Shown: positions 1 to 50,846 of the stretch, one piece after another | Position numbering within the stretch: position 1 is the first letter of the stretch | How the letters are laid out: every line of letters starts with the position of its first letter | Virus record (IMG/VR): IMGVR_UViG_3300049020_000006 | Span: 1-50,846 of that record | From: a virus | Length of the DNA: 50,846 nt | Reading direction: 5' to 3' (one strand) | Notes under the pieces: generated by a model | Seen by the model: the letters and a program-made list of their open reading frames with translations, nothing else | Databases searched by the model: none | What the model was told of the DNA's origin: nothing | Position numbers and translations under genes: made by a program

Positions 1-54
1 GCGGTCTATGGTTTCATCCGTGACAACAAGGAGATGTTCTATGAAAACCGATGA
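1..54 (+). CDS. Possible 3' end of an upstream gene (partial)
   Basis: Frame 1 is open from the window edge to a TGA at 52-54 and encodes 17 residues ending FYENR. The composition looks protein-like, but the piece is too short to identify. If real, the gene overlaps the start of the next gene at 41 and carries that gene's ribosome binding site inside its coding sequence. Another frame ends at a TGA at 21-23 just before the same ribosome binding site, so which frame carries the upstream gene cannot be settled here. Confidence 0.25.
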   Translation, partial: AVYGFIRDNKEMFYENR

Positions 55-364
55 AGCTGCGCTTGTGAGCGTTGTGCTGGCCCAAACTCTCACGGTGGAA
101 TTTGTGAGAGCTTATTTCATCGTCTACTTCTCAATCAACACACCTATGAGTGGGACGGAACATAAACTCAAAGATGTTGTAATTCATGGAAAGAAAAATA
201 ACCAATTTTCCTGGATGTATCCAGACACATACTTGAGTCTAATGCTAGACGGCATTACCCATGACGAGCGAATGCGTGACACCACAACCAGAAGATCAAT
301 TCAACTTTTTGCGTTCATGCATCAATTTGTGCAAGAAAACGAAAGCCAGTTCATCAACGAATAA
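41..364 (+). CDS. Small hypothetical phage protein (107 aa)
   Basis: I chose the ATG at 41 because a clear ribosome binding site (AAGGAG at 28-33) lies 7 bases before it; the in-frame ATG at 8 has none. The product has a hydrophobic, helical N-terminal third (VVLAQTLTVEFVRAYFIVYF region) followed by a mixed polar part, with no recognised motif. It is the first of three small same-strand genes placed tail to tail with the capsid operon, which is typical of poorly conserved accessory genes. The leader TGACAACAAGGAGA recurs before the next gene. Function unknown. Confidence 0.6.
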   Translation: MKTDEAALVSVVLAQTLTVEFVRAYFIVYFSINTPMSGTEHKLKDVVIHGKKNNQFSWMYPDTYLSLMLDGITHDERMRDTTTRRSIQLFAFMHQFVQENESQFINE

Positions 365-417
365 CACCTTGTAAGTTGATTCATTTGGTGTTACCATAAT
401 GACAACAAGGAGAACAA

Positions 418-711
418 ATGTCCATCGAAGAAAATACCTATTGCAGTCCTGACCATCCAGAAATCCGATTTCGCGGAGTCGGAACTCCCCCACCTTGGGC
501 GGTAGACGTGCAACCATTTGTTCCTCGACCACGTCACCCTTCTGACGAGTTTTTGAGCAATCTACGGGATGACGTCCGGGATGAAATGGTTCTTCTTTGG
601 GATCGCATGATTGCGAGTGGTATCAATAACGAAGACATCAAGACTCTGTTAAACGCTCATCGTCGAGCAGTCGACATGGACTATTTTTACGACTCTATTA
701 TGAGGGACTAA
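418..711 (+). CDS. Small hypothetical phage protein (97 aa)
   Basis: The ATG at 418 is preceded by AAGGAGA with a 5-base spacer, inside a 14-base segment (400-413) identical to the leader of the gene at 41. The product is acidic, with a Pro-rich first part (residues 10-40) and a helical C-terminal half, and has no known motif. It ends two bases before the next start, so the two genes are probably cotranscribed. An imperfect stem (TAACACC 362-368 with GGTGTTA 387-393) precedes the gene. Function unknown. Confidence 0.6.
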   Translation: MSIEENTYCSPDHPEIRFRGVGTPPPWAVDVQPFVPRPRHPSDEFLSNLRDDVRDEMVLLWDRMIASGINNEDIKTLLNAHRRAVDMDYFYDSIMRD

Positions 712-712
712 C

Positions 713-937
713 ATGGAAGCTTTCATTCTGTATCTGTACGTTTGCTATGGTGTTAATTGTCAATGGCAGGCAAATGGGGTATTTGAACGATCACTTGCAT
801 ATAGCAAAGAAGTCGTCAACGGCTACCCATCAAAAGAACCACTGTATTCCAGTGAACGCATGTGTCAAAGGGCGGCAGAGAAACTGAAAGTGAAGCCTGA
901 ATATTGGCAATGTATTAGTTCTGGTCACCAAAAATAA
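713..937 (+). CDS. Small Cys-containing hypothetical protein (74 aa)
   Basis: The start at 713 lies directly after the previous stop and has GAGGGA about 6 bases upstream. The first 16 residues are hydrophobic and aromatic and contain two cysteines (C11 and C16); two more cysteines lie further on (CQRAAEKL and WQCIS). This could be a weak signal sequence with disulfides or a small globular protein. No family is recognised. Confidence 0.55.
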   Translation: MEAFILYLYVCYGVNCQWQANGVFERSLAYSKEVVNGYPSKEPLYSSERMCQRAAEKLKVKPEYWQCISSGHQK

Positions 938-973
938 TCATTCCATTATGGCACTGACTGAAGATCAAAGGTT

Positions 974-1063
974 GTGCTTTTCCGTATTCAGGTGGCCCAA
1001 TGTCTTCCAGATGACTGGCTTGATATTTTAATCAATCAGGGGTGGACGTTGTTTGACAAATAG
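974..1063 (+). pseudogene. Possible remnant or tiny ORF before the terminator
   Basis: The stretch 938-1063 holds no normal gene. A GTG at 974 opens 29 codons ending CLPDDWLDILINQGWTLFDK, which looks like real protein. A second ORF in another frame starts with ATG at 948 and begins MALTEDQRLCF. One added T in the TTTT run at 978-981 would join the two into a single protein of about 38 residues. The simplest reading is a decayed small gene; a tiny real ORF or an indel in the assembly is also possible. Confidence 0.25.
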
Positions 1064-1089
1064 AAAAGAGCTCCCGAAGGAGCTCTTTT
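1064..1089. terminator. Two-way intrinsic terminator after gene 23
   Basis: The arms AAAAGAGCTCC (1064-1074) and GGAGCTCTTTT (1079-1089) form a perfect 11-bp stem with a 4-base loop and a run of U on both strands. On the minus strand, the direction of the capsid gene, the loop is the very stable C(UUCG)G tetraloop. It separates the converging small-gene and capsid transcripts. Confidence 0.9.
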
Positions 1090-1099
1090 ATAACCGGTC

Positions 1100-1135
1100 T
1101 ATATAGAAGCTAACTTCTATATAACTAGAAGTTAG
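1100..1135 (-). other. Two mutually exclusive hairpins at the 3' end of gene 23
   Basis: TATATAGAAG (1100-1109) pairs perfectly with CTTCTATATA (1114-1123). CTAACTTCTA (1110-1119) pairs perfectly with TAGAAGTTAG (1126-1135). The two stems share 1110-1119, so only one can form at a time. The second covers the capsid stop codon (1132-1134). On the minus strand they precede the UUCG terminator by a few bases. A role in 3'-end stability or stop-codon folding is an inference. Confidence 0.5.
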
Positions 1136-2337
1136 AGGAACTTCAGGTTAGCGGTGTTAATTCCAACCAGACCCAAGTAGTCAGCTGCATTGCCCAAAGA
1201 GCTAGCAGTGTTCGTCAGTTCCAGGTAACCGTAACGTGTCATGAAGGACACGACTGGTTCGAACGTGTTAGGATCGATCACGACACCGCTTGATGTCAAT
1301 GGAACGTATGGGCAGTAGTAAGCTGCGGCGTCAACTTCACCAGGACCCTTGTAACCAACCAGAACTGGTGTGGCATCGGATGCGTACTGGTCAACATAAA
1401 CGCGCATGCTGTTGTTCAGCATACCAACGAACTTGGTGTTCGTAGGAGCTTCAAACGTGCCTTCGGTTGTACGAGCGAACGCTGAAGTGGTAGCACTTTG
1501 CAGGATGGTCAGAGCTGTTGGGGAAACAACAACCCAGTTACCAGCGCCACGACGTGTACGTGAAGCGATCAGGTTAGCTTGACGGTTGATCAAGACAGCC
1601 AGAGCAGCGTGGACGTCACCAACGAAAGTAGGTGTGCCAGTTACGCCGGACTGGTCAAAGGAAACAGTAGGAGCACCTGGCAAAGCACGCAGGGACGTCA
1701 GGATTTCCTGGTCGATTTCTGCAGTGATTTCTTGTGCCAGAGCAGCCATGATTTCTGCTTCGATGTCAATGCCTTGTTGGGCTTGTGCATCTTGAGCAGC
1801 TTCAAACGTCCAACGAGCGGACAGTCTGCGTGTCTTGGCTTCCACGACTTCCTTCAAGATTTGCACGCTCAGACGCTTACCAGCCGTACCTTCCATGGTA
1901 GCAGTGGCTTCGGCTCTAGGAGCACCAGCGTTGCCGTTACCGGAATATGCACGAGCGATATCGTATGGTGACAGTGCTTCTTGACCAGCAGTTACGCCAG
2001 CAAAGGAGTCAGCGTAACGAACGCGCAGTGTGTGGATCTGAGCAACAGGAGAAGTCAGAGGTTGAACACCGATAATTTCGTTAGCGATAACGGTAGGCAT
2101 TACGCGACGGATAACAGGCAAGATCACCTTGTTCAGGGTTGCCACGTTACCAGCGGAGGTTGCGCCACCAGTGGCGTTTTCCAGCAGCTTGAGTTCGCGA
2201 TATGTGTTTTCCAACACAGTTTCCATTACCTTCTTCTTTGTAGGATTCAGGGAACCGTCTTGGTTGTGGGTCAGATCTTTGCCTTCGCAGAGCATTTTCT
2301 TGGTAACTGACCACTGGGATTCATTGAGCTTAGTCAT
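1132..2337 (-). CDS. 23: Major capsid protein, T4 gp23-like
   Basis: This 401-residue protein forms the hexamers of the head shell. It is recognised by the T4-type N-terminal propeptide region, the run beginning NKVILPVIRRVMP (from about residue 69) and the large capsid domain that follows. LLE at 51-53 followed by NATGG matches the (L/I)xE cut rule of the gp21 protease, so the mature protein may begin near residue 54. I chose the start at 2337 because GTAAGGAAG lies just upstream; the frame runs open further, to 2373, but would then overlap the end of the scaffold gene. It is the last gene of the head operon, after scaffold and protease, and ends at a strong terminator. Confidence 0.93.
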   Translation of the reverse strand: MTKLNESQWSVTKKMLCEGKDLTHNQDGSLNPTKKKVMETVLENTYRELKLLENATGGATSAGNVATLNKVILPVIRRVMPTVIANEIIGVQPLTSPVAQIHTLRVRYADSFAGVTAGQEALSPYDIARAYSGNGNAGAPRAEATATMEGTAGKRLSVQILKEVVEAKTRRLSARWTFEAAQDAQAQQGIDIEAEIMAALAQEITAEIDQEILTSLRALPGAPTVSFDQSGVTGTPTFVGDVHAALAVLINRQANLIASRTRRGAGNWVVVSPTALTILQSATTSAFARTTEGTFEAPTNTKFVGMLNNSMRVYVDQYASDATPVLVGYKGPGEVDAAAYYCPYVPLTSSGVVIDPNTFEPVVSFMTRYGYLELTNTASSLGNAADYLGLVGINTANLKFL

Positions 2338-2350
2338 TTTGGTTACTTCC

Positions 2351-3763
2351 TTACTTGATTTGGATACCTGCAAGCTTCAGAATCGTAGCTGTTTCTGTGG
2401 ATACGACTTCCGAATCTTCGGCTTGGACTGTTTCTAGCAGTCGGTTATTACGCTGGTCTCCAGTTACGGATACCGTGCGTTTCTCCTTAGGTGCCTCACT
2501 CAGCGTTTGGCGGCTCTGCGGAGCGTTCTTCTTACCACCCTCATTGAGGACAGCAGGAAGATATTTGTTGAAAGCTTCACGGAGTTGTGTGGTTTTCACA
2601 CTACCGAGCAGCTCTTGCATAACGGCTTGCTTTTCGCGTGTCAGTGGTGACAGCAATTCGCTCATCGTCTTTGTTCTGATCGCAGCTTCTTCTGCCACTC
2701 TAGTCTTGCGATTAGCGGCATCAGTTGCTTGGCGGGCTTCGTTCAACTTCTGTTCAGCAGCTTGGAGCTTGCTGGCTTGTTCAGCCAAAACCTTTTCCAA
2801 ACGCTTCGTTTCCGTACCTTCACTCAGGTAGCTGGATGCATATTCAGCTGCCATTGCTTCGAAGATTCGACGACCCAACATGTTCTGGCGGTTACGTTCC
2901 AGGTCTTCGTGCAGTTGCGTCAGTTCACTCTTCAGTGCTTCAGTAACCTTCACGTCAACCAGCTTCGCTGCCTTAGTGACAAAGTTACGCTGAGTTTCAG
3001 CCAACTTTGCTCTGGCTTCGGCAACCAGTTCAACTTTCTTTTCTACCAGGGCGCGCTTGTCGGCTTGGAATTCCTGCAATTCTTCAGCAATCTTCTTCAC
3101 AACGAACTTGTCAATGGTAGCCAAGCGAGCTGCGTAGTTTTCTTGCATCTTCTGACGATCGGAGGCAACTTGCGTTTCCAGTTCGATCTTTTGTTCAGAA
3201 AGCGCCGTTTGTTGCTTACGGAGGGATTGCAATTCGCCATCCAACTTTTCAACCACAAACTTGCGCATCAAGGACATATGTTCCTTGAGACGTGCCTTGT
3301 TTGCTTCCTTGTTCTCAGCAAGAGTTGCTGCCAACTTCAGACGCATACCGGCTACTGCATTCTTATCTTCGTTGAATTCAGTGAGTTCAGAACTCAACTT
3401 GTTCATAACGAATGTTTCCAAAACCTTGGCGTGTTCCTGCATACGAGTACGGTAGGCTTGTTTCATTTCCGTTGTGGCGGAGTTGAAACGTTCCTTAGCT
3501 TCACGAAGTTTTGCAACTTCATCAGCACGACCGGATTCGTACTTCTGGACTACATCAGTGAGCAACCTATCCACTGCTTCGACGAGGTTTGACTTGTCGT
3601 GTTCAAAACGCTCTGACATTTCCTGGCGAACTTGGGCTACAGCCTGTTCACGAGCTTCAGTCAAAGCATCTGACACACGAGCGTCAAAACTTTCTTGCAG
3701 AGTCTTTTGGTCAGACTCACTGAGCAGCCCAGCTTCAAACAATTTCTTAACAATGTTTTCCAT
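2351..3763 (-). CDS. 22: Prohead core scaffold protein, gp22-like
   Basis: This 470-residue protein is almost wholly charged helix. It should build the internal core on which the capsid assembles and then be digested by gp21. Residues about 110-290 carry three to four repeats of a unit of roughly 55-60 residues centred on KFVVxKLxxEL followed by a charged stretch, for example near TFVMNKLSSEL, KFVVEKLDGEL and KFVVKKIAEEL. A further coiled-coil segment lies around 320-380. The C-terminal 90 residues are less ordered. It is longer than T4 gp22 (about 270 residues), and the added length is mostly the repeats. Its place between the protease and capsid genes is the standard T4 order. The repeat count is by eye. 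Confidence 0.85.
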   Translation of the reverse strand: MENIVKKLFEAGLLSESDQKTLQESFDARVSDALTEAREQAVAQVRQEMSERFEHDKSNLVEAVDRLLTDVVQKYESGRADEVAKLREAKERFNSATTEMKQAYRTRMQEHAKVLETFVMNKLSSELTEFNEDKNAVAGMRLKLAATLAENKEANKARLKEHMSLMRKFVVEKLDGELQSLRKQQTALSEQKIELETQVASDRQKMQENYAARLATIDKFVVKKIAEELQEFQADKRALVEKKVELVAEARAKLAETQRNFVTKAAKLVDVKVTEALKSELTQLHEDLERNRQNMLGRRIFEAMAAEYASSYLSEGTETKRLEKVLAEQASKLQAAEQKLNEARQATDAANRKTRVAEEAAIRTKTMSELLSPLTREKQAVMQELLGSVKTTQLREAFNKYLPAVLNEGGKKNAPQSRQTLSEAPKEKRTVSVTGDQRNNRLLETVQAEDSEVVSTETATILKLAGIQIK

Positions 3764-3773
3764 GGACTACTCC

Positions 3774-4412
3774 TTAGTTCTTCAATTTTTCGATCCAGCT
3801 CAGCAATTCCTTCTTAAGGAACTCTTGAGCTCTGGCGTCATTTCTCATTGACTTTGCCAGGTCTTCAACAATGGCACCACGCTTTGCGTTCATAGCCTCG
3901 TACACCGCTTTCGGGTAGGCATTTGGGGCGCTGGGCTTGGCCACGATGTCAACTGTCACGATCTGAAAATCGGATACTTCGCCGTTATCGGTCACGTTTC
4001 CGGACCCACGGCTACTAACACCCAACTTCACACCACTTTCGAGTAGTGTTCTTACGATGTTGCCCATCGGGGTAGGGAGAATCTTCAATTTCCCCATGCC
4101 ATTTGGGCCATCCATCCACATCTGTGTAATCATGTGGCTAACTCTATCCAAGTTGATGTTCAACTCTTCTGGGTGATCTGCTTCACCCAGAACTGACTCA
4201 CCACGAGTAAGGATTTCGTTAACATTTTCCACAGCACGACGGATCTCAGAAACAGGGTAGACACGCTCGTTCAGATTGCGGACACCGCCCTGAACAAAGA
4301 TGCCATTCATGAAGATCGGACGCAAACCGTTGACGGCATCAGCCGCCTCGGAAATTTCCACCTTCAACCCTGCTTGATCGAACGTCAATCGTTCTGTAAG
4401 GAACTTACTCAT
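3774..4412 (-). CDS. 21: Prohead core protease, gp21-like
   Basis: This 212-residue serine protease of the herpesvirus-assemblin-like fold matures the prohead by cutting scaffold, internal proteins and the capsid N-terminus. Visible motifs are the strand and loop IFVQGGVRNLNERVYP (38-53), the histidine in EADHPEE (H80), the serine in GVSSRGSG (S133/S134) and DIVAKPSAPNAYP (155-167), all typical of the T4 family. H80 and one of S133/S134 are the likely catalytic pair. The gene lies 10 bases upstream of the scaffold gene and 5 bases after the acidic protein gene, in one operon. Confidence 0.92.
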   Translation of the reverse strand: MSKFLTERLTFDQAGLKVEISEAADAVNGLRPIFMNGIFVQGGVRNLNERVYPVSEIRRAVENVNEILTRGESVLGEADHPEELNINLDRVSHMITQMWMDGPNGMGKLKILPTPMGNIVRTLLESGVKLGVSSRGSGNVTDNGEVSDFQIVTVDIVAKPSAPNAYPKAVYEAMNAKRGAIVEDLAKSMRNDARAQEFLKKELLSWIEKLKN

Positions 4413-4417
4413 ATGTC

Positions 4418-5374
4418 TTACTTATGCTTCTTGTCGAACAAGGAATGTTGAGCAGACTTGTCTTCCTTGCCATCATTGATAAGGGCAGACTTGTCACCTT
4501 CCTTGGAAACACTGGATTGCTTCGCATCAGCTTTCTTCATAGTGTTCTGACGTGCTTTCATGTCAGTAGACTTAGGAGCGGATTCGCGCTCGTAGCCACT
4601 ATGTGTGGAGCTCTTAATCTTTACTGGTTCACCAGCTTGACGTTGTTCCACTGGCTTGCTGAGAGTAGGGCTCTTGGTGTTTACAGTTGCCTTACCGTCT
4701 TGCAGGTATTTGCCTTCTGTATTAGCTGGAGCTGCAACCTTTTCAAGTTCGCTCAGAGCTGACTCACCCAGAGATTCGAAGTCATCGTCACCCAGACCAT
4801 CAACATCGTGACTCATGGACAAAGCGCCATCGTCAGATTGTGTGATTTCCAGATCACCTTCAACTACTTCATCTTCTTCGTCGCCATCGAGGTTCATGTC
4901 GTCATCGCTGACTTCATCACCAACGGCCACTTCACCAGCACCCATTTCGTCGTCGAACACGGCAGCCAGACGTTGCAGTTCTGCTTCGAGTTCGGATACA
5001 CGGTCTTCCAGGGGAATTTCTTCGCCTTCAACAGCATCACCGTCCACTTCAGCATCAACATCACCGTCTACTTCCAGCTCTTCGCCGTCAGCATCAGCTT
5101 CTGCATCTACATCATCACCAGCAGCGTCGTCGCCAACTGGGGCGTCTTCACCATCTACATTTTCTTCGTCATCCACCAAGTCGGCTTCAGAGAACATTTC
5201 GTCGATTGACAGTTCCTGTTCCCATGATTCGTCCAACACGAAGTCCTCACCCTGACGCAATGATTCATGAATCTGGCGAGCACGTTCGATCATGAACTCA
5301 TGGACCAGGGCATCGGCCTTATCCTTCTCTTGGTTGAGAAGGGAATAAAACGCCTTTTCCAAAATTGATCGCAT
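4418..5374 (-). CDS. Acidic prohead internal protein (gp67/gp68-like), paralog A
   Basis: This protein has 318 residues when started at the ATG at 5374, which has GGGAG upstream; an earlier ATG at 5407 has no ribosome binding site. The N-terminal helix (about residues 1-40: KAFYSLLNQEKDKADALVHE, then RARQIHES) resembles small prohead core proteins such as T4 gp67 and gp68. Residues about 55-190 are extremely rich in Asp and Glu. The C-terminus is basic and polar. The gene at 5951-7024 shares the N-terminal helix, a TQxDDGxL segment, an (F)ESLxES helix and a C-terminal GxPVxIKxxxHxG motif, so the two are diverged duplicates. The place directly before gp21 supports a core or internal head role; the exact T4 counterpart is an inference. 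Confidence 0.65.
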   Translation of the reverse strand: MRSILEKAFYSLLNQEKDKADALVHEFMIERARQIHESLRQGEDFVLDESWEQELSIDEMFSEADLVDDEENVDGEDAPVGDDAAGDDVDAEADADGEELEVDGDVDAEVDGDAVEGEEIPLEDRVSELEAELQRLAAVFDDEMGAGEVAVGDEVSDDDMNLDGDEEDEVVEGDLEITQSDDGALSMSHDVDGLGDDDFESLGESALSELEKVAAPANTEGKYLQDGKATVNTKSPTLSKPVEQRQAGEPVKIKSSTHSGYERESAPKSTDMKARQNTMKKADAKQSSVSKEGDKSALINDGKEDKSAQHSLFDKKHK

Positions 5375-5400
5375 TTGAATAGTCTCCCTATAACTATCTA

Positions 5401-5421
5401 AACGCACATAATCTGTGCGTT
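5401..5421 (-). other. Stem-loop at the predicted 5' end of the paralog A mRNA
   Basis: AACGCACA (5401-5408) pairs with TGTGCGTT (5414-5421) around a 5-base loop. The late promoter box at 5428-5435 predicts a minus-strand transcript start near 5422, so the mRNA would begin with this hairpin. AACGCACA recurs at 5436-5443. A 5'-terminal stem-loop that stabilises the mRNA is a reasonable inference; a DNA-binding site is the alternative. Confidence 0.5.
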
Positions 5422-5427
5422 ACGGTT

Positions 5428-5435
5428 TATTTACA
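5428..5435 (-). promoter_or_regulatory. Probable late promoter TGTAAATA
   Basis: The minus strand reads TGTAAATA, 7 of 8 bases of the T4 late box TATAAATA. The predicted start near 5422 gives a leader of about 48 bases to the ATG at 5374. The identical octamer precedes the paralogous gene at 7060-7067. Confidence 0.6.
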
Positions 5436-5529
5436 ACGCACATTTCGATACCAGGAAATAGCATCATAAAATCAATGATTTTTTCAAAAGTGCGCTTTTA
5501 AAGGCTTCGGGAATGTGATAAACGAGGCC

Positions 5530-5558
5530 TTGTGGCGTTTTTCAAATGGCTATAGAAT
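5530..5558 (+). promoter_or_regulatory. Possible host-type sigma70 promoter
   Basis: TTGTGG (5530-5535) and TAGAAT (5553-5558) are separated by 17 bases and lie 25 bases before the ATG at 5584. The -10 matches 5 of 6 consensus bases; the -35 is weak. The rest of 5375-5583 holds the divergent late promoter and hairpin listed separately. Confidence 0.4.
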
Positions 5559-5583
5559 CATGAATCGATTGTTAGGAGAACCC

Positions 5584-5886
5584 ATGACTGACCAAGTTAC
5601 CGTGAAACCAGAAACCCCAAAGCGCGGCCGAGATGACTTGAACTACTACACTATCAAGGAACGTTCTTCGATGGGTCGCACCCATTCATATGTTGTGGTA
5701 AAACAATCAGAGTTTGCCAGACTGAAAGGGATTGATGAACACACCAATCGAGCACACATTGCTGAATTCTTTATCAATGCCGTATCCTCTGATGAGGAAG
5801 CCATGTTCCTCGCTACGCGGCTGGCATTCTTTCTGGAAGATGCAGAACTGGATCGACGCACAACACTTCTAAAGTCCAAGTTCTAA
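5584..5886 (+). CDS. Small hypothetical protein (100 aa) inserted in the head operon
   Basis: The start at 5584 follows TTAGGAGAACCC; an earlier in-frame ATG at 5515 has no ribosome binding site. Residues 25-60 contain a basic and hydroxyl-rich stretch, followed by two predicted helices (HIAEFFINAV, then EEAMFLATRLAFFLEDAELD). No known motif is seen. It is the only + strand gene within the head cluster, with its own promoter-like sequence and a two-way terminator behind it, so it looks like an independent cassette between the two acidic paralogs. Function unknown. Confidence 0.65.
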   Translation: MTDQVTVKPETPKRGRDDLNYYTIKERSSMGRTHSYVVVKQSEFARLKGIDEHTNRAHIAEFFINAVSSDEEAMFLATRLAFFLEDAELDRRTTLLKSKF

Positions 5887-5906
5887 GAACAATCAACCAC
5901 TCGTGG

Positions 5907-5930
5907 AAAAACCCGGCATGCCGGGTTTTT
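5907..5930. terminator. Two-way intrinsic terminator
   Basis: AAAAACCCGG (5907-5916) and CCGGGTTTTT (5921-5930) form a perfect 10-bp stem with a CATG loop, and the stem ends in U on both strands. It lies between the converging genes ending at 5886 (+) and 5951 (-). Confidence 0.9.
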
Positions 5931-5950
5931 GTATTTTCAAGTTCTAGAAC

Positions 5951-7024
5951 TTAGACAGTTTTCTGACCGTCTGTTGCCTTACCCTTGGTGTTGATGGCTT
6001 TGCCACCATGATCACCTACCTTAGGGGCAGCTTCTTTGTCGAAACCATTGTGCTCATCACCCTTGATTTCAACAGGTTCGGCACCTTCTGCACGATCTTC
6101 CGCCTTAACATTTGGAATTGGGCTGTGAGTTTCTTGTGAAACTTTGCTACCGTCAGAGTAAATGCCGTCCTTGGAGTTAACCACGATAGCCTTCAGCTCT
6201 TCAGCCAGAGATTCCTTCAAGCTCTCAAAAGCTTCGTCAGTCAGGTCATCAACACCTGGCAGTGGATCGTCGGACACTTCCATATCGGGAGCCATGATGT
6301 CACCACCGAGGTCCATGTCAAACTCGTCTCCTGCATCAAGGTCGCCACCAACGTCTGGCAATTCGTCAACCATAGGCATTGGTGCAGCTACTGCATTCAT
6401 GTCAGCACCTGCTGGATCGTGAACAATTACCAGAGTACCATCATCGCCTTGAGTTGCAGTCAATTGACCTTCTTCAACCTTCAGATCTTTCTGGCCTTCA
6501 ACTTCGGCATCATTAGCGTCGATCCATGAAGCCAGGGCATCGGCATCCTTGAATGTCTTGCGCCACTTGGTGCTTTGCGCACCCTTTACGCCATAAGCTT
6601 CAATGGTATGGTCATTGGCAGCTTCAGCCAGAGACTCGTCGGTTTGACGCTTCTGCTTGGCACCATCTTTACGATCTTGATCCTTGCGCTTCTTATCGCC
6701 GATATCCTCGTCGTCCTTACCACGCTTGTATGTCTTACCTTCTTCAACCGCGTCTTCTGAAACGTCAGAGCGCTTTTGCTTTGAACCATCCTTGCGTTCT
6801 TGGTCCTTTTTCTTCTTGTCATTGACTTCTTCGTCGTCTTCGTCACGACCCTTCTTGTAGGACTTGCCTTCCACAATAGCGTCAATATCAACGTCACCAC
6901 CAGAGGTGATTGATTCGTTTACGGTGCGAGCGCGATCCAACACGAACTCATGGAAAAGACGATCTGCTTCTTCATGTTCTTCGCGCAGGCGGGCTGCAAT
7001 TGCTTTATCCAAAAGTGAACTCAT
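5951..7024 (-). CDS. Acidic prohead internal protein (gp67/gp68-like), paralog B
   Basis: This protein has 357 residues when started at the ATG at 7024 with GGGAGAT upstream; the frame stays open to 7060 without a better start. The N-terminal helix (LDKAIAARLREEHEEADRLF, then HEFVLDRAR) is homologous to that of the 4418-5374 product. Residues about 50-125 hold two highly charged repeats of some 37 residues (EGKSYKKGRDEDDEE and EEGKTYKRGKDDED as their starts, each ending in KDGxKQKR). A segment near 130-180 looks like a small folded domain (IEAYGVKGAQSTKWRKTFKD). The C-terminus ends like paralog A. The location suggests a prohead core or DNA-associated internal protein. The Lys/Asp repeats are unusual and could be cut by gp21. 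Confidence 0.65.
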   Translation of the reverse strand: MSSLLDKAIAARLREEHEEADRLFHEFVLDRARTVNESITSGGDVDIDAIVEGKSYKKGRDEDDEEVNDKKKKDQERKDGSKQKRSDVSEDAVEEGKTYKRGKDDEDIGDKKRKDQDRKDGAKQKRQTDESLAEAANDHTIEAYGVKGAQSTKWRKTFKDADALASWIDANDAEVEGQKDLKVEEGQLTATQGDDGTLVIVHDPAGADMNAVAAPMPMVDELPDVGGDLDAGDEFDMDLGGDIMAPDMEVSDDPLPGVDDLTDEAFESLKESLAEELKAIVVNSKDGIYSDGSKVSQETHSPIPNVKAEDRAEGAEPVEIKGDEHNGFDKEAAPKVGDHGGKAINTKGKATDGQKTV

Positions 7025-7059
7025 AATATCTCCCTTAAACCTTATGCAGGTGTTCGCCA

Positions 7060-7067
7060 TATTTACA
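7060..7067 (-). promoter_or_regulatory. Probable late promoter TGTAAATA
   Basis: The minus strand reads TGTAAATA, the same octamer as before paralog A. The predicted start near 7054 gives a leader of about 30 bases that can open with a short ACCT/AGGT stem and contains the GGGAG ribosome binding site of the gene at 7024. Confidence 0.55.
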
Positions 7068-7110
7068 CGGCATTTAAACCAAGCCTCGAACAGTGAGGAA
7101 AAATTGGTGA

Positions 7111-7359
7111 TTAGAAATCACCTTCGTCATCCCCTTCAGCCTGCCCGTAAATTAGAGCCAGAGAATCCTGATCCTTCAAGGATTCCAATCTGCGGAATGC
7201 CCTCAGTTTCTTCAGACGATTCAAATCCTTCAAAGTCAGAACATGCTTTCGCGTGTCTTCCCTGTTGGCTTTTGATACTTCATCCTGCGAAGCGTCATAC
7301 ATTCCTGGCATTTTGATAGATTCTGGGTCTACCTTGCTGTCAAATTCATACAGTTTCAT
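7111..7359 (-). CDS. Small charged protein between portal and core genes (82 aa)
   Basis: The start at 7359 has AGAGG a few bases upstream, and the gene begins 9 bases after the portal stop, so it is cotranscribed with the portal. The product is a charged helical protein: residues 40-62 (LTLKDLNRLKKLRAFRRLES) are strongly basic and the tail (GQAEGDDEGDF) is acidic. Small proteins in this place are common in T4-like head operons, and a prohead core or portal-associated role is likely, but I do not recognise the family with certainty. Confidence 0.6.
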   Translation of the reverse strand: MKLYEFDSKVDPESIKMPGMYDASQDEVSKANREDTRKHVLTLKDLNRLKKLRAFRRLESLKDQDSLALIYGQAEGDDEGDF

Positions 7360-7368
7360 GTCAACCTC

Positions 7369-9138
7369 TTAGAGGGTATCAAACCCTTCGTCGTCTGCTG
7401 GTGCATCAGTATCGGCATCATCACCAGTTTCTTCACCACCTTCGTCACCGATAGATTCTGAATCACCGGAATCAAAGTCCATGTCCTCCGGAGGTGCACC
7501 AACTCCCACGGCGCCCAGACCATCAGAGCCACCACCACCACCCATACCACCATTCATTTCAGTTCCACCAGTTGCGGCTTTGACCTTGCCTGGATTCTCT
7601 TCAGCCCAGAGTCTTTGATTCTCCAAGATTTCCTCTTGGGTCAAGTTCAAATATCTCTGTAGTTTGAATCGTTCTGACAGACGCTTGTTATCAGCAATCT
7701 GCGCGTAAACGTTCATTTGTTGACTATCAAGTTCAATCTGACGATACTTGTGGAAGTTCTGTGGAGCATTGAATTCCAATTCAAACAAATCATCCTCGAT
7801 AGAAAGACCACTTTCTTTGAGGAACAATTTGAATTCACGATCAAACACTGGAGCCAACAAGTTCTGCAATCTCATGCAATACTTGTTGAAACGATATTCT
7901 TGAATCATTGCGGCACCCAACTTGCCATCATTGTAACTTGATTGCTCTTCAGCACCTGGCATGTATGAGTTAGGGACACCCAAACCAGCTCGCATACGCT
8001 TGTTGAAGTATTCCAAGTCACCAATTTCACCCGTCTGTTCACCACCGGCCAGAGTAGTTACGCTTGAGCCACGACCATCGGCGCTTTGTGCGAAGAAATA
8101 ATCTTCCATCATCGACAGTGGGTTATACGCCGCATCCATTACAGAACTACCACCACCATTTCGGTTAGGGATACGTCTTTGGTGAATTTCATTCTTCACT
8201 CTTTCCACATAGGCATTGGCCATTACGGGATTCATGCCACCAACGTCAATGTTGAAAATACGTCGTTCTGGTGATCGTTGAACGCGATAGATGATAACCG
8301 CATCTTCCAACAATTCTTTCTGCTTGAAGCTCTTGAACACTGATTCCAAGATACTCGATCCGAATGGCCAATGAATATCCATACCAGCACTCAAGCTAAG
8401 GTGAACTACGCTCTTGGCATCTACGGCATGACTCTGATTAACACCAGATGGATTGCCATGCATATCCTTGTTACCACCAGCCAACTGGAAAGCAGTCATG
8501 TTGGTTTGACTAGTCGATACCGCACCTCTGGAGAGGGCTTGGCCAGCTGAAGCATCGTTACTGAACGGCTTAGTGGCCAATTTTTGTTGCTTGTTATAGT
8601 CAAGGTTTCTGATGATGTATTCCGTGGGTTCCTTACCCTGCGTTTCATCAACCCGAACCAATTCAACATTGAAGTGATCAACCCACAACCATTCCTTTGT
8701 TTCAGGATCTCTGACGAAGAATTGATCACCATTCTTGATAACACCACGGAAAATGTACCAGAGACGACTCTTAAAGTCGTTCAATTTGGTCCATTTTTCC
8801 ATCGAACCCTTGATCAATTTGATTTCAGTCTCGTTGGCTGAATCCTTGTATTTGATCTGGAATGGTTGATTGTTTTGTTCTTCGTTCTGGGTGCAGAAAT
8901 CCGCAATGATGTTTAGTGCGGCAGAAATGTCACTGTCACGATCCATGTCGTCATATTGGCTATAACGTTGAATGCGGTTCGGGTGTCCTGCGTAAACTTC
9001 AGGAAGATAGCTGGAATAATTGGCAGTTGTGCCACTCATCCCAGTTGAATTTGAGTTTGAATTTTGCGAATTGGGATTGTTACCCATTCCGCCACTATTC
9101 TTGATAGTTACAATTCTTAGATGCTTTTTCCAAGTCAT
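7369..9138 (-). CDS. 20: Portal vertex protein, gp20-like
   Basis: This 589-residue protein should form the dodecameric portal through which DNA is packaged and to which the tail joins. The segment YDDMDRDSDISAALNIIADF (about 61-80) is a hallmark of T4-type portals. The core to about residue 510 keeps the family pattern (YNDGKLGAAMIQEYRF, then many polar helices). The N-terminus is Asn/Gly-rich. The last 70 residues are very Gly/Asp/Glu-rich, longer and more acidic than in T4 (524 residues). A GGA ribosome binding site and a late promoter box lie just upstream. It follows the tape measure gene on the same strand. Confidence 0.92.
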   Translation of the reverse strand: MTWKKHLRIVTIKNSGGMGNNPNSQNSNSNSTGMSGTTANYSSYLPEVYAGHPNRIQRYSQYDDMDRDSDISAALNIIADFCTQNEEQNNQPFQIKYKDSANETEIKLIKGSMEKWTKLNDFKSRLWYIFRGVIKNGDQFFVRDPETKEWLWVDHFNVELVRVDETQGKEPTEYIIRNLDYNKQQKLATKPFSNDASAGQALSRGAVSTSQTNMTAFQLAGGNKDMHGNPSGVNQSHAVDAKSVVHLSLSAGMDIHWPFGSSILESVFKSFKQKELLEDAVIIYRVQRSPERRIFNIDVGGMNPVMANAYVERVKNEIHQRRIPNRNGGGSSVMDAAYNPLSMMEDYFFAQSADGRGSSVTTLAGGEQTGEIGDLEYFNKRMRAGLGVPNSYMPGAEEQSSYNDGKLGAAMIQEYRFNKYCMRLQNLLAPVFDREFKLFLKESGLSIEDDLFELEFNAPQNFHKYRQIELDSQQMNVYAQIADNKRLSERFKLQRYLNLTQEEILENQRLWAEENPGKVKAATGGTEMNGGMGGGGGSDGLGAVGVGAPPEDMDFDSGDSESIGDEGGEETGDDADTDAPADDEGFDTL

Positions 9139-9157
9139 TTTGATTCCAAAGATCAGC

Positions 9158-9165
9158 TATTTATT
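9158..9165 (-). promoter_or_regulatory. Probable late promoter AATAAATA (portal)
   Basis: The minus strand reads AATAAATA and ends 19 bases before the portal ATG. The predicted start near 9152 leaves a 14-base leader containing GGA. The same octamer with similar spacing precedes several other units in this window. Confidence 0.65.
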
Positions 9166-9169
9166 CTGC

Positions 9170-11992
9170 TTATAATTTGCGAGCCAGACCATCAATTCCA
9201 CGATTACCACGCTTAGTTTCTTCAACCAATTCTGTCAATCCAGCCTTTTGTACCACATTAGACTCTGCCAACAAATCAAACAATTTGTTATATTGCGATC
9301 TCAGGTCGTTGTAATCTTGTTTCAATGTTGAGATCTGAGTCTCCAGATTTTTCATCTGTGACTCAAAAGCCTTTTCGTTGATACTCTTTATCGGAGTAGA
9401 ACCCACCTCACTGGGTCCTGCCATCGGCATAGTGGGGTTCATAATCTTTGAAACACCAGATATAGCAAGCCCGGCCAGAGGACTTACCATCTTGGCAGTA
9501 TCAATGATGCCCTTACCCACAGAACTAAACATTCCTGACCAATCATAGCCCTTGATGTCGTCCCATGCACCCATAACTGATTTCGCGAAATCAGATACGT
9601 TGGACTTCAACCAATCACTAGCCATTGTGAACTTTGCGGATACTGACGCACCAATTTGATTGCCAACATTGGATGCAAAATCAACGGCTCCGTTGAATGC
9701 TCCTTTGATACCATCAATCGAGAAGAAACTAAAAGCTCCTCTGATTTTTGATCCAACGAATTTGAATATGCCAACCATATTATCAAATCCCTTCTTGATA
9801 GCTCCCATGGCTTTGTCAGCGACGTCTCCAACGTCCTTAGTGATCGCATCCCAATTCGTGACCAATTCAATACCCGCACCCACGATACCACCAGCCAATG
9901 CACCCAGGGGGCCGAACATCGCACCGGTTGCTGCACCCGATGCAGCAGCCAGCCCCAACTTTGCTAGTTGTTTGCCAGTAAAGTCTTCCGCATTATCAAT
10001 AGCCATAGAGGCCCCAGCGAGAACCAGGGCACCAACTCCACCAGCCATACCTTTGATTGCTGGGGTGAATTTACTGAGCGACCCCATAGCCCCGCCACCC
10101 ATGCCACCAATAGCCATGCCACCAATAGCTCTACCACCACGAGCCAATGCACCGCCAGCAGTCCTAGCAGCCCCACCAAGCCCCCTTCCAGCCACACCCG
10201 CTATACGCCCAGCACTTCTACCAGCTCTATATGCTCTACCACCCCTGGTGGTTTTCTTGTTCTTTCCATCGTAGTCGCCAAATCCACCAGCAGTACCAGC
10301 TCCGCCATTCATCATGAGTACGCGGAGTGCACCACCAGTAGCGTATTTCCTAAAAGGATCTGGGCCAATATCAAATGTCTGATTCAACTTGTCCTTGACC
10401 ATACCAACACCCTTGGTTACCGCCAAATAAGTCGCAATACCAGCAAGAGCGAGTCCCATTCCATCCAAAGATTTATTGACGGTCGCAAAGGCATTCACTA
10501 CTTTGGTGACAACACTTGTTAGAAGCACAACGCCGTCAACAATCAAACCCAGAGCGTTGCCTAATTTAGTCCAGAGTCCACTTTCACTCATACCCTTTAG
10601 CCAAGCACCAAATTGTTGGCCGTAACCAATGACTTGCTCCTGTAATGCCTTAAATTCTGGTTTGTCTAGAGACTTTTCAAAGCCATCCAAAATACCACCC
10701 AGAGACCCAAAGAATTGTTCACGGATGAATCCAGTTACCTGGTCCCAAGCACTCTGAACTCTCAACAAAGTGTTGGTGATCTTTTCCTGAGCTTCCCGTT
10801 CCTTCAAAGTCTTCTTTGACAGACTGGACATCTCGTTGATCATCTTGATGGAATAAGCAGCATTTTGTCTAATAGTTGCATTGGAGCTCATAGACATTTG
10901 TCGCAAGCTCTCCATGTTCTGCTTGCCAACCTTAACCATTCTCGATCTGAAAGCATCCAATTCTTCATCACTTGCTTCACCGCGTTTGATCTTCTGCGCC
11001 ATCGAGTCAACCATGTCAACCACAGCACCCAGGCCAACACTTGACAACTTGTTTGCTTCGTCTGAGAACCAAGCAGATTCTCTTCCTACTGCTTGGGTCA
11101 ACATAGTTGACAACGTGCTTCCTGCTTCTCCTGGAAGAGCTGCCAAATATCCAGTTGCCTTGCTCAAAGATTTGGTCAACGCTTCTGAAGCTTCGCCTGA
11201 TAATTGTGCCTGGTACGCACTAAGCGAAACATCTTGCATCGCCTTGCTTGTGGCTTCCATAATTTCTTTTCTGCTCTTACCAGTCAGAGCAGAAAATTTA
11301 GTGACATTGTCTACGAAATTTCTAGTGGAATCAACAGCTTGCGCTTGTGAGATTCGCTCGGCATGTCCGTACAATCTCTGGGTTTCCATGTAAGAACCCA
11401 GATAACCATTTAATTCATCGGTAGTTAGACCCAACATACCAAGTTGTGACAAACTTTCTCTGACGCCAACACTCATATCCATAAATGCTTTGGTACCGAT
11501 AGATCCAACCACCTTATTATTGTCTTTGACAGTTTTTGCAAAGTCTGCAAGACTCATTCTTGATTGAGCCGCAGCCTTGTTCATCTGCAACATACTACCA
11601 CCGAAATCTTGACCCACGTCTAGCATTTGACGATACGTATCAACTGTTTCCGGAATGGTTTTAGCTAAAACACTAACCAAAGCACCAGCAGCCACACCAG
11701 CTGCGACTAATGACTTTTGGAACAATCCTGCGCTATCATCAAGTTTGCTAAGGGACTTGTTGGTGTTCTTGAAAAGTTGATCAGTCTTAGTCAATGAAAG
11801 AACTTGTTCTTTCATTGCCTTAGTTGCCATCTTGGTGGCCGTCAGTTTCTTTTCAGCCTCGTCAAAGGCTTTCTTGTCTTGAGGATTCGTACCATTGCCA
11901 TTACTACTGCCACGTCCACGTATGACGGCAGCCGTATTGGCTTGCATTGCCTCGATTAGAGCCTGAATTTCGCTACCTGATACATCAGCCAT
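9170..11992 (-). CDS. 29: Tail tape measure protein, gp29-like
   Basis: This 940-residue protein should set tail length and be ejected with the DNA. The first 85 residues are polar and helical. Hydrophobic helices follow at about 90-115 (SLVAAGVAAGALVSVLAKTI). Residues 120-470 are a helical domain, and hydrophobic Ala/Gly-rich segments lie at about 500-530 and 640-730 (many GGxx and GAxxG steps), as in other tape measures. The C-terminus is a coiled coil (about 880-940). The size suits a T4-length tail (T4 gp29 has 590 residues). It lies next to the gp26-like chaperone candidate, divergently transcribed. The family call rests on composition, size and context, since tape measures share little sequence. 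Confidence 0.8.
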   Translation of the reverse strand: MADVSGSEIQALIEAMQANTAAVIRGRGSSNGNGTNPQDKKAFDEAEKKLTATKMATKAMKEQVLSLTKTDQLFKNTNKSLSKLDDSAGLFQKSLVAAGVAAGALVSVLAKTIPETVDTYRQMLDVGQDFGGSMLQMNKAAAQSRMSLADFAKTVKDNNKVVGSIGTKAFMDMSVGVRESLSQLGMLGLTTDELNGYLGSYMETQRLYGHAERISQAQAVDSTRNFVDNVTKFSALTGKSRKEIMEATSKAMQDVSLSAYQAQLSGEASEALTKSLSKATGYLAALPGEAGSTLSTMLTQAVGRESAWFSDEANKLSSVGLGAVVDMVDSMAQKIKRGEASDEELDAFRSRMVKVGKQNMESLRQMSMSSNATIRQNAAYSIKMINEMSSLSKKTLKEREAQEKITNTLLRVQSAWDQVTGFIREQFFGSLGGILDGFEKSLDKPEFKALQEQVIGYGQQFGAWLKGMSESGLWTKLGNALGLIVDGVVLLTSVVTKVVNAFATVNKSLDGMGLALAGIATYLAVTKGVGMVKDKLNQTFDIGPDPFRKYATGGALRVLMMNGGAGTAGGFGDYDGKNKKTTRGGRAYRAGRSAGRIAGVAGRGLGGAARTAGGALARGGRAIGGMAIGGMGGGAMGSLSKFTPAIKGMAGGVGALVLAGASMAIDNAEDFTGKQLAKLGLAAASGAATGAMFGPLGALAGGIVGAGIELVTNWDAITKDVGDVADKAMGAIKKGFDNMVGIFKFVGSKIRGAFSFFSIDGIKGAFNGAVDFASNVGNQIGASVSAKFTMASDWLKSNVSDFAKSVMGAWDDIKGYDWSGMFSSVGKGIIDTAKMVSPLAGLAISGVSKIMNPTMPMAGPSEVGSTPIKSINEKAFESQMKNLETQISTLKQDYNDLRSQYNKLFDLLAESNVVQKAGLTELVEETKRGNRGIDGLARKL

Positions 11993-12013
11993 AGATTCTC
12001 ACTGGTTTTTCAA

Positions 12014-12021
12014 TATTTATG
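12014..12021 (-). promoter_or_regulatory. Probable late promoter CATAAATA (tape measure)
   Basis: The minus strand reads CATAAATA and ends 21 bases before the tape measure ATG at 11992. The predicted leader is about 16 bases and contains GTGAGA as ribosome binding site. Confidence 0.6.
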
Positions 12022-12050
12022 CCAGGAATTAAATGCACAGTTTTCGGCGC

Positions 12051-12058
12051 GATAAATA
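12051..12058 (+). promoter_or_regulatory. Probable late promoter GATAAATA (gp26-like)
   Basis: GATAAATA ends 27 bases before the ATG at 12086. The predicted start near 12064 gives a 22-base leader with AAAGGTGA as ribosome binding site. It stands back to back with the tape measure promoter. Confidence 0.6.
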
Positions 12059-12085
12059 TAAAAACAGTATTTAAAGGTGAACTAA

Positions 12086-12937
12086 ATGGAATCCAACAAC
12101 AGCAACCCATTGGCAAAATATTTCCGAGCAGCGACAACCAGCACTCGAATCCCCAGCATGGGAAACTTTCAAGCCCCCGGTAACATCGGCTTTACCGCTA
12201 CTGGCGAAGTGGCAGTTATGGCCATGCGAGCAGCTGATGAAATGATCATGAAGAGCCCCGATGCACTTATGAGTGGTCTGGCCGTTGAAACTCTTCTGAG
12301 GAGTTGCGTCCCAGAAATCAAAGACGTACATCAACTCCCCACGCCAGACGTTGACACTCTGCTTCTAGCTATTCGTTGTGCCACCTACGGAAGCATCATG
12401 AAGGTCGAAACTGAATGCCCAAAGTGCCAAGCAATCAATGAGTATGATTTCGATATCACATTCATGCTGGACACGGTCACTCCATTGGAGAAGGAATATT
12501 CAATACGCATCACTGATGACATTGTTATCTACGTGAAACCATTCACGTTTAGAAGCACCACTCAAATCAGCACGGCAATCTTCCAAGAAACCAGAAAGAT
12601 GCAATTGATTGATCAGACTCCAGATGTTTCTGACGAAGAACGCCAAAGACAGATGAATGCCAGCTTCTCCAGATTGCACAGCATCAACATTCAGATGATT
12701 GCTGAATCCGTGGAAAAGATCGTGGTTCCTGAGGGGGTGATTACCAATCGTGATCACATCAGTGAATACATCTTCAACATCGACAAGAACATTTCATCCA
12801 AGATTGAAGAGAAGATTAAACAGATCAACAATTCTGGTTTGAATAAGAATCATACAGTCACTTGCGCTTCATGTACTCATGAGTGGGAAACAATTGTTGA
12901 ATTCGATCCAGCAAGTTTTTTCGAGCAAAACTCCTAA
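12086..12937 (+). CDS. 26: Baseplate hub/assembly protein, gp26-like
   Basis: This 283-residue protein resembles the T4 base plate protein family that includes gp26: a conserved helical N-terminal part (GEVAVMAMRAADEMIMKSPD, about residues 43-62), then a CPKC pair (about 111-114) and a CASC pair near the C-terminus (about 262-265), which could bind one zinc ion. It is longer than T4 gp26 (208 residues). The last codons contain TTTTTTC in the right phase for a -1 slip into the next ORF. Its place divergent from the tape measure and its lack of an obvious structural fold make an assembly-chaperone role attractive; that is an inference. Confidence 0.75.
   Translation: MESNNSNPLAKYFRAATTSTRIPSMGNFQAPGNIGFTATGEVAVMAMRAADEMIMKSPDALMSGLAVETLLRSCVPEIKDVHQLPTPDVDTLLLAIRCATYGSIMKVETECPKCQAINEYDFDITFMLDTVTPLEKEYSIRITDDIVIYVKPFTFRSTTQISTAIFQETRKMQLIDQTPDVSDEERQRQMNASFSRLHSINIQMIAESVEKIVVPEGVITNRDHISEYIFNIDKNISSKIEEKIKQINNSGLNKNHTVTCASCTHEWETIVEFDPASFFEQNS
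12916..12922 (+). other. Programmed -1 frameshift site TTTTTTC
   Basis: The heptamer T TTT TTC sits with the gp26 codons TTT (12917-12919) and TTC (12920-12922), exactly the X XXY YYZ arrangement for a -1 slip. After the slip the frame is open from 12922 (CGA) through the small ORF to its stop at 13150-13152. The fusion would have 279 gp26-like residues plus 76 more, about 355 in all. The zero frame ends 12 bases later at 12935-12937. No clear downstream pseudoknot was found by eye; a GGACGTCC palindrome lies at 12951-12958. Confidence 0.7.
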
Positions 12938-12966
12938 GAACCGCACCCGAGGACGTCCCGGCAATT

Positions 12967-13152
12967 TTGTCTGAGATGGAACGGGATCGAACGGAGTTGA
13001 TGGAATTGATTCAACAGATTATGTGGTATATGCGGGGCGGCGTGACTCGCGAAGATGCTTGGAATTTGAGCCCCGTAGAGCGGAATTCCATAGTAGCGAA
13101 TATCAAGAAACGGGTAGAAACAGTCGAAGAGACTGGTTTGCCATTGATTTAA
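12967..13152 (+). CDS. 51: gp51-like assembly protein, probably made as frameshift extension of gp26
   Basis: The small ORF encodes the helix-rich sequence ELIQQIMWYMRGGVTREDAW, then NLSPVERNSIV, a pattern I associate with the small gp51-type ORFs that follow gene 26 in T4-like phages. Translation on its own would need a TTG at 12967 or an ATG at 12976, and neither has a convincing ribosome binding site. The frame is open without a stop from the slippery site at 12916-12922, so the natural product is probably the gp26 fusion. T4 gp51 acts in hub assembly and is not in the finished virion (known of the family). The symbol is tentative. Confidence 0.6.
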   Translation: MSEMERDRTELMELIQQIMWYMRGGVTREDAWNLSPVERNSIVANIKKRVETVEETGLPLI

Positions 13153-13163
13153 GAGAGAAAATA

Positions 13164-13649
13164 ATGAAGCCAAAGATGAAGGGAAACGCTTTCGAGAGAA
13201 AGATTTCCAATCTGTTATCAGACAGATTTAAAGTAGCCACTGGATTGGAAAAGGCATTCCGTAGAAACGCAGACTCAGGCAGTTTCTTTGGTGGTTCCAA
13301 TGTGAGAAGAACCCAGACACACGATGTTGATAAGGCAAACTTTGGCGACATCATTGCCCCTGCCAACTTCGCATTCAGTCTGGAGTGCAAACATTACAAA
13401 GCTCCTCCCAGCTTTGCCATGATGATGAAACAGGATTGCAAGGAATGGGACAAGTGGATCGACCAAGCCACCCAAGATGCAAAAAGTTCTAACAAGAAAA
13501 TGGCAGTGATTGTAAAATACAATGGCATCGAGGAAATCGTAATCCTCAATGATGCCATGGGTCTTCACAGTGCCATCCAATACAAAGAATTCTTTGTTGT
13601 AACACTGACCCAATTCCTGACTCTCCCAGATTCTGTATTCTTCGAATAA
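13164..13649 (+). CDS. PD-(D/E)XK nuclease, Holliday-junction-resolvase-like
   Basis: This 161-residue protein has the motif order of archaeal Hjc-type and other PD-(D/E)XK endonucleases: a glutamate in the first helix (KGNAFERKISNLL, E11), a Ser/Gly-rich stretch (NADSGSFFGG), an aspartate in NFGDII (D62) and the ExK pair in FSLECKHYK (E74 and K76), followed by a KWIDQA helix. This fits a metal-dependent DNase that cuts branched or damaged DNA. The ATG at 13164 has AAGAGAG upstream; the open frame reaches back to 13023 but would overlap the gp51-like ORF. It is embedded among baseplate genes and is followed by a TAATG-coupled gene. The exact DNA target is unknown. Confidence 0.7.
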   Translation: MKPKMKGNAFERKISNLLSDRFKVATGLEKAFRRNADSGSFFGGSNVRRTQTHDVDKANFGDIIAPANFAFSLECKHYKAPPSFAMMMKQDCKEWDKWIDQATQDAKSSNKKMAVIVKYNGIEEIVILNDAMGLHSAIQYKEFFVVTLTQFLTLPDSVFFE

Positions 13650-14176
13650 TGCACACAAATCACCATCCTCGCGAATCTAGAACGGTATTTCGATCGACAA
13701 GACTTACCAGTCTTAAAAGTAGAATCAAGAGACACCAGTCCGCACTTCGTAGAGGGCTGGTTGCACGAGGAGAACCGTCAAGGTTCAACAACTTTTCGTC
13801 ACCTGTGATGGAAGATCAAATCGACATAAAAAGCGCGGCAGCAGTCATAAAACGGAATAGAGCCGTTTTGAGATCTAGAGAATATTTCGAAGGTATCAAG
13901 ACCCAGACTAGAACGGTCGACAAGAAGTTCAGCAAAGGATATGCATACCGATTGTTTTTCACTGTGCCATCGGTAAATGATAGAAGTCAGCAAAGACTTA
14001 TTTCAGAAGAAATCAAGAATGCTACTGAGAGTTTGGCAGGAAAATTCAAATTGATGGTGCCATCTGATGCTAAGATTAGATTTGATAGCATCTTCCTGGA
14101 TGAAGAAAGTGACATTCAGATCCTCATCCTAATCTTGGGTCGTAGAGCAATAAGCAAGATATTCAAATTCGAATGA
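13649..14176 (+). CDS. Basic hypothetical protein (175 aa)
   Basis: The ATG at 13649 overlaps the stop of the nuclease gene (TAATG), so the two are translationally coupled. The first 50 residues are very basic and probably disordered (many Arg and Ser). Residues 55-175 look like an alpha/beta domain ending in a hydrophobic strand (DIQILILILGRRAISKIFKF). No family is recognised. The basic N-terminus next to a nuclease could mean nucleic acid contact, or it could be a structural tail protein. An internal ATG at 13808 lacks a ribosome binding site. Confidence 0.65.
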   Translation: MHTNHHPRESRTVFRSTRLTSLKSRIKRHQSALRRGLVARGEPSRFNNFSSPVMEDQIDIKSAAAVIKRNRAVLRSREYFEGIKTQTRTVDKKFSKGYAYRLFFTVPSVNDRSQQRLISEEIKNATESLAGKFKLMVPSDAKIRFDSIFLDEESDIQILILILGRRAISKIFKFE

Positions 14177-14180
14177 ACAA

Positions 14181-14203
14181 AGAGCCCCTAAGGGGCTCTT
14201 TTT
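14181..14203. terminator. Two-way intrinsic terminator
   Basis: AGAGCCCC (14181-14188) and GGGGCTCT (14192-14199) form an 8-bp stem with a 3-base loop followed by TTTTT. It lies between converging genes ending at 14176 (+) and 14220 (-). Confidence 0.9.
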
Positions 14204-14219
14204 ACGATCTCACGCTTGC

Positions 14220-14624
14220 TTAGTCAGTGCGTTCTTGCAGAACGGTCACTTTATCAAAAGTGTGCTTGAAGTCTTCATGAGACGCACCCTTGATGATGTC
14301 ACGAACAATGGTCATGCCACGTTGAGTCAAGTACACGGAATTTCCGAACTTCTCATATTGTTCACCAGCCTGACTACGGTTCCAGGCGTCTGCCATGTCG
14401 TAGTTCGAACCTTCTACATGGAAGTCCTGGTCGATAACTGCACCGCTATCGGTCAGAACATCCTCGATCAGGCCAATTTGCAAGAACGTGCGGTTGGCGT
14501 TGGAGTTCTGGAAGAACAAACGATACCGAATGTCATCCCTCGTTACCATCTTGCGCAGCCATTCAGCTTCACGCGGATCGACTCGAACTTCTTCGAGGGC
14601 CTTCTTTTCTTGAGTTTCCGACAT
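14220..14624 (-). CDS. Hypothetical phage protein (134 aa)
   Basis: The start at 14624 has CAGGAGACATT upstream, a strong ribosome binding site. The product is a mixed alpha/beta soluble protein with no signal peptide; residues 20-60 (EWLRKMVTRDDIRYRLFFQN) and the C-terminus (HTFDKVTVLQERTD) show no known motif. A host-type extended -10 box lies upstream, so it is probably expressed early and apart from the late units. Function unknown. Confidence 0.65.
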   Translation of the reverse strand: MSETQEKKALEEVRVDPREAEWLRKMVTRDDIRYRLFFQNSNANRTFLQIGLIEDVLTDSGAVIDQDFHVEGSNYDMADAWNRSQAGEQYEKFGNSVYLTQRGMTIVRDIIKGASHEDFKHTFDKVTVLQERTD

Positions 14625-14651
14625 AATGTCTCCTGAAATACGATGTGGACT

Positions 14652-14660
14652 ATTCTAGCA
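14652..14660 (-). promoter_or_regulatory. Possible extended -10 host promoter
   Basis: The minus strand reads TGCTAGAAT, a TGn extended -10 with a 5 of 6 TATAAT match. The predicted start is about 20 bases before the ATG at 14624. No good -35 is seen at 17 bases. The rest of 14625-14687 shows nothing. Confidence 0.4.
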
Positions 14661-14687
14661 CCATTTGCGCCAATTTTATGACGAACT

Positions 14688-15005
14688 TTACTTACGGGGT
14701 TTGGTTTTAGCAGCTCGTTCTTCTGCTTCCAGTTGTCGAATTTCCTCTTCCAATTTACGGATTTCTACTTGCATCTTTTCATACAAGAGTCTCTCCGAAG
14801 AAGATAATTGAATTAGTTGATGTACATACCAAATAGAACGGTAATTGATGTACTCCAGACAAGATTGGTTGTATCCCCCGCTACCATCTTCACATGCTGG
14901 GAGTTTGCTGGAAAAATATGCTTCAGCTTGTTCTGTGGCCGACGCGCAGACGGAACATACCAGCAAGAATACACCAACCATAAATTTGGTGAATTTCACT
15001 GTCAT
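14688..15005 (-). CDS. Exported small protein with C-terminal coiled coil
   Basis: This 105-residue protein begins with a classical signal peptide (two Lys, then a hydrophobic core MVGVFLLVCSVC, then CASA before TEQ), so cleavage near residue 23 and release to the periplasm are likely. The mature part has two cysteines (C38 and C49) that could form a disulfide, and residues about 70-98 form a charged coiled coil (Glu/Leu-rich). AAGGAG lies 8 bases before the ATG. The promoter region and first codons carry a duplicated palindrome (listed separately). Possible roles are spanin-like lysis, superinfection exclusion or envelope stress; the sequence does not decide. Confidence 0.65.
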   Translation of the reverse strand: MTVKFTKFMVGVFLLVCSVCASATEQAEAYFSSKLPACEDGSGGYNQSCLEYINYRSIWYVHQLIQLSSSERLLYEKMQVEIRKLEEEIRQLEAEERAAKTKPRK

Positions 15006-15053
15006 TGTTGGCTCCTTAGTTAAAGTACACCAAGTATAACAGTGAAATTCACC
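14988..15053 (-). promoter_or_regulatory. Extended -10 promoter flanked by two inverted operator-like repeats
   Basis: GGTGAATTTCACTGT (14988-15002) and its exact reverse complement ACAGTGAAATTCACC (15039-15053) are 15-base arms around the start of the exported protein gene. Each arm holds the 11-base palindrome GTGAA(A/T)TTCAC. The minus strand between them has TGTTATACT (15041-15033), a good extended -10. One arm abuts the -10 and the other covers codons 2-6. Centres are 51 bp apart, about five DNA turns. This fits a pair of repressor operators. If transcription starts further upstream, the same arms would instead form a hairpin around the ribosome binding site. Confidence 0.55.
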
Positions 15054-15074
15054 TGTGGATGAATTTCCTGAAAT

Positions 15075-16859
15075 TTATTCAGTTGCGCTATCTGGTGCTT
15101 CGAACCTAGTGAAGTTGTTTTCCTTCTTCACGTAAAGAATCTTTGCTACTCTGCTCAATAATTCTTCCTTGTGCGAGATCAGGAAAATGTTCTTGTTGCG
15201 GTCACGAGCAGTCCGTTTCAGAATTTCCAAAGCGGCTTCACTTCCCTGCGCATCAATACCACTGTCCAACATTTCATCAACGAACATCAGGTTAACGGGG
15301 AAATTCAAACTCTCCCACACATCCCTGAATGCCCAGCTGGTTGACAGAATAACACGATTCATTTCACCGCGACTCAGCTGTTCAAAGTCAAAGTCTCTTC
15401 CCAGCAAATTGATCTCCACGGAAAGATCACTCTTGAACGTTACTTCGTGCGGGAGGTTCAGCTTCTCCAGATAGAAGTTCAATCTGTGGTTCAAGTGGTT
15501 GATATTCTGGTCAATGATTTTCTTTCTGATGAATGAATCTTTGCTTGTCAGCAACTTCAACAAGAAATCCTGATGCTTCAACAATGTCTGCATTTCATTC
15601 AGATTGTCATACGAAACTTCCTGGATACCTGATTGTGACAAGTGATCGATTTGATATTGGAAAGGATTTTCACTTTGTTCTTCACGAGCGATGGTGTCGG
15701 CCAATTGCTCCAAAGTGTTCTTGTGCTGTCTAGCATCGTCCATATTGTCGTAGAGGACCTGCGGCTCATCCCCAATGCTCTGTAGGGCATCCGTGAGCTC
15801 CTTTAGCGCGGCCTTAATGTCCTCAACCGTCATGTTCAAATCCAAGATTTCCTCTTCCAGCTTCTCCGAGCGGCGAGTAAGATCATTCAGGAGCTGAGTG
15901 TGTTTTTCATCATGCAGTTCAGTGCCACAAGTGTGGCACTTGTGCTCGATAACCGATGCAAGTTGATTCACAACTTGTTCAAACAGCGCGGTCTTAGTGG
16001 CAATATCTGAATCCTTGCGCCTAACATCCATTCGCATTTGGCTGATTTGTGATCGCAATTCCTTAAAATCCTGAAGATCAACGTGTGCTTTTAGTTCAGC
16101 ATCAATGTCAACTTCGCTCAATCCTTGGAAACTCTCGAGTGCTGATTGCAGTCGGGTATTTCTATCCACATCCCAAGTCTTGTGTTTGAGTTTGAGGTCG
16201 TTAATCGCGTTCTGGATTGTCGCATTGCTTTCCTGAACGGCTTTGATTCTGAATTCCTCTTCCTTGATCGAATCCTTGGTAGATTTTACCAATTCTTTCA
16301 GAATATCACTGCGGGTGCTGATCGCGCTGATACCCAACAATTCTTCGATCAGAACTCTCTGGTCACCAGGTTTCAATTTGAGGAAGGGGTCCGTGTATGT
16401 ATTCAGAGCGATAATATGACGAAACATTTCATGGCTGAAACCCAAAACTTTCTCAATTTCAATTTGAGTGTTTCTGCTATCGCCCTGACTTTCATCCGTA
16501 CCTTCGTCATTTACCAATCCGTCATTGACGTGATAACGAAGAAATGCTGGTTTGCGGCCACGCTCAATCTTATAAGTGTTGCCATCGCGAGTAAACTCAA
16601 TGGACACCGTCATGTTCTTGGCATTGATAGAATTAACCAAGTTATCCTTCTTCACATTGCTGAGTGGCTGACCGAACAACCCAAAGCTGATTGCTTGGAG
16701 AATTGTCGTCTTACCCACACCATTACGTGAATTGACGCCACCCGCGTCCAAGTTTTCACCCAACACCAATGTCAGGCCATCTTTGTCCAAATCCACGGCC
16801 TGTGGGCCATTACCCACAGTCAGGAAATTTCGCATACTCACATGAGAAAAATTCAACAT
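15075..16859 (-). CDS. 46: Recombination endonuclease subunit, gp46 (SbcC/Rad50-like)
   Basis: This 594-residue ATPase pairs with gp47 to resect DNA ends for recombination-dependent replication and host DNA breakdown. It shows the P-loop NGVGKT (46-51), two long coiled coils (about 180-300 and 325-460), a zinc hook CHTC (C308 and C311) at the turn between them, and the C-terminal ABC half with a signature-like LSRGEMNRV and a Walker B region (NLMFVDEMLDSGID), followed by the ISHKEE switch histidine. The length is close to T4 gp46 (560). It starts immediately after the gp47 stop (TAAATG on the minus strand). Confidence 0.94.
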   Translation of the reverse strand: MLNFSHVSMRNFLTVGNGPQAVDLDKDGLTLVLGENLDAGGVNSRNGVGKTTILQAISFGLFGQPLSNVKKDNLVNSINAKNMTVSIEFTRDGNTYKIERGRKPAFLRYHVNDGLVNDEGTDESQGDSRNTQIEIEKVLGFSHEMFRHIIALNTYTDPFLKLKPGDQRVLIEELLGISAISTRSDILKELVKSTKDSIKEEEFRIKAVQESNATIQNAINDLKLKHKTWDVDRNTRLQSALESFQGLSEVDIDAELKAHVDLQDFKELRSQISQMRMDVRRKDSDIATKTALFEQVVNQLASVIEHKCHTCGTELHDEKHTQLLNDLTRRSEKLEEEILDLNMTVEDIKAALKELTDALQSIGDEPQVLYDNMDDARQHKNTLEQLADTIAREEQSENPFQYQIDHLSQSGIQEVSYDNLNEMQTLLKHQDFLLKLLTSKDSFIRKKIIDQNINHLNHRLNFYLEKLNLPHEVTFKSDLSVEINLLGRDFDFEQLSRGEMNRVILSTSWAFRDVWESLNFPVNLMFVDEMLDSGIDAQGSEAALEILKRTARDRNKNIFLISHKEELLSRVAKILYVKKENNFTRFEAPDSATE

Positions 16860-17879
16860 TTATTGTAAACCTCGGTAAATCTCAATCAAGATATCAGAGC
16901 TAATACCAGTGCTCTGCACACTCTTCAGGCCATCAACCACAATCTGGTCAATTGATTGGAAGATTGCATTATCGTCAAACTCTTGATTGGCTTCTTCTTT
17001 ATGCAATGGGATTAGTTCGATTTTTCTAGCCTGATATTGGCTAACAAAAGTCTCACGAATAAACTGAGCTTCTTCGTATGAAATATCAACGTCAATACTG
17101 GCTCGGTTATAACTCTTCTCCAGAATGAACTGGCGAGGATTTTCCATCATCTCGCTAACTTTCATAGTCCGATACTTTGGGGCACCCGGCCATTCCTTGA
17201 ATTCTGGCTCTTTATCCCACTCCAGAAGCATCATACCACGATCATCATCCCAAGCATCAGAATAGCTGAATGGGAATGGATTTCCGATATAGATAATGTT
17301 CTCAATGGCTTGTCTCTTATGGAAGTGACCGCTGAACACATAATCTTGATTCTTGAAGTGGCTTCTATTCAAACCACCATGATCTGGCATTTCTGTCATA
17401 CCATTCATGAAGAAATGTGGCAATTCAAAATGCCCAAACATATATTTGGATTCGATTGTGGGAATAGTCATCCATTCATCAGCGACCATCCACGGCATAA
17501 AGGTCACATCACCCAGAGTTGTGGGTTCGTGAATAATTTGGATATTAGGTAGATTACGGCCAATTTCCACACTGTTGATTTCCCTCTTCTCACGATAAAA
17601 CAAATCGTGATTTCCTGGGATGAACCATACTTTTTCAAATGCACTGCTGAGACGTTCCATGTTACTCAACGAGTAATTCATGGTGCTCACATGCAGATTA
17701 TGTCTGTTATCGTGCCAGTCCCCACAGAAAACCATCTGGGTTGCGCCGAATTCTTTTGCTTGTTCTATGAACCAAGTGATGAAATCCTCGTTATCCTGAT
17801 TGGCCTGTCGATCGTTACCTCGACGGCCAAAGTGAATATCAGTGAATGCCACCACCTTATTAAAAAGTGGAGTTGTCAT
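16860..17879 (-). CDS. 47: Recombination endonuclease subunit, gp47 (SbcD/Mre11-like)
   Basis: This 339-residue calcineurin-like nuclease has the full metal-binding series: FTDIHFG (D14 and H16), FCGDWHDNRHN, IPGNHDLF, FGHFELPHF and FSGHFHKRQ. The length matches T4 gp47 (339). The first ATG of the frame is at 17879, with only a weak AATAAGAA upstream; a TTG at 17927 could extend it by 16 residues that are not part of the family, so I prefer the ATG. It sits between gp55 and gp46 on the same strand, with a large stem-loop in the gap to gp55. Confidence 0.94.
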   Translation of the reverse strand: MTTPLFNKVVAFTDIHFGRRGNDRQANQDNEDFITWFIEQAKEFGATQMVFCGDWHDNRHNLHVSTMNYSLSNMERLSSAFEKVWFIPGNHDLFYREKREINSVEIGRNLPNIQIIHEPTTLGDVTFMPWMVADEWMTIPTIESKYMFGHFELPHFFMNGMTEMPDHGGLNRSHFKNQDYVFSGHFHKRQAIENIIYIGNPFPFSYSDAWDDDRGMMLLEWDKEPEFKEWPGAPKYRTMKVSEMMENPRQFILEKSYNRASIDVDISYEEAQFIRETFVSQYQARKIELIPLHKEEANQEFDDNAIFQSIDQIVVDGLKSVQSTGISSDILIEIYRGLQ

Positions 17880-17903
17880 GTTCTTATTATTGTTTCGCTC
17901 GAG

Positions 17904-17945
17904 CAAACCCGTCAAATACGAAGCCAATCATATTCGACGGGTTTG
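17904..17945 (-). other. Long-loop inverted repeat between gp55 and gp47
   Basis: CAAACCCGTC (17904-17913) and GACGGGTTTG (17936-17945) form a perfect 10-bp stem with a 22-base loop, in the 70-base gap between the gp55 stop and the gp47 start. There is no U-run after it on the minus strand, so it is not a normal intrinsic terminator. RNA processing, a Rho-type pause or control of gp47 translation are options. Confidence 0.5.
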
Positions 17946-17949
17946 AGAT

Positions 17950-18900
17950 TCAATCCTGCGTGTCGTCCGATTCTTCCGTTTCTTCGACCTTAGGAGCAGG
18001 TATATATCCTTGTTCAACTTCACGTTTCATAGCTCTGGCGTATTCATAATCATTCTGTCTGGTGTAGGACGGACTGGCGCCGTTCATAATCAAAATGTCA
18101 TCACGAATATTCTGATTCTTCTTCTCAAGATTCAAAACCCGAGTGAAACAATTTTTAATTGTAGTCGTGTAGAACGCAAATGGGTTATCACTGACTGCTT
18201 CGTTGAACTGAAGACCAATCTGGCTGAGTTGCAACAACGCATGCGACTTCATCTCATCCAGGTAGGTGTAGGAACGCCAATTGCTTCTACGTGAGTAACG
18301 ATCCACCAAGATCATAAACATTTCAGCCAGGCGTCTAGTCATGGTGCCACGCACCATGTCAAAATGACCGTCCTCAATCGTTCCCTTCCAATGTGAACGC
18401 AATACTTCCTTGAATTCACCGTCAACCAGGATAAAGTGCTTGAATGGCAGGAATGGAGTTCGGGTGTGATTGGAATTTTCTCCCTTGCCTTTGCGCTTGC
18501 GATCTGGATCGAGTGGGATATGGGCCGAGGTCATGACTCGGAAAACAATGTCTTCAGTGGCGATAGTCTGTGGGTCAATCACCGCATCCTTGATCTCGCT
18601 TTGTTTTGCACCACTGGCCCGAAGTGTTGCTTTTCTTGCCTGAGTCATCAGATGAGCTTTTCGTACACGAGCTGCTTCGATGACTTCTTCCGTGATATCA
18701 GCCATCGTCGGCACGATGGTATCATGTTGTGCATATTTGGCTTCATAGAAGGCACAATATGTCAACTTGCTTTTGTGAATCTCAGCAAGGAATTCCTTGT
18801 TATTGATGTATTTCACCTTGGGAGGTTCTGTCCCAATAGTTACTTCTTCTTCATCGGATGCAAGCTCCAGTTCGTCATCCAATACTTCATCTTCGATCAT
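17950..18900 (-). CDS. 55: Late transcription sigma factor, gp55-like
   Basis: This 316-residue protein should direct host RNA polymerase to late promoters. The recognisable core is at about 210-275: NWRSYTYLDEMKSHALLQLS, then SDNPFAFYTTTIKNCFTRVL, then EKKNQNIRDD, matching sigma region 2 of T4 gp55. It is much longer than T4 gp55 (185 residues), with an acidic first 25 residues, about 90 further residues and a Lys/Arg-rich insert near 135 (DPDRKRKGKGENSNHTRTPF). AGGGA lies 11 bases upstream of the ATG. The T4-like late boxes across this window are its likely targets. Confidence 0.85.
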   Translation of the reverse strand: MIEDEVLDDELELASDEEEVTIGTEPPKVKYINNKEFLAEIHKSKLTYCAFYEAKYAQHDTIVPTMADITEEVIEAARVRKAHLMTQARKATLRASGAKQSEIKDAVIDPQTIATEDIVFRVMTSAHIPLDPDRKRKGKGENSNHTRTPFLPFKHFILVDGEFKEVLRSHWKGTIEDGHFDMVRGTMTRRLAEMFMILVDRYSRRSNWRSYTYLDEMKSHALLQLSQIGLQFNEAVSDNPFAFYTTTIKNCFTRVLNLEKKNQNIRDDILIMNGASPSYTRQNDYEYARAMKREVEQGYIPAPKVEETEESDDTQD

Positions 18901-19052
18901 TCTTATTATTCCCTGGCTATATTTCGCCCGTTTATGGACAGATAATGCTGACCACTTATTCGCTCATGATAAATTACATCATGTTTTCTATCAAATAGCT
19001 GATGTACTGCAAGTTATCTACGCAGATAAATCTACCAATAAATATCATTACC
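18901..19052. promoter_or_regulatory. Divergent control region between gp55 and the nucleotidyltransferase
   Basis: On the + strand AATAAATA at 19037-19044 matches 7 of 8 bases of the late box, only 8 bases before the ATG at 19053, so the transcript would be almost leaderless. On the minus strand I see AT-rich GAAATATAG sequences but no promoter I trust for gp55, which should be made before late time. A short inverted repeat ATGAT/ATCAT lies at 18966-18982. Confidence 0.45.
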
Positions 19053-19589
19053 ATGAACCAAATCATATTCACTTACGGGAGATTCAATCCCCCGACCAAA
19101 GGCCATGAAAGTCTTTTTAGGAAATGTGCCGAACTGGCTAAGATGGCAGGATGTGATTATCGAATTTATACCTCGGCAAGTTGTGACTCAAAATCCAACC
19201 CCTTGACCTTGGAACAAAAACTGCATTTCCTGCAATCGTTCTACCCAAATACGGATTTTTATCACAGCCAAACGATGTTTAGCGCTTGTCTGGATCTGGC
19301 GAAGGCTGGGTATCAGAAAGCAATCATCGTATTGGGAGAAGATCGAGGAAGTGATATGATTTCAAGTCTGCAGAAGTACATCGATCACCCAGATCCCAGC
19401 AAGTCGATTGGGTTGAGTGAAATATCGTTGTATCAACTGGAACGTCCACAAGACAGCGTTTCAGCTACATCGGCTAGGGTTCGTGTCCGAGAAGATGACT
19501 ATCAGGGGTTTGTAGAACTAATACCTGATGGTGACGAGAAGATTAAACGAGAACTCTTCGATGTTCTCAAGAAAGCATTGAGGGCATAA
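19053..19589 (+). CDS. Cytidylyltransferase-fold nucleotidyltransferase
   Basis: This 178-residue protein has the HxGH-type signature of the nucleotidyltransferase superfamily as GRFNPPTKGHESLF (9-22, with KGH in place of HxGH) and an ISSTxxR-like motif SATSARVR near residue 137. Relatives add an adenylyl or cytidylyl group to small phosphorylated molecules, for example in NAD salvage or sugar activation. The start at 19053 begins the conserved first strand (NQIIFTYGRF); an in-frame ATG at 19002 gives an unlikely extension. It heads the baseplate unit and is coupled by TAATG to the next gene. The substrate cannot be read from the sequence. Confidence 0.75.
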   Translation: MNQIIFTYGRFNPPTKGHESLFRKCAELAKMAGCDYRIYTSASCDSKSNPLTLEQKLHFLQSFYPNTDFYHSQTMFSACLDLAKAGYQKAIIVLGEDRGSDMISSLQKYIDHPDPSKSIGLSEISLYQLERPQDSVSATSARVRVREDDYQGFVELIPDGDEKIKRELFDVLKKALRA

Positions 19590-20500
19590 TGGCAAATATT
19601 TTCACTGGATTGGCAAGTAACGTCGACTCTGCGGTAAGTTATTCACAGAAGACAATTGACGGTTTGATCAGCAGTACCTTGCCAAATGTGCAAAACCTGC
19701 AGAATCAAATTGGACAAGTTACCAACGGATTGGGGAATCTTGGAGGGAATGGTTTCCTTCCACAAGACTCTACCATTATTTCTGGGGGTGGGATCGAATC
19801 ACCCACTGGTGCAGGTCAAAACGTACCGGGCGCCGCCAATGGCTCTACAACAGATTCTGGTGCGGATTCTGAAAAAGACTTCCGAGTCAAACTTAGAGCA
19901 CAGCCAGCAGCCATTGCGCAAGTCTACGGTCCTCAGGAACCAGACAACATCTTGGCACCTCTGTATATCACGAACGGCATGTTGTTTCCCTACACTCCCG
20001 TTATTGATTGGGGTCAACAGGTTGAATACAAGATGACATCGTTGACTCACAGTAACCAGGACTATTTCAGTTATTCCAACACACCAAGCACCAACATTCG
20101 AGTGAGTGGTGATTTCACGATTCAGAATCAACATGAAGGAGCTTACATGTTGGCTGTGATTCACTTCCTGCGCACAGTCAGCAAGATGTATTTCGGGAAG
20201 CCAATCAATGGTTACCCATCTGGAATGCCACCGCCAGTCCTTTTATTCAGCGGTTATGGCAACTACATGTTCAATGATCTACCAGTCATTGTCAAAGAGC
20301 ATTCCTACAGTTTGAGCAAGGAAGTTGATTACCTGGACTTGAACCTAGGTAACGGGAACACGGCTAGGTTGCCAGCAACCATGACGATAAGTATGACTCT
20401 AGTCGTACAGAACACGCCCAGAAAGCAGCGCGAAGAATTCAATTTGGATAAGTTCAGAACTGGTGAACTTATGAGAAACGGTAACAAGGGGTGGATCTAA
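19589..20500 (+). CDS. Tail-tube-fold baseplate protein (gp48/gp54-like candidate)
   Basis: This 303-residue protein has about 95 low-complexity Gly/Ser/Asn residues at its N-terminus, then a domain from about residue 97 (DFRVKLRAQPAAIAQVYGP) whose order of strands, the VSGDFTIQNQHEGAYMLAVI helix step and the final LPATMTISMTLVV strand resemble the tube-like fold shared by T4 gp48 and gp54, which cap the baseplate and start the tube. Placement before a gp53-like gene and hub genes agrees. I cannot say which of gp48 or gp54 it represents. Start and stop overlap neighbours as TAATG. Confidence 0.55.
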   Translation: MANIFTGLASNVDSAVSYSQKTIDGLISSTLPNVQNLQNQIGQVTNGLGNLGGNGFLPQDSTIISGGGIESPTGAGQNVPGAANGSTTDSGADSEKDFRVKLRAQPAAIAQVYGPQEPDNILAPLYITNGMLFPYTPVIDWGQQVEYKMTSLTHSNQDYFSYSNTPSTNIRVSGDFTIQNQHEGAYMLAVIHFLRTVSKMYFGKPINGYPSGMPPPVLLFSGYGNYMFNDLPVIVKEHSYSLSKEVDYLDLNLGNGNTARLPATMTISMTLVVQNTPRKQREEFNLDKFRTGELMRNGNKGWI

Positions 20501-20802
20501 TGGCTAAAACAAATTATCAATCGGATTCTCCCTACTATGGGAGCACGCAAACTCAATGGTATCTGTTACCACGTACCCATAGATCTATTCCCCCACATAG
20601 CAGTGATATGAAAATCACTATATCACCAAAGGATCACTTGAAGCCGTTCATGTTGAGTTACGAACTCTACGGAACTCCAGCCTATTGGTGGATCTTTTCC
20701 AGCAGAAACATGGATGTGATTCGTGATCCAATTTATGACTTCACCAGTGGTACGGTGATCTTTGCGCCCACCAAAGACAGAATCAATCAAATATTAGCAT
20801 AA
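20500..20802 (+). CDS. 53: Baseplate wedge protein, gp53-like
   Basis: This 100-residue protein carries the pattern FMLSYELYGTPAYWWIFSSR, then a RDPIYDFTSGTVIFAPTKDRI segment, typical of the small LysM-like wedge proteins of the gp53 type (YGdpxyWWiia followed by P...G..i..P). It should help lock wedges around the hub. The ATG at 20500 overlaps the previous stop (TAATG). It is shorter than T4 gp53 (196 residues), so only the LysM-like part is present; the symbol is tentative. Confidence 0.6.
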   Translation: MAKTNYQSDSPYYGSTQTQWYLLPRTHRSIPPHSSDMKITISPKDHLKPFMLSYELYGTPAYWWIFSSRNMDVIRDPIYDFTSGTVIFAPTKDRINQILA

Positions 20803-23390
20803 TGGCAGAAATTCCCAATAACAATTCGTTGACTCGTGTAGTCGCCGGCCCCACCAATTCTGAGCTGAAGGACACTGGCGTCCCATCGATACTCAGAAAC
20901 GTCGGAAGTGAATACACGGATGCCGATCTTTCCTTTCTCAACAAAAGAGAAAGCATCCCAAAGTTGCCAAATGCAACGGTCATCAACGACACAAACCCCA
21001 ATGGTGTTGAATATACGAATCCAACCCCACCGGAAGAAGGTGATCCGGAATTCATGGGTCCAACTTATAACTTCAATGGTAAGGACCCCGATACCGTATT
21101 TGATGCCTTGAACTCACAAGAGGGGTGGCACTATAACAAATTGAGTGATTATCATCTACCCACATACAAGATTCGTTTCTTTATGACGGAAGACACTCCG
21201 TTTACTTTCAAGGAATTTAATGGAAGTTACGACGCATTTGTAAAACATTTGACGTACGACCGAAAGCAAACAACGATCGTTGAATCTGGTGTCACTGGTA
21301 TGAATATTTCTAGTTTAGAACTGGCTACCAGAGTTGCACCCAATATCGACACTAGAAGCATGATTACTGCTGAAATGGTGTTGCATGTGCATGAACCACT
21401 GGGTGTGAACTTGATGGACATCATGGCATCAACAGCAAAGGAATTGGGCGTCAAGAATTATAGTAAGACGGGATACTTTTTAGAGATCAAGTTCCAGGGC
21501 TATGAGGACGATTACACCCAAGATGAGATAAAATATGAAGGTGGTAAGATAGAAACCAATATCTATAGAAATGCGCCAAATCGAGGCGTTTGGTTGTATT
21601 ACGTCCACTTGACTGAAATCCAAAGTGAAATCAACTCCACGGGGAGCAATTACAAACTTACTCTTCAGATGTTCGAAGAACTATTCAATGACAAGGACGT
21701 TCTTCAGATTCCTGATACCACGATGCCACAAGGCGGGACCATCAACGAAATGTTGGAGGACTTTGCTGATAAACTCAACAAGAGTGTTATCACCATGTAC
21801 GGATATCCACTGATGACGTATAAGTTCTTAGTCAAGGATTTGGTACATGATGGAAAGGAATATAAACCTGGTGAGTTTTCAGTTTCTGCAGCCAATATTC
21901 ATTATCAGGAACGAAAATCTAACACAATGGAAAAGGCACACAAGGAGCTCAATGGGTCGTTTAGTCGTGGTACTATGATTCACGATGCCGTTGAGATGAT
22001 GTTTGGTGCCAGTGAAGATGCAATGAAATTGGCAAAGGATGTCGAAGCTCAGGAAGAATTGAACTCCAATGACAAGAAAATGCGTAGTTGCATTATTTGG
22101 AGAGTCAGACCAGTTGTTGAACATACTGATTACGACTTTGCCACTGAAAAGTATGTGGCAACTTACACGATTATCGTGTCTGGGCATCTGACGCAAGTTC
22201 CAGTATTGACTCGAGAACAGGTTGAAATCAGCAAAGAACCAGAAGTTCAAAAGAAGAATTTGATTATGTTGCGGAAGGCTGGCTATTTGGCAAAGCGTTA
22301 TGACTACATCTTCAGCGGATTGAATACCGAAGTTCTAAACTTTGATCTGAAGTTGAATATGAATTGGTCTAACGTTCTACCAAAAGTTATGGGTTTGAAC
22401 AACAGTATGCCTACTCAGGCGGCGCATGACATCTACAGAAAGGATGTCCCGACATTCGATGACTTGAAATCTAATGTTACTGGGAATCAATCTAAACTGT
22501 CAGTTCTGAATCAACAATTGCGTGATAAACGTGATGCCAACAACACACTGCTAAACCTTGATAAGATTCCAGACAAGGGGGATGGTAGTGATAGTCCTAG
22601 AGCAAAAGCGAAAGCTGAAGCTGAAGCCAGATTGGCATCCGTACCATTGACCGATCGTGAACTCTCGGAAGACATCGAGGAATTGAAAAAGGTGATTTCG
22701 AAGGAAAGAGAAGATTTGCAAGTGGCTGGTAAAGCCAGGATTCCCCCAGTAAATCCAGATCGAGAAACTGTCAAGTACGCGGAAGAGATTGAATACGAAC
22801 AACGACTTACTGAAAGTTCCAAGCCTATCCCCGTTAGCGTTACAGAATCCAATGAAGATACGAGATTCTTCTTCTCTGGTGGACTTCCGGATTCCTATCA
22901 CAGAGATCGAGCTATTATGGGTGCTGTGATGGACCAAGTATACAACGTGGCTGGTATGGAAATGCTGCAGAACATTGAGTTAGAAGTTCGTGGTGATCCA
23001 TATTGGTTGGGTGGTGGCAACATCATGAGAACCGTATTGGCCATTCAGAATGAAAAAGTCAACACTCAGGAGCCGGATTTGAATGATGAATCCTTTGGGC
23101 CTAACTATGATAAAGGTGCCATCATGTTCTTGTTGTCATTCCGTTATCCAAATGGTGTGGCCGATGATGGTTCTCCAATCCTGAAACCGCATGAGTTCTT
23201 TACTGGCGTCTATCAAGCCATTGAGATCAATCATACCTTTAGTGGTGGATTGTTTAAGCAAACCATAAAAGCAAACCGTCACAAACTTCAAGATGTGTTC
23301 AAAGCATTCGGTGTTCCTAATGAAGTGACGCCCATTGCTAACCCAGCTCCAGCCACGCCAGCAACATTCAGTGACGTAAAGAGAACATAA
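20802..23390 (+). CDS. Large baseplate hub-type structural protein (862 aa)
   Basis: The first 110 residues are polar and low in complexity. Residues about 120-370 form a beta-rich domain (YKIRFFMTEDTPFTFKEF start). A mixed region follows to about 560. Residues 565-690 are a charged helical linker (KAKAEAEARLASVP region). A C-terminal beta domain ends FSGGLFKQTIKANRHKLQD, which resembles the ends of hub proteins of the gp27 type. It lies between the gp53-like gene and the gp5 lysozyme gene, where T4-like phages outside the coliphages often put the hub. I infer a hub role; the family match is not certain. Confidence 0.5.
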   Translation: MAEIPNNNSLTRVVAGPTNSELKDTGVPSILRNVGSEYTDADLSFLNKRESIPKLPNATVINDTNPNGVEYTNPTPPEEGDPEFMGPTYNFNGKDPDTVFDALNSQEGWHYNKLSDYHLPTYKIRFFMTEDTPFTFKEFNGSYDAFVKHLTYDRKQTTIVESGVTGMNISSLELATRVAPNIDTRSMITAEMVLHVHEPLGVNLMDIMASTAKELGVKNYSKTGYFLEIKFQGYEDDYTQDEIKYEGGKIETNIYRNAPNRGVWLYYVHLTEIQSEINSTGSNYKLTLQMFEELFNDKDVLQIPDTTMPQGGTINEMLEDFADKLNKSVITMYGYPLMTYKFLVKDLVHDGKEYKPGEFSVSAANIHYQERKSNTMEKAHKELNGSFSRGTMIHDAVEMMFGASEDAMKLAKDVEAQEELNSNDKKMRSCIIWRVRPVVEHTDYDFATEKYVATYTIIVSGHLTQVPVLTREQVEISKEPEVQKKNLIMLRKAGYLAKRYDYIFSGLNTEVLNFDLKLNMNWSNVLPKVMGLNNSMPTQAAHDIYRKDVPTFDDLKSNVTGNQSKLSVLNQQLRDKRDANNTLLNLDKIPDKGDGSDSPRAKAKAEAEARLASVPLTDRELSEDIEELKKVISKEREDLQVAGKARIPPVNPDRETVKYAEEIEYEQRLTESSKPIPVSVTESNEDTRFFFSGGLPDSYHRDRAIMGAVMDQVYNVAGMEMLQNIELEVRGDPYWLGGGNIMRTVLAIQNEKVNTQEPDLNDESFGPNYDKGAIMFLLSFRYPNGVADDGSPILKPHEFFTGVYQAIEINHTFSGGLFKQTIKANRHKLQDVFKAFGVPNEVTPIANPAPATPATFSDVKRT

Positions 23391-23393
23391 GAA

Positions 23394-25379
23394 ATGGCAA
23401 ATACCCCCTTCAATAAAGCAACTTCCGGTGGTTTCAAACACGAGCCACCTGGAACGAGAATGGCAGATGGAAAAATCTATGCCGGAATCGTCAAGAACAA
23501 CAAAGACGTTCAGAACATGGGACGTTTGGAAGTATGGATTCCTGAAATGGGTGGTGACCCATCCGACGCTAGCAAATGGATTATTTGCAGCTACGCTAGT
23601 CCATTCGCCGGTGCCACCAGTGTAAAAAACAACACTGAAGATTCACAGAATATGAACCAATCCCAGACATCTTACGGTATGTGGTTCGTGCCCCCAGATC
23701 TGGAGAATCAGGTATTGGTATTGTTCCTAGGTGGTGAAACCACGAGAGCCTTCTGGTTTGCCTGCGTGTGGCAACAGAATATGAATCATATGGTTCCAGG
23801 TGTGGCGAGTAATCGCTCCTTTGAGCCTGGTGGGAATAAAATCTTACCGCCAGTAGTTGAATACAACAAGAAAACCAGCAATCCGTCATCCTTCAATCCT
23901 GACGATCCAGTTCGCCCACGTTTCGATCCACTTCACAATGGCTTGATTCAAGAAGGCCTTTATACTGATTTGGAACGAGGACCAGCGTCAACATCAGCAA
24001 GACGGGAAGCCCCCAGCATGGTGTTCGGAACGATCACACCTAGGGCAAACACTATTCACTTTGATGATGATCCGTCGAATGAATTCATCAGAATGCGAAC
24101 ACGTGGTGGTACTCAGATTCTTATCCATGAAACCAATGGGTATGTTTATATCAACAGCAAGAAGGGTAATAGCTGGATCGAAGTATCGGACTCAGGCATC
24201 GATATGTATAGTCGAGGTAACATCAGCGCCAGAACTGAACAGGATTTTAACGTTAGAGCTGACAAGGACATCAATCTAGATGCTGGCCGCGATGTGAATA
24301 TCAAAGCCAGAAGATACATGAAGCTGAAAAGCGGCAACGACATGCATCTTAAGACTGATACTAACTATTTCTGTACGGCACAATTCAAGCATCAATCCAG
24401 ATCTGAAACCATGAGAATGGCAGCTCAGACTCATGATACTCGTGCTCGATATATCAATCGAGATGGATTGACGTTCGACAACTACGATAGAAGTAAGACA
24501 GCCGAATTTGCAAAAGCTCCTGATCTGGTAGATCACACTGATGTCAACCATGACATCATTCCATCACCAGTAAGTCGTATGCCAACACATGAACCGTGGC
24601 CCGGCCATCCAAAATCAAGCGTGGTCACTCCACCTAGAGGAGACCTACCAGGTGTTACCAAGGAAATTACAGGTGATGGTACTTTGGCGAATAACAGTGG
24701 TGGACCCGCTGATCCAAACAATCAAACTACTGTGACCCCAACAAGGGATCAAAAGAAGGGAGAAGATGGAGTGGAAAAAATACCAGTTGACAGATCTAAC
24801 ATTCCCGACGTAAAGGTTGGGACTAAGAACGTCCCCAAGGACGTAAATGCCGCGATTGCCAAAGGCGCATCAACCACAGGTGTTGATTATGGCTACATGA
24901 TGGCTATGGCTGAACAGGAAAGTAATTTCAATCCGAATGCAAAAGCCAAGACGTCGAGTGCCAGTGGATTGTATCAGTTCACTGATGGCACCTGGGATGC
25001 GATGGTGAAGAAGCATGGTGCAGCTCACGGTATCACCAAAGATATGAAGAACAACCCAGAAGCTCAGGCGATCATGGCTGGTTACTATGCCAAGGAAAAC
25101 AAGGCGGTGATCGAAAAGAGAACTGGTAGGCCAGCTGATTCCACAGACTTGTATATGGGTCACTTCTTGGGTGGTAACGGTGCTGCCAAATTCCTGTCTT
25201 CGGATAAGAATGCTGATGCTTCCACGGTTGTGGGAAGTAAAGCAGCTAATGCCAACCCCGGAGTGTTCAAGAACAAGGATGGTTCCAATCGAACGGTTCA
25301 AGAAGTTCGAGACTTCTTCGCCAGAAAGATCGAACCCAAGGCAAAAGCATACAACGCCGCGAAACCACCAGCTGGTTAA
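23394..25379 (+). CDS. 5: Tail spike/hub protein with lytic transglycosylase domain, gp5-like
   Basis: This 661-residue protein has an OB-fold-type N-terminus (IYAGIVKNNKDVQNMGRLEV, residues 27-46, through EVWIPEMGG), a middle part with the repeated short beta steps of a needle (about 270-330: ARTEQDFNVRADKDINLDAG, then RDVNIKA and so on), and a C-terminal SLT-type lytic domain from about 490 (MAEQESNFNPNA with likely catalytic E509, then SSASGLYQFTDGTW). In T4 gp5 the lysozyme is a different fold placed between OB domain and needle; here a transglycosylase hangs at the end. It should cut peptidoglycan during tail penetration. It ends before a strong terminator. Confidence 0.88.
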   Translation: MANTPFNKATSGGFKHEPPGTRMADGKIYAGIVKNNKDVQNMGRLEVWIPEMGGDPSDASKWIICSYASPFAGATSVKNNTEDSQNMNQSQTSYGMWFVPPDLENQVLVLFLGGETTRAFWFACVWQQNMNHMVPGVASNRSFEPGGNKILPPVVEYNKKTSNPSSFNPDDPVRPRFDPLHNGLIQEGLYTDLERGPASTSARREAPSMVFGTITPRANTIHFDDDPSNEFIRMRTRGGTQILIHETNGYVYINSKKGNSWIEVSDSGIDMYSRGNISARTEQDFNVRADKDINLDAGRDVNIKARRYMKLKSGNDMHLKTDTNYFCTAQFKHQSRSETMRMAAQTHDTRARYINRDGLTFDNYDRSKTAEFAKAPDLVDHTDVNHDIIPSPVSRMPTHEPWPGHPKSSVVTPPRGDLPGVTKEITGDGTLANNSGGPADPNNQTTVTPTRDQKKGEDGVEKIPVDRSNIPDVKVGTKNVPKDVNAAIAKGASTTGVDYGYMMAMAEQESNFNPNAKAKTSSASGLYQFTDGTWDAMVKKHGAAHGITKDMKNNPEAQAIMAGYYAKENKAVIEKRTGRPADSTDLYMGHFLGGNGAAKFLSSDKNADASTVVGSKAANANPGVFKNKDGSNRTVQEVRDFFARKIEPKAKAYNAAKPPAG

Positions 25380-25395
25380 TCGACTCTAAACAAGA

Positions 25396-25422
25396 AAAAC
25401 CCCGCCAGATGAGTGGGGTTTT
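25396..25422 (+). terminator. Intrinsic terminator after the gp5-like gene
   Basis: AAAACCCC (25396-25403) and GGGGTTTT (25415-25422) form an 8-bp stem with an 11-base loop followed by CTTT. It ends the hub unit; a late promoter for the wedge unit follows directly. Confidence 0.85.
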
Positions 25423-25447
25423 CTTTATCTACGCATTTATCCATGCG

Positions 25448-25455
25448 AATAAATA
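25448..25455 (+). promoter_or_regulatory. Probable late promoter AATAAATA (wedge unit)
   Basis: AATAAATA ends 23 bases before the gp25 ATG at 25479. The predicted leader is about 18 bases and holds GATAGG. It would drive gp25, gp6 and the giant gp7-like gene. Confidence 0.65.
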
Positions 25456-25478
25456 CCTGGTTAATTGATAGGCCCACT

Positions 25479-25859
25479 ATGAAAACCACATTTACCGGTT
25501 TCAGCACCGTAGCAAGTGATAAGAAAAGAGACTACAAACTCTATGATATCAACCTGATTAAGCAGGACTTGTTGAACCACTTCCACACAAGGATTGGCGA
25601 ACGTGTGATGCGTCCGGAATATGGCTGTCGCATTTGGGATTATCTCATGGAGCCCTTTACGGCCGCAATCAGAGATATGACAATCCAGGAAGTAGTCAGG
25701 ATTTGCAACAGTGACTCCAGAGTAAATCTAGTGAACGTGCACGCTACTGGATATGAGCATGGTCTCAGAGTAGAAGCAGTGTTGGATTACATTCCATTCC
25801 AACAGACAGGTACATTTATGGTTGAGTTTGAGAACCGCCAAGGCCAAAAAGGATTTTAA
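25479..25859 (+). CDS. 25: Baseplate wedge protein, gp25-like
   Basis: This 126-residue protein belongs to the GPW/gp25 family that seeds sheath assembly on the baseplate. The family pattern is seen as DLLNHFHTRIGERVMRPEYG followed by CRIWDYLMEPFT and a helix (IRDMTIQEVVRI) leading to the closing beta strands. The length matches T4 gp25 (132). The start at 25479 is the first after the terminator and promoter; the frame is open further back to 25413 but through the terminator. It lies 3 bases before gp6. Confidence 0.9.
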   Translation: MKTTFTGFSTVASDKKRDYKLYDINLIKQDLLNHFHTRIGERVMRPEYGCRIWDYLMEPFTAAIRDMTIQEVVRICNSDSRVNLVNVHATGYEHGLRVEAVLDYIPFQQTGTFMVEFENRQGQKGF

Positions 25860-25862
25860 GAA

Positions 25863-28800
25863 ATGAGTAGTAATCAAGCACTAAGACAAAGCGAATTGTT
25901 CTCTGGTGAGGACTGGACGGTCCTTTATCGAGCTTTCAATCAAATCAACTTCAACAGTTACGATCCACCATCGATCAATGCAGCTTTGCGCTCCTACATT
26001 CAGACAAACTACCCAGAAGAGTTCAATGACTGGACGGAAAACTCCGAATTCGTTGCAATCATCGATCTCTTGAGTTGGCTTGCTGGTTCTCTGGCTTTTC
26101 GTACTGACGTCAACGCCAGGGAGAACTTTCTTGAGACTGCACAAAGTCGCGAAAGCATTCTGCGATTGGCTCGATTCCTTTCCTACAATCCCCGTAGAGC
26201 CCAAGCAGCTAGGGGTTTGTTGAAGATCGAGAGCGTATCAACTACCCAGAGCGTCGTGGATAGTTTTGGTGTGAACCTAAACAATCAAACGGTGACCTGG
26301 AACGATCCTGATAATCCAGATTGGCAAGAGCAGTTCACTCTGGTTCTCAACAGCGCCTTTGTGACTACTAACCAGTTCGGGGTGCCGTTCAAGACTGCCA
26401 CCATCGGTGGGGCTATCACTCAATTGTATCGCTTGAGTTCTACCAAGAACCCCATGAGTGTTTATTCCTTCGATTCAATCATTGACGGCAGTCGTCAACC
26501 ATTCGAAGTGGTGAACATGGATATCGGGCAAGACAATGGATTTACGGAACGTCCACCACAAGCTGGTGCTGGTTTCCACATGTTGTATCGAAATGACGGA
26601 AGGGGTAACGCGAGTTCAAGAACTGGCTTCTTTGTTATGTTCAAGCAAGGCGTGCTTCGCAACAGCGATTTCTATATTCAGAACCCAGTAGAGAACCGCG
26701 TACTGGACATCGACACTGCGAATATCAGTGAAACCGATGTTTGGCTACAGACATTGACTGACAAGGCAGAATTGATCAGCCAATGGGAAAAGGTTCCAGG
26801 ACTCTATGGTGACAACATCACCTTCAACAACATTGCTCCTGAAATCCGTGATATTTTCAGCGTCATCACTCGACCCAACGATCAGATTTCATTGCGCTTT
26901 GGTGATGGTCGTTTCGGTAATGCCCCTGTGGGAAATATCAGGGTATGGTTCAGAACGGTAAACGGCGATCAATATACGATACGCCCAGCAGATATGTCTG
27001 ACGTCAATATCTCTATTCCGTACATTGATATTGCTGGTAAACCACAGACTTTGACTTTGTCATTGAGTCTTCAGGAAAGTGTCAGTAATGCTCTGGGTGC
27101 TGAGGATCCAGACCAAATCCGTAGAAGGGCACCACAAGTCTATGGAGCTCAGAATCGAATGGTGTCTGGCGAGGACTACAATGTCTTCCCTCTTGCTACC
27201 AATCAAGCTGTAAAAATTAGAGCAGTCAACCGCGTATATTCTGGTCACAGTCGTTTTGTTGACATCAATGATCCGACATCAACATTCCAAGATACTGTGG
27301 TGTTCGCAGACGATGGCATCGTTTATCAGGAAAGATTGAACCAATACACTCAAGTTCCCCTGAGTGCTAATTTGACTCCTGAACAGTTGGTAAACAACAA
27401 GATTCAACCAATGTTGGATCAAATCAGTCTTAGGGATTGGATGTTTGATTACTTCCTCAATGATACCAGAGTCAAGGAAGAAACCACTTTGGCTCCTGGA
27501 AAACTTGTTTGGCAGTTGGCAAATGGAACTGGTTTCAGCTCTATTGGACATTTGGTAGCAACTGATGGTGATACATCAGCGGATGCCATTATGGCGAAGA
27601 AATACCTAGCCACCGGTTGCAAGTTGTATTTCCGTTGGGTTGATCCAGTCACCCAGCAGGTGAAGTATCGTTGGACTGATGTGAACAAGATCAGCTCAAG
27701 TATCAAACTCTCGGAACGTATTTTCTCAGTTGATGACGCCATTCTTGGTGGTGGTCAAGCAAGTGTGATTCGTATCCTCCCAGCGTTTAGAGAGAACTTG
27801 GATGATCGCCCAATGACTCACCTAATTCCCAGTGGAGTAAGTGAATCAAGTATCTTGCAAGACTTCATCAATAAGAATATTCCATTCAAGGTCTATTACG
27901 TGTTCTCCAAGAACTCCACGTTGACCTTTGGTGGTAACACGTTGTCAGGCCAATGGATCTCACAACCGTTTAGTGAACCAGCTCCCGCGGACAGCGTTGC
28001 TATTGTCCATGGATCATACTTGGGCGGCTTGTTCTGGAGCTTTGAGGTTACGAAGGGATTACGCTACGTCTTTGAAAGTGTCAAGGACGTGAGATGGCAT
28101 AATCTAAATGAGCACAAAGTTCTAGATGGAGTTCAGGGCATTGATCGACGTGACACTATCACAGTTCTGTGGAGTGACAACTGGACTGGTGCAACCAAGC
28201 CCGTGGTATTCGATGTGGTTGATAACGTCTATGATCCGGATGGTTTTCCTGATTATCGTCGAGTGGTCATCACACCAACTGATCAGGATGATGACGGTGC
28301 TATGGATGATCCAATGAGCATTCAAGATCTAGTTCAGGCTGATGATATCACAATCTACAAGAAAGATTACACGACGACTTACAAGAGCTGGTTCCCCGTA
28401 AAGATGAAGATTGGTACTCGTGTTTCATCCAGTCAATACCAGGGTATTGACGGCCAGTTGAATGCGGGCGATGTGTTCTACGTCAAGCCTTTGACCGGGC
28501 CAGTAACCAACGGCGAGTTCTTCATCTACAGTGAAACGGGCGTTCAACCACACATCCCCCTTGATGTATCAGAAGTTGAAAAATACATCGTGATCAATGG
28601 CCGAAACAGGTTGAAATTCCAATGGAAGCACTACAGCGGACTTGACATCAGAATCGATCCAGCTCCAACGAACATCATTGACTTGTTTGTTCTCACCAGT
28701 GAATACAATTTCTTAGTTCGTCAATGGGTCAAGGAAGGAGCAATCCTTGCTGAACTCCCAGAACCACCAACCGACCTGGCTTTGAAGGAAGCATTCGGTG

Positions 28801-29225
28801 AGTTCGAGCAATACAAGATGTTCAGTGACGAATTGGTGTGGCGACCCGTGAAATACAAGTTCTTGTTTGGTGAAGGGGCGACTCCAGAGTTGAAAGCTCA
28901 ATTCAAGATCGTTAGGTTGCCGAATCCAACACTAAGTGACGGTGAAATTCGCTCCAAGGTCATCGCAGCCATCAACAATTATTTCGATGTAAATAAGTGG
29001 GAGTTTGGAGAAACCTTCTACTTTACTGAATTGGCCGCATATATCCACATTCAGTTGTCATCAAGTATCAGCAGTGTGGCGATTGTACCAAGCGCAAACG
29101 CTGGTAAGTTCGGTGAACTGTTTGAAGTAAGAAGTGAAACCAATGAAGTTTTCATCAGCACGGCGCAAATTGACGACGTGGTGATAATTGACAGCAACAC
29201 AGCAGCAAATCTCAGGATCTCATAA
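25863..29225 (+). CDS. 6: Baseplate wedge protein, gp6-like
   Basis: This 1120-residue protein has the conserved gp6/Baseplate_J start: FNSYDPPSINAALRSYIQTN (37-56), then EFVAIIDLLSWLAGSLAFRTD and REIL-like RESILRLARFLSYNPRRAQAA. A GQDNGF and RFGDGRFGNAP step (about 345) and the pattern RRAPQVYGAQNRMVSGEDYN (about 417) are also typical. gp6 dimers build the inner baseplate ring that drives sheath contraction. It is nearly twice the length of T4 gp6 (660); the added part lies in the C-terminal 500 residues. It overlaps the next gene by TAATG. Confidence 0.9.
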   Translation: MSSNQALRQSELFSGEDWTVLYRAFNQINFNSYDPPSINAALRSYIQTNYPEEFNDWTENSEFVAIIDLLSWLAGSLAFRTDVNARENFLETAQSRESILRLARFLSYNPRRAQAARGLLKIESVSTTQSVVDSFGVNLNNQTVTWNDPDNPDWQEQFTLVLNSAFVTTNQFGVPFKTATIGGAITQLYRLSSTKNPMSVYSFDSIIDGSRQPFEVVNMDIGQDNGFTERPPQAGAGFHMLYRNDGRGNASSRTGFFVMFKQGVLRNSDFYIQNPVENRVLDIDTANISETDVWLQTLTDKAELISQWEKVPGLYGDNITFNNIAPEIRDIFSVITRPNDQISLRFGDGRFGNAPVGNIRVWFRTVNGDQYTIRPADMSDVNISIPYIDIAGKPQTLTLSLSLQESVSNALGAEDPDQIRRRAPQVYGAQNRMVSGEDYNVFPLATNQAVKIRAVNRVYSGHSRFVDINDPTSTFQDTVVFADDGIVYQERLNQYTQVPLSANLTPEQLVNNKIQPMLDQISLRDWMFDYFLNDTRVKEETTLAPGKLVWQLANGTGFSSIGHLVATDGDTSADAIMAKKYLATGCKLYFRWVDPVTQQVKYRWTDVNKISSSIKLSERIFSVDDAILGGGQASVIRILPAFRENLDDRPMTHLIPSGVSESSILQDFINKNIPFKVYYVFSKNSTLTFGGNTLSGQWISQPFSEPAPADSVAIVHGSYLGGLFWSFEVTKGLRYVFESVKDVRWHNLNEHKVLDGVQGIDRRDTITVLWSDNWTGATKPVVFDVVDNVYDPDGFPDYRRVVITPTDQDDDGAMDDPMSIQDLVQADDITIYKKDYTTTYKSWFPVKMKIGTRVSSSQYQGIDGQLNAGDVFYVKPLTGPVTNGEFFIYSETGVQPHIPLDVSEVEKYIVINGRNRLKFQWKHYSGLDIRIDPAPTNIIDLFVLTSEYNFLVRQWVKEGAILAELPEPPTDLALKEAFGEFEQYKMFSDELVWRPVKYKFLFGEGATPELKAQFKIVRLPNPTLSDGEIRSKVIAAINNYFDVNKWEFGETFYFTELAAYIHIQLSSSISSVAIVPSANAGKFGELFEVRSETNEVFISTAQIDDVVIIDSNTAANLRIS

Positions 29226-32200
29226 TGGCAAAAAGGCGCTACATTTCCCAGCTACCAGCAGTTCTTCAAACGCAGACGCTACAACAATTCTTTAGCTCTA
29301 CGGTTGATCAACTGTTCCAGCCGGGGGTAACGGAAAGCATGAACGCATTGATTGGCAAGAAGCCATCATATTTCAATGTGTTGCGTGACTTCTACAAAGC
29401 CGAAAGCTCAAAGGAACGTCAGTTTTATCAACTGGAACCAGCCATGACTGCAAAAGCAGACTCGGTAACGGAATACAGTGATCTTTTGTTCTATCAGGAC
29501 TTGGTAAACAGTCTGCGCTTTCAAGGCGCGGATGTTTCCAACCACTCAAGATTGTTTGAATCTGAGATGTACAGCTGGTGTCCTCCTATCGACGTCAACA
29601 AGCTGGTAAACTACCGTGACTATTACTGGATGCCTGATGGTCCTCCGGTGCTAGTGTTGGAAGTTCCGTCTGTTGGTGGTGTGGTTAGCTACGTTGGTGA
29701 CGGTGTTAAAAGCCGCTTCACAATCCCAAGAGAAGTTATTGAACAACGTGAAAACGTCGTAGTGCGTATCAACGGACAGAGACTTTCCAACGAACAGTTC
29801 AACAAGGTAGGAGATGAAGTCATATTGGTTCAGTATGATAATCAATCCGGACAAGACGTCGAAGTTCCACTCCCAGAGGGTGATGTGATTCGAATCTGGA
29901 GGAACGGCGATTATCTGGGTAATGGCACCAAGACTGCATTCAAGTTGCCAGCTCTGATTCCTGATGCGGCAGTCGATGTGACAGCCACTATCAATGGTAT
30001 CCAAGCCCTGACATCAACCTACAATGTGGTGGGTGACAAGCTGGTGTTCAATACACCACCAACAGCCGGTGCGACTATTCAGATCTGGGGTAATTCTTAC
30101 TTCAAGCAGAATATTGTTGGTAAGAATTCATACACTCATACCATCCCGGGTAAGGGTTACGCCAAACAATCTCAGCAGAACGAATTTACTGGTCGTTATG
30201 AAGTAATCAAGTTCCCTGAAATTATCATTGATACTCCACCGCCACTGGAAAGATTCTTCAGAATCGAAATCCGTGATAATACCGGTGCCACTCTGTATCA
30301 AGTGAACAGAACGGAAGATGAAAAGCTGACGTTGGGTAAGGTCGACAAGCTGATAAAGCGAATCGAACCTCTCCACACCGTAATCGAGAAGCAATCTCCA
30401 GTAAACAGCCCTTGGAGTAGATCCAACCACTGGTATCACACTGATTCAGTGTTCTACTTCTACGACAATTACAAGCCCCAGAGAGCTACTCGTCCCATTA
30501 TTGAATTCATGGGTGATGTTCGCTTGTGGAAATATGGTTTGAATCGTCTGGATGATGTGAATGACATCGTGGCTACTATCAAGGAAGATCCATGGCTTTA
30601 CGATCGTTGGACTTCGTTCGCACCTGGTGCGATCTATAATTCACCAGCAGTTCATATTGATGGTGTGATGCAACCTTTGCCAACCGGTAGAGTGATGTTT
30701 CGTTCCAATTCCACTGATGGAAACAGAACGGCGATCGAGGATCAAATTCTCAACTTGGTGTTGAGAAGCACGGTTACAAATCTACCTGAAGAAGTATTGG
30801 CATACGACAGTGAACTTATTACCTTTGCTGAAGTTTCGTCTACTTCACTGGGAAAATATGTTGGTGAAGAAAGCACCGAAGCGGTGTGGTCCAACTACGA
30901 CAATGATGGATGGGACGGTGAGTTCACTCTCCGCGTCAGCCAACCAGATATTACTCGTAAATGGGACATCTTCAAGATGGTGGATTCATTCGCTGAATAC
31001 TACTATGAAGGTCAGGAATGGGTTAGCGCTCAGGAGTTCAAATTCCCATACGAACCATTGTTTGAATTGTACGATGACAACAGTATCAAGCGTTCAGATA
31101 TTGAGACAAAGGCATTCAGTGATCTGACTGCATATCCGGGTTCTGACTTCCAAGGCAACAAGATCTTCGCATTCAAGCGTGGGACTGGCAAGAACGATGC
31201 AGTTTTGGGATTCCCATTGAGCAGAAACAAGTTCGGAAACCTGGACTTTGAGGATAGAACCAATGACAAGATCACCCACGATGGTGGTGAAGTCAAGGGA
31301 TTCAAATACTTCGCTCACATGACGCTCGACTACGATGTAGTTGATATCGATCTGGAAAATACTGATATCGACTTGTGGCAAGCCACGTTCGACGCACAGA
31401 GAAACTTTACCAATCGCTATGCCAACAACTGGTTATATGCTGGAAACAGTAATCAAACCATCGCAGAAGAAGGGTTCTACAACATTCCTCTGAGTTTGCA
31501 AGCCAACCCCAGAAATGAACAGATCTCCACCATCTCACTGAATGACTGGAATCAACACTTCAAACCAGTAGTTTCAAGCAACAACTGGAAGAGCGTATCA
31601 GTTAATCGCGACTTGAGTTTGGGTAGGTCAATTCTGCAACACAGAAGTCCTCTCTTGAGAACCATGTTTGTGAATAGCAATTCCAACGTGGACTTCATGA
31701 AAGCGGTCATCTATAACGAACGTGAATATGTTCGTTATATGAACAAGTTCGTTCAGTCTCTGAAGAGAACTGCTACCAACATGAATGTTGATGACACGGC
31801 TGAAATCCTGGATCGCTTGCTTCACGTTATTCGAGTATCCAAGACTTCTGACTTCCCGTTCACGAACAGTGGGATGGCTGGTGGTGACTGGTACATTCCA
31901 GTCAGTGGTGCCGCAATCGGTGCAGTTCCTGCGTGGAAGCCTGAAATCATTATCGAAACCAGTAAAGTTGCTGACCTTCAGACCACTATGATCAGAGGTC
32001 ATGATGGCAGTCTTACTGCTGGTTTCACGAAGGGAACCAGCGCAGAGCCCATTGAAGTTGGTGAATATGACTCCAGGGATCTGGTGTTGTTGGCTCTTGA
32101 AACCAAGATCTATGATAATCTGGAGTCTGAGTTCCGAGCTAGACGTCGTCCATCTCACGATGTTATGTCACAGATTCCTGGAAAGTTCCGTCAAGGCGAC

Positions 32201-35200
32201 TATTCCAGAGACGAATACATCAAGATCTGCCGACCTTTGTTTGAACGTTGGTGCGCACAGAACCAACTCAACTATAGGGAAAACAAGTTCCGCAATGACA
32301 ATGCGTGGACTTACAACTACAGTAAGGTTGGTGCAGCGGATGGTTCAGTGATTCCAGGAAACTGGAGAGGTATCTACAGATACTATTTTGATACTGATCG
32401 TCCGGATACACATCCATGGGAAATGCTTGGTTTCACAACTAAGCCATCGAATTGGGATGCCATGTATTCATGGACAGATGCAACCAAGCGCGAGGCGTTA
32501 ATTCAAGCAATTGAAGTTGGTTTGGTCGACACCGTGAAGGATGTTCGTGATCCGATCTTTGCTCGAGCAGGCTTCCGTGATGTTTGCCCAGTAGATGAGT
32601 CTGGCGGACTGCTCGATCCTATTCAGGCCAAGATCGTTGGTACTTTTGGTATCCATCGCTTCGAATCTCCATGGGAATTTGGTGACGGTTCACCTATCGA
32701 AATCCAATGGTGGAACAGTTACTACGGTAGCTTCACATTGTCACAATTGGGATATTTGATGAAGCCTGTTCGCTTCATTGAAAGCAATTGGTTGGCTAAT
32801 GATGAAATGTTGGTGCACGATCACCAATGGGTCAGTCCGCGCACTGGTTGGAGAGAACAAACCAACACCGAAATCGTTCACAATGAACTGGTCAACGGTG
32901 TGCTGGTTAAGAAGATGGGCGTCCAAACCTGGATCAGTGACTACTTGCGTTCACAAGGTAAGGCTGTGACTGGACTGTTGGGTGACCACATCAGAACCCT
33001 TCATGTAAATCTTGCCCACAAATTGGGTGGGTTTATCGAACCGCGCTCCTTGAAAGCATTCACGGAAACAACAGGTTTGATCCCACAAGAAGACGTCTTG
33101 CTGGCCCTATATCGCTCACCAAGCGTCAGAGAAGAATTCTACGGCGGAGTTATCACGGAATGGACTGGGCGTGGCTGGCGTCTTCTGGGTTACGATATCG
33201 TGGATCCAGTATTCAAGATCAAGCCCGTCGTTCCAACTGGTAGAAGAGCCAGAGTTGCACTCAGTGAAGACCTGAACACTACTCTGGACTGGAGAGCCGA
33301 TACCTATTACACCGTGAATGTGCGAGTTCACCACGAAGGTACAAATTACGTTTGCGCCAAGACTCATACCAGCGGTAAGGAATTTGAACCAGAGTTCTGG
33401 ACTGCTGAAAGCGTGGGTCGTATCGACAACGCTTTGGCTTTGACCTGGTATTCAGAACACGAAGAAGAAATCGTGAGAATTCCTTACGGTACCGTTCTTC
33501 AGACTCGTCAAGAAGTGGCGGACTTCCTCAGTGGTTACCAGGCATACTTGGAAACAAGAGGATGGAGCTTTGAGAACTATGATTACGAAATCAATGAAAC
33601 ACTCGACTTCAAATACTCATTGCGTGAGTTCATGTACTGGACTGAAACTCGTTGGGTTGAAGGTTCATTCATATCTCTGAGTCCATCATCCGAGATGGTG
33701 AAGTTTGTCACCAAACATGGTACGGTTCAGAATGTGGATCAATTGGTGAATGGAGCCTATAGCTTGGTTGACCGAGCTGGGTTGTCCATTCCCCCAAACA
33801 AGATCACAACCAACCGTTTGGATGATGTCATTACGGTCAAGCCATATGGTGGTAACGGTATCTTTGGTCTTCGTGTTTACATCAGTGAAGTTGAACATGC
33901 TCTGGTTTTCAACAATCAGACCATCTTCGATGACGTGATCTACGATCCGTTGTTTAATCTTCGTCAAAGCCGTCTAAGAGTTCTTGCTAGTATCAGCCAG
34001 GATTGGGTTGGTCGTTTGGACGCTCCAGGCTTCGTTATCACAGATAACGCCTTGATGCCATCTTTCGAACAACAGGTTCAAGATATTCGCTACATGTATG
34101 ACGTTGAGAAGGCAATTAACTTGCCTTTGAGAACCAATGCACGTCACCAAATTGGCTACCAGAGTCGTGATTATTTGGAAGGGTTGATGTTTAACGACAC
34201 CAACCAGTTCGAATTCTATCAGGGTATGATTCAACAGAAGGGTGCTCCAGGTGTTTTCAACAAACTGTTGCGTAATGACGGTCTGACCGCCAGCAAGCAA
34301 CTGAGTTTCTTGGAAGAGTGGGCTTTCCGCAAGGGTGAATATGGCGGAACTGAGAAGTTTGAAAAGTTTGAATTCATTCTGAACAAGTATCAGATTAAGG
34401 CTGAACCACAACAGATTGAATTCATCAGCAACAACAGCGGTTACGATATTCTCACCTATGAGAATACTGGTGCTCCTATAGAATTGCATTGGGACTCGAT
34501 GACCCAAGAAGGTTTGGAATCCCTCGATACCGAAGAAGATACGGTCATTCAGATCTATGATTACATGGGGTTGTATGATCGTCGCTGGATTGCACCAAAG
34601 AAGGCGGCAGCTTTCGATCAAATTGATGACTTCATGAGAAGCAAGCAAGCCTTGCCATCAGCTGGTTACGCCAGATTGAAGGAAACAAAATTCCAAGATC
34701 TTTCCATTCCAGCATTCAACAAACAGATTGTCACCGCAAGTGAAGATTTGGAATTGACTGATCGTGTTTGGATTTACAAGGACGAAAACAACAACTGGGA
34801 CGTATATCGAGCCAGTCTGCCACACAAGAGCATCGATATTGTTATCAATGGATCGGATGTAACAAGTTTTGACGAATTGGATTCAGCCCTCAACGTTATC
34901 CCATTCGGCACAGTTTCTGATGGTATCGTCTATTACAAGATCAACATGGCTGCGTTGCCAACTGGTTTGGTAGTTGGTAAGATCGTTGAAATCCTCAACA
35001 ACAAATCTCCCGCGCTGGGATTGAGTGGCATGTACGAAGTCAAGGCTATTGACGGTAATGCATTCCTGGTAACTCACAAGTCCGTGGAAGTTGTGGGATA
35101 CGAGCCAACCCTAGAGGGAACTCTGGTGAGTATGGACGTTCCAGTCAAGTTGATTGTTGGTGACAAAGTTTATTTGTCTCGTGAAATCAATAAGAATGAA

Positions 35201-38200
35201 AAGATCGGCGGTATTCATACCGTAGTTGATCTTGGACCTACGCCCTACAGTGTGATTCTAGATGTTGCTTGTGAGGCAGATTTTGAATATCAACTCAAGG
35301 ATGAGAAACCACGAATGTTCAAGATGGCGTCTGTGCGCATCAGCACAAACGACAAGACTAAGGACAATCGCGTCAATTCCCTGGATGGAAGTGATCTCAC
35401 GGAAATCAACAACGTTGTTCCCCTGGATCAATTCAAGGCTGGTGAATTCCTATACGTTGACGTGTGTTACGATTTTGGATACCAATATGAATTGCACGCT
35501 CACAAGCGTCGCTGGTCTGTATATCAATGGAATGGAACGGGCTTCTCAGTAGCTCGTAGACAACCGCCTAAGATCAAGCGCGACATGATTCGTGATGTTC
35601 GCCTGTTCGAAACTCTGTCCATCAGAACTGCAGAAACACTCAATGCTAAGCCATTGGTGAACACTGACATCCTGATCTTGGATCCAAGTCAAGGCTTGGT
35701 CCCAGGTGTTGCTCAGAAGGAAGTTGCATTCAAGTTGGAATACGATCCTGCTTCATACAACACTGGTCCGGAAGGTGACAAGGGTTTGGAATGGGGTGCG
35801 AAGGAAGTTGGTAAATTGTGGTGGGATCTGTCAACCACTCGTTACTTGATCAATGAAACCGATGAAATCATTGCTGTTCAAGATCGCGACTTGGCTGAAA
35901 TCGAATATCGTTCCAGCACTTGGGGTCAATTGGCACCGGGTTCTTCAGTTGACATCTATGAATGGACAAAGAGCAGTCTGACTCCACAAGAATGGCAAGC
36001 TGAATATGAGCTCGAAGAACACGATCCTCATATCGATGGTGACGTTTATTTGCCGGATGATTCCAGCTACGTTACTTCAGAAGAATGGGACGAACGTCTG
36101 GGTAAGTATGTTGCCGTTTATTATTTCTGGGTGAAGAATCGTCTCTACAGTCCGGCAAACACGGCATTTAGAAAGATGTCAGGTCATCGAGTAAGTGAGA
36201 TTTTGAGCAATCCTTTGGGCCAAAGCATCGCTTGGATCGCTCCTATCTCAATGAACAGTTTGATCACAAGTGGTATCACCCAATACTTGACTAGAACCAC
36301 CAGTATGCAACTCACCGTAGCTAGAACAGCTGGTGAAAGCGTAAGACATGTGGAATGGCAATTGATGCGTAAGGGTGACGAAAGAAGCCTACCAGATGCA
36401 GATTTGTGGACCAAACTCACTCAGTCTCTGGCCGCCCGTGATATCTGGGGCGTTCAGATCCCAGATATGCGCCGCTACTATACGGATCGTATCGGCTTTG
36501 ATGTGCATCACGGTCAAAACTTGTTCCGTGATATTAAGTCAGCTAGACGTCACTTGGTTGATTATCTGAACGGCATCTTCTCCAAGACTTTGATAGTTGA
36601 CGAACGTAGAGACTTGATTGTTCTCAATGATTCAGAAGGTAAGAAGCCAGAATTGGTATGGGCTCAAGCTCATGACAGCTACTATATCAAGCCTATCCCG
36701 CATGTGAAATTGTGGAGCGGATTGGTTGATACCCTGAACCGACCAGAGGAACCAATCAAGTTCTTCTGGGAAAGTGAACTCGACTACACCGTTAGATTGA
36801 TCAAGTGGAGATATGAAAATAACTCAGCAATCAATACAACTGTTCCTTTCCAATATGAAAAGGACGTGTTCGCCCTGCTGAGAAACCTCAAGATGGGTGA
36901 AGCGTACTGGTCCGTGATGGACGTGGAACGTTGGGACAACTTTGCTGGTGATGAACCCTGGGGTTCAATCTATGATGCCGACCAAGTTGAAAATCCACTT
37001 GAGCCCAATGGCCCAACAAATCCATGGACGGGTCCTGGTTTTGAATGGGACATCGCTAAGGCTGCTATGATGTGGCATCATGAAGTTGATACGTTCCAGG
37101 AACGTGACGCTTTGATGCCAGCTGAACCAGGAACAAGGGTTAAGATTCGTGGCAATGAATCCACGGGTGGATTCTGGACTTTGTGGGAATACAACGGATC
37201 AAGCTGGAACTTCCTGCAGAATCAACGTTACAACTCACAAGATGCCTGGGAATTTGTTGACTGGTATGAGGAAGGCGTATCACCACTCGACCCACCACAA
37301 TACCGCTATCCAACTATCGCGGTGAGAGATCAAACGATCCTTCAGAGTGATGGTTTTATCAAGTTCGTCCTTATTGAAAACGATGGTAAGGGTCGTTGGA
37401 TGTGGACGGCATTGAGAAATGGTGTCTGGGAAGTGGTTGCGAAACAAAATGGTACCTTCAAACTGAAGGATAGCATTTGGAAGAACACTGGCAACTTCTA
37501 CGATGATTCTGTGCTCGATTTTGAGAACATGGCTGACAAGGTCACGTCTCGTGATCTGGGATATGAACTCGACTACATCTTGAACGCATTGAGGGATGAG
37601 ATTTTCACTGATGAAGAACTGAATGGTTTCTTCTTCTCAATGATCGAACACGCGCATACGGAACAAGATTACATCGATTGGGCGTTCAAGACTTCGTACA
37701 TGAACGTTACTGGTTATGGCGATCGTCTCACCCAGAGCCCAATTGCTTATGCGGACTTGACTCACAACCTGTTGGAATACATCAAGGAAGTGAAGCCATA
37801 TCACGTAAAGGTTCGTGACTATATCAGCAAGTATCGTATTGCTACTGATGTAGCTAACACGCATGCGACTGACTATGACAAGCCAGTATATGTTGACAGA
37901 AACACTGGCGAAAAGCGAGTGTTGAGTCCATATAACCCAGCTGACATCGTTATCTTGAATCGTGGCAAGTTTATCCATTGGTACGACCAATGGAGATTGT
38001 ATGACCAAGGTGAAAATGATAACATGCCTTTGGTTAGAAAGATCAAGGTCACTTCTGCATATCTGGATGAGGCAAAGATTCACGTCACTGGTTCGATCAG
38101 AATCAGAGTGATGCGTAAGGGTGATGCTGGTGGTGCGATGATCGAAGGTGGTGTGGCGCAGGGTTATGAGAACTCTGGTTTGTTGTTGGATCTAGAAAAT

Positions 38201-40243
38201 CCTGCACAGAATAGAACCTCAACACCAGTATTTGCTGATGGTCTTCGTGTTGATCCTGATCTCGTGCAGTACGTCGCAGTTACGTCTTCTGTCAGTATTG
38301 CTCCGCAATATGTTGAGAACAAGAACTACGATTACACGAGTTTTGGTTACGGTGCCAAGGGACCATTGCGTGAAGTGAAATACTTCCACAAGTTGATTGG
38401 TACGCAAGTATTCAATCTGGAGTTCCCGCTGGCTACAAGCGCTCACCTACAAGTCACCCTTGACGGTGAAGAATTGTTGCCAGAAATTGATTTCACAATC
38501 ACAAATGGCATCATGTCAGTAACTAATTCAATGGCCGGATTCCTTGCCGTAGCTATGATTGACAACGCCAATGACGTATTTGATGATATCAGAGCCTTTA
38601 GCTTCAAGGGTGGTAGTTTGGTGGGCAAGACTTTCCTAGAACTCTACCCAGAGTTGGGAAATACCGCACGTCACCCAATCAGCCAGAACTTCATCATTGA
38701 GCGTGACGGATACAGAATCCAACCAGAATGGACCTATAACATCAACGTTCATTCCATGAACAATCAGTTGATGCTTGATCGCGACGGCCCAGTGGAAGAC
38801 CTGATTGCTAGATTTAACGGTGTCATTGAGCCGATCGCGAATAAGTTGTGGAAGAAATATGTCTTGCCAGCAGCAACGAGATCTGTTGAATTACTCGCCA
38901 GCTCAACACTCGACAATATGACAATCCTGGATTATCAAACTGGTTTGCCGATTGTCGTAGGCGTGATCGTTAACGACTCTGATAGCAGTGATCCTGATCT
39001 TGATCCAGATAACCCAGAATACAATGGGTTGGCTCCTTGGGAAGGTATCGATCAAGTGACATGGGATACATGGGATGAAAACTATGAGAGTGAAGGTACT
39101 CAATTTGAATATCAAGTTTCTCCAGCAAATGCTGAATACGTTTTGCACAAGGGTCATATTATCAGCCTGACCGCAATGAATGCTGATCGTGAACTCTATA
39201 TCTCTGTTGACAACTATGTCCCAGAATCATTCGAGGGATGGAATTGGGGTGATGCAAACGAGGAGAAGTTGGTGAAGATCAACCATATCCTCGCATGGGT
39301 TGGTGGTACGTTTGGCCGTCTGTGCGTCACAGACCGAAACGGTGACTTTGAGATCGAGGATGTGATCCTGGACAAGTTCCCAGGCACACAAATGATCACG
39401 GTCACAGACTTCAAACATGCGGAAAACATGGGCATCCATTCACATTCATGGAGACCAAATGAATTCACAACGTTCCCTGTCAGCGCATTGGGTCCAAACA
39501 AGTATTCATATTGGGTCAACCTGAATGGTAAGAGATTGATCAATGGTGTCGACTACGAAGTCATTGATTACCCTTACGCTTACGATGAATTCAGCTTCGA
39601 TACTGAAGGTTGGTCACCAACTGAATACTATCTCCACGGTATGGTTGCTGGTCAATATCTGGGTGGTTACGACGGCTATCGCAATTATGCGATGACGAAT
39701 GCAACTGCTACCGAATTGGTACCAGGACATCGTTTCCGCTCACGTAGATTTGATTTCTTCGATTGGGATCACCACGTAGTGGCTGTCAAATTGCTTAATT
39801 ATGTAGAAAATGAAGATGATATTATCATTGCCACAGTATTCTCCGAAGAGCAAGCCACATTTGGTGAAGAGTATGAATTGTTTGTTCGTAACTCAGAATC
39901 CAAGAACCCAACGGTTCAGGATATGAGTGATGACTGGATGACTAAAATCAACCTCAAGGACACATATTATCTCCTGGATGAAGTAACCATTGATTCGGAT
40001 CTGATCAGAATGAAGAAGATTGTTTCTCCGTTCTATCGTGATGTTGAATTGACTGGTCCCGGTAAGATTTGGGTAGGAAAAGAACTGGTAACTTATCAAG
40101 ATGCCGTTTATGATCCATCAACTCAGATAACTACAATAACGGGTATCAATCGTGGTGCTGAAATCACAACTAGAGATCAGCATGCTATCGGGGAAAGATG
40201 TGTGGTTACGAGTTTCATGTATCCGCAATATGTGCCCCTATAA
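29225..40243 (+). CDS. 7: Giant baseplate wedge protein, gp7-like (3672 aa)
   Basis: The start (YISQLPAVLQTQTLQQFFSS, then TVDQLFQPG) and place after gp6 point to the gp7 wedge protein, which links gp6 to peripheral wedge parts. At 3672 residues it is over three times T4 gp7 (1032). Visible parts: an N-terminal domain (1-150); two tandem beta domains at about 152-290, each with a GDGxKxxFxxP/GNGTKTAFKLP strand followed by INGxxL; a small carbohydrate-binding-like module near 1355-1400 (ADTYYTVNVRVHHEGTNYVC, then EFEPEFW); and a run of Trp/Tyr-rich segments to the end. No separate gp8 or gp10 gene is seen, so it may carry some of their roles (inference). Base use matches its neighbours. Confidence 0.75.
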   Translation: MAKRRYISQLPAVLQTQTLQQFFSSTVDQLFQPGVTESMNALIGKKPSYFNVLRDFYKAESSKERQFYQLEPAMTAKADSVTEYSDLLFYQDLVNSLRFQGADVSNHSRLFESEMYSWCPPIDVNKLVNYRDYYWMPDGPPVLVLEVPSVGGVVSYVGDGVKSRFTIPREVIEQRENVVVRINGQRLSNEQFNKVGDEVILVQYDNQSGQDVEVPLPEGDVIRIWRNGDYLGNGTKTAFKLPALIPDAAVDVTATINGIQALTSTYNVVGDKLVFNTPPTAGATIQIWGNSYFKQNIVGKNSYTHTIPGKGYAKQSQQNEFTGRYEVIKFPEIIIDTPPPLERFFRIEIRDNTGATLYQVNRTEDEKLTLGKVDKLIKRIEPLHTVIEKQSPVNSPWSRSNHWYHTDSVFYFYDNYKPQRATRPIIEFMGDVRLWKYGLNRLDDVNDIVATIKEDPWLYDRWTSFAPGAIYNSPAVHIDGVMQPLPTGRVMFRSNSTDGNRTAIEDQILNLVLRSTVTNLPEEVLAYDSELITFAEVSSTSLGKYVGEESTEAVWSNYDNDGWDGEFTLRVSQPDITRKWDIFKMVDSFAEYYYEGQEWVSAQEFKFPYEPLFELYDDNSIKRSDIETKAFSDLTAYPGSDFQGNKIFAFKRGTGKNDAVLGFPLSRNKFGNLDFEDRTNDKITHDGGEVKGFKYFAHMTLDYDVVDIDLENTDIDLWQATFDAQRNFTNRYANNWLYAGNSNQTIAEEGFYNIPLSLQANPRNEQISTISLNDWNQHFKPVVSSNNWKSVSVNRDLSLGRSILQHRSPLLRTMFVNSNSNVDFMKAVIYNEREYVRYMNKFVQSLKRTATNMNVDDTAEILDRLLHVIRVSKTSDFPFTNSGMAGGDWYIPVSGAAIGAVPAWKPEIIIETSKVADLQTTMIRGHDGSLTAGFTKGTSAEPIEVGEYDSRDLVLLALETKIYDNLESEFRARRRPSHDVMSQIPGKFRQGDYSRDEYIKICRPLFERWCAQNQLNYRENKFRNDNAWTYNYSKVGAADGSVIPGNWRGIYRYYFDTDRPDTHPWEMLGFTTKPSNWDAMYSWTDATKREALIQAIEVGLVDTVKDVRDPIFARAGFRDVCPVDESGGLLDPIQAKIVGTFGIHRFESPWEFGDGSPIEIQWWNSYYGSFTLSQLGYLMKPVRFIESNWLANDEMLVHDHQWVSPRTGWREQTNTEIVHNELVNGVLVKKMGVQTWISDYLRSQGKAVTGLLGDHIRTLHVNLAHKLGGFIEPRSLKAFTETTGLIPQEDVLLALYRSPSVREEFYGGVITEWTGRGWRLLGYDIVDPVFKIKPVVPTGRRARVALSEDLNTTLDWRADTYYTVNVRVHHEGTNYVCAKTHTSGKEFEPEFWTAESVGRIDNALALTWYSEHEEEIVRIPYGTVLQTRQEVADFLSGYQAYLETRGWSFENYDYEINETLDFKYSLREFMYWTETRWVEGSFISLSPSSEMVKFVTKHGTVQNVDQLVNGAYSLVDRAGLSIPPNKITTNRLDDVITVKPYGGNGIFGLRVYISEVEHALVFNNQTIFDDVIYDPLFNLRQSRLRVLASISQDWVGRLDAPGFVITDNALMPSFEQQVQDIRYMYDVEKAINLPLRTNARHQIGYQSRDYLEGLMFNDTNQFEFYQGMIQQKGAPGVFNKLLRNDGLTASKQLSFLEEWAFRKGEYGGTEKFEKFEFILNKYQIKAEPQQIEFISNNSGYDILTYENTGAPIELHWDSMTQEGLESLDTEEDTVIQIYDYMGLYDRRWIAPKKAAAFDQIDDFMRSKQALPSAGYARLKETKFQDLSIPAFNKQIVTASEDLELTDRVWIYKDENNNWDVYRASLPHKSIDIVINGSDVTSFDELDSALNVIPFGTVSDGIVYYKINMAALPTGLVVGKIVEILNNKSPALGLSGMYEVKAIDGNAFLVTHKSVEVVGYEPTLEGTLVSMDVPVKLIVGDKVYLSREINKNEKIGGIHTVVDLGPTPYSVILDVACEADFEYQLKDEKPRMFKMASVRISTNDKTKDNRVNSLDGSDLTEINNVVPLDQFKAGEFLYVDVCYDFGYQYELHAHKRRWSVYQWNGTGFSVARRQPPKIKRDMIRDVRLFETLSIRTAETLNAKPLVNTDILILDPSQGLVPGVAQKEVAFKLEYDPASYNTGPEGDKGLEWGAKEVGKLWWDLSTTRYLINETDEIIAVQDRDLAEIEYRSSTWGQLAPGSSVDIYEWTKSSLTPQEWQAEYELEEHDPHIDGDVYLPDDSSYVTSEEWDERLGKYVAVYYFWVKNRLYSPANTAFRKMSGHRVSEILSNPLGQSIAWIAPISMNSLITSGITQYLTRTTSMQLTVARTAGESVRHVEWQLMRKGDERSLPDADLWTKLTQSLAARDIWGVQIPDMRRYYTDRIGFDVHHGQNLFRDIKSARRHLVDYLNGIFSKTLIVDERRDLIVLNDSEGKKPELVWAQAHDSYYIKPIPHVKLWSGLVDTLNRPEEPIKFFWESELDYTVRLIKWRYENNSAINTTVPFQYEKDVFALLRNLKMGEAYWSVMDVERWDNFAGDEPWGSIYDADQVENPLEPNGPTNPWTGPGFEWDIAKAAMMWHHEVDTFQERDALMPAEPGTRVKIRGNESTGGFWTLWEYNGSSWNFLQNQRYNSQDAWEFVDWYEEGVSPLDPPQYRYPTIAVRDQTILQSDGFIKFVLIENDGKGRWMWTALRNGVWEVVAKQNGTFKLKDSIWKNTGNFYDDSVLDFENMADKVTSRDLGYELDYILNALRDEIFTDEELNGFFFSMIEHAHTEQDYIDWAFKTSYMNVTGYGDRLTQSPIAYADLTHNLLEYIKEVKPYHVKVRDYISKYRIATDVANTHATDYDKPVYVDRNTGEKRVLSPYNPADIVILNRGKFIHWYDQWRLYDQGENDNMPLVRKIKVTSAYLDEAKIHVTGSIRIRVMRKGDAGGAMIEGGVAQGYENSGLLLDLENPAQNRTSTPVFADGLRVDPDLVQYVAVTSSVSIAPQYVENKNYDYTSFGYGAKGPLREVKYFHKLIGTQVFNLEFPLATSAHLQVTLDGEELLPEIDFTITNGIMSVTNSMAGFLAVAMIDNANDVFDDIRAFSFKGGSLVGKTFLELYPELGNTARHPISQNFIIERDGYRIQPEWTYNINVHSMNNQLMLDRDGPVEDLIARFNGVIEPIANKLWKKYVLPAATRSVELLASSTLDNMTILDYQTGLPIVVGVIVNDSDSSDPDLDPDNPEYNGLAPWEGIDQVTWDTWDENYESEGTQFEYQVSPANAEYVLHKGHIISLTAMNADRELYISVDNYVPESFEGWNWGDANEEKLVKINHILAWVGGTFGRLCVTDRNGDFEIEDVILDKFPGTQMITVTDFKHAENMGIHSHSWRPNEFTTFPVSALGPNKYSYWVNLNGKRLINGVDYEVIDYPYAYDEFSFDTEGWSPTEYYLHGMVAGQYLGGYDGYRNYAMTNATATELVPGHRFRSRRFDFFDWDHHVVAVKLLNYVENEDDIIIATVFSEEQATFGEEYELFVRNSESKNPTVQDMSDDWMTKINLKDTYYLLDEVTIDSDLIRMKKIVSPFYRDVELTGPGKIWVGKELVTYQDAVYDPSTQITTITGINRGAEITTRDQHAIGERCVVTSFMYPQYVPL

Positions 40244-40246
40244 ATA
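40239..40246 (+). promoter_or_regulatory. Exact TATAAATA box at the end of the giant gene
   Basis: TATAAATA matches the T4 late box at all 8 bases. It overlaps the giant gene's stop and the next ATG. A start near 40252 lies inside the small gene at 40246, so if active it would serve the gene at 40410 and later ones. It may also be chance. Confidence 0.35.
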
Positions 40247-40413
40247 TGACCGAAGAAAATAAAAAAGACAAAATAGAACCCCAGACTTCTGATGAGGTCT
40301 GGGACACTTCAGGAATTTCAGTAACGGATCACCTAAAAATTAGGGATCCGGATACTGGAGAAGTTTTGCTTAGTGTTCATGGTTCTATGAAAAAAACAGG
40401 AAGAGAAGAATGA
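40246..40413 (+). CDS. Small hypothetical structural-type protein (55 aa)
   Basis: The ATG at 40246 lies 2 bases after the giant gene's stop; no ribosome binding site is seen, so coupling to the upstream gene is likely. An in-frame ATG at 40198 inside the giant gene is less likely. After 20 acidic disordered residues it has ITDHL-type sequence VTDHLKIRDPDTGEVLLSVH, which resembles the N-terminus of the next product (FVEIRDADTRELLADVH), so the two share a small domain. It ends as ATGA with the next gene. Confidence 0.55.
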   Translation: MTEENKKDKIEPQTSDEVWDTSGISVTDHLKIRDPDTGEVLLSVHGSMKKTGREE

Positions 40414-41024
40414 AAGAAACCAAGTTCATGGTTAAGGCTGAGGGATTTGTAGAAATTCGCGATGCTGACACCAGAGAGTTACTTGCTGACGTCCATAATG
40501 ATATTCATTTGGAAAACTTCAGTGAAGCTGTGGCTCTAGCTCTGGGAAACTATGACCGTGGTGTTATCGAATACATGTATTTCGGAAGCGGCGGATCAAC
40601 GGTTGACTTGACTGGCAGCATTGATTATAACGACACCAATGTCGTTGGTCGCGATGCTGACATCTACGGATCTCCCAGTGGCTACAAATATGGCAAGGTG
40701 GTAAATGATCGAAGTGCCAATTTCGACTCTGATCCAGATCGCACCAACGTTAAGGTCCGTCATATTGTTGGAACTACTTACAGTGATGTGATTGTTACTT
40801 GCACTTTGGAATACGGGGAACCACAAGGCCAGGCAGTTTATGATGATGCCGACACTTCTGAAGGTGATTTCATCTTCGACGAAGTGGGTTTGAAATCCTA
40901 TGATGCGGCAACTGATACGATGCGTTTACTCACTCATGTGATATTCCACCCTATCCAAAAATCGCTCAATCGTGCTCTGGAAATTGTGTACACCATCAGA
41001 ATCACTATGATGGCCGACGCATAA
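40410..41024 (+). CDS. Virion structural-type protein (204 aa)
   Basis: The ATG at 40410 overlaps the previous stop (ATGA) and has AGAAG upstream. The N-terminal 35 residues share the IRDxDTxExLxxVH element with the preceding small protein, followed by NDIHLENFSEAVALALGNYD, a helix often seen in proteins of this place in T4-like phages. The rest is beta-rich, with an EYMYFGSGG turn and a C-terminal paired-strand region. Location between wedge and fibre genes suggests a baseplate-fibre connector; no T4 counterpart is recognised. Confidence 0.55.
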   Translation: MKETKFMVKAEGFVEIRDADTRELLADVHNDIHLENFSEAVALALGNYDRGVIEYMYFGSGGSTVDLTGSIDYNDTNVVGRDADIYGSPSGYKYGKVVNDRSANFDSDPDRTNVKVRHIVGTTYSDVIVTCTLEYGEPQGQAVYDDADTSEGDFIFDEVGLKSYDAATDTMRLLTHVIFHPIQKSLNRALEIVYTIRITMMADA

Positions 41025-41030
41025 AGTACG

Positions 41031-41051
41031 CATAAATAAACTCAATAAATA
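41031..41051 (+). promoter_or_regulatory. Tandem late promoter boxes before the fibre genes
   Basis: CATAAATA (41031-41038) and AATAAATA (41044-41051) stand 13 bases apart. The second ends 19 bases before the fibre ATG at 41071; its leader contains TGGAG. Two boxes suggest strong late expression of the fibre genes and the operon behind them. Confidence 0.6.
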
Positions 41052-41070
41052 CAAGAACACTGGAGTTTCC

Positions 41071-42033
41071 ATGTCTTCCAATTATCAAATAACAACAGAA
41101 CTGAACGGCACGTTTGAAGTCGTAGCAGGTTCTATCAAGACCGATCTGGCTCTTAAGCTAGTCGGCCGCGGAGCGCCAGGTTATGGTTTGGCCTTTGCTG
41201 AAAACACAATTAAGACCTTGTCGAACCATGCCTCCACGGCATCGAATCGACCCGGTACGGCGACTGGTCAAACAGAACCACTAGTTGGTATGCTGTGGTA
41301 CAATTCAACCATCAAGGCCATGATGCATTATGTGGGTTTCTCCTCACCTGGAGTTCCACATACCGGCGCTGACCAACATGGTTGGTCTAAGATCAAGAGT
41401 GGTAGTAGTGGTCCCCTGGCTATCGTTGACGGTGGTACAGGCATGTCCACAATTGGCACTCCTGGCCAAGTAATCCGAGTAGCCGCTGACGGTGTCAGTC
41501 TGGAGTACACGTCCAATTACGTTAGAACTGACGGCGATTCACCAATCCCAGTTGATAATGCTTGGACCGTTGGTACCCCAACTAATCGTTTCCGTAGAAT
41601 TCACGCTGTGGTGTTTGACGGTGAAGCAACTGCCGCTGACTACGCTGACGTTGCCGAACGTTACGAAGCTGATGCATACTTGAACAGTGGTGATGTTGTG
41701 ATGCTTGGTGGTGCCAAGGAAATCACGACTGCTACTGGCGAAAATTCCATGGAAGTGTTTGGTGTGGTGTCCACTAACCCTGCTTTCATGATGAACAAGA
41801 ATGCCGGTGATAATGTTACTCATCCATACATTGCTCTGATCGGTCGAGTACCAGTCAAGGTGATCGGAACAGCAACGAAGGGTCAACGACTGGTTATGAG
41901 TTCAACTCCAGGTGTGGCTAAGGCTGTGACCTTGGGACCAGATGTTAGCCCATTCAGTGTATTTGGTAGAGTGTTGGCTGACAAAACAACCTCCGATGTT
42001 GGTTTGGTTGAAGCCGTAGTTGGAGTGAAATAA
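41071..42033 (+). CDS. Tail fibre protein with C-terminal G2-peptidase/chaperone-like domain
   Basis: This 320-residue protein starts with a beta-rich attachment part (1-150; TNRPGTATGQTEPLVGMLWY-type segment). From about residue 180 it follows the pattern ADYADVAERYEADAYLNSGD followed by VVMLGG, EVFGVVST and YIALIGRVPVKVIG, which I recognise from the C-terminal domains of many phage fibres related to peptidase G2 and intramolecular chaperones. These domains trimerise the fibre and can cleave themselves. GGAG lies before the ATG. It overlaps the next gene by TAATG. The host receptor cannot be told from this. Confidence 0.7.
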   Translation: MSSNYQITTELNGTFEVVAGSIKTDLALKLVGRGAPGYGLAFAENTIKTLSNHASTASNRPGTATGQTEPLVGMLWYNSTIKAMMHYVGFSSPGVPHTGADQHGWSKIKSGSSGPLAIVDGGTGMSTIGTPGQVIRVAADGVSLEYTSNYVRTDGDSPIPVDNAWTVGTPTNRFRRIHAVVFDGEATAADYADVAERYEADAYLNSGDVVMLGGAKEITTATGENSMEVFGVVSTNPAFMMNKNAGDNVTHPYIALIGRVPVKVIGTATKGQRLVMSSTPGVAKAVTLGPDVSPFSVFGRVLADKTTSDVGLVEAVVGVK

Positions 42034-42992
42034 TGCCAATTGCAACCCCAGGCACAAAAATTACCGCAGCCGACTATCTCGGTTTGCGCTCTCGTGTGAA
42101 CACGATTCTGGGTGATGCTGGCGTGGTTGAACATTTGGGTTACGGACAAATTCTTGACAGCGATTCATTGGGTTCCAATAATGTAGCCGTTACCAAGAAG
42201 ATTACGGCTGCTCAGTGGCTGGCACTCAGGGATGACATTGCAACGGTGCATCTGCATCAGACTGGAAATTCCTTTGACACTGTGGCTCTTCCACAAGTCT
42301 CACCAAGCATGAAGATTGCGGCGGCTCACGTCAATGCATTCGACAACTGTGTGAACGTCATTGTTCAAAATCCCCTTGAGGCATTTGTTGGTGGTATGGC
42401 TTCCAGCACACTAGGAACCCCTAGAATCAACGCAAGCGCATGGGGTGGAACCGGTGCACTATCCATTGTTTTGGAAGAAACGGTGACGTTTACCAGCTTG
42501 AACAAAGCTCGTTACTTCTTCAACTCCGGTGGTGCGATTCGATTCACTTTGATGCATCCAGTTACTGCAACATCTAATAACGCCGCATGGCGAAACGTGT
42601 TGAACACCATAGGTGTTATATCAGTTAGAGCCAAGTCCACAATATCAACAGGTAATGTTGGTGGTACACAATTGGGCTTCTATGAAATGGGAACATCATT
42701 CACTAGAATGTTCTATCACACTGGTGGTGGTAGCGGTGGAAATTATGGCGGTGGATACGGTTATTATGGTGGCGGAAACGTTGCCGTTGCTGTAGATGCT
42801 CGTCGTAATGGAAACGCAATCACATTCCGAGTGATCTTGAGTGACCGTACTGGTGACTCCATTGCTAACAGCATCGACGCAGGTACTACTTGCACAATTT
42901 CCAGCTACAAGGCGGTGAATCCTTTGGTTGGCATCGAGACTCCCACTCCATCAAACGGAGTTTGGACCAAGGCTCCTACTAATCTGGCATAA
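42033..42992 (+). CDS. Fibre-tip type structural protein with Gly-rich loops (319 aa)
   Basis: The first 110 residues hold two related segments (TPGTKITAADYLGLRSRVNT and VTKKITAAQWLALRDDIATV), a short internal repeat. The rest is beta-rich with a remarkable Gly/Tyr loop near 231-250 (GGGSGGNYGGG, then YGYYGGG). Gly-rich loops of this kind are found at the tips of some T4-like fibres (gp38 adhesin type), so receptor contact is plausible. The ATG overlaps the fibre stop (TAATG). It is the last structural gene before the accessory operon. Confidence 0.6.
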   Translation: MPIATPGTKITAADYLGLRSRVNTILGDAGVVEHLGYGQILDSDSLGSNNVAVTKKITAAQWLALRDDIATVHLHQTGNSFDTVALPQVSPSMKIAAAHVNAFDNCVNVIVQNPLEAFVGGMASSTLGTPRINASAWGGTGALSIVLEETVTFTSLNKARYFFNSGGAIRFTLMHPVTATSNNAAWRNVLNTIGVISVRAKSTISTGNVGGTQLGFYEMGTSFTRMFYHTGGGSGGNYGGGYGYYGGGNVAVAVDARRNGNAITFRVILSDRTGDSIANSIDAGTTCTISSYKAVNPLVGIETPTPSNGVWTKAPTNLA

Positions 42993-43012
42993 ACGCCATT
43001 AGTGACTACAAT

Positions 43013-43048
43013 AAATCTCCAAGTTACAATATCGTGACTTGGAGATTT
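43013..43048 (+). promoter_or_regulatory. Hairpin that covers the ribosome binding site of the accessory operon
   Basis: AAATCTCCAAGT (43013-43024) pairs perfectly with ACTTGGAGATTT (43037-43048), a 12-bp stem with a 12-base loop. The second arm contains the GGAG ribosome binding site (43041-43044) of the gene at 43052. It ends in TTTTC, so it could also act as a weak terminator of the fibre unit. Either way it would limit expression of what follows. Confidence 0.65.
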
Positions 43049-43051
43049 TCT

Positions 43052-43945
43052 ATGGCCGAATCTACGCGCGGTTTTCTTATCTACGCGCACAATAACGAAG
43101 AGATTGATTATGGCAAATTAGCCATATGTTGCGCCCTCATGATTAAGGCCAACCTGAAGGAAAATGCCACTTGTCTGGTGGCTGATGCTGGAACTTTGGG
43201 GTGGCTTAGACAAAACATGGGCGATGCACTGGTAGATCAAGCATTCGATCACATCAAGGTAACTGACTGGTCATTCCAGAACTCCGCTACGCAGAGAAAA
43301 TTCAATGACACGCTGAGTACTGGGCGACAGTTGACATGGTACAACGGTTCACGCAGCTCAGCTTATGAGATGTCGCCATTCGATGAAACTATCGTCCTTG
43401 ACAGTGACGTCTTGGTGCAAGACTCAATGTTTGACAAGGTGTGGGGCAATGCTGAGGAAGTGTTGATCAACAAAGATGCATTGACCCTAATGCAACAGCC
43501 ACCCAAACCCAATGAACGTAGGTTGGAGAGTTCCAGTCTAGTCATGTATTGGGCGACTATGATCTATTTCAAGAAGACCGAGAAAGCCAAAATCCTGTTT
43601 GACTTGGTAGATCATATCAAAAGCAAATACGCCTATTATCAACACATTTATGAGTTTCCAGGCGCGCTATATAGGAACGATTACGCGTTCAGTATTGCGA
43701 TTCATATGATGAGTGGTTTCATGGAAACCAATGAATTCCCACCTTTCCCCAATCCCAAGATCCTATCAAGTTTCGACGTTGACGAGCTATTGGACGTGGA
43801 AAGAAACGAATTGAAATTCTTGGTTTCCTCAGACAACAATGATTGGTCTTTTGAAGCAACAACCGTTCGTGGAATTACAACTCATGTGATGAACAAGTAT
43901 TCGATCATCAGACAAGCGGACAAAATCATCCAACTTTACAAATGA
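43052..43945 (+). CDS. Glycosyltransferase-like protein 1 (GT-A type)
   Basis: This 297-residue protein resembles GT8-like GT-A enzymes: an N-terminal Rossmann-type strand (GFLIYAHNN), the metal and nucleotide-sugar motif in ETIVLDSDVLVQ (DSD at 117-119), and a late THVMNKYSI segment where GT8 enzymes place a metal-binding His. I chose the ATG at 43052 because GGAG precedes it; a GTG at 43034 would start inside the hairpin. It has the same layout as the next gene's product (both about 300 residues with DxD near 100-120), so they are distant paralogs. Donor and acceptor sugars are unknown. First gene of an overlapping operon. Confidence 0.65.
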   Translation: MAESTRGFLIYAHNNEEIDYGKLAICCALMIKANLKENATCLVADAGTLGWLRQNMGDALVDQAFDHIKVTDWSFQNSATQRKFNDTLSTGRQLTWYNGSRSSAYEMSPFDETIVLDSDVLVQDSMFDKVWGNAEEVLINKDALTLMQQPPKPNERRLESSSLVMYWATMIYFKKTEKAKILFDLVDHIKSKYAYYQHIYEFPGALYRNDYAFSIAIHMMSGFMETNEFPPFPNPKILSSFDVDELLDVERNELKFLVSSDNNDWSFEATTVRGITTHVMNKYSIIRQADKIIQLYK

Positions 43946-44841
43946 CAAGAGAATTCAAAAGAAAGCGAGGGTTCTTTACCCTCGCACAAAATGGCACTCA
44001 TGATTATCTGCGCATGGCATATGCCTTGGCTCTGAGCTTGAAAGCAACACAAACAGAAGTGCCCTACTTGTCCGTGGGTGTAACTCCAGGCGCAATTATT
44101 CCAGACAAATATCGTGAAGTGTTTGACGAAGTGATTGAAATTCCATGGCAGGATGATGCAGCGAATTCAAGCTGGAAACTCGAAAATGAGTGGAAGGTGT
44201 ATCACATGACTCCCTATGAGGAGACGATTAAACTTGATTGTGATATGTTGTTTCTCAGCAATGTGGATGACTGGTGGGATTTTCTCAGTACCCAGGATTT
44301 TTGGGCGTCCACTACTGCTTTGACTTATCGTGGTGAAGTGGCAACTAGTGATTTCTACAGAAAGACATTCACTCACAACAAACTCCCCAATGTCTACAGT
44401 GCATTCATGTATTTTAAATACAGTGACTTGGCGAAGGAAGTATTTGAGATGACTGAATTGATCTTCCAAAACTGGGAGCATTTCACATACACGTTCTTGG
44501 AAGAACCAAGACCAACAGAACTCAGTACCGATGTTGCGATTGCCCTTGCTATCAAGCTCTTGGGTAAGGAAGACGAATGCACAAATCCAACCAGAAACTA
44601 TCCCAACTTCATTCACATGAAAACCAAGATGCAGAACTGGATCGGTTCCAAGGATATTCCTGAGGATTGGGCAAACAGCATCAGCGTGTTCATGACTGAA
44701 GACCTGGAGTTGAAGATCGGACGATATCGTCAGTTGGCTCCGTTGCATTATCACTTGAAAGAGTTCGTGACAGATGAAATGTTGGAACTTTATGAGCGAG
44801 CCATAAAAACTAATAAATTGAAAGGACGTAAGAATGGATGA
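43942..44841 (+). CDS. Glycosyltransferase-like protein 2 (GT-A type)
   Basis: This 299-residue protein has the same plan as protein 1: first strand RGFFTLAQNG, helix YLRMAYALALSLKA, then EETIKLDCDMLFLSNVDDWW with DCD at 99-101 as the DxD motif, a central DFWASTTALTYRG acceptor-side region and a C-terminal HMKTKMQNW segment with a candidate metal-binding His. It overlaps its neighbours on both sides (ATGA at the start, 8 bases at the end). Related proteins are common in large marine and environmental T4-like phages, mostly without assigned substrate. Confidence 0.65.
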   Translation: MTREFKRKRGFFTLAQNGTHDYLRMAYALALSLKATQTEVPYLSVGVTPGAIIPDKYREVFDEVIEIPWQDDAANSSWKLENEWKVYHMTPYEETIKLDCDMLFLSNVDDWWDFLSTQDFWASTTALTYRGEVATSDFYRKTFTHNKLPNVYSAFMYFKYSDLAKEVFEMTELIFQNWEHFTYTFLEEPRPTELSTDVAIALAIKLLGKEDECTNPTRNYPNFIHMKTKMQNWIGSKDIPEDWANSISVFMTEDLELKIGRYRQLAPLHYHLKEFVTDEMLELYERAIKTNKLKGRKNG

Positions 44842-45190
44842 TAGATTGACCAAGGCGCTGGAGTTCTCGCACTTCAGAACGGCATCGAATTTGATGAAGG
44901 AGAAGCTGAAGCTTCGTTTGGAAAACCTCCTCACCTATTCAGAAAACGGTGGCACATTCAAGGTGACCCCGGAGCTCATCAGCTTCGTCGATGTGTTGAT
45001 CCGCAAAGGATTGACCGAAGCAGTGTTGCTTGATTCCAGAGAAAACCCCGTAATGATCAAAGACTTGGCTACATTTTCTGATACCCTGGTGTCACAATAT
45101 GTGGAATCAACCAACGAATATCTGATCGAATTTGACAAGCTGAAGAAAGCCAGATCAGTAAGCCAAGCAACAGGTATCGCAAAGCCATGA
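44834..45190 (+). CDS. Conserved-looking helical protein (118 aa)
   Basis: The start at 44834 has AAAGGACG upstream and lies inside the end of the previous gene. The product is helical with a central pattern ENLLTYSENGGTFKVTPELI followed by LLDSRENPVMIKDL, which I associate with a small protein family widespread in T4-like phages of unknown function. The C-terminal helix (YVESTNEYLIEFDKLKKARS) is charged. It is coupled by ATGA to the next gene. Confidence 0.6.
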   Translation: MDDRLTKALEFSHFRTASNLMKEKLKLRLENLLTYSENGGTFKVTPELISFVDVLIRKGLTEAVLLDSRENPVMIKDLATFSDTLVSQYVESTNEYLIEFDKLKKARSVSQATGIAKP

Positions 45191-46107
45191 AAACCATCAA
45201 CCTCTATTACAACTTGAAGACTGCGGCTATCGTTGCCGCATCTCCTGTTGAGCAGGAGGAATTCAAAGACTTGGCGATGGTTCAGGTTCCGTTCGATGAT
45301 GGGTTGGCGTTCCTTACTGGTGAGAAGTCGTTCAGTGAATGGTTTATCGTAGGAAAGCCCGACAACTACGTTCTGACCAACAATCCACTGGACATTCCAC
45401 CATTACATTCTGGTGGAATTTACCTAATCCCTAGGGCAAGAAATTCAACTCTGTTCTGTGGTATTGCGGCGACGGTTTATCTAGCCAGTGATCTGATTGA
45501 GTTCAGTATTCCAACCAGGCATGCAGGGATAAGACTTAAGGCAGTGAAAGAACGTGAGCTCACGTTCTATCTTACCAAGAGAAACGATCCCGAACACATC
45601 ATCAAGGAAATCACCATCTCGGTGAAGAAATTGATTGCCGAGGGTTCAATCAAGATCAAATTGGATCTCGAAGGTGAACATCAGGACTTTTCCCTACTGA
45701 CTACTCGCGTGTTCAATCAATATCGCTTCGAGGTCATCAAGAGTGTTTGGTTCCAGCAAACAACTGGTACCACTGCAAAGATCAACAACTTGGTGGCTTT
45801 TAAGGAAAGAAGTAAAGTTGATGATGATGAGAAGTGTATCTTAGCGATCCATCACAAGAAGAAGAATCGAATAACTCTTCGTTTGCAAAATGGCGCAGAT
45901 GTGGCGGGCTTTGATGGCATGCAGGGTTTGATATTCTTGACTGCTCCAAGAGATCCTACTGTAATCATCCACCATTACACCTTGGATATTTCATCATTAC
46001 TGGATGGTCGAGTAATTGAATTCCCAGTCCCCAAGGATGTAACAGGTGCATTCGGTCTTGGTGGCATTCCACTGGCTGAGAACTTATTTTTCGTGAAGCA
46101 GAAATGA
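45187..46107 (+). CDS. Unknown beta-rich protein (306 aa)
   Basis: The ATG at 45187 overlaps the previous stop (ATGA). The product is beta-rich, with alternating hydrophobic and charged stretches, no signal peptide and no Cys motif; segments such as GIYLIPRARNSTLFCGIAAT and GLIFLTAPRDPTVIIHHY look like strands of a structural or lectin-like fold. It ends as ATGA with the third glycosyltransferase-like gene. It could be a virion protein that is the target of the operon's enzymes, but nothing in the sequence proves this. Confidence 0.55.
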   Translation: MKTINLYYNLKTAAIVAASPVEQEEFKDLAMVQVPFDDGLAFLTGEKSFSEWFIVGKPDNYVLTNNPLDIPPLHSGGIYLIPRARNSTLFCGIAATVYLASDLIEFSIPTRHAGIRLKAVKERELTFYLTKRNDPEHIIKEITISVKKLIAEGSIKIKLDLEGEHQDFSLLTTRVFNQYRFEVIKSVWFQQTTGTTAKINNLVAFKERSKVDDDEKCILAIHHKKKNRITLRLQNGADVAGFDGMQGLIFLTAPRDPTVIIHHYTLDISSLLDGRVIEFPVPKDVTGAFGLGGIPLAENLFFVKQK

Positions 46108-47009
46108 AACAAAAATTTGACATGAGTGAGTTCGACGTATTCTTTTTGAGTTACGACGAACCAAATGCTGAAAAGCATTGGGCGGATCTACTGGACAAAG
46201 CTCCATGGGCAAAACGAGTCCATGGAGTAAAGGGTTTTGATGCGGCGCATCGCGAATGTGCCAATCAAAGCGAGACTGATTGGTTTGTCACCGTTGATGC
46301 AGACAACATCGTCCTCCCGGAATTCTTTGACCTTCAGGTTGAACTCGACCCAGTTCTGGATGTGAAGAAGTGTTTCTCATGGAACGGTCTGAACATGTTC
46401 AATGGATTGATGTACGGTAACGGTGGCTTGAAACTGTGGTCGAAAAAGTTTGCTTCCAACATGAAGTCACATGAACTGTCGGAAGACGACGATGCGGTTG
46501 ATTTCTGTTGGGAAGAAGACTACCAGCAGGTTCATCAATGTTACAGTGAGGTTTGGAACAACGCAACGGCATACCAAGCATTCCGTGTTGGCTTTCGGGA
46601 AGGAGTAAAGCTAGCATTGGATCGAGGAATGCGCTTGGAGCCTCATCTAATGAAGTCCAGACTGCATCGTGTCAACTTGCGGAACCTCAGAATTTGGGCA
46701 TCCGTGGGTGCAGATATTGAAAATGGCGCGTGGGCCATTTATGGCACTAGAATGGGCTGGAGAAAGGTCTGTGATCTCAATTGGGACATGGCAGTGATTC
46801 GTGACTACGACTGGTTTGATAACTATTGGGCAAAGGAAATCTATCCAAGATTCCATGATGTCAATGGTGTATTTTTACCCATGACATTACAGGATGAAAT
46901 CGTTGGAGTGGGTACTGAGATCAGAAGTCTTACCAACATCGAGATCGCAAATCTCGACAGCACGGCGAGTGAATTCTTCAGAGAAACTTTTAAATTAAGG
47001 AATGATTGA
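46104..47009 (+). CDS. Glycosyltransferase-like protein 3 (DADN motif)
   Basis: This 301-residue protein starts with a GT-A-like strand (FDVFFLSYDEPNAEKHW) and has the motif WFVTVDADNIVLPEFFD with DAD at 66-68. It differs from proteins 1 and 2: it has GT2-like spacing and lacks their C-terminal His segment, so it is a separate family. A central region (CWEEDYQQVHQCYSEVWNNA) is Cys- and Trp-rich. The stop at 47007-47009 overlaps the next ATG (TGATG). Substrate unknown; shared operon with radical SAM genes suggests action on the same target. Confidence 0.6.
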   Translation: MKQKFDMSEFDVFFLSYDEPNAEKHWADLLDKAPWAKRVHGVKGFDAAHRECANQSETDWFVTVDADNIVLPEFFDLQVELDPVLDVKKCFSWNGLNMFNGLMYGNGGLKLWSKKFASNMKSHELSEDDDAVDFCWEEDYQQVHQCYSEVWNNATAYQAFRVGFREGVKLALDRGMRLEPHLMKSRLHRVNLRNLRIWASVGADIENGAWAIYGTRMGWRKVCDLNWDMAVIRDYDWFDNYWAKEIYPRFHDVNGVFLPMTLQDEIVGVGTEIRSLTNIEIANLDSTASEFFRETFKLRND

Positions 47010-47260
47010 TGGGCTTACATGTGGTGAAACTTTATTCTCCTTGGATGGATACTCTGTCGTATAGAAAGAGACCCAAAGAGAATAGGATCGACCACCAAGC
47101 TCAACTTTGGTTGAGCGAAATGTACCCAGGTATCAACTTCCTCTGCACACCCACTATTGTGGAAACCCACCATGAGCTGCCAATCAGAAGCCGCTCAATA
47201 ACAGAATTTTCATTCTACGATGAAAATATAGCCATCCACTTCAAGCTGGCGTTTTCATGA
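47009..47260 (+). CDS. Small protein, duplicate copy 1 (83 aa)
   Basis: I chose the ATG at 47009, which overlaps the previous stop and has TTAAGGAA upstream. The product shares YSPWMD, the QAxLWLSEM(Y/F)P core and a C-terminal FSFY(D/E)E..(I/L)xFKLA tail with the gene at 47288, so they are tandem duplicates. Both look like compact beta/alpha domains with one Cys. They sit directly before the radical SAM genes, and small genes in that place can encode substrates or partners, but neither has a leader-peptide look. Function unknown. Confidence 0.55.
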   Translation: MGLHVVKLYSPWMDTLSYRKRPKENRIDHQAQLWLSEMYPGINFLCTPTIVETHHELPIRSRSITEFSFYDENIAIHFKLAFS

Positions 47261-47301
47261 CCGAAAAGACATATTGCGGAGCAATAAATGGCGCAGTATG
47301 A
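47257..47301 (+). pseudogene. Leftover start of a radical SAM gene (14 codons)
   Basis: The end of copy 1 overlaps an ATG at 47257 (ATGA) that begins MTEKTYCGAI and stops at 47299-47301. The genuine radical SAM gene at 47539 begins in the same way after copy 2: ATGA overlap and MTEKSK. The bases TCATGACCGAAAA are identical at both places. This looks like the scar of a duplication that once included the start of a radical SAM gene. Confidence 0.5.
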
Positions 47302-47542
47302 TGTGACCATTTATTCACCTTGGATGGATTTTAGATCTACCACTAAGGAGAGCATTACAGAATCAACGAGATACCAAGCGCATCTTTGGTTATCTGAAAT
47401 GTTTCCCGATGTCTTATTTCGATGCGCGGAATTCGTGGAAACGATCAACCCAACGGGGTATACGATAAGACGTAGAGCAAGACTCACCTTTTCTTTCTAC
47501 GAAGAAGATGTGGCACTTCAATTTAAACTGGCAAATTCATGA
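47288..47542 (+). CDS. Small protein, duplicate copy 2 (84 aa)
   Basis: The ATG at 47288 has GGAG with a 6-base spacer, placed inside the leftover minicistron. The product is homologous to the 47009-47260 product over its full length (YSPWMD near residue 9, HLWLSEMFPDV, FSFYEEDVALQFKLANS at the end). Its stop overlaps the ATG of the first radical SAM gene (ATGA), so production of the two is coupled. A role with the radical SAM enzymes is suggested by this coupling only. Confidence 0.55.
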   Translation: MAQYDVTIYSPWMDFRSTTKESITESTRYQAHLWLSEMFPDVLFRCAEFVETINPTGYTIRRRARLTFSFYEEDVALQFKLANS

Positions 47543-48972
47543 CCGAAAAATCAAAGAACCAAATCCTCGTTGACGAGATGAAATCTCGCATGACTGAGAT
47601 CGAGGAAAAGAGTGGTTCACCCACAATGTGTATGGCGAAATGGCTTCAGAGTACCGTATACTTGATGAATGGCCATACGCATTCATGCCACCATCCTTCA
47701 CCACATAAGATTCCAATCAGCGAAATCAAGAGGAATCCCAAAGCACTGCACAATACTGAATTCAAGATTCAAAAGCGTGGTGAAATGCTGGCAGGTCAGA
47801 GACCCAAGGAATGCCAGTATTGTTGGAACGTAGAAGACCTTCCAGGTAATCACATGAGTGACCGCACCTACAAGAGTACGAGTCCCTGGAGTCACCCAAA
47901 TCTACAGTCAGTTATCGATTCCAAAGATGGTCGCGATATCAATCCAACCTATCTTGAGGTTGCGTTCGACAACGCTTGCAATCTGAAGTGCATGTATTGT
48001 TCACCAGATATTTCATCCAAGTGGATGGAAGAGAGTGAACGTCACGGCCCATACACGAGAACATCAAACAACGTGGGTGGCATTGATTGGTTGAAAAAGA
48101 TTGGTAAGATGCCAATTCCAATCAAGGAAGAAAACCCATACGTGGATGCATTTTGGGAATGGTGGCCCGAACTGTACAAGAGTCTTCACACATTCCGCAT
48201 CACTGGTGGTGAGCCACTAATGAGCAAGAATACATGGCGTCTCTTGGAAGAGATCAAGAACAACCCTAGGCCTGATTTTGAGTTGGCAATCAATACCAAC
48301 ATGCAAGTCCCTGATGCACTGATTGATCGTTTCATTCAGTATTACAATGACATTGCCCCCAATATCAAGAGCTTTGAAGTATTCACATCGTGCGAAGCAA
48401 CGGGCAAGCAGGCTGAATACATCCGCACTGGTATGAACTACGACAGCTTCCTAGCTAATTGCAGGAAGTTCCTGGCAAAAACTGGCCATCTGTCCCGTCT
48501 CAACTTCATGATCACATTCAATATCCTGAGTCTGAGCACGTTCAAGGAATTCCTTGGTGACATTTGGCAATTGCGAGCAGACTTCAACGAAGCTGATGCA
48601 TTCAATCGTGTACCCATGATGGTCAACTATCTGAGATGGCCACAATTCCAAGATGTCCGAGTCGCCCCGAGGGCAATCAAGGAAAGATATTTCCAAGACA
48701 TCAAGGAATATGTTTACGCCAACACGCGCAATACCAGTGAGAATCCGTCAGCTAGGTTCTATCTGGAGGAATTGGATCAAATTGAACGGTTGGGTGAATA
48801 CATGTTCGAGCCATTGTCCGATGAACATTTGCAAAAACAGATGAGTGATTTCGGTGGATTCTATCCGGAATACGATGATCGACGAGGCTTAAATTTTGAT
48901 GCGACGTTCCCTGAACTATCGGACTTTCTCACCGAATGCATGGAAGTGAATTCAAGGAACTACGATGAATAA
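47539..48972 (+). CDS. Radical SAM protein 1 with N-terminal twitch/SPASM-like domain
   Basis: This 477-residue protein has a Cys-rich N-terminal domain (C31 in TMCMAKW, C50 in SCHHP, C92 and C95 in ECQYCW) of the twitch/SPASM kind that can hold an extra iron-sulfur cluster, then a radical SAM core with CNLKCMYC (C147, C151 and C154) and a GGEPL motif (RITGGEPLMSKNTW). Normal SPASM domains follow the core; here it comes first, as in the N-terminal twitch type known from phages. Such enzymes generate a 5'-deoxyadenosyl radical to modify peptides, sugars or small molecules. It overlaps the next paralog by 8 bases. Substrate unknown. Confidence 0.8.
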   Translation: MTEKSKNQILVDEMKSRMTEIEEKSGSPTMCMAKWLQSTVYLMNGHTHSCHHPSPHKIPISEIKRNPKALHNTEFKIQKRGEMLAGQRPKECQYCWNVEDLPGNHMSDRTYKSTSPWSHPNLQSVIDSKDGRDINPTYLEVAFDNACNLKCMYCSPDISSKWMEESERHGPYTRTSNNVGGIDWLKKIGKMPIPIKEENPYVDAFWEWWPELYKSLHTFRITGGEPLMSKNTWRLLEEIKNNPRPDFELAINTNMQVPDALIDRFIQYYNDIAPNIKSFEVFTSCEATGKQAEYIRTGMNYDSFLANCRKFLAKTGHLSRLNFMITFNILSLSTFKEFLGDIWQLRADFNEADAFNRVPMMVNYLRWPQFQDVRVAPRAIKERYFQDIKEYVYANTRNTSENPSARFYLEELDQIERLGEYMFEPLSDEHLQKQMSDFGGFYPEYDDRRGLNFDATFPELSDFLTECMEVNSRNYDE

Positions 48973-50287
48973 GAAAGTAATTTTCCTGAAGGAAATCAAA
49001 GACCGATTGGACGAAGTGAGTCCCAGTATGTGCTTGGCTAAGTGGACGCAATCAACCATCTACTTGAATTCCGGCCACACGCATTCATGTCACCATCCAG
49101 GTGTACACAAGATTCCACTTGAAGGGTTGGATGAAAATCCAGGCATGATTCACAACACCCCACACAAGATGGAGTTGCGCCAGGAAATGCTGGATGGTAA
49201 ACGTCCAACCGAGTGTGACTACTGCTGGCGCATCGAAGATTTGGGTAAAGAACACATGAGTGATCGAATATTCAAATCTGCTGATCCTTGGAGTGCTCCA
49301 AAATTCGGAGATGTGATCGCATCAGGCCAAGGAAAGGATTTTGCTCCTATTCATTTGGAAGTTCTCTTCGAATCAACGTGCAACTTCTCATGTGTTTACT
49401 GTATGCCTGATGTGTCAAGCAAATGGTATGCTGAAGTAAAGGAACACGGCCCATACGAAATGACAGGGTATACACACGGTATGATAACCGAACGTGTTGA
49501 CGCCAGGTTTACCCTAGGTAAGAGTTTTTTCAATCCCTATATAGATGCCTTCTGGAAGTCTATCGAGGGATGGTGGCCATCGTTGCGGACTTTCCGTATC
49601 ACTGGCGGTGAACCTCTTCTCAGCAAGAATACTTGGTCTATGATGGATTTCGTTGAGGAAAACGCAAATAAAGAATTGACCTTCGCCATCAACACTAATT
49701 TGGGAGTTCCAGACGACAAGATTCAGATGTTGATAGACCGATCAAACCAAATCATTGGGAATCTCCAGGATTTTTGCGTCTATACGTCAGTTGAAGCGTC
49801 TGGTTTGCAGGCTGAATATATCAGAACTGGTATGGACTATGCCAAATTCATCAATAATTGCAAGAGAGTTTTGGAAGAGACTAGTGCCACACTCATCGTG
49901 ATGACAACCATCAATGTTTTGAGCTATTCAACTTTTGAAGACTTTGTAAACACTTTCCTCGACCTTAGGAAAAAATACAAAACTAGGGTTCGGTTCTCAT
50001 TCAACTTTTTGAGAAACCCCGAATGTTTGGATGTCCGCCATCTACCACGTTCACTCAAAGATGAATGGTTGATCTCTATGAATCAATTCATAGATGGCAA
50101 CGTATTGAGTGAAGAAGAAGCGTTGCAACTTGGTAGAGTTCGTGATTATCTAGACAGCGAACTTGAACCAGGACAACAGCAGATCAGATTGAGCGATTTG
50201 AAGACCTTTACTACTGAATTGGATCGACGTCGGGGGTTGGATTTCCCAAATACCTTTCCTGAATTGCATGCACTTCTTCAGCAATAA
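48965..50287 (+). CDS. Radical SAM protein 2 with N-terminal twitch/SPASM-like domain
   Basis: This 440-residue paralog of protein 1 has the same order of motifs: C23 (SMCLAKW), C42 (SCHHP), C84 and C87 (ECDYCW), then CNFSCVYC (C139, C143 and C146) and RITGGEPLLSKNTW. Both proteins keep the C-terminal DRRGLDFPNTFPEL/DRRGLNFDATFPEL ending, so the family has a conserved C-terminus as well. The ATG lies inside the end of the previous gene. Tandem paralogs that keep all cluster ligands argue for two related reactions and against decay. Confidence 0.8.
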   Translation: MNKKVIFLKEIKDRLDEVSPSMCLAKWTQSTIYLNSGHTHSCHHPGVHKIPLEGLDENPGMIHNTPHKMELRQEMLDGKRPTECDYCWRIEDLGKEHMSDRIFKSADPWSAPKFGDVIASGQGKDFAPIHLEVLFESTCNFSCVYCMPDVSSKWYAEVKEHGPYEMTGYTHGMITERVDARFTLGKSFFNPYIDAFWKSIEGWWPSLRTFRITGGEPLLSKNTWSMMDFVEENANKELTFAINTNLGVPDDKIQMLIDRSNQIIGNLQDFCVYTSVEASGLQAEYIRTGMDYAKFINNCKRVLEETSATLIVMTTINVLSYSTFEDFVNTFLDLRKKYKTRVRFSFNFLRNPECLDVRHLPRSLKDEWLISMNQFIDGNVLSEEEALQLGRVRDYLDSELEPGQQQIRLSDLKTFTTELDRRRGLDFPNTFPELHALLQQ

Positions 50288-50290
50288 ATA
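50283..50290 (+). promoter_or_regulatory. Probable late promoter AATAAATA (third radical SAM gene)
   Basis: AATAAATA overlaps the stop of radical SAM gene 2 and ends 17 bases before the ATG at 50308. The predicted 12-base leader contains AGGA. Octamer and spacing match the portal and fibre promoters. Confidence 0.6.
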
Positions 50291-50307
50291 TCAAAACAGG
50301 AAAATCT

Positions 50308-50846
50308 ATGAATCTAGACGAGATGAACAAGTCCACAATTTGCGCCCAACCATGGTTTGGTGTGGTTGTTGGCCCCAATGGGAATTCAAAATTATGTTGC
50401 GAGGTTACTGACGAATTCAAAGGATTGAACATCAAGACTCATTCATTCCATGACATTCAACATAACGACCGCGTGATCGAGATTCGAGAAGAGATGAAGG
50501 CTGGCGGCAAGCCCAAGGAATGTTGGAGATGCTGGCAGAAAGAGGAATCAGGGGCGAACAGTCTCCGCAAAACTCTAAATGAGCACTATCATTTGAAAAA
50601 TGGTGACTTCAAACCAGATTTAGTTGAGCCACAAAATATCGAATTGGTTCTTGGAAATCTGTGTCAACTTAGATGCGTAATGTGTCACCCCTCAAGATCC
50701 AAGAAAGTCCAAGAAGTATTTGAACACGTCATTAAGACCGACTTCAGAAATTCTTATAAAGAATCGATCAAAATACTCCCAGAGGGATTTAATACTGATT
50801 GGGTGGAAGATTCAAAAATCTGGGATTTGATTGCGACCCAGTCGCT
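50308..50846 (+). CDS. Radical SAM protein 3, N-terminal twitch type (partial, runs off window)
   Basis: The frame is open from the ATG at 50308 (AGGA upstream) to the window end, 179 codons. The N-terminal domain is closer to a typical SPASM pattern than in proteins 1 and 2: C12 in ICAQPWFG, CC at 30-31 after VGPNGNSKL, and C72/C75 in ECWRCWQKEE. The radical SAM site is CQLRCVMC (C119, C123 and C126). Unlike the first two it has its own late promoter. It belongs to a different branch of the same family, so the cluster holds at least two branches. Confidence 0.78.
   Translation, partial: MNLDEMNKSTICAQPWFGVVVGPNGNSKLCCEVTDEFKGLNIKTHSFHDIQHNDRVIEIREEMKAGGKPKECWRCWQKEESGANSLRKTLNEHYHLKNGDFKPDLVEPQNIELVLGNLCQLRCVMCHPSRSKKVQEVFEHVIKTDFRNSYKESIKILPEGFNTDWVEDSKIWDLIATQS

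Follow-up and report, generated by a model that had tools for sequence, protein, structure and literature searches.

We propose that the genes directly behind the tail fibre genes of this virus most likely form a cassette that adds an unusual sugar to the fibre or, alternatively, to the host surface. The window analysed here is the whole 50,846-nucleotide stretch of IMG/VR record IMGVR_UViG_3300049020_000006. Our preferred reading, to which we give a probability of about 0.45, is a soluble module that places a radical-SAM-tailored glycan on the fibre or another virion protein. An earlier note on this DNA had described an operon of glycosyltransferase and radical SAM genes; across related phages the glycosyltransferase set is a universal core, whereas the radical SAM genes are accessory and variable.

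Upstream of the cassette lie a conserved tail protein gene (40410 to 41024, + strand; PHROG 11259, E 6.5e-55) and two fibre genes, fib1 (41071 to 42033, + strand; tail fiber PHROG 19602, E 5.6e-13) and fib2 (42033 to 42992, + strand). The latter encodes a terminal fibre protein with a Gly/Tyr-rich loop, and is a candidate acceptor for the glycan. The tail protein at 40410 shares 50-53% identity with Atu_ph07 and Phosso proteins, and the PA5oct homologues of both this protein and fib2 have been detected in virions by MS/MS. The ORF listing of the window confirms a ten-gene operon after the fibre genes: ten close-packed ORFs, all on the + strand, follow in the order GT1, GT2, sm118, X, GT3, dupA, dupB, rS1, rS2 and rS3. 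Neighbours overlap by 4-8 bp at seven of the nine junctions, the exceptions being a 27-bp gap between dupA and dupB and a 20-bp gap upstream of rS3. The late timing that had been suggested for these genes finds no support in promoter words: a single T4-type late-promoter word occurs in the window (TATAAATA at 40239), a count at chance level. Likewise, a scan of the window for sigma-70 promoters and terminators returned no more sites than shuffled sequence. The cassette proteins are all soluble, and the operon holds no membrane flippase, other membrane protein, polymerase or lipid-linked step.

Three of the ten proteins were originally read as GT-A-like, with DxD motifs, and this reading holds better for the first two than for the third. 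GT1 (43052 to 43945, + strand, with a possible alternative GTG start at 43034) keeps both D117 and D119 invariant in 31 homologues. Its AF2 model (pLDDT 93) supports a GT8-type GT-A fold, with Foldseek matches to 4wnh (a xylosyltransferase, E 3e-7) and then to glycogenin and LgtC. GT2 (43942 to 44841, + strand) is a paralogue of GT1, the two profiles picking up each other. A profile match to glycogenin (E 1.8e-7) supports the same predicted fold for GT2, and its motif at 99-101, DCD, has an invariant D101 and a D99 present in the majority of homologues. Since no Pfam glycosyltransferase family scored above cut-off for either window protein, we call them GT8-like without assigning Pfam membership. 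GT3 (46104 to 47009, + strand) is a putative GT-A (GT2-like) enzyme. It does carry the expected DxD, at 65-67 rather than 66-68, and none of 32 homologues departs from D65 or D67. Beyond this motif, its identity as a glycosyltransferase is weakly supported and not firm: the match to Pfam Glycos_transf_2 reaches 13.1 bits, below the 23.3 cut-off, and weak Glyco_tranf_2 matches occur in just three of the 32 homologues.

Two further core proteins accompany the glycosyltransferases, and neither matched a curated Pfam or NCBIfam model. The small soluble protein sm118 (44834 to 45190, + strand; alignment A4) also matched no PHROG family. It follows GT2 in the window and stands directly after fib2 elsewhere. 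Its identification with the HTVC008M 'L-shaped tail fiber protein assembly' protein was rejected, there being no match. Next comes the beta-rich protein X (45187 to 46107, + strand; alignment A6), whose slot is filled by an ORF in 169 of 176 loci. Its AF2 model (pLDDT 88, pTM 0.57) predicts an N-terminal domain and two beta-sandwich domains. A VIA-align structure search with this model found common beta-sandwich arrangements alone (best Z 5.1, rmsd 3.4 over 87 residues), and we therefore assign X to no family; its top matches in BFVD are phage proteins without names.

The duplicated small protein described previously is real. dupA (47006 to 47260, + strand, with a TTG start followed by an ATG) and dupB (47288 to 47542, + strand) are two clearly similar 84-aa ORFs. 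No relatives were found in the other loci of our first survey, where their cluster is confined to the window, and they appear to be lineage-specific, local additions. Consequently, they make poor candidates for a general target of the cassette, as the earlier note had offered them, and a RiPP reading built on that role was rejected.

The radical SAM proteins carry an N-terminal twitch domain, as first thought. rS1 (47539 to 48972, + strand) and rS2 (48965 to 50287, + strand) score 332 and 297 bits against NCBIfam NF033640 (N_Twi_rSAM), each over model positions 1-397 of 398; the curated cut-off being 170 bits, they belong to that family by this profile evidence. rS3 (50308 to 50846, + strand) scores 113 bits (model positions 2-156, 146 residues of the 179 present) because the window ends inside the gene. 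Of the three radical SAM genes originally described, this record therefore bears out two as complete. The cluster ligands are indeed all kept. We compared 62 sequences, counting rS1 and rS2 together with 60 homologues. Conservation is 98-100% for the CX3CX2C motif (C147, C151, C154), for the N-terminal cysteine quartet (C31, C50, C92, C95) and for a GGEP at 223-226. rS2 retains seven of seven ligand cysteines, and all seven are also present in the part of rS3 that lies within the window.

Of the 14 large phage records, 13 carry such genes, in numbers that vary from 1 to 21 per phage. Glycosyltransferase or sugar genes lie near them in 54 of 57 loci. Radical SAM genes away from sugar clusters occur in phages L025, L031 and L038 and in the bacterial genome G017. 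Bacterial neighbourhoods of the family are mixed, polysaccharide-type in the Bdellovibrionales locus L088 and of another kind in G017, and therefore do not settle the substrate.

The association of the core with fib2 is close to invariant. We surveyed IMG/VR loci chosen solely by the upstream tail gene at 40410, independently of the cassette. Wherever a locus extended far enough past fib2, the core was there (sm118 in 59/59, GT2 in 48/48, GT3 in 37/37), in identical order in all 37 loci where this could be read, with variation limited to the downstream array. Co-occurrence beside the fibre genes of related phages, which had been proposed as a check on the operon, was therefore strongly upheld. 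The core comprises sm118, GT1, GT2, X and GT3, each single-copy, kept in order and placed directly after fib2; 11 of 14 large phage records hold a single GT1 and GT2 pair. The gene order recurs across dozens of diverged loci, far above chance, and sister loci hold nucleotide-sugar genes such as an epimerase and RmlC. When viral contigs were scanned with GT3 or with the 40410 protein on its own, few loci came up; alignment A2 was too variable for use in such scans. Core-gene distances correlate with fib2 distances at 0.75-0.80 and with those of the 40410 tail protein at 0.54-0.73, the core genes following fib2 divergence more tightly. Physical linkage alone is a possible cause of this co-inheritance.

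In our preferred reading, GT1, GT2 and GT3 would be cytosolic enzymes that have sm118 and X for dedicated partners and build a short glycan, which is attached to the fibre or another virion protein as the particle is assembled. The radical SAM enzymes encoded downstream would then be interchangeable tailoring enzymes. Each would abstract a hydrogen atom from a sugar or nucleotide-activated precursor, with the electron accepted by the four-cysteine auxiliary cluster, yielding an oxidised or otherwise altered sugar. Such a glycan might alter fibre binding or conceal the fibre from host defences. In favour of virion glycosylation we count the core order after fib2, the GT1 and GT2 pairing, the correlation with fib2, the GT8-like fold with its DxD motifs, the sugar-gene neighbours, the varying radical SAM complement, the solubility of the proteins, the joint absence of cassette and fib2 loop from PA5oct, and the precedent of glycosylated mycobacteriophage virions. 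Against it we count a published reading of similar genes as host O-chain modification (PMC7029224), a fib2 loop argument drawn from one comparator group, the uncertain status of GT3, and the radical SAM genes found outside sugar clusters.

The loop itself invites a more specific suggestion. Tyrosine Y238 is kept in all 61 aligned homologues of fib2 outside PA5oct; PA5oct, the single comparator group here, lacks both the cassette and the Gly/Ser loop that bears this tyrosine. It is conceivable, albeit rather improbable, that GT1 and GT2 start a glycan on the tyrosine of this flexible loop in the manner of glycogenin, and that its sugars are then oxidised or rearranged by the radical SAM enzymes. 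The phages would thereby gain a rapidly variable fibre glycan that tunes adsorption.

The same genes might instead act on the host; this, the main rival reading, is possible, if somewhat doubtful. The enzymes would alter the O-antigen, capsule or a lipid-linked precursor during infection, excluding competing phages or keeping progeny from being trapped, and joint evolution of receptor and fibre would account for the place of the genes beside the fibres. Such a role has been published for the pelagimyophage host recognition cluster, where it is the interpretation given to GT8 glycosyltransferases and to sugar genes (PMC7029224). The fold matches of GT1 include the GT8-type LPS enzyme LgtC, and soluble GT8 enzymes also build LPS. 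Nucleotide-sugar genes in sister loci are consistent with such a role, as is the Bdellovibrionales homologue in L088, which lies within a polysaccharide cluster sharing epimerase and TPP-enzyme families with those loci. However, strict single copy and fixed order after fib2 would be unusual for host-dependent surface genes, which are expected to turn over with the host, and the operon has no membrane protein, flippase or polymerase.

We consider it unlikely that the radical SAM enzymes instead cross-link or alter residues of a virion protein (X, fib2 or the fibre tip) in the manner of RiPP maturases, glycosylation being either independent of this or subsequent to it. Their N-terminal twitch/SPASM-type architecture would suit such chemistry. 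Further, at the same place Atu_ph07 and Phosso encode radical SAM/SPASM proteins weakly resembling PapB, DynA and DarE, and a neighbouring protein ends in a conserved CH[ST]SCHASCH[SN]SRSRR tail. Yet the cassette ORFs include no Cys-rich or repeat-tailed substrate, nearly all loci have their radical SAM genes after sugar genes, and the Atu_ph07/Phosso operon shows no homology to the core. Glucosylation of modified phage DNA bases is highly improbable, although it is a common role of phage glycosyltransferases and has been raised for core glycosyltransferases in a different lineage of aquatic jumbo phages (PMC12619734). Thymidylate-synthase-family genes occur in nine of 14 records but were not found in the cassette-bearing G006, G009 and G014, records that may be incomplete. 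The family includes dCMP hydroxymethylases, and its presence is a weak test, not a decisive one. The cassette sits within the tail-fibre gene run, and family searches found no DNA-modifying gene in the operon.

The core is a near-universal module across hundreds of uncultured phage contigs, representing a large and widespread group of giant phages. If the fibre is glycosylated, a diversifying chemical layer would govern host range in these phages, a layer to which receptor prediction from sequence is blind. Up to 21 radical SAM genes would be devoted to such chemistry in some of them. If the host surface is remodelled, the cassette would be a widespread takeover function. Fibre-linked islands of GT8 and radical SAM genes have already been published, as has virion glycosylation. 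Our literature search turned up no account of a rigid core of this kind, of sm118 or of X, and in the library searched no paper combining 'radical SAM', 'jumbo phage' and 'glycosyltransferase'.

Several known systems share parts of this arrangement. Mycobacteriophages glycosylate capsid and tail-tube proteins with phage-encoded enzymes (cited in PMC12619734), just as the cassette encodes putative glycosyltransferases of its own, and its glycosyltransferase genes stand within the structural gene block as in virion glycosylation systems. The account of mycobacteriophages cited there mentions no radical SAM enzymes, whereas here they form part of the cassette, whose neighbours are fibre genes and whose glycan is a prediction. 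Campylobacter phages CP220 and CPt10 encode 11-12 radical SAM proteins, for which a metabolic role was proposed; in CP220 a block of them follows baseplate lysozyme and PAAR genes and precedes two nucleotide-diphospho-sugar transferase genes (PMC2853527). The radical SAM block is the feature in common, and searches with rS1, GT2, GT3 and sm118 returned zero matches in Campylobacter phages.

Phosso and Atu_ph07 share the same tail locus (tail proteins at 45-53% identity) and carry a radical SAM operon behind a fibre gene. Unlike the cassette, this operon has a cupin, SPASM-type radical SAM proteins and a candidate Cys-rich substrate, relatives of which were found on one contig only in our scan. 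Homology between the two operons was rejected, profiles of GT1-3, sm118 and X against four of the Phosso/Atu_ph07 operon proteins giving probabilities below 1%.

A further likeness is to the pelagimyophages, T4-like phages of 132-164 kb. The earlier note was right that no function is established for such an operon, yet these phages have a similar island (PMC7029224). In it a large baseplate gene is followed by tail fibres, by a number of GT8 glycosyltransferases and by radical SAM cassettes that vary. The window has a like arrangement, in which a 3672-aa protein would be the counterpart of the baseplate protein VrlC. The right-hand boundary of the pelagimyophage cluster is the neck gene gp14, a position that here would lie past the end of the window. 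In the cultured pelagimyophage HTVC008M, 2OG-Fe(II) oxygenases occupy that place instead, and tblastn over the phage collection found none of the cassette proteins there. The pelagimyophage cluster is hypervariable and non-syntenic (PMC7029224), whereas the cassette described here has a rigid, single-copy core and belongs to large phages.

Behind the fibre genes of this 50.8-kb virus record lie ten plus-strand ORFs whose neighbours overlap or almost touch, confirming, with small corrections, the gene set that the earlier note had described there. A gene encoding a 3672-aa protein (29225-40243) is followed by the conserved tail protein gene 40410 and then by the fibre genes 41071 (fib1) and 42033 (fib2). 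The tail genes have their nearest relatives in the jumbo myophages Phosso and Atu_ph07 (45-53% identity). Since G+C content is constant across the boundary between fibre and cassette genes, there is no sign of recent cassette import. The sole T4-type late promoter word in the window (TATAAATA, 40239-40246) lies just before the run of tail, fibre and cassette genes; a single match in a scan of the window does not exceed what chance would give. SbcC- and SbcD-like nuclease genes of the T4 gp46/gp47 type, in opposite orientation, occupy 15075-17927 between the portal and baseplate groups.

The cassette includes a small soluble protein (sm118), two GT8-like GT-A proteins (GT1, GT2), a beta-rich protein (X), a putative GT-A-like protein (GT3) and the downstream radical SAM genes rS1, rS2 and rS3. 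IMG/VR holds 317 relatives of rS1, and most of the best 80 of these loci share the order fib1, fib2, sm118, GT1, GT2, X, GT3, rS1; the window differs in placing sm118 after GT2. To avoid selecting loci through the cassette, a second scan was baited by the 40410 family alone. Among its best 80 matches, near-duplicates included, loci with enough sequence past fib2 carried sm118 (59/59), GT1 (51/51), GT2 (48/48) and GT3 (37/37) in identical order throughout, and a radical SAM gene was present in all 13 with at least 7.5 kb past fib2; 15 more loci, some having several kb of sequence, had no recognisable fib2. The co-occurrence beside fibre genes in related phages on which the earlier note had staked its proposal was thus borne out. 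A scan baited by GT3 returned at least 594 relatives; in the 80 loci read, GT2 was present in 68, but a radical SAM gene lay within reach in just 34. The glycosyltransferase set therefore forms the core, with the radical SAM genes as cargo. Whole-record counts tell the same story, with exactly one GT1 and GT2 pair in 11 of 14 large phage records and 1 to 21 N_Twi radical SAM matches per record in 13 of the 14. Single records reached 21 in G006 (locus L033), 19 in G014 (L215), 15 in G010 (L064) and 13 in G009 (L052), the matches being spread over several clusters. No relatives of GT2, GT3 or sm118 were found among 50,697 phage records.

The GT1 model (pLDDT 93) matches GT8-type GT-A structures, namely xyloside xylosyltransferase, glycogenin and LgtC. 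Profiles of GT1 and GT2 recognise one another, and the GT2 profile matches glycogenin sequences (E 1.8e-7). GT3 retains an invariant DxD and many further invariant residues and matches Glyco_tranf_2 only weakly, making its assignment as a glycosyltransferase less certain. None of these proteins in the window scores above the cut-off of a Pfam glycosyltransferase family. Between GT2 and GT3, 169 of 176 loci have an ORF in the position of X, and many of the encoded proteins combine a shared N-terminal domain with a shared beta-sandwich domain. Modelled with AF2 (pLDDT 88, pTM 0.57), X matches only generic beta-sandwiches.

Both rS1 and rS2 qualify as full members of the NCBIfam family N_Twi_rSAM (332 and 297 bits; cut-off 170), and rS3, whose gene is interrupted by the window end, represents the N-terminal portion of a more distant member. 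Across 62 sequences (rS1, rS2 and 60 homologues), three SAM-cluster cysteines, four N-terminal cysteines and a GGEP motif are 98-100% conserved. Four cysteines on one auxiliary cluster suggest that it would be fully ligated and electron-accepting, like that of BtrN and other dehydrogenating twitch enzymes. A glycosyltransferase or sugar-pathway gene lies within about 10 kb in 54 of 57 distinct radical SAM loci, the families including NAD-dependent epimerase, RmlC, carbamoyltransferase and GT7; a nucleotidyltransferase-like and a GatZ/KbaZ-like protein were also identified. In some loci the same radical SAM family is preceded by an alternative set of a GT-like gene, an 80-aa protein and two GT7-like genes. 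In L020, L040, L043 and L049, clusters c18, c19 and c28, followed by two GT7-like c8 genes, take the position ahead of this radical SAM array and look like a replacement of the glycosyltransferase set. Bacterial neighbourhoods give mixed evidence on a sugar context. Most of the closest bacterial rS1 relatives found reside in Bdellovibrionales genomes (L085-L088 and L091, which comprise Bdellovibrionales and other proteobacterial MAGs); the L088 relative lies within a polysaccharide cluster, and others lie outside such clusters.

Our preferred reading, to which we assign a probability of about 0.45, is that fib2, fib1 or X, as the virion protein modified, receives a short glycan in the cytosol; sm118 and X would serve as partners, and the radical SAM enzymes would tailor the sugar by radical chemistry. 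It draws on the GT-type folds, the conserved catalytic residues, the fixed order behind the fibre, the single copy per phage, the variable radical SAM cargo and the sugar neighbours. Across 102 distinct loci, the correlation of pairwise distances for sm118, GT1, GT2 and GT3 is 0.75-0.80 when set against fib2 and 0.54-0.73 against the 40410 tail protein; the value of 0.58 between GT2 and 40410 lies above every one of 999 permutations, whose maximum is 0.15. Physical closeness can account for some of this. In PA5oct, the fib2 homologue is detected in virions and is followed only by small genes on the other strand. The Gly/Ser loop is missing from it, although each of the 61 other homologues aligned retains the tyrosine of that loop; only one group serves as comparator here, and the tyrosine could have a structural role.

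That the cassette enzymes instead remodel the host surface is a weaker prospect, though a serious one; in none of the cassette proteins does any stretch reach the hydrophobicity of a membrane segment. Radical modification made directly on a virion protein seems improbable. In L025, L031 and L038, from a different phage type, one rS1-like gene is flanked by two conserved genes, assigned to clusters c30 and c31, and the sequence in reach contains no sugar gene; this context possibly hints at a non-sugar substrate. DNA glycosylation we regard as very improbable. The earlier note had suggested modification of virion proteins or of a glycan displayed on the fibre or host surface, and this is supported in part; the GT-type folds, the place behind the fibre and the sugar neighbours agree with it, but the radical SAM genes are variable cargo and not core.

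The closest known system is the host recognition cluster of pelagimyophages, which combines tail fibres, GT8 glycosyltransferases and radical SAM cassettes and was read by its authors as modifying the O-chain (PMC7029224). Moraphages, another aquatic jumbo lineage, have four core putative glycosyltransferases, as described in a paper that also mentions mycobacteriophage virion glycosylation (PMC12619734). Campylobacter phages CP220 and CPt10 encode 11-12 radical SAM proteins (PMC2853527). In the cultured phage CP220 (L265:6942-19274), baseplate lysozyme and PAAR genes precede a radical SAM block, an amidinotransferase-like gene and two nucleotide-diphospho-sugar transferase genes, resembling the window in pairing radical SAM and sugar-transferase genes behind tail-tip genes. 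In the cultured phages Phosso and Atu_ph07, the corresponding place is taken by a radical SAM operon unrelated to the cassette. There, behind a fibre gene, a cupin and three or four radical SAM/SPASM proteins accompany a protein of about 300 aa ending CH[TS]SCHASCH[SN]SRSRR (Phosso L092:18312-19232; Atu_ph07 L093:19062-19952), a candidate RiPP-like modified, perhaps virion, protein. At a comparable position, Pelagibacter phage HTVC008M (L269:10909-13782) has four 2OG-Fe(II) oxygenase genes and a ferrochelatase gene beside its fibre genes. Given these pelagimyophage, Campylobacter-phage, Phosso/Atu_ph07 and HTVC008M cases, modification enzymes behind tail-tip genes are a theme already described or apparent in several phage groups. 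The novelty appears to lie in the rigid core of five genes, in the two unnamed families that it contains and in how widely it occurs.
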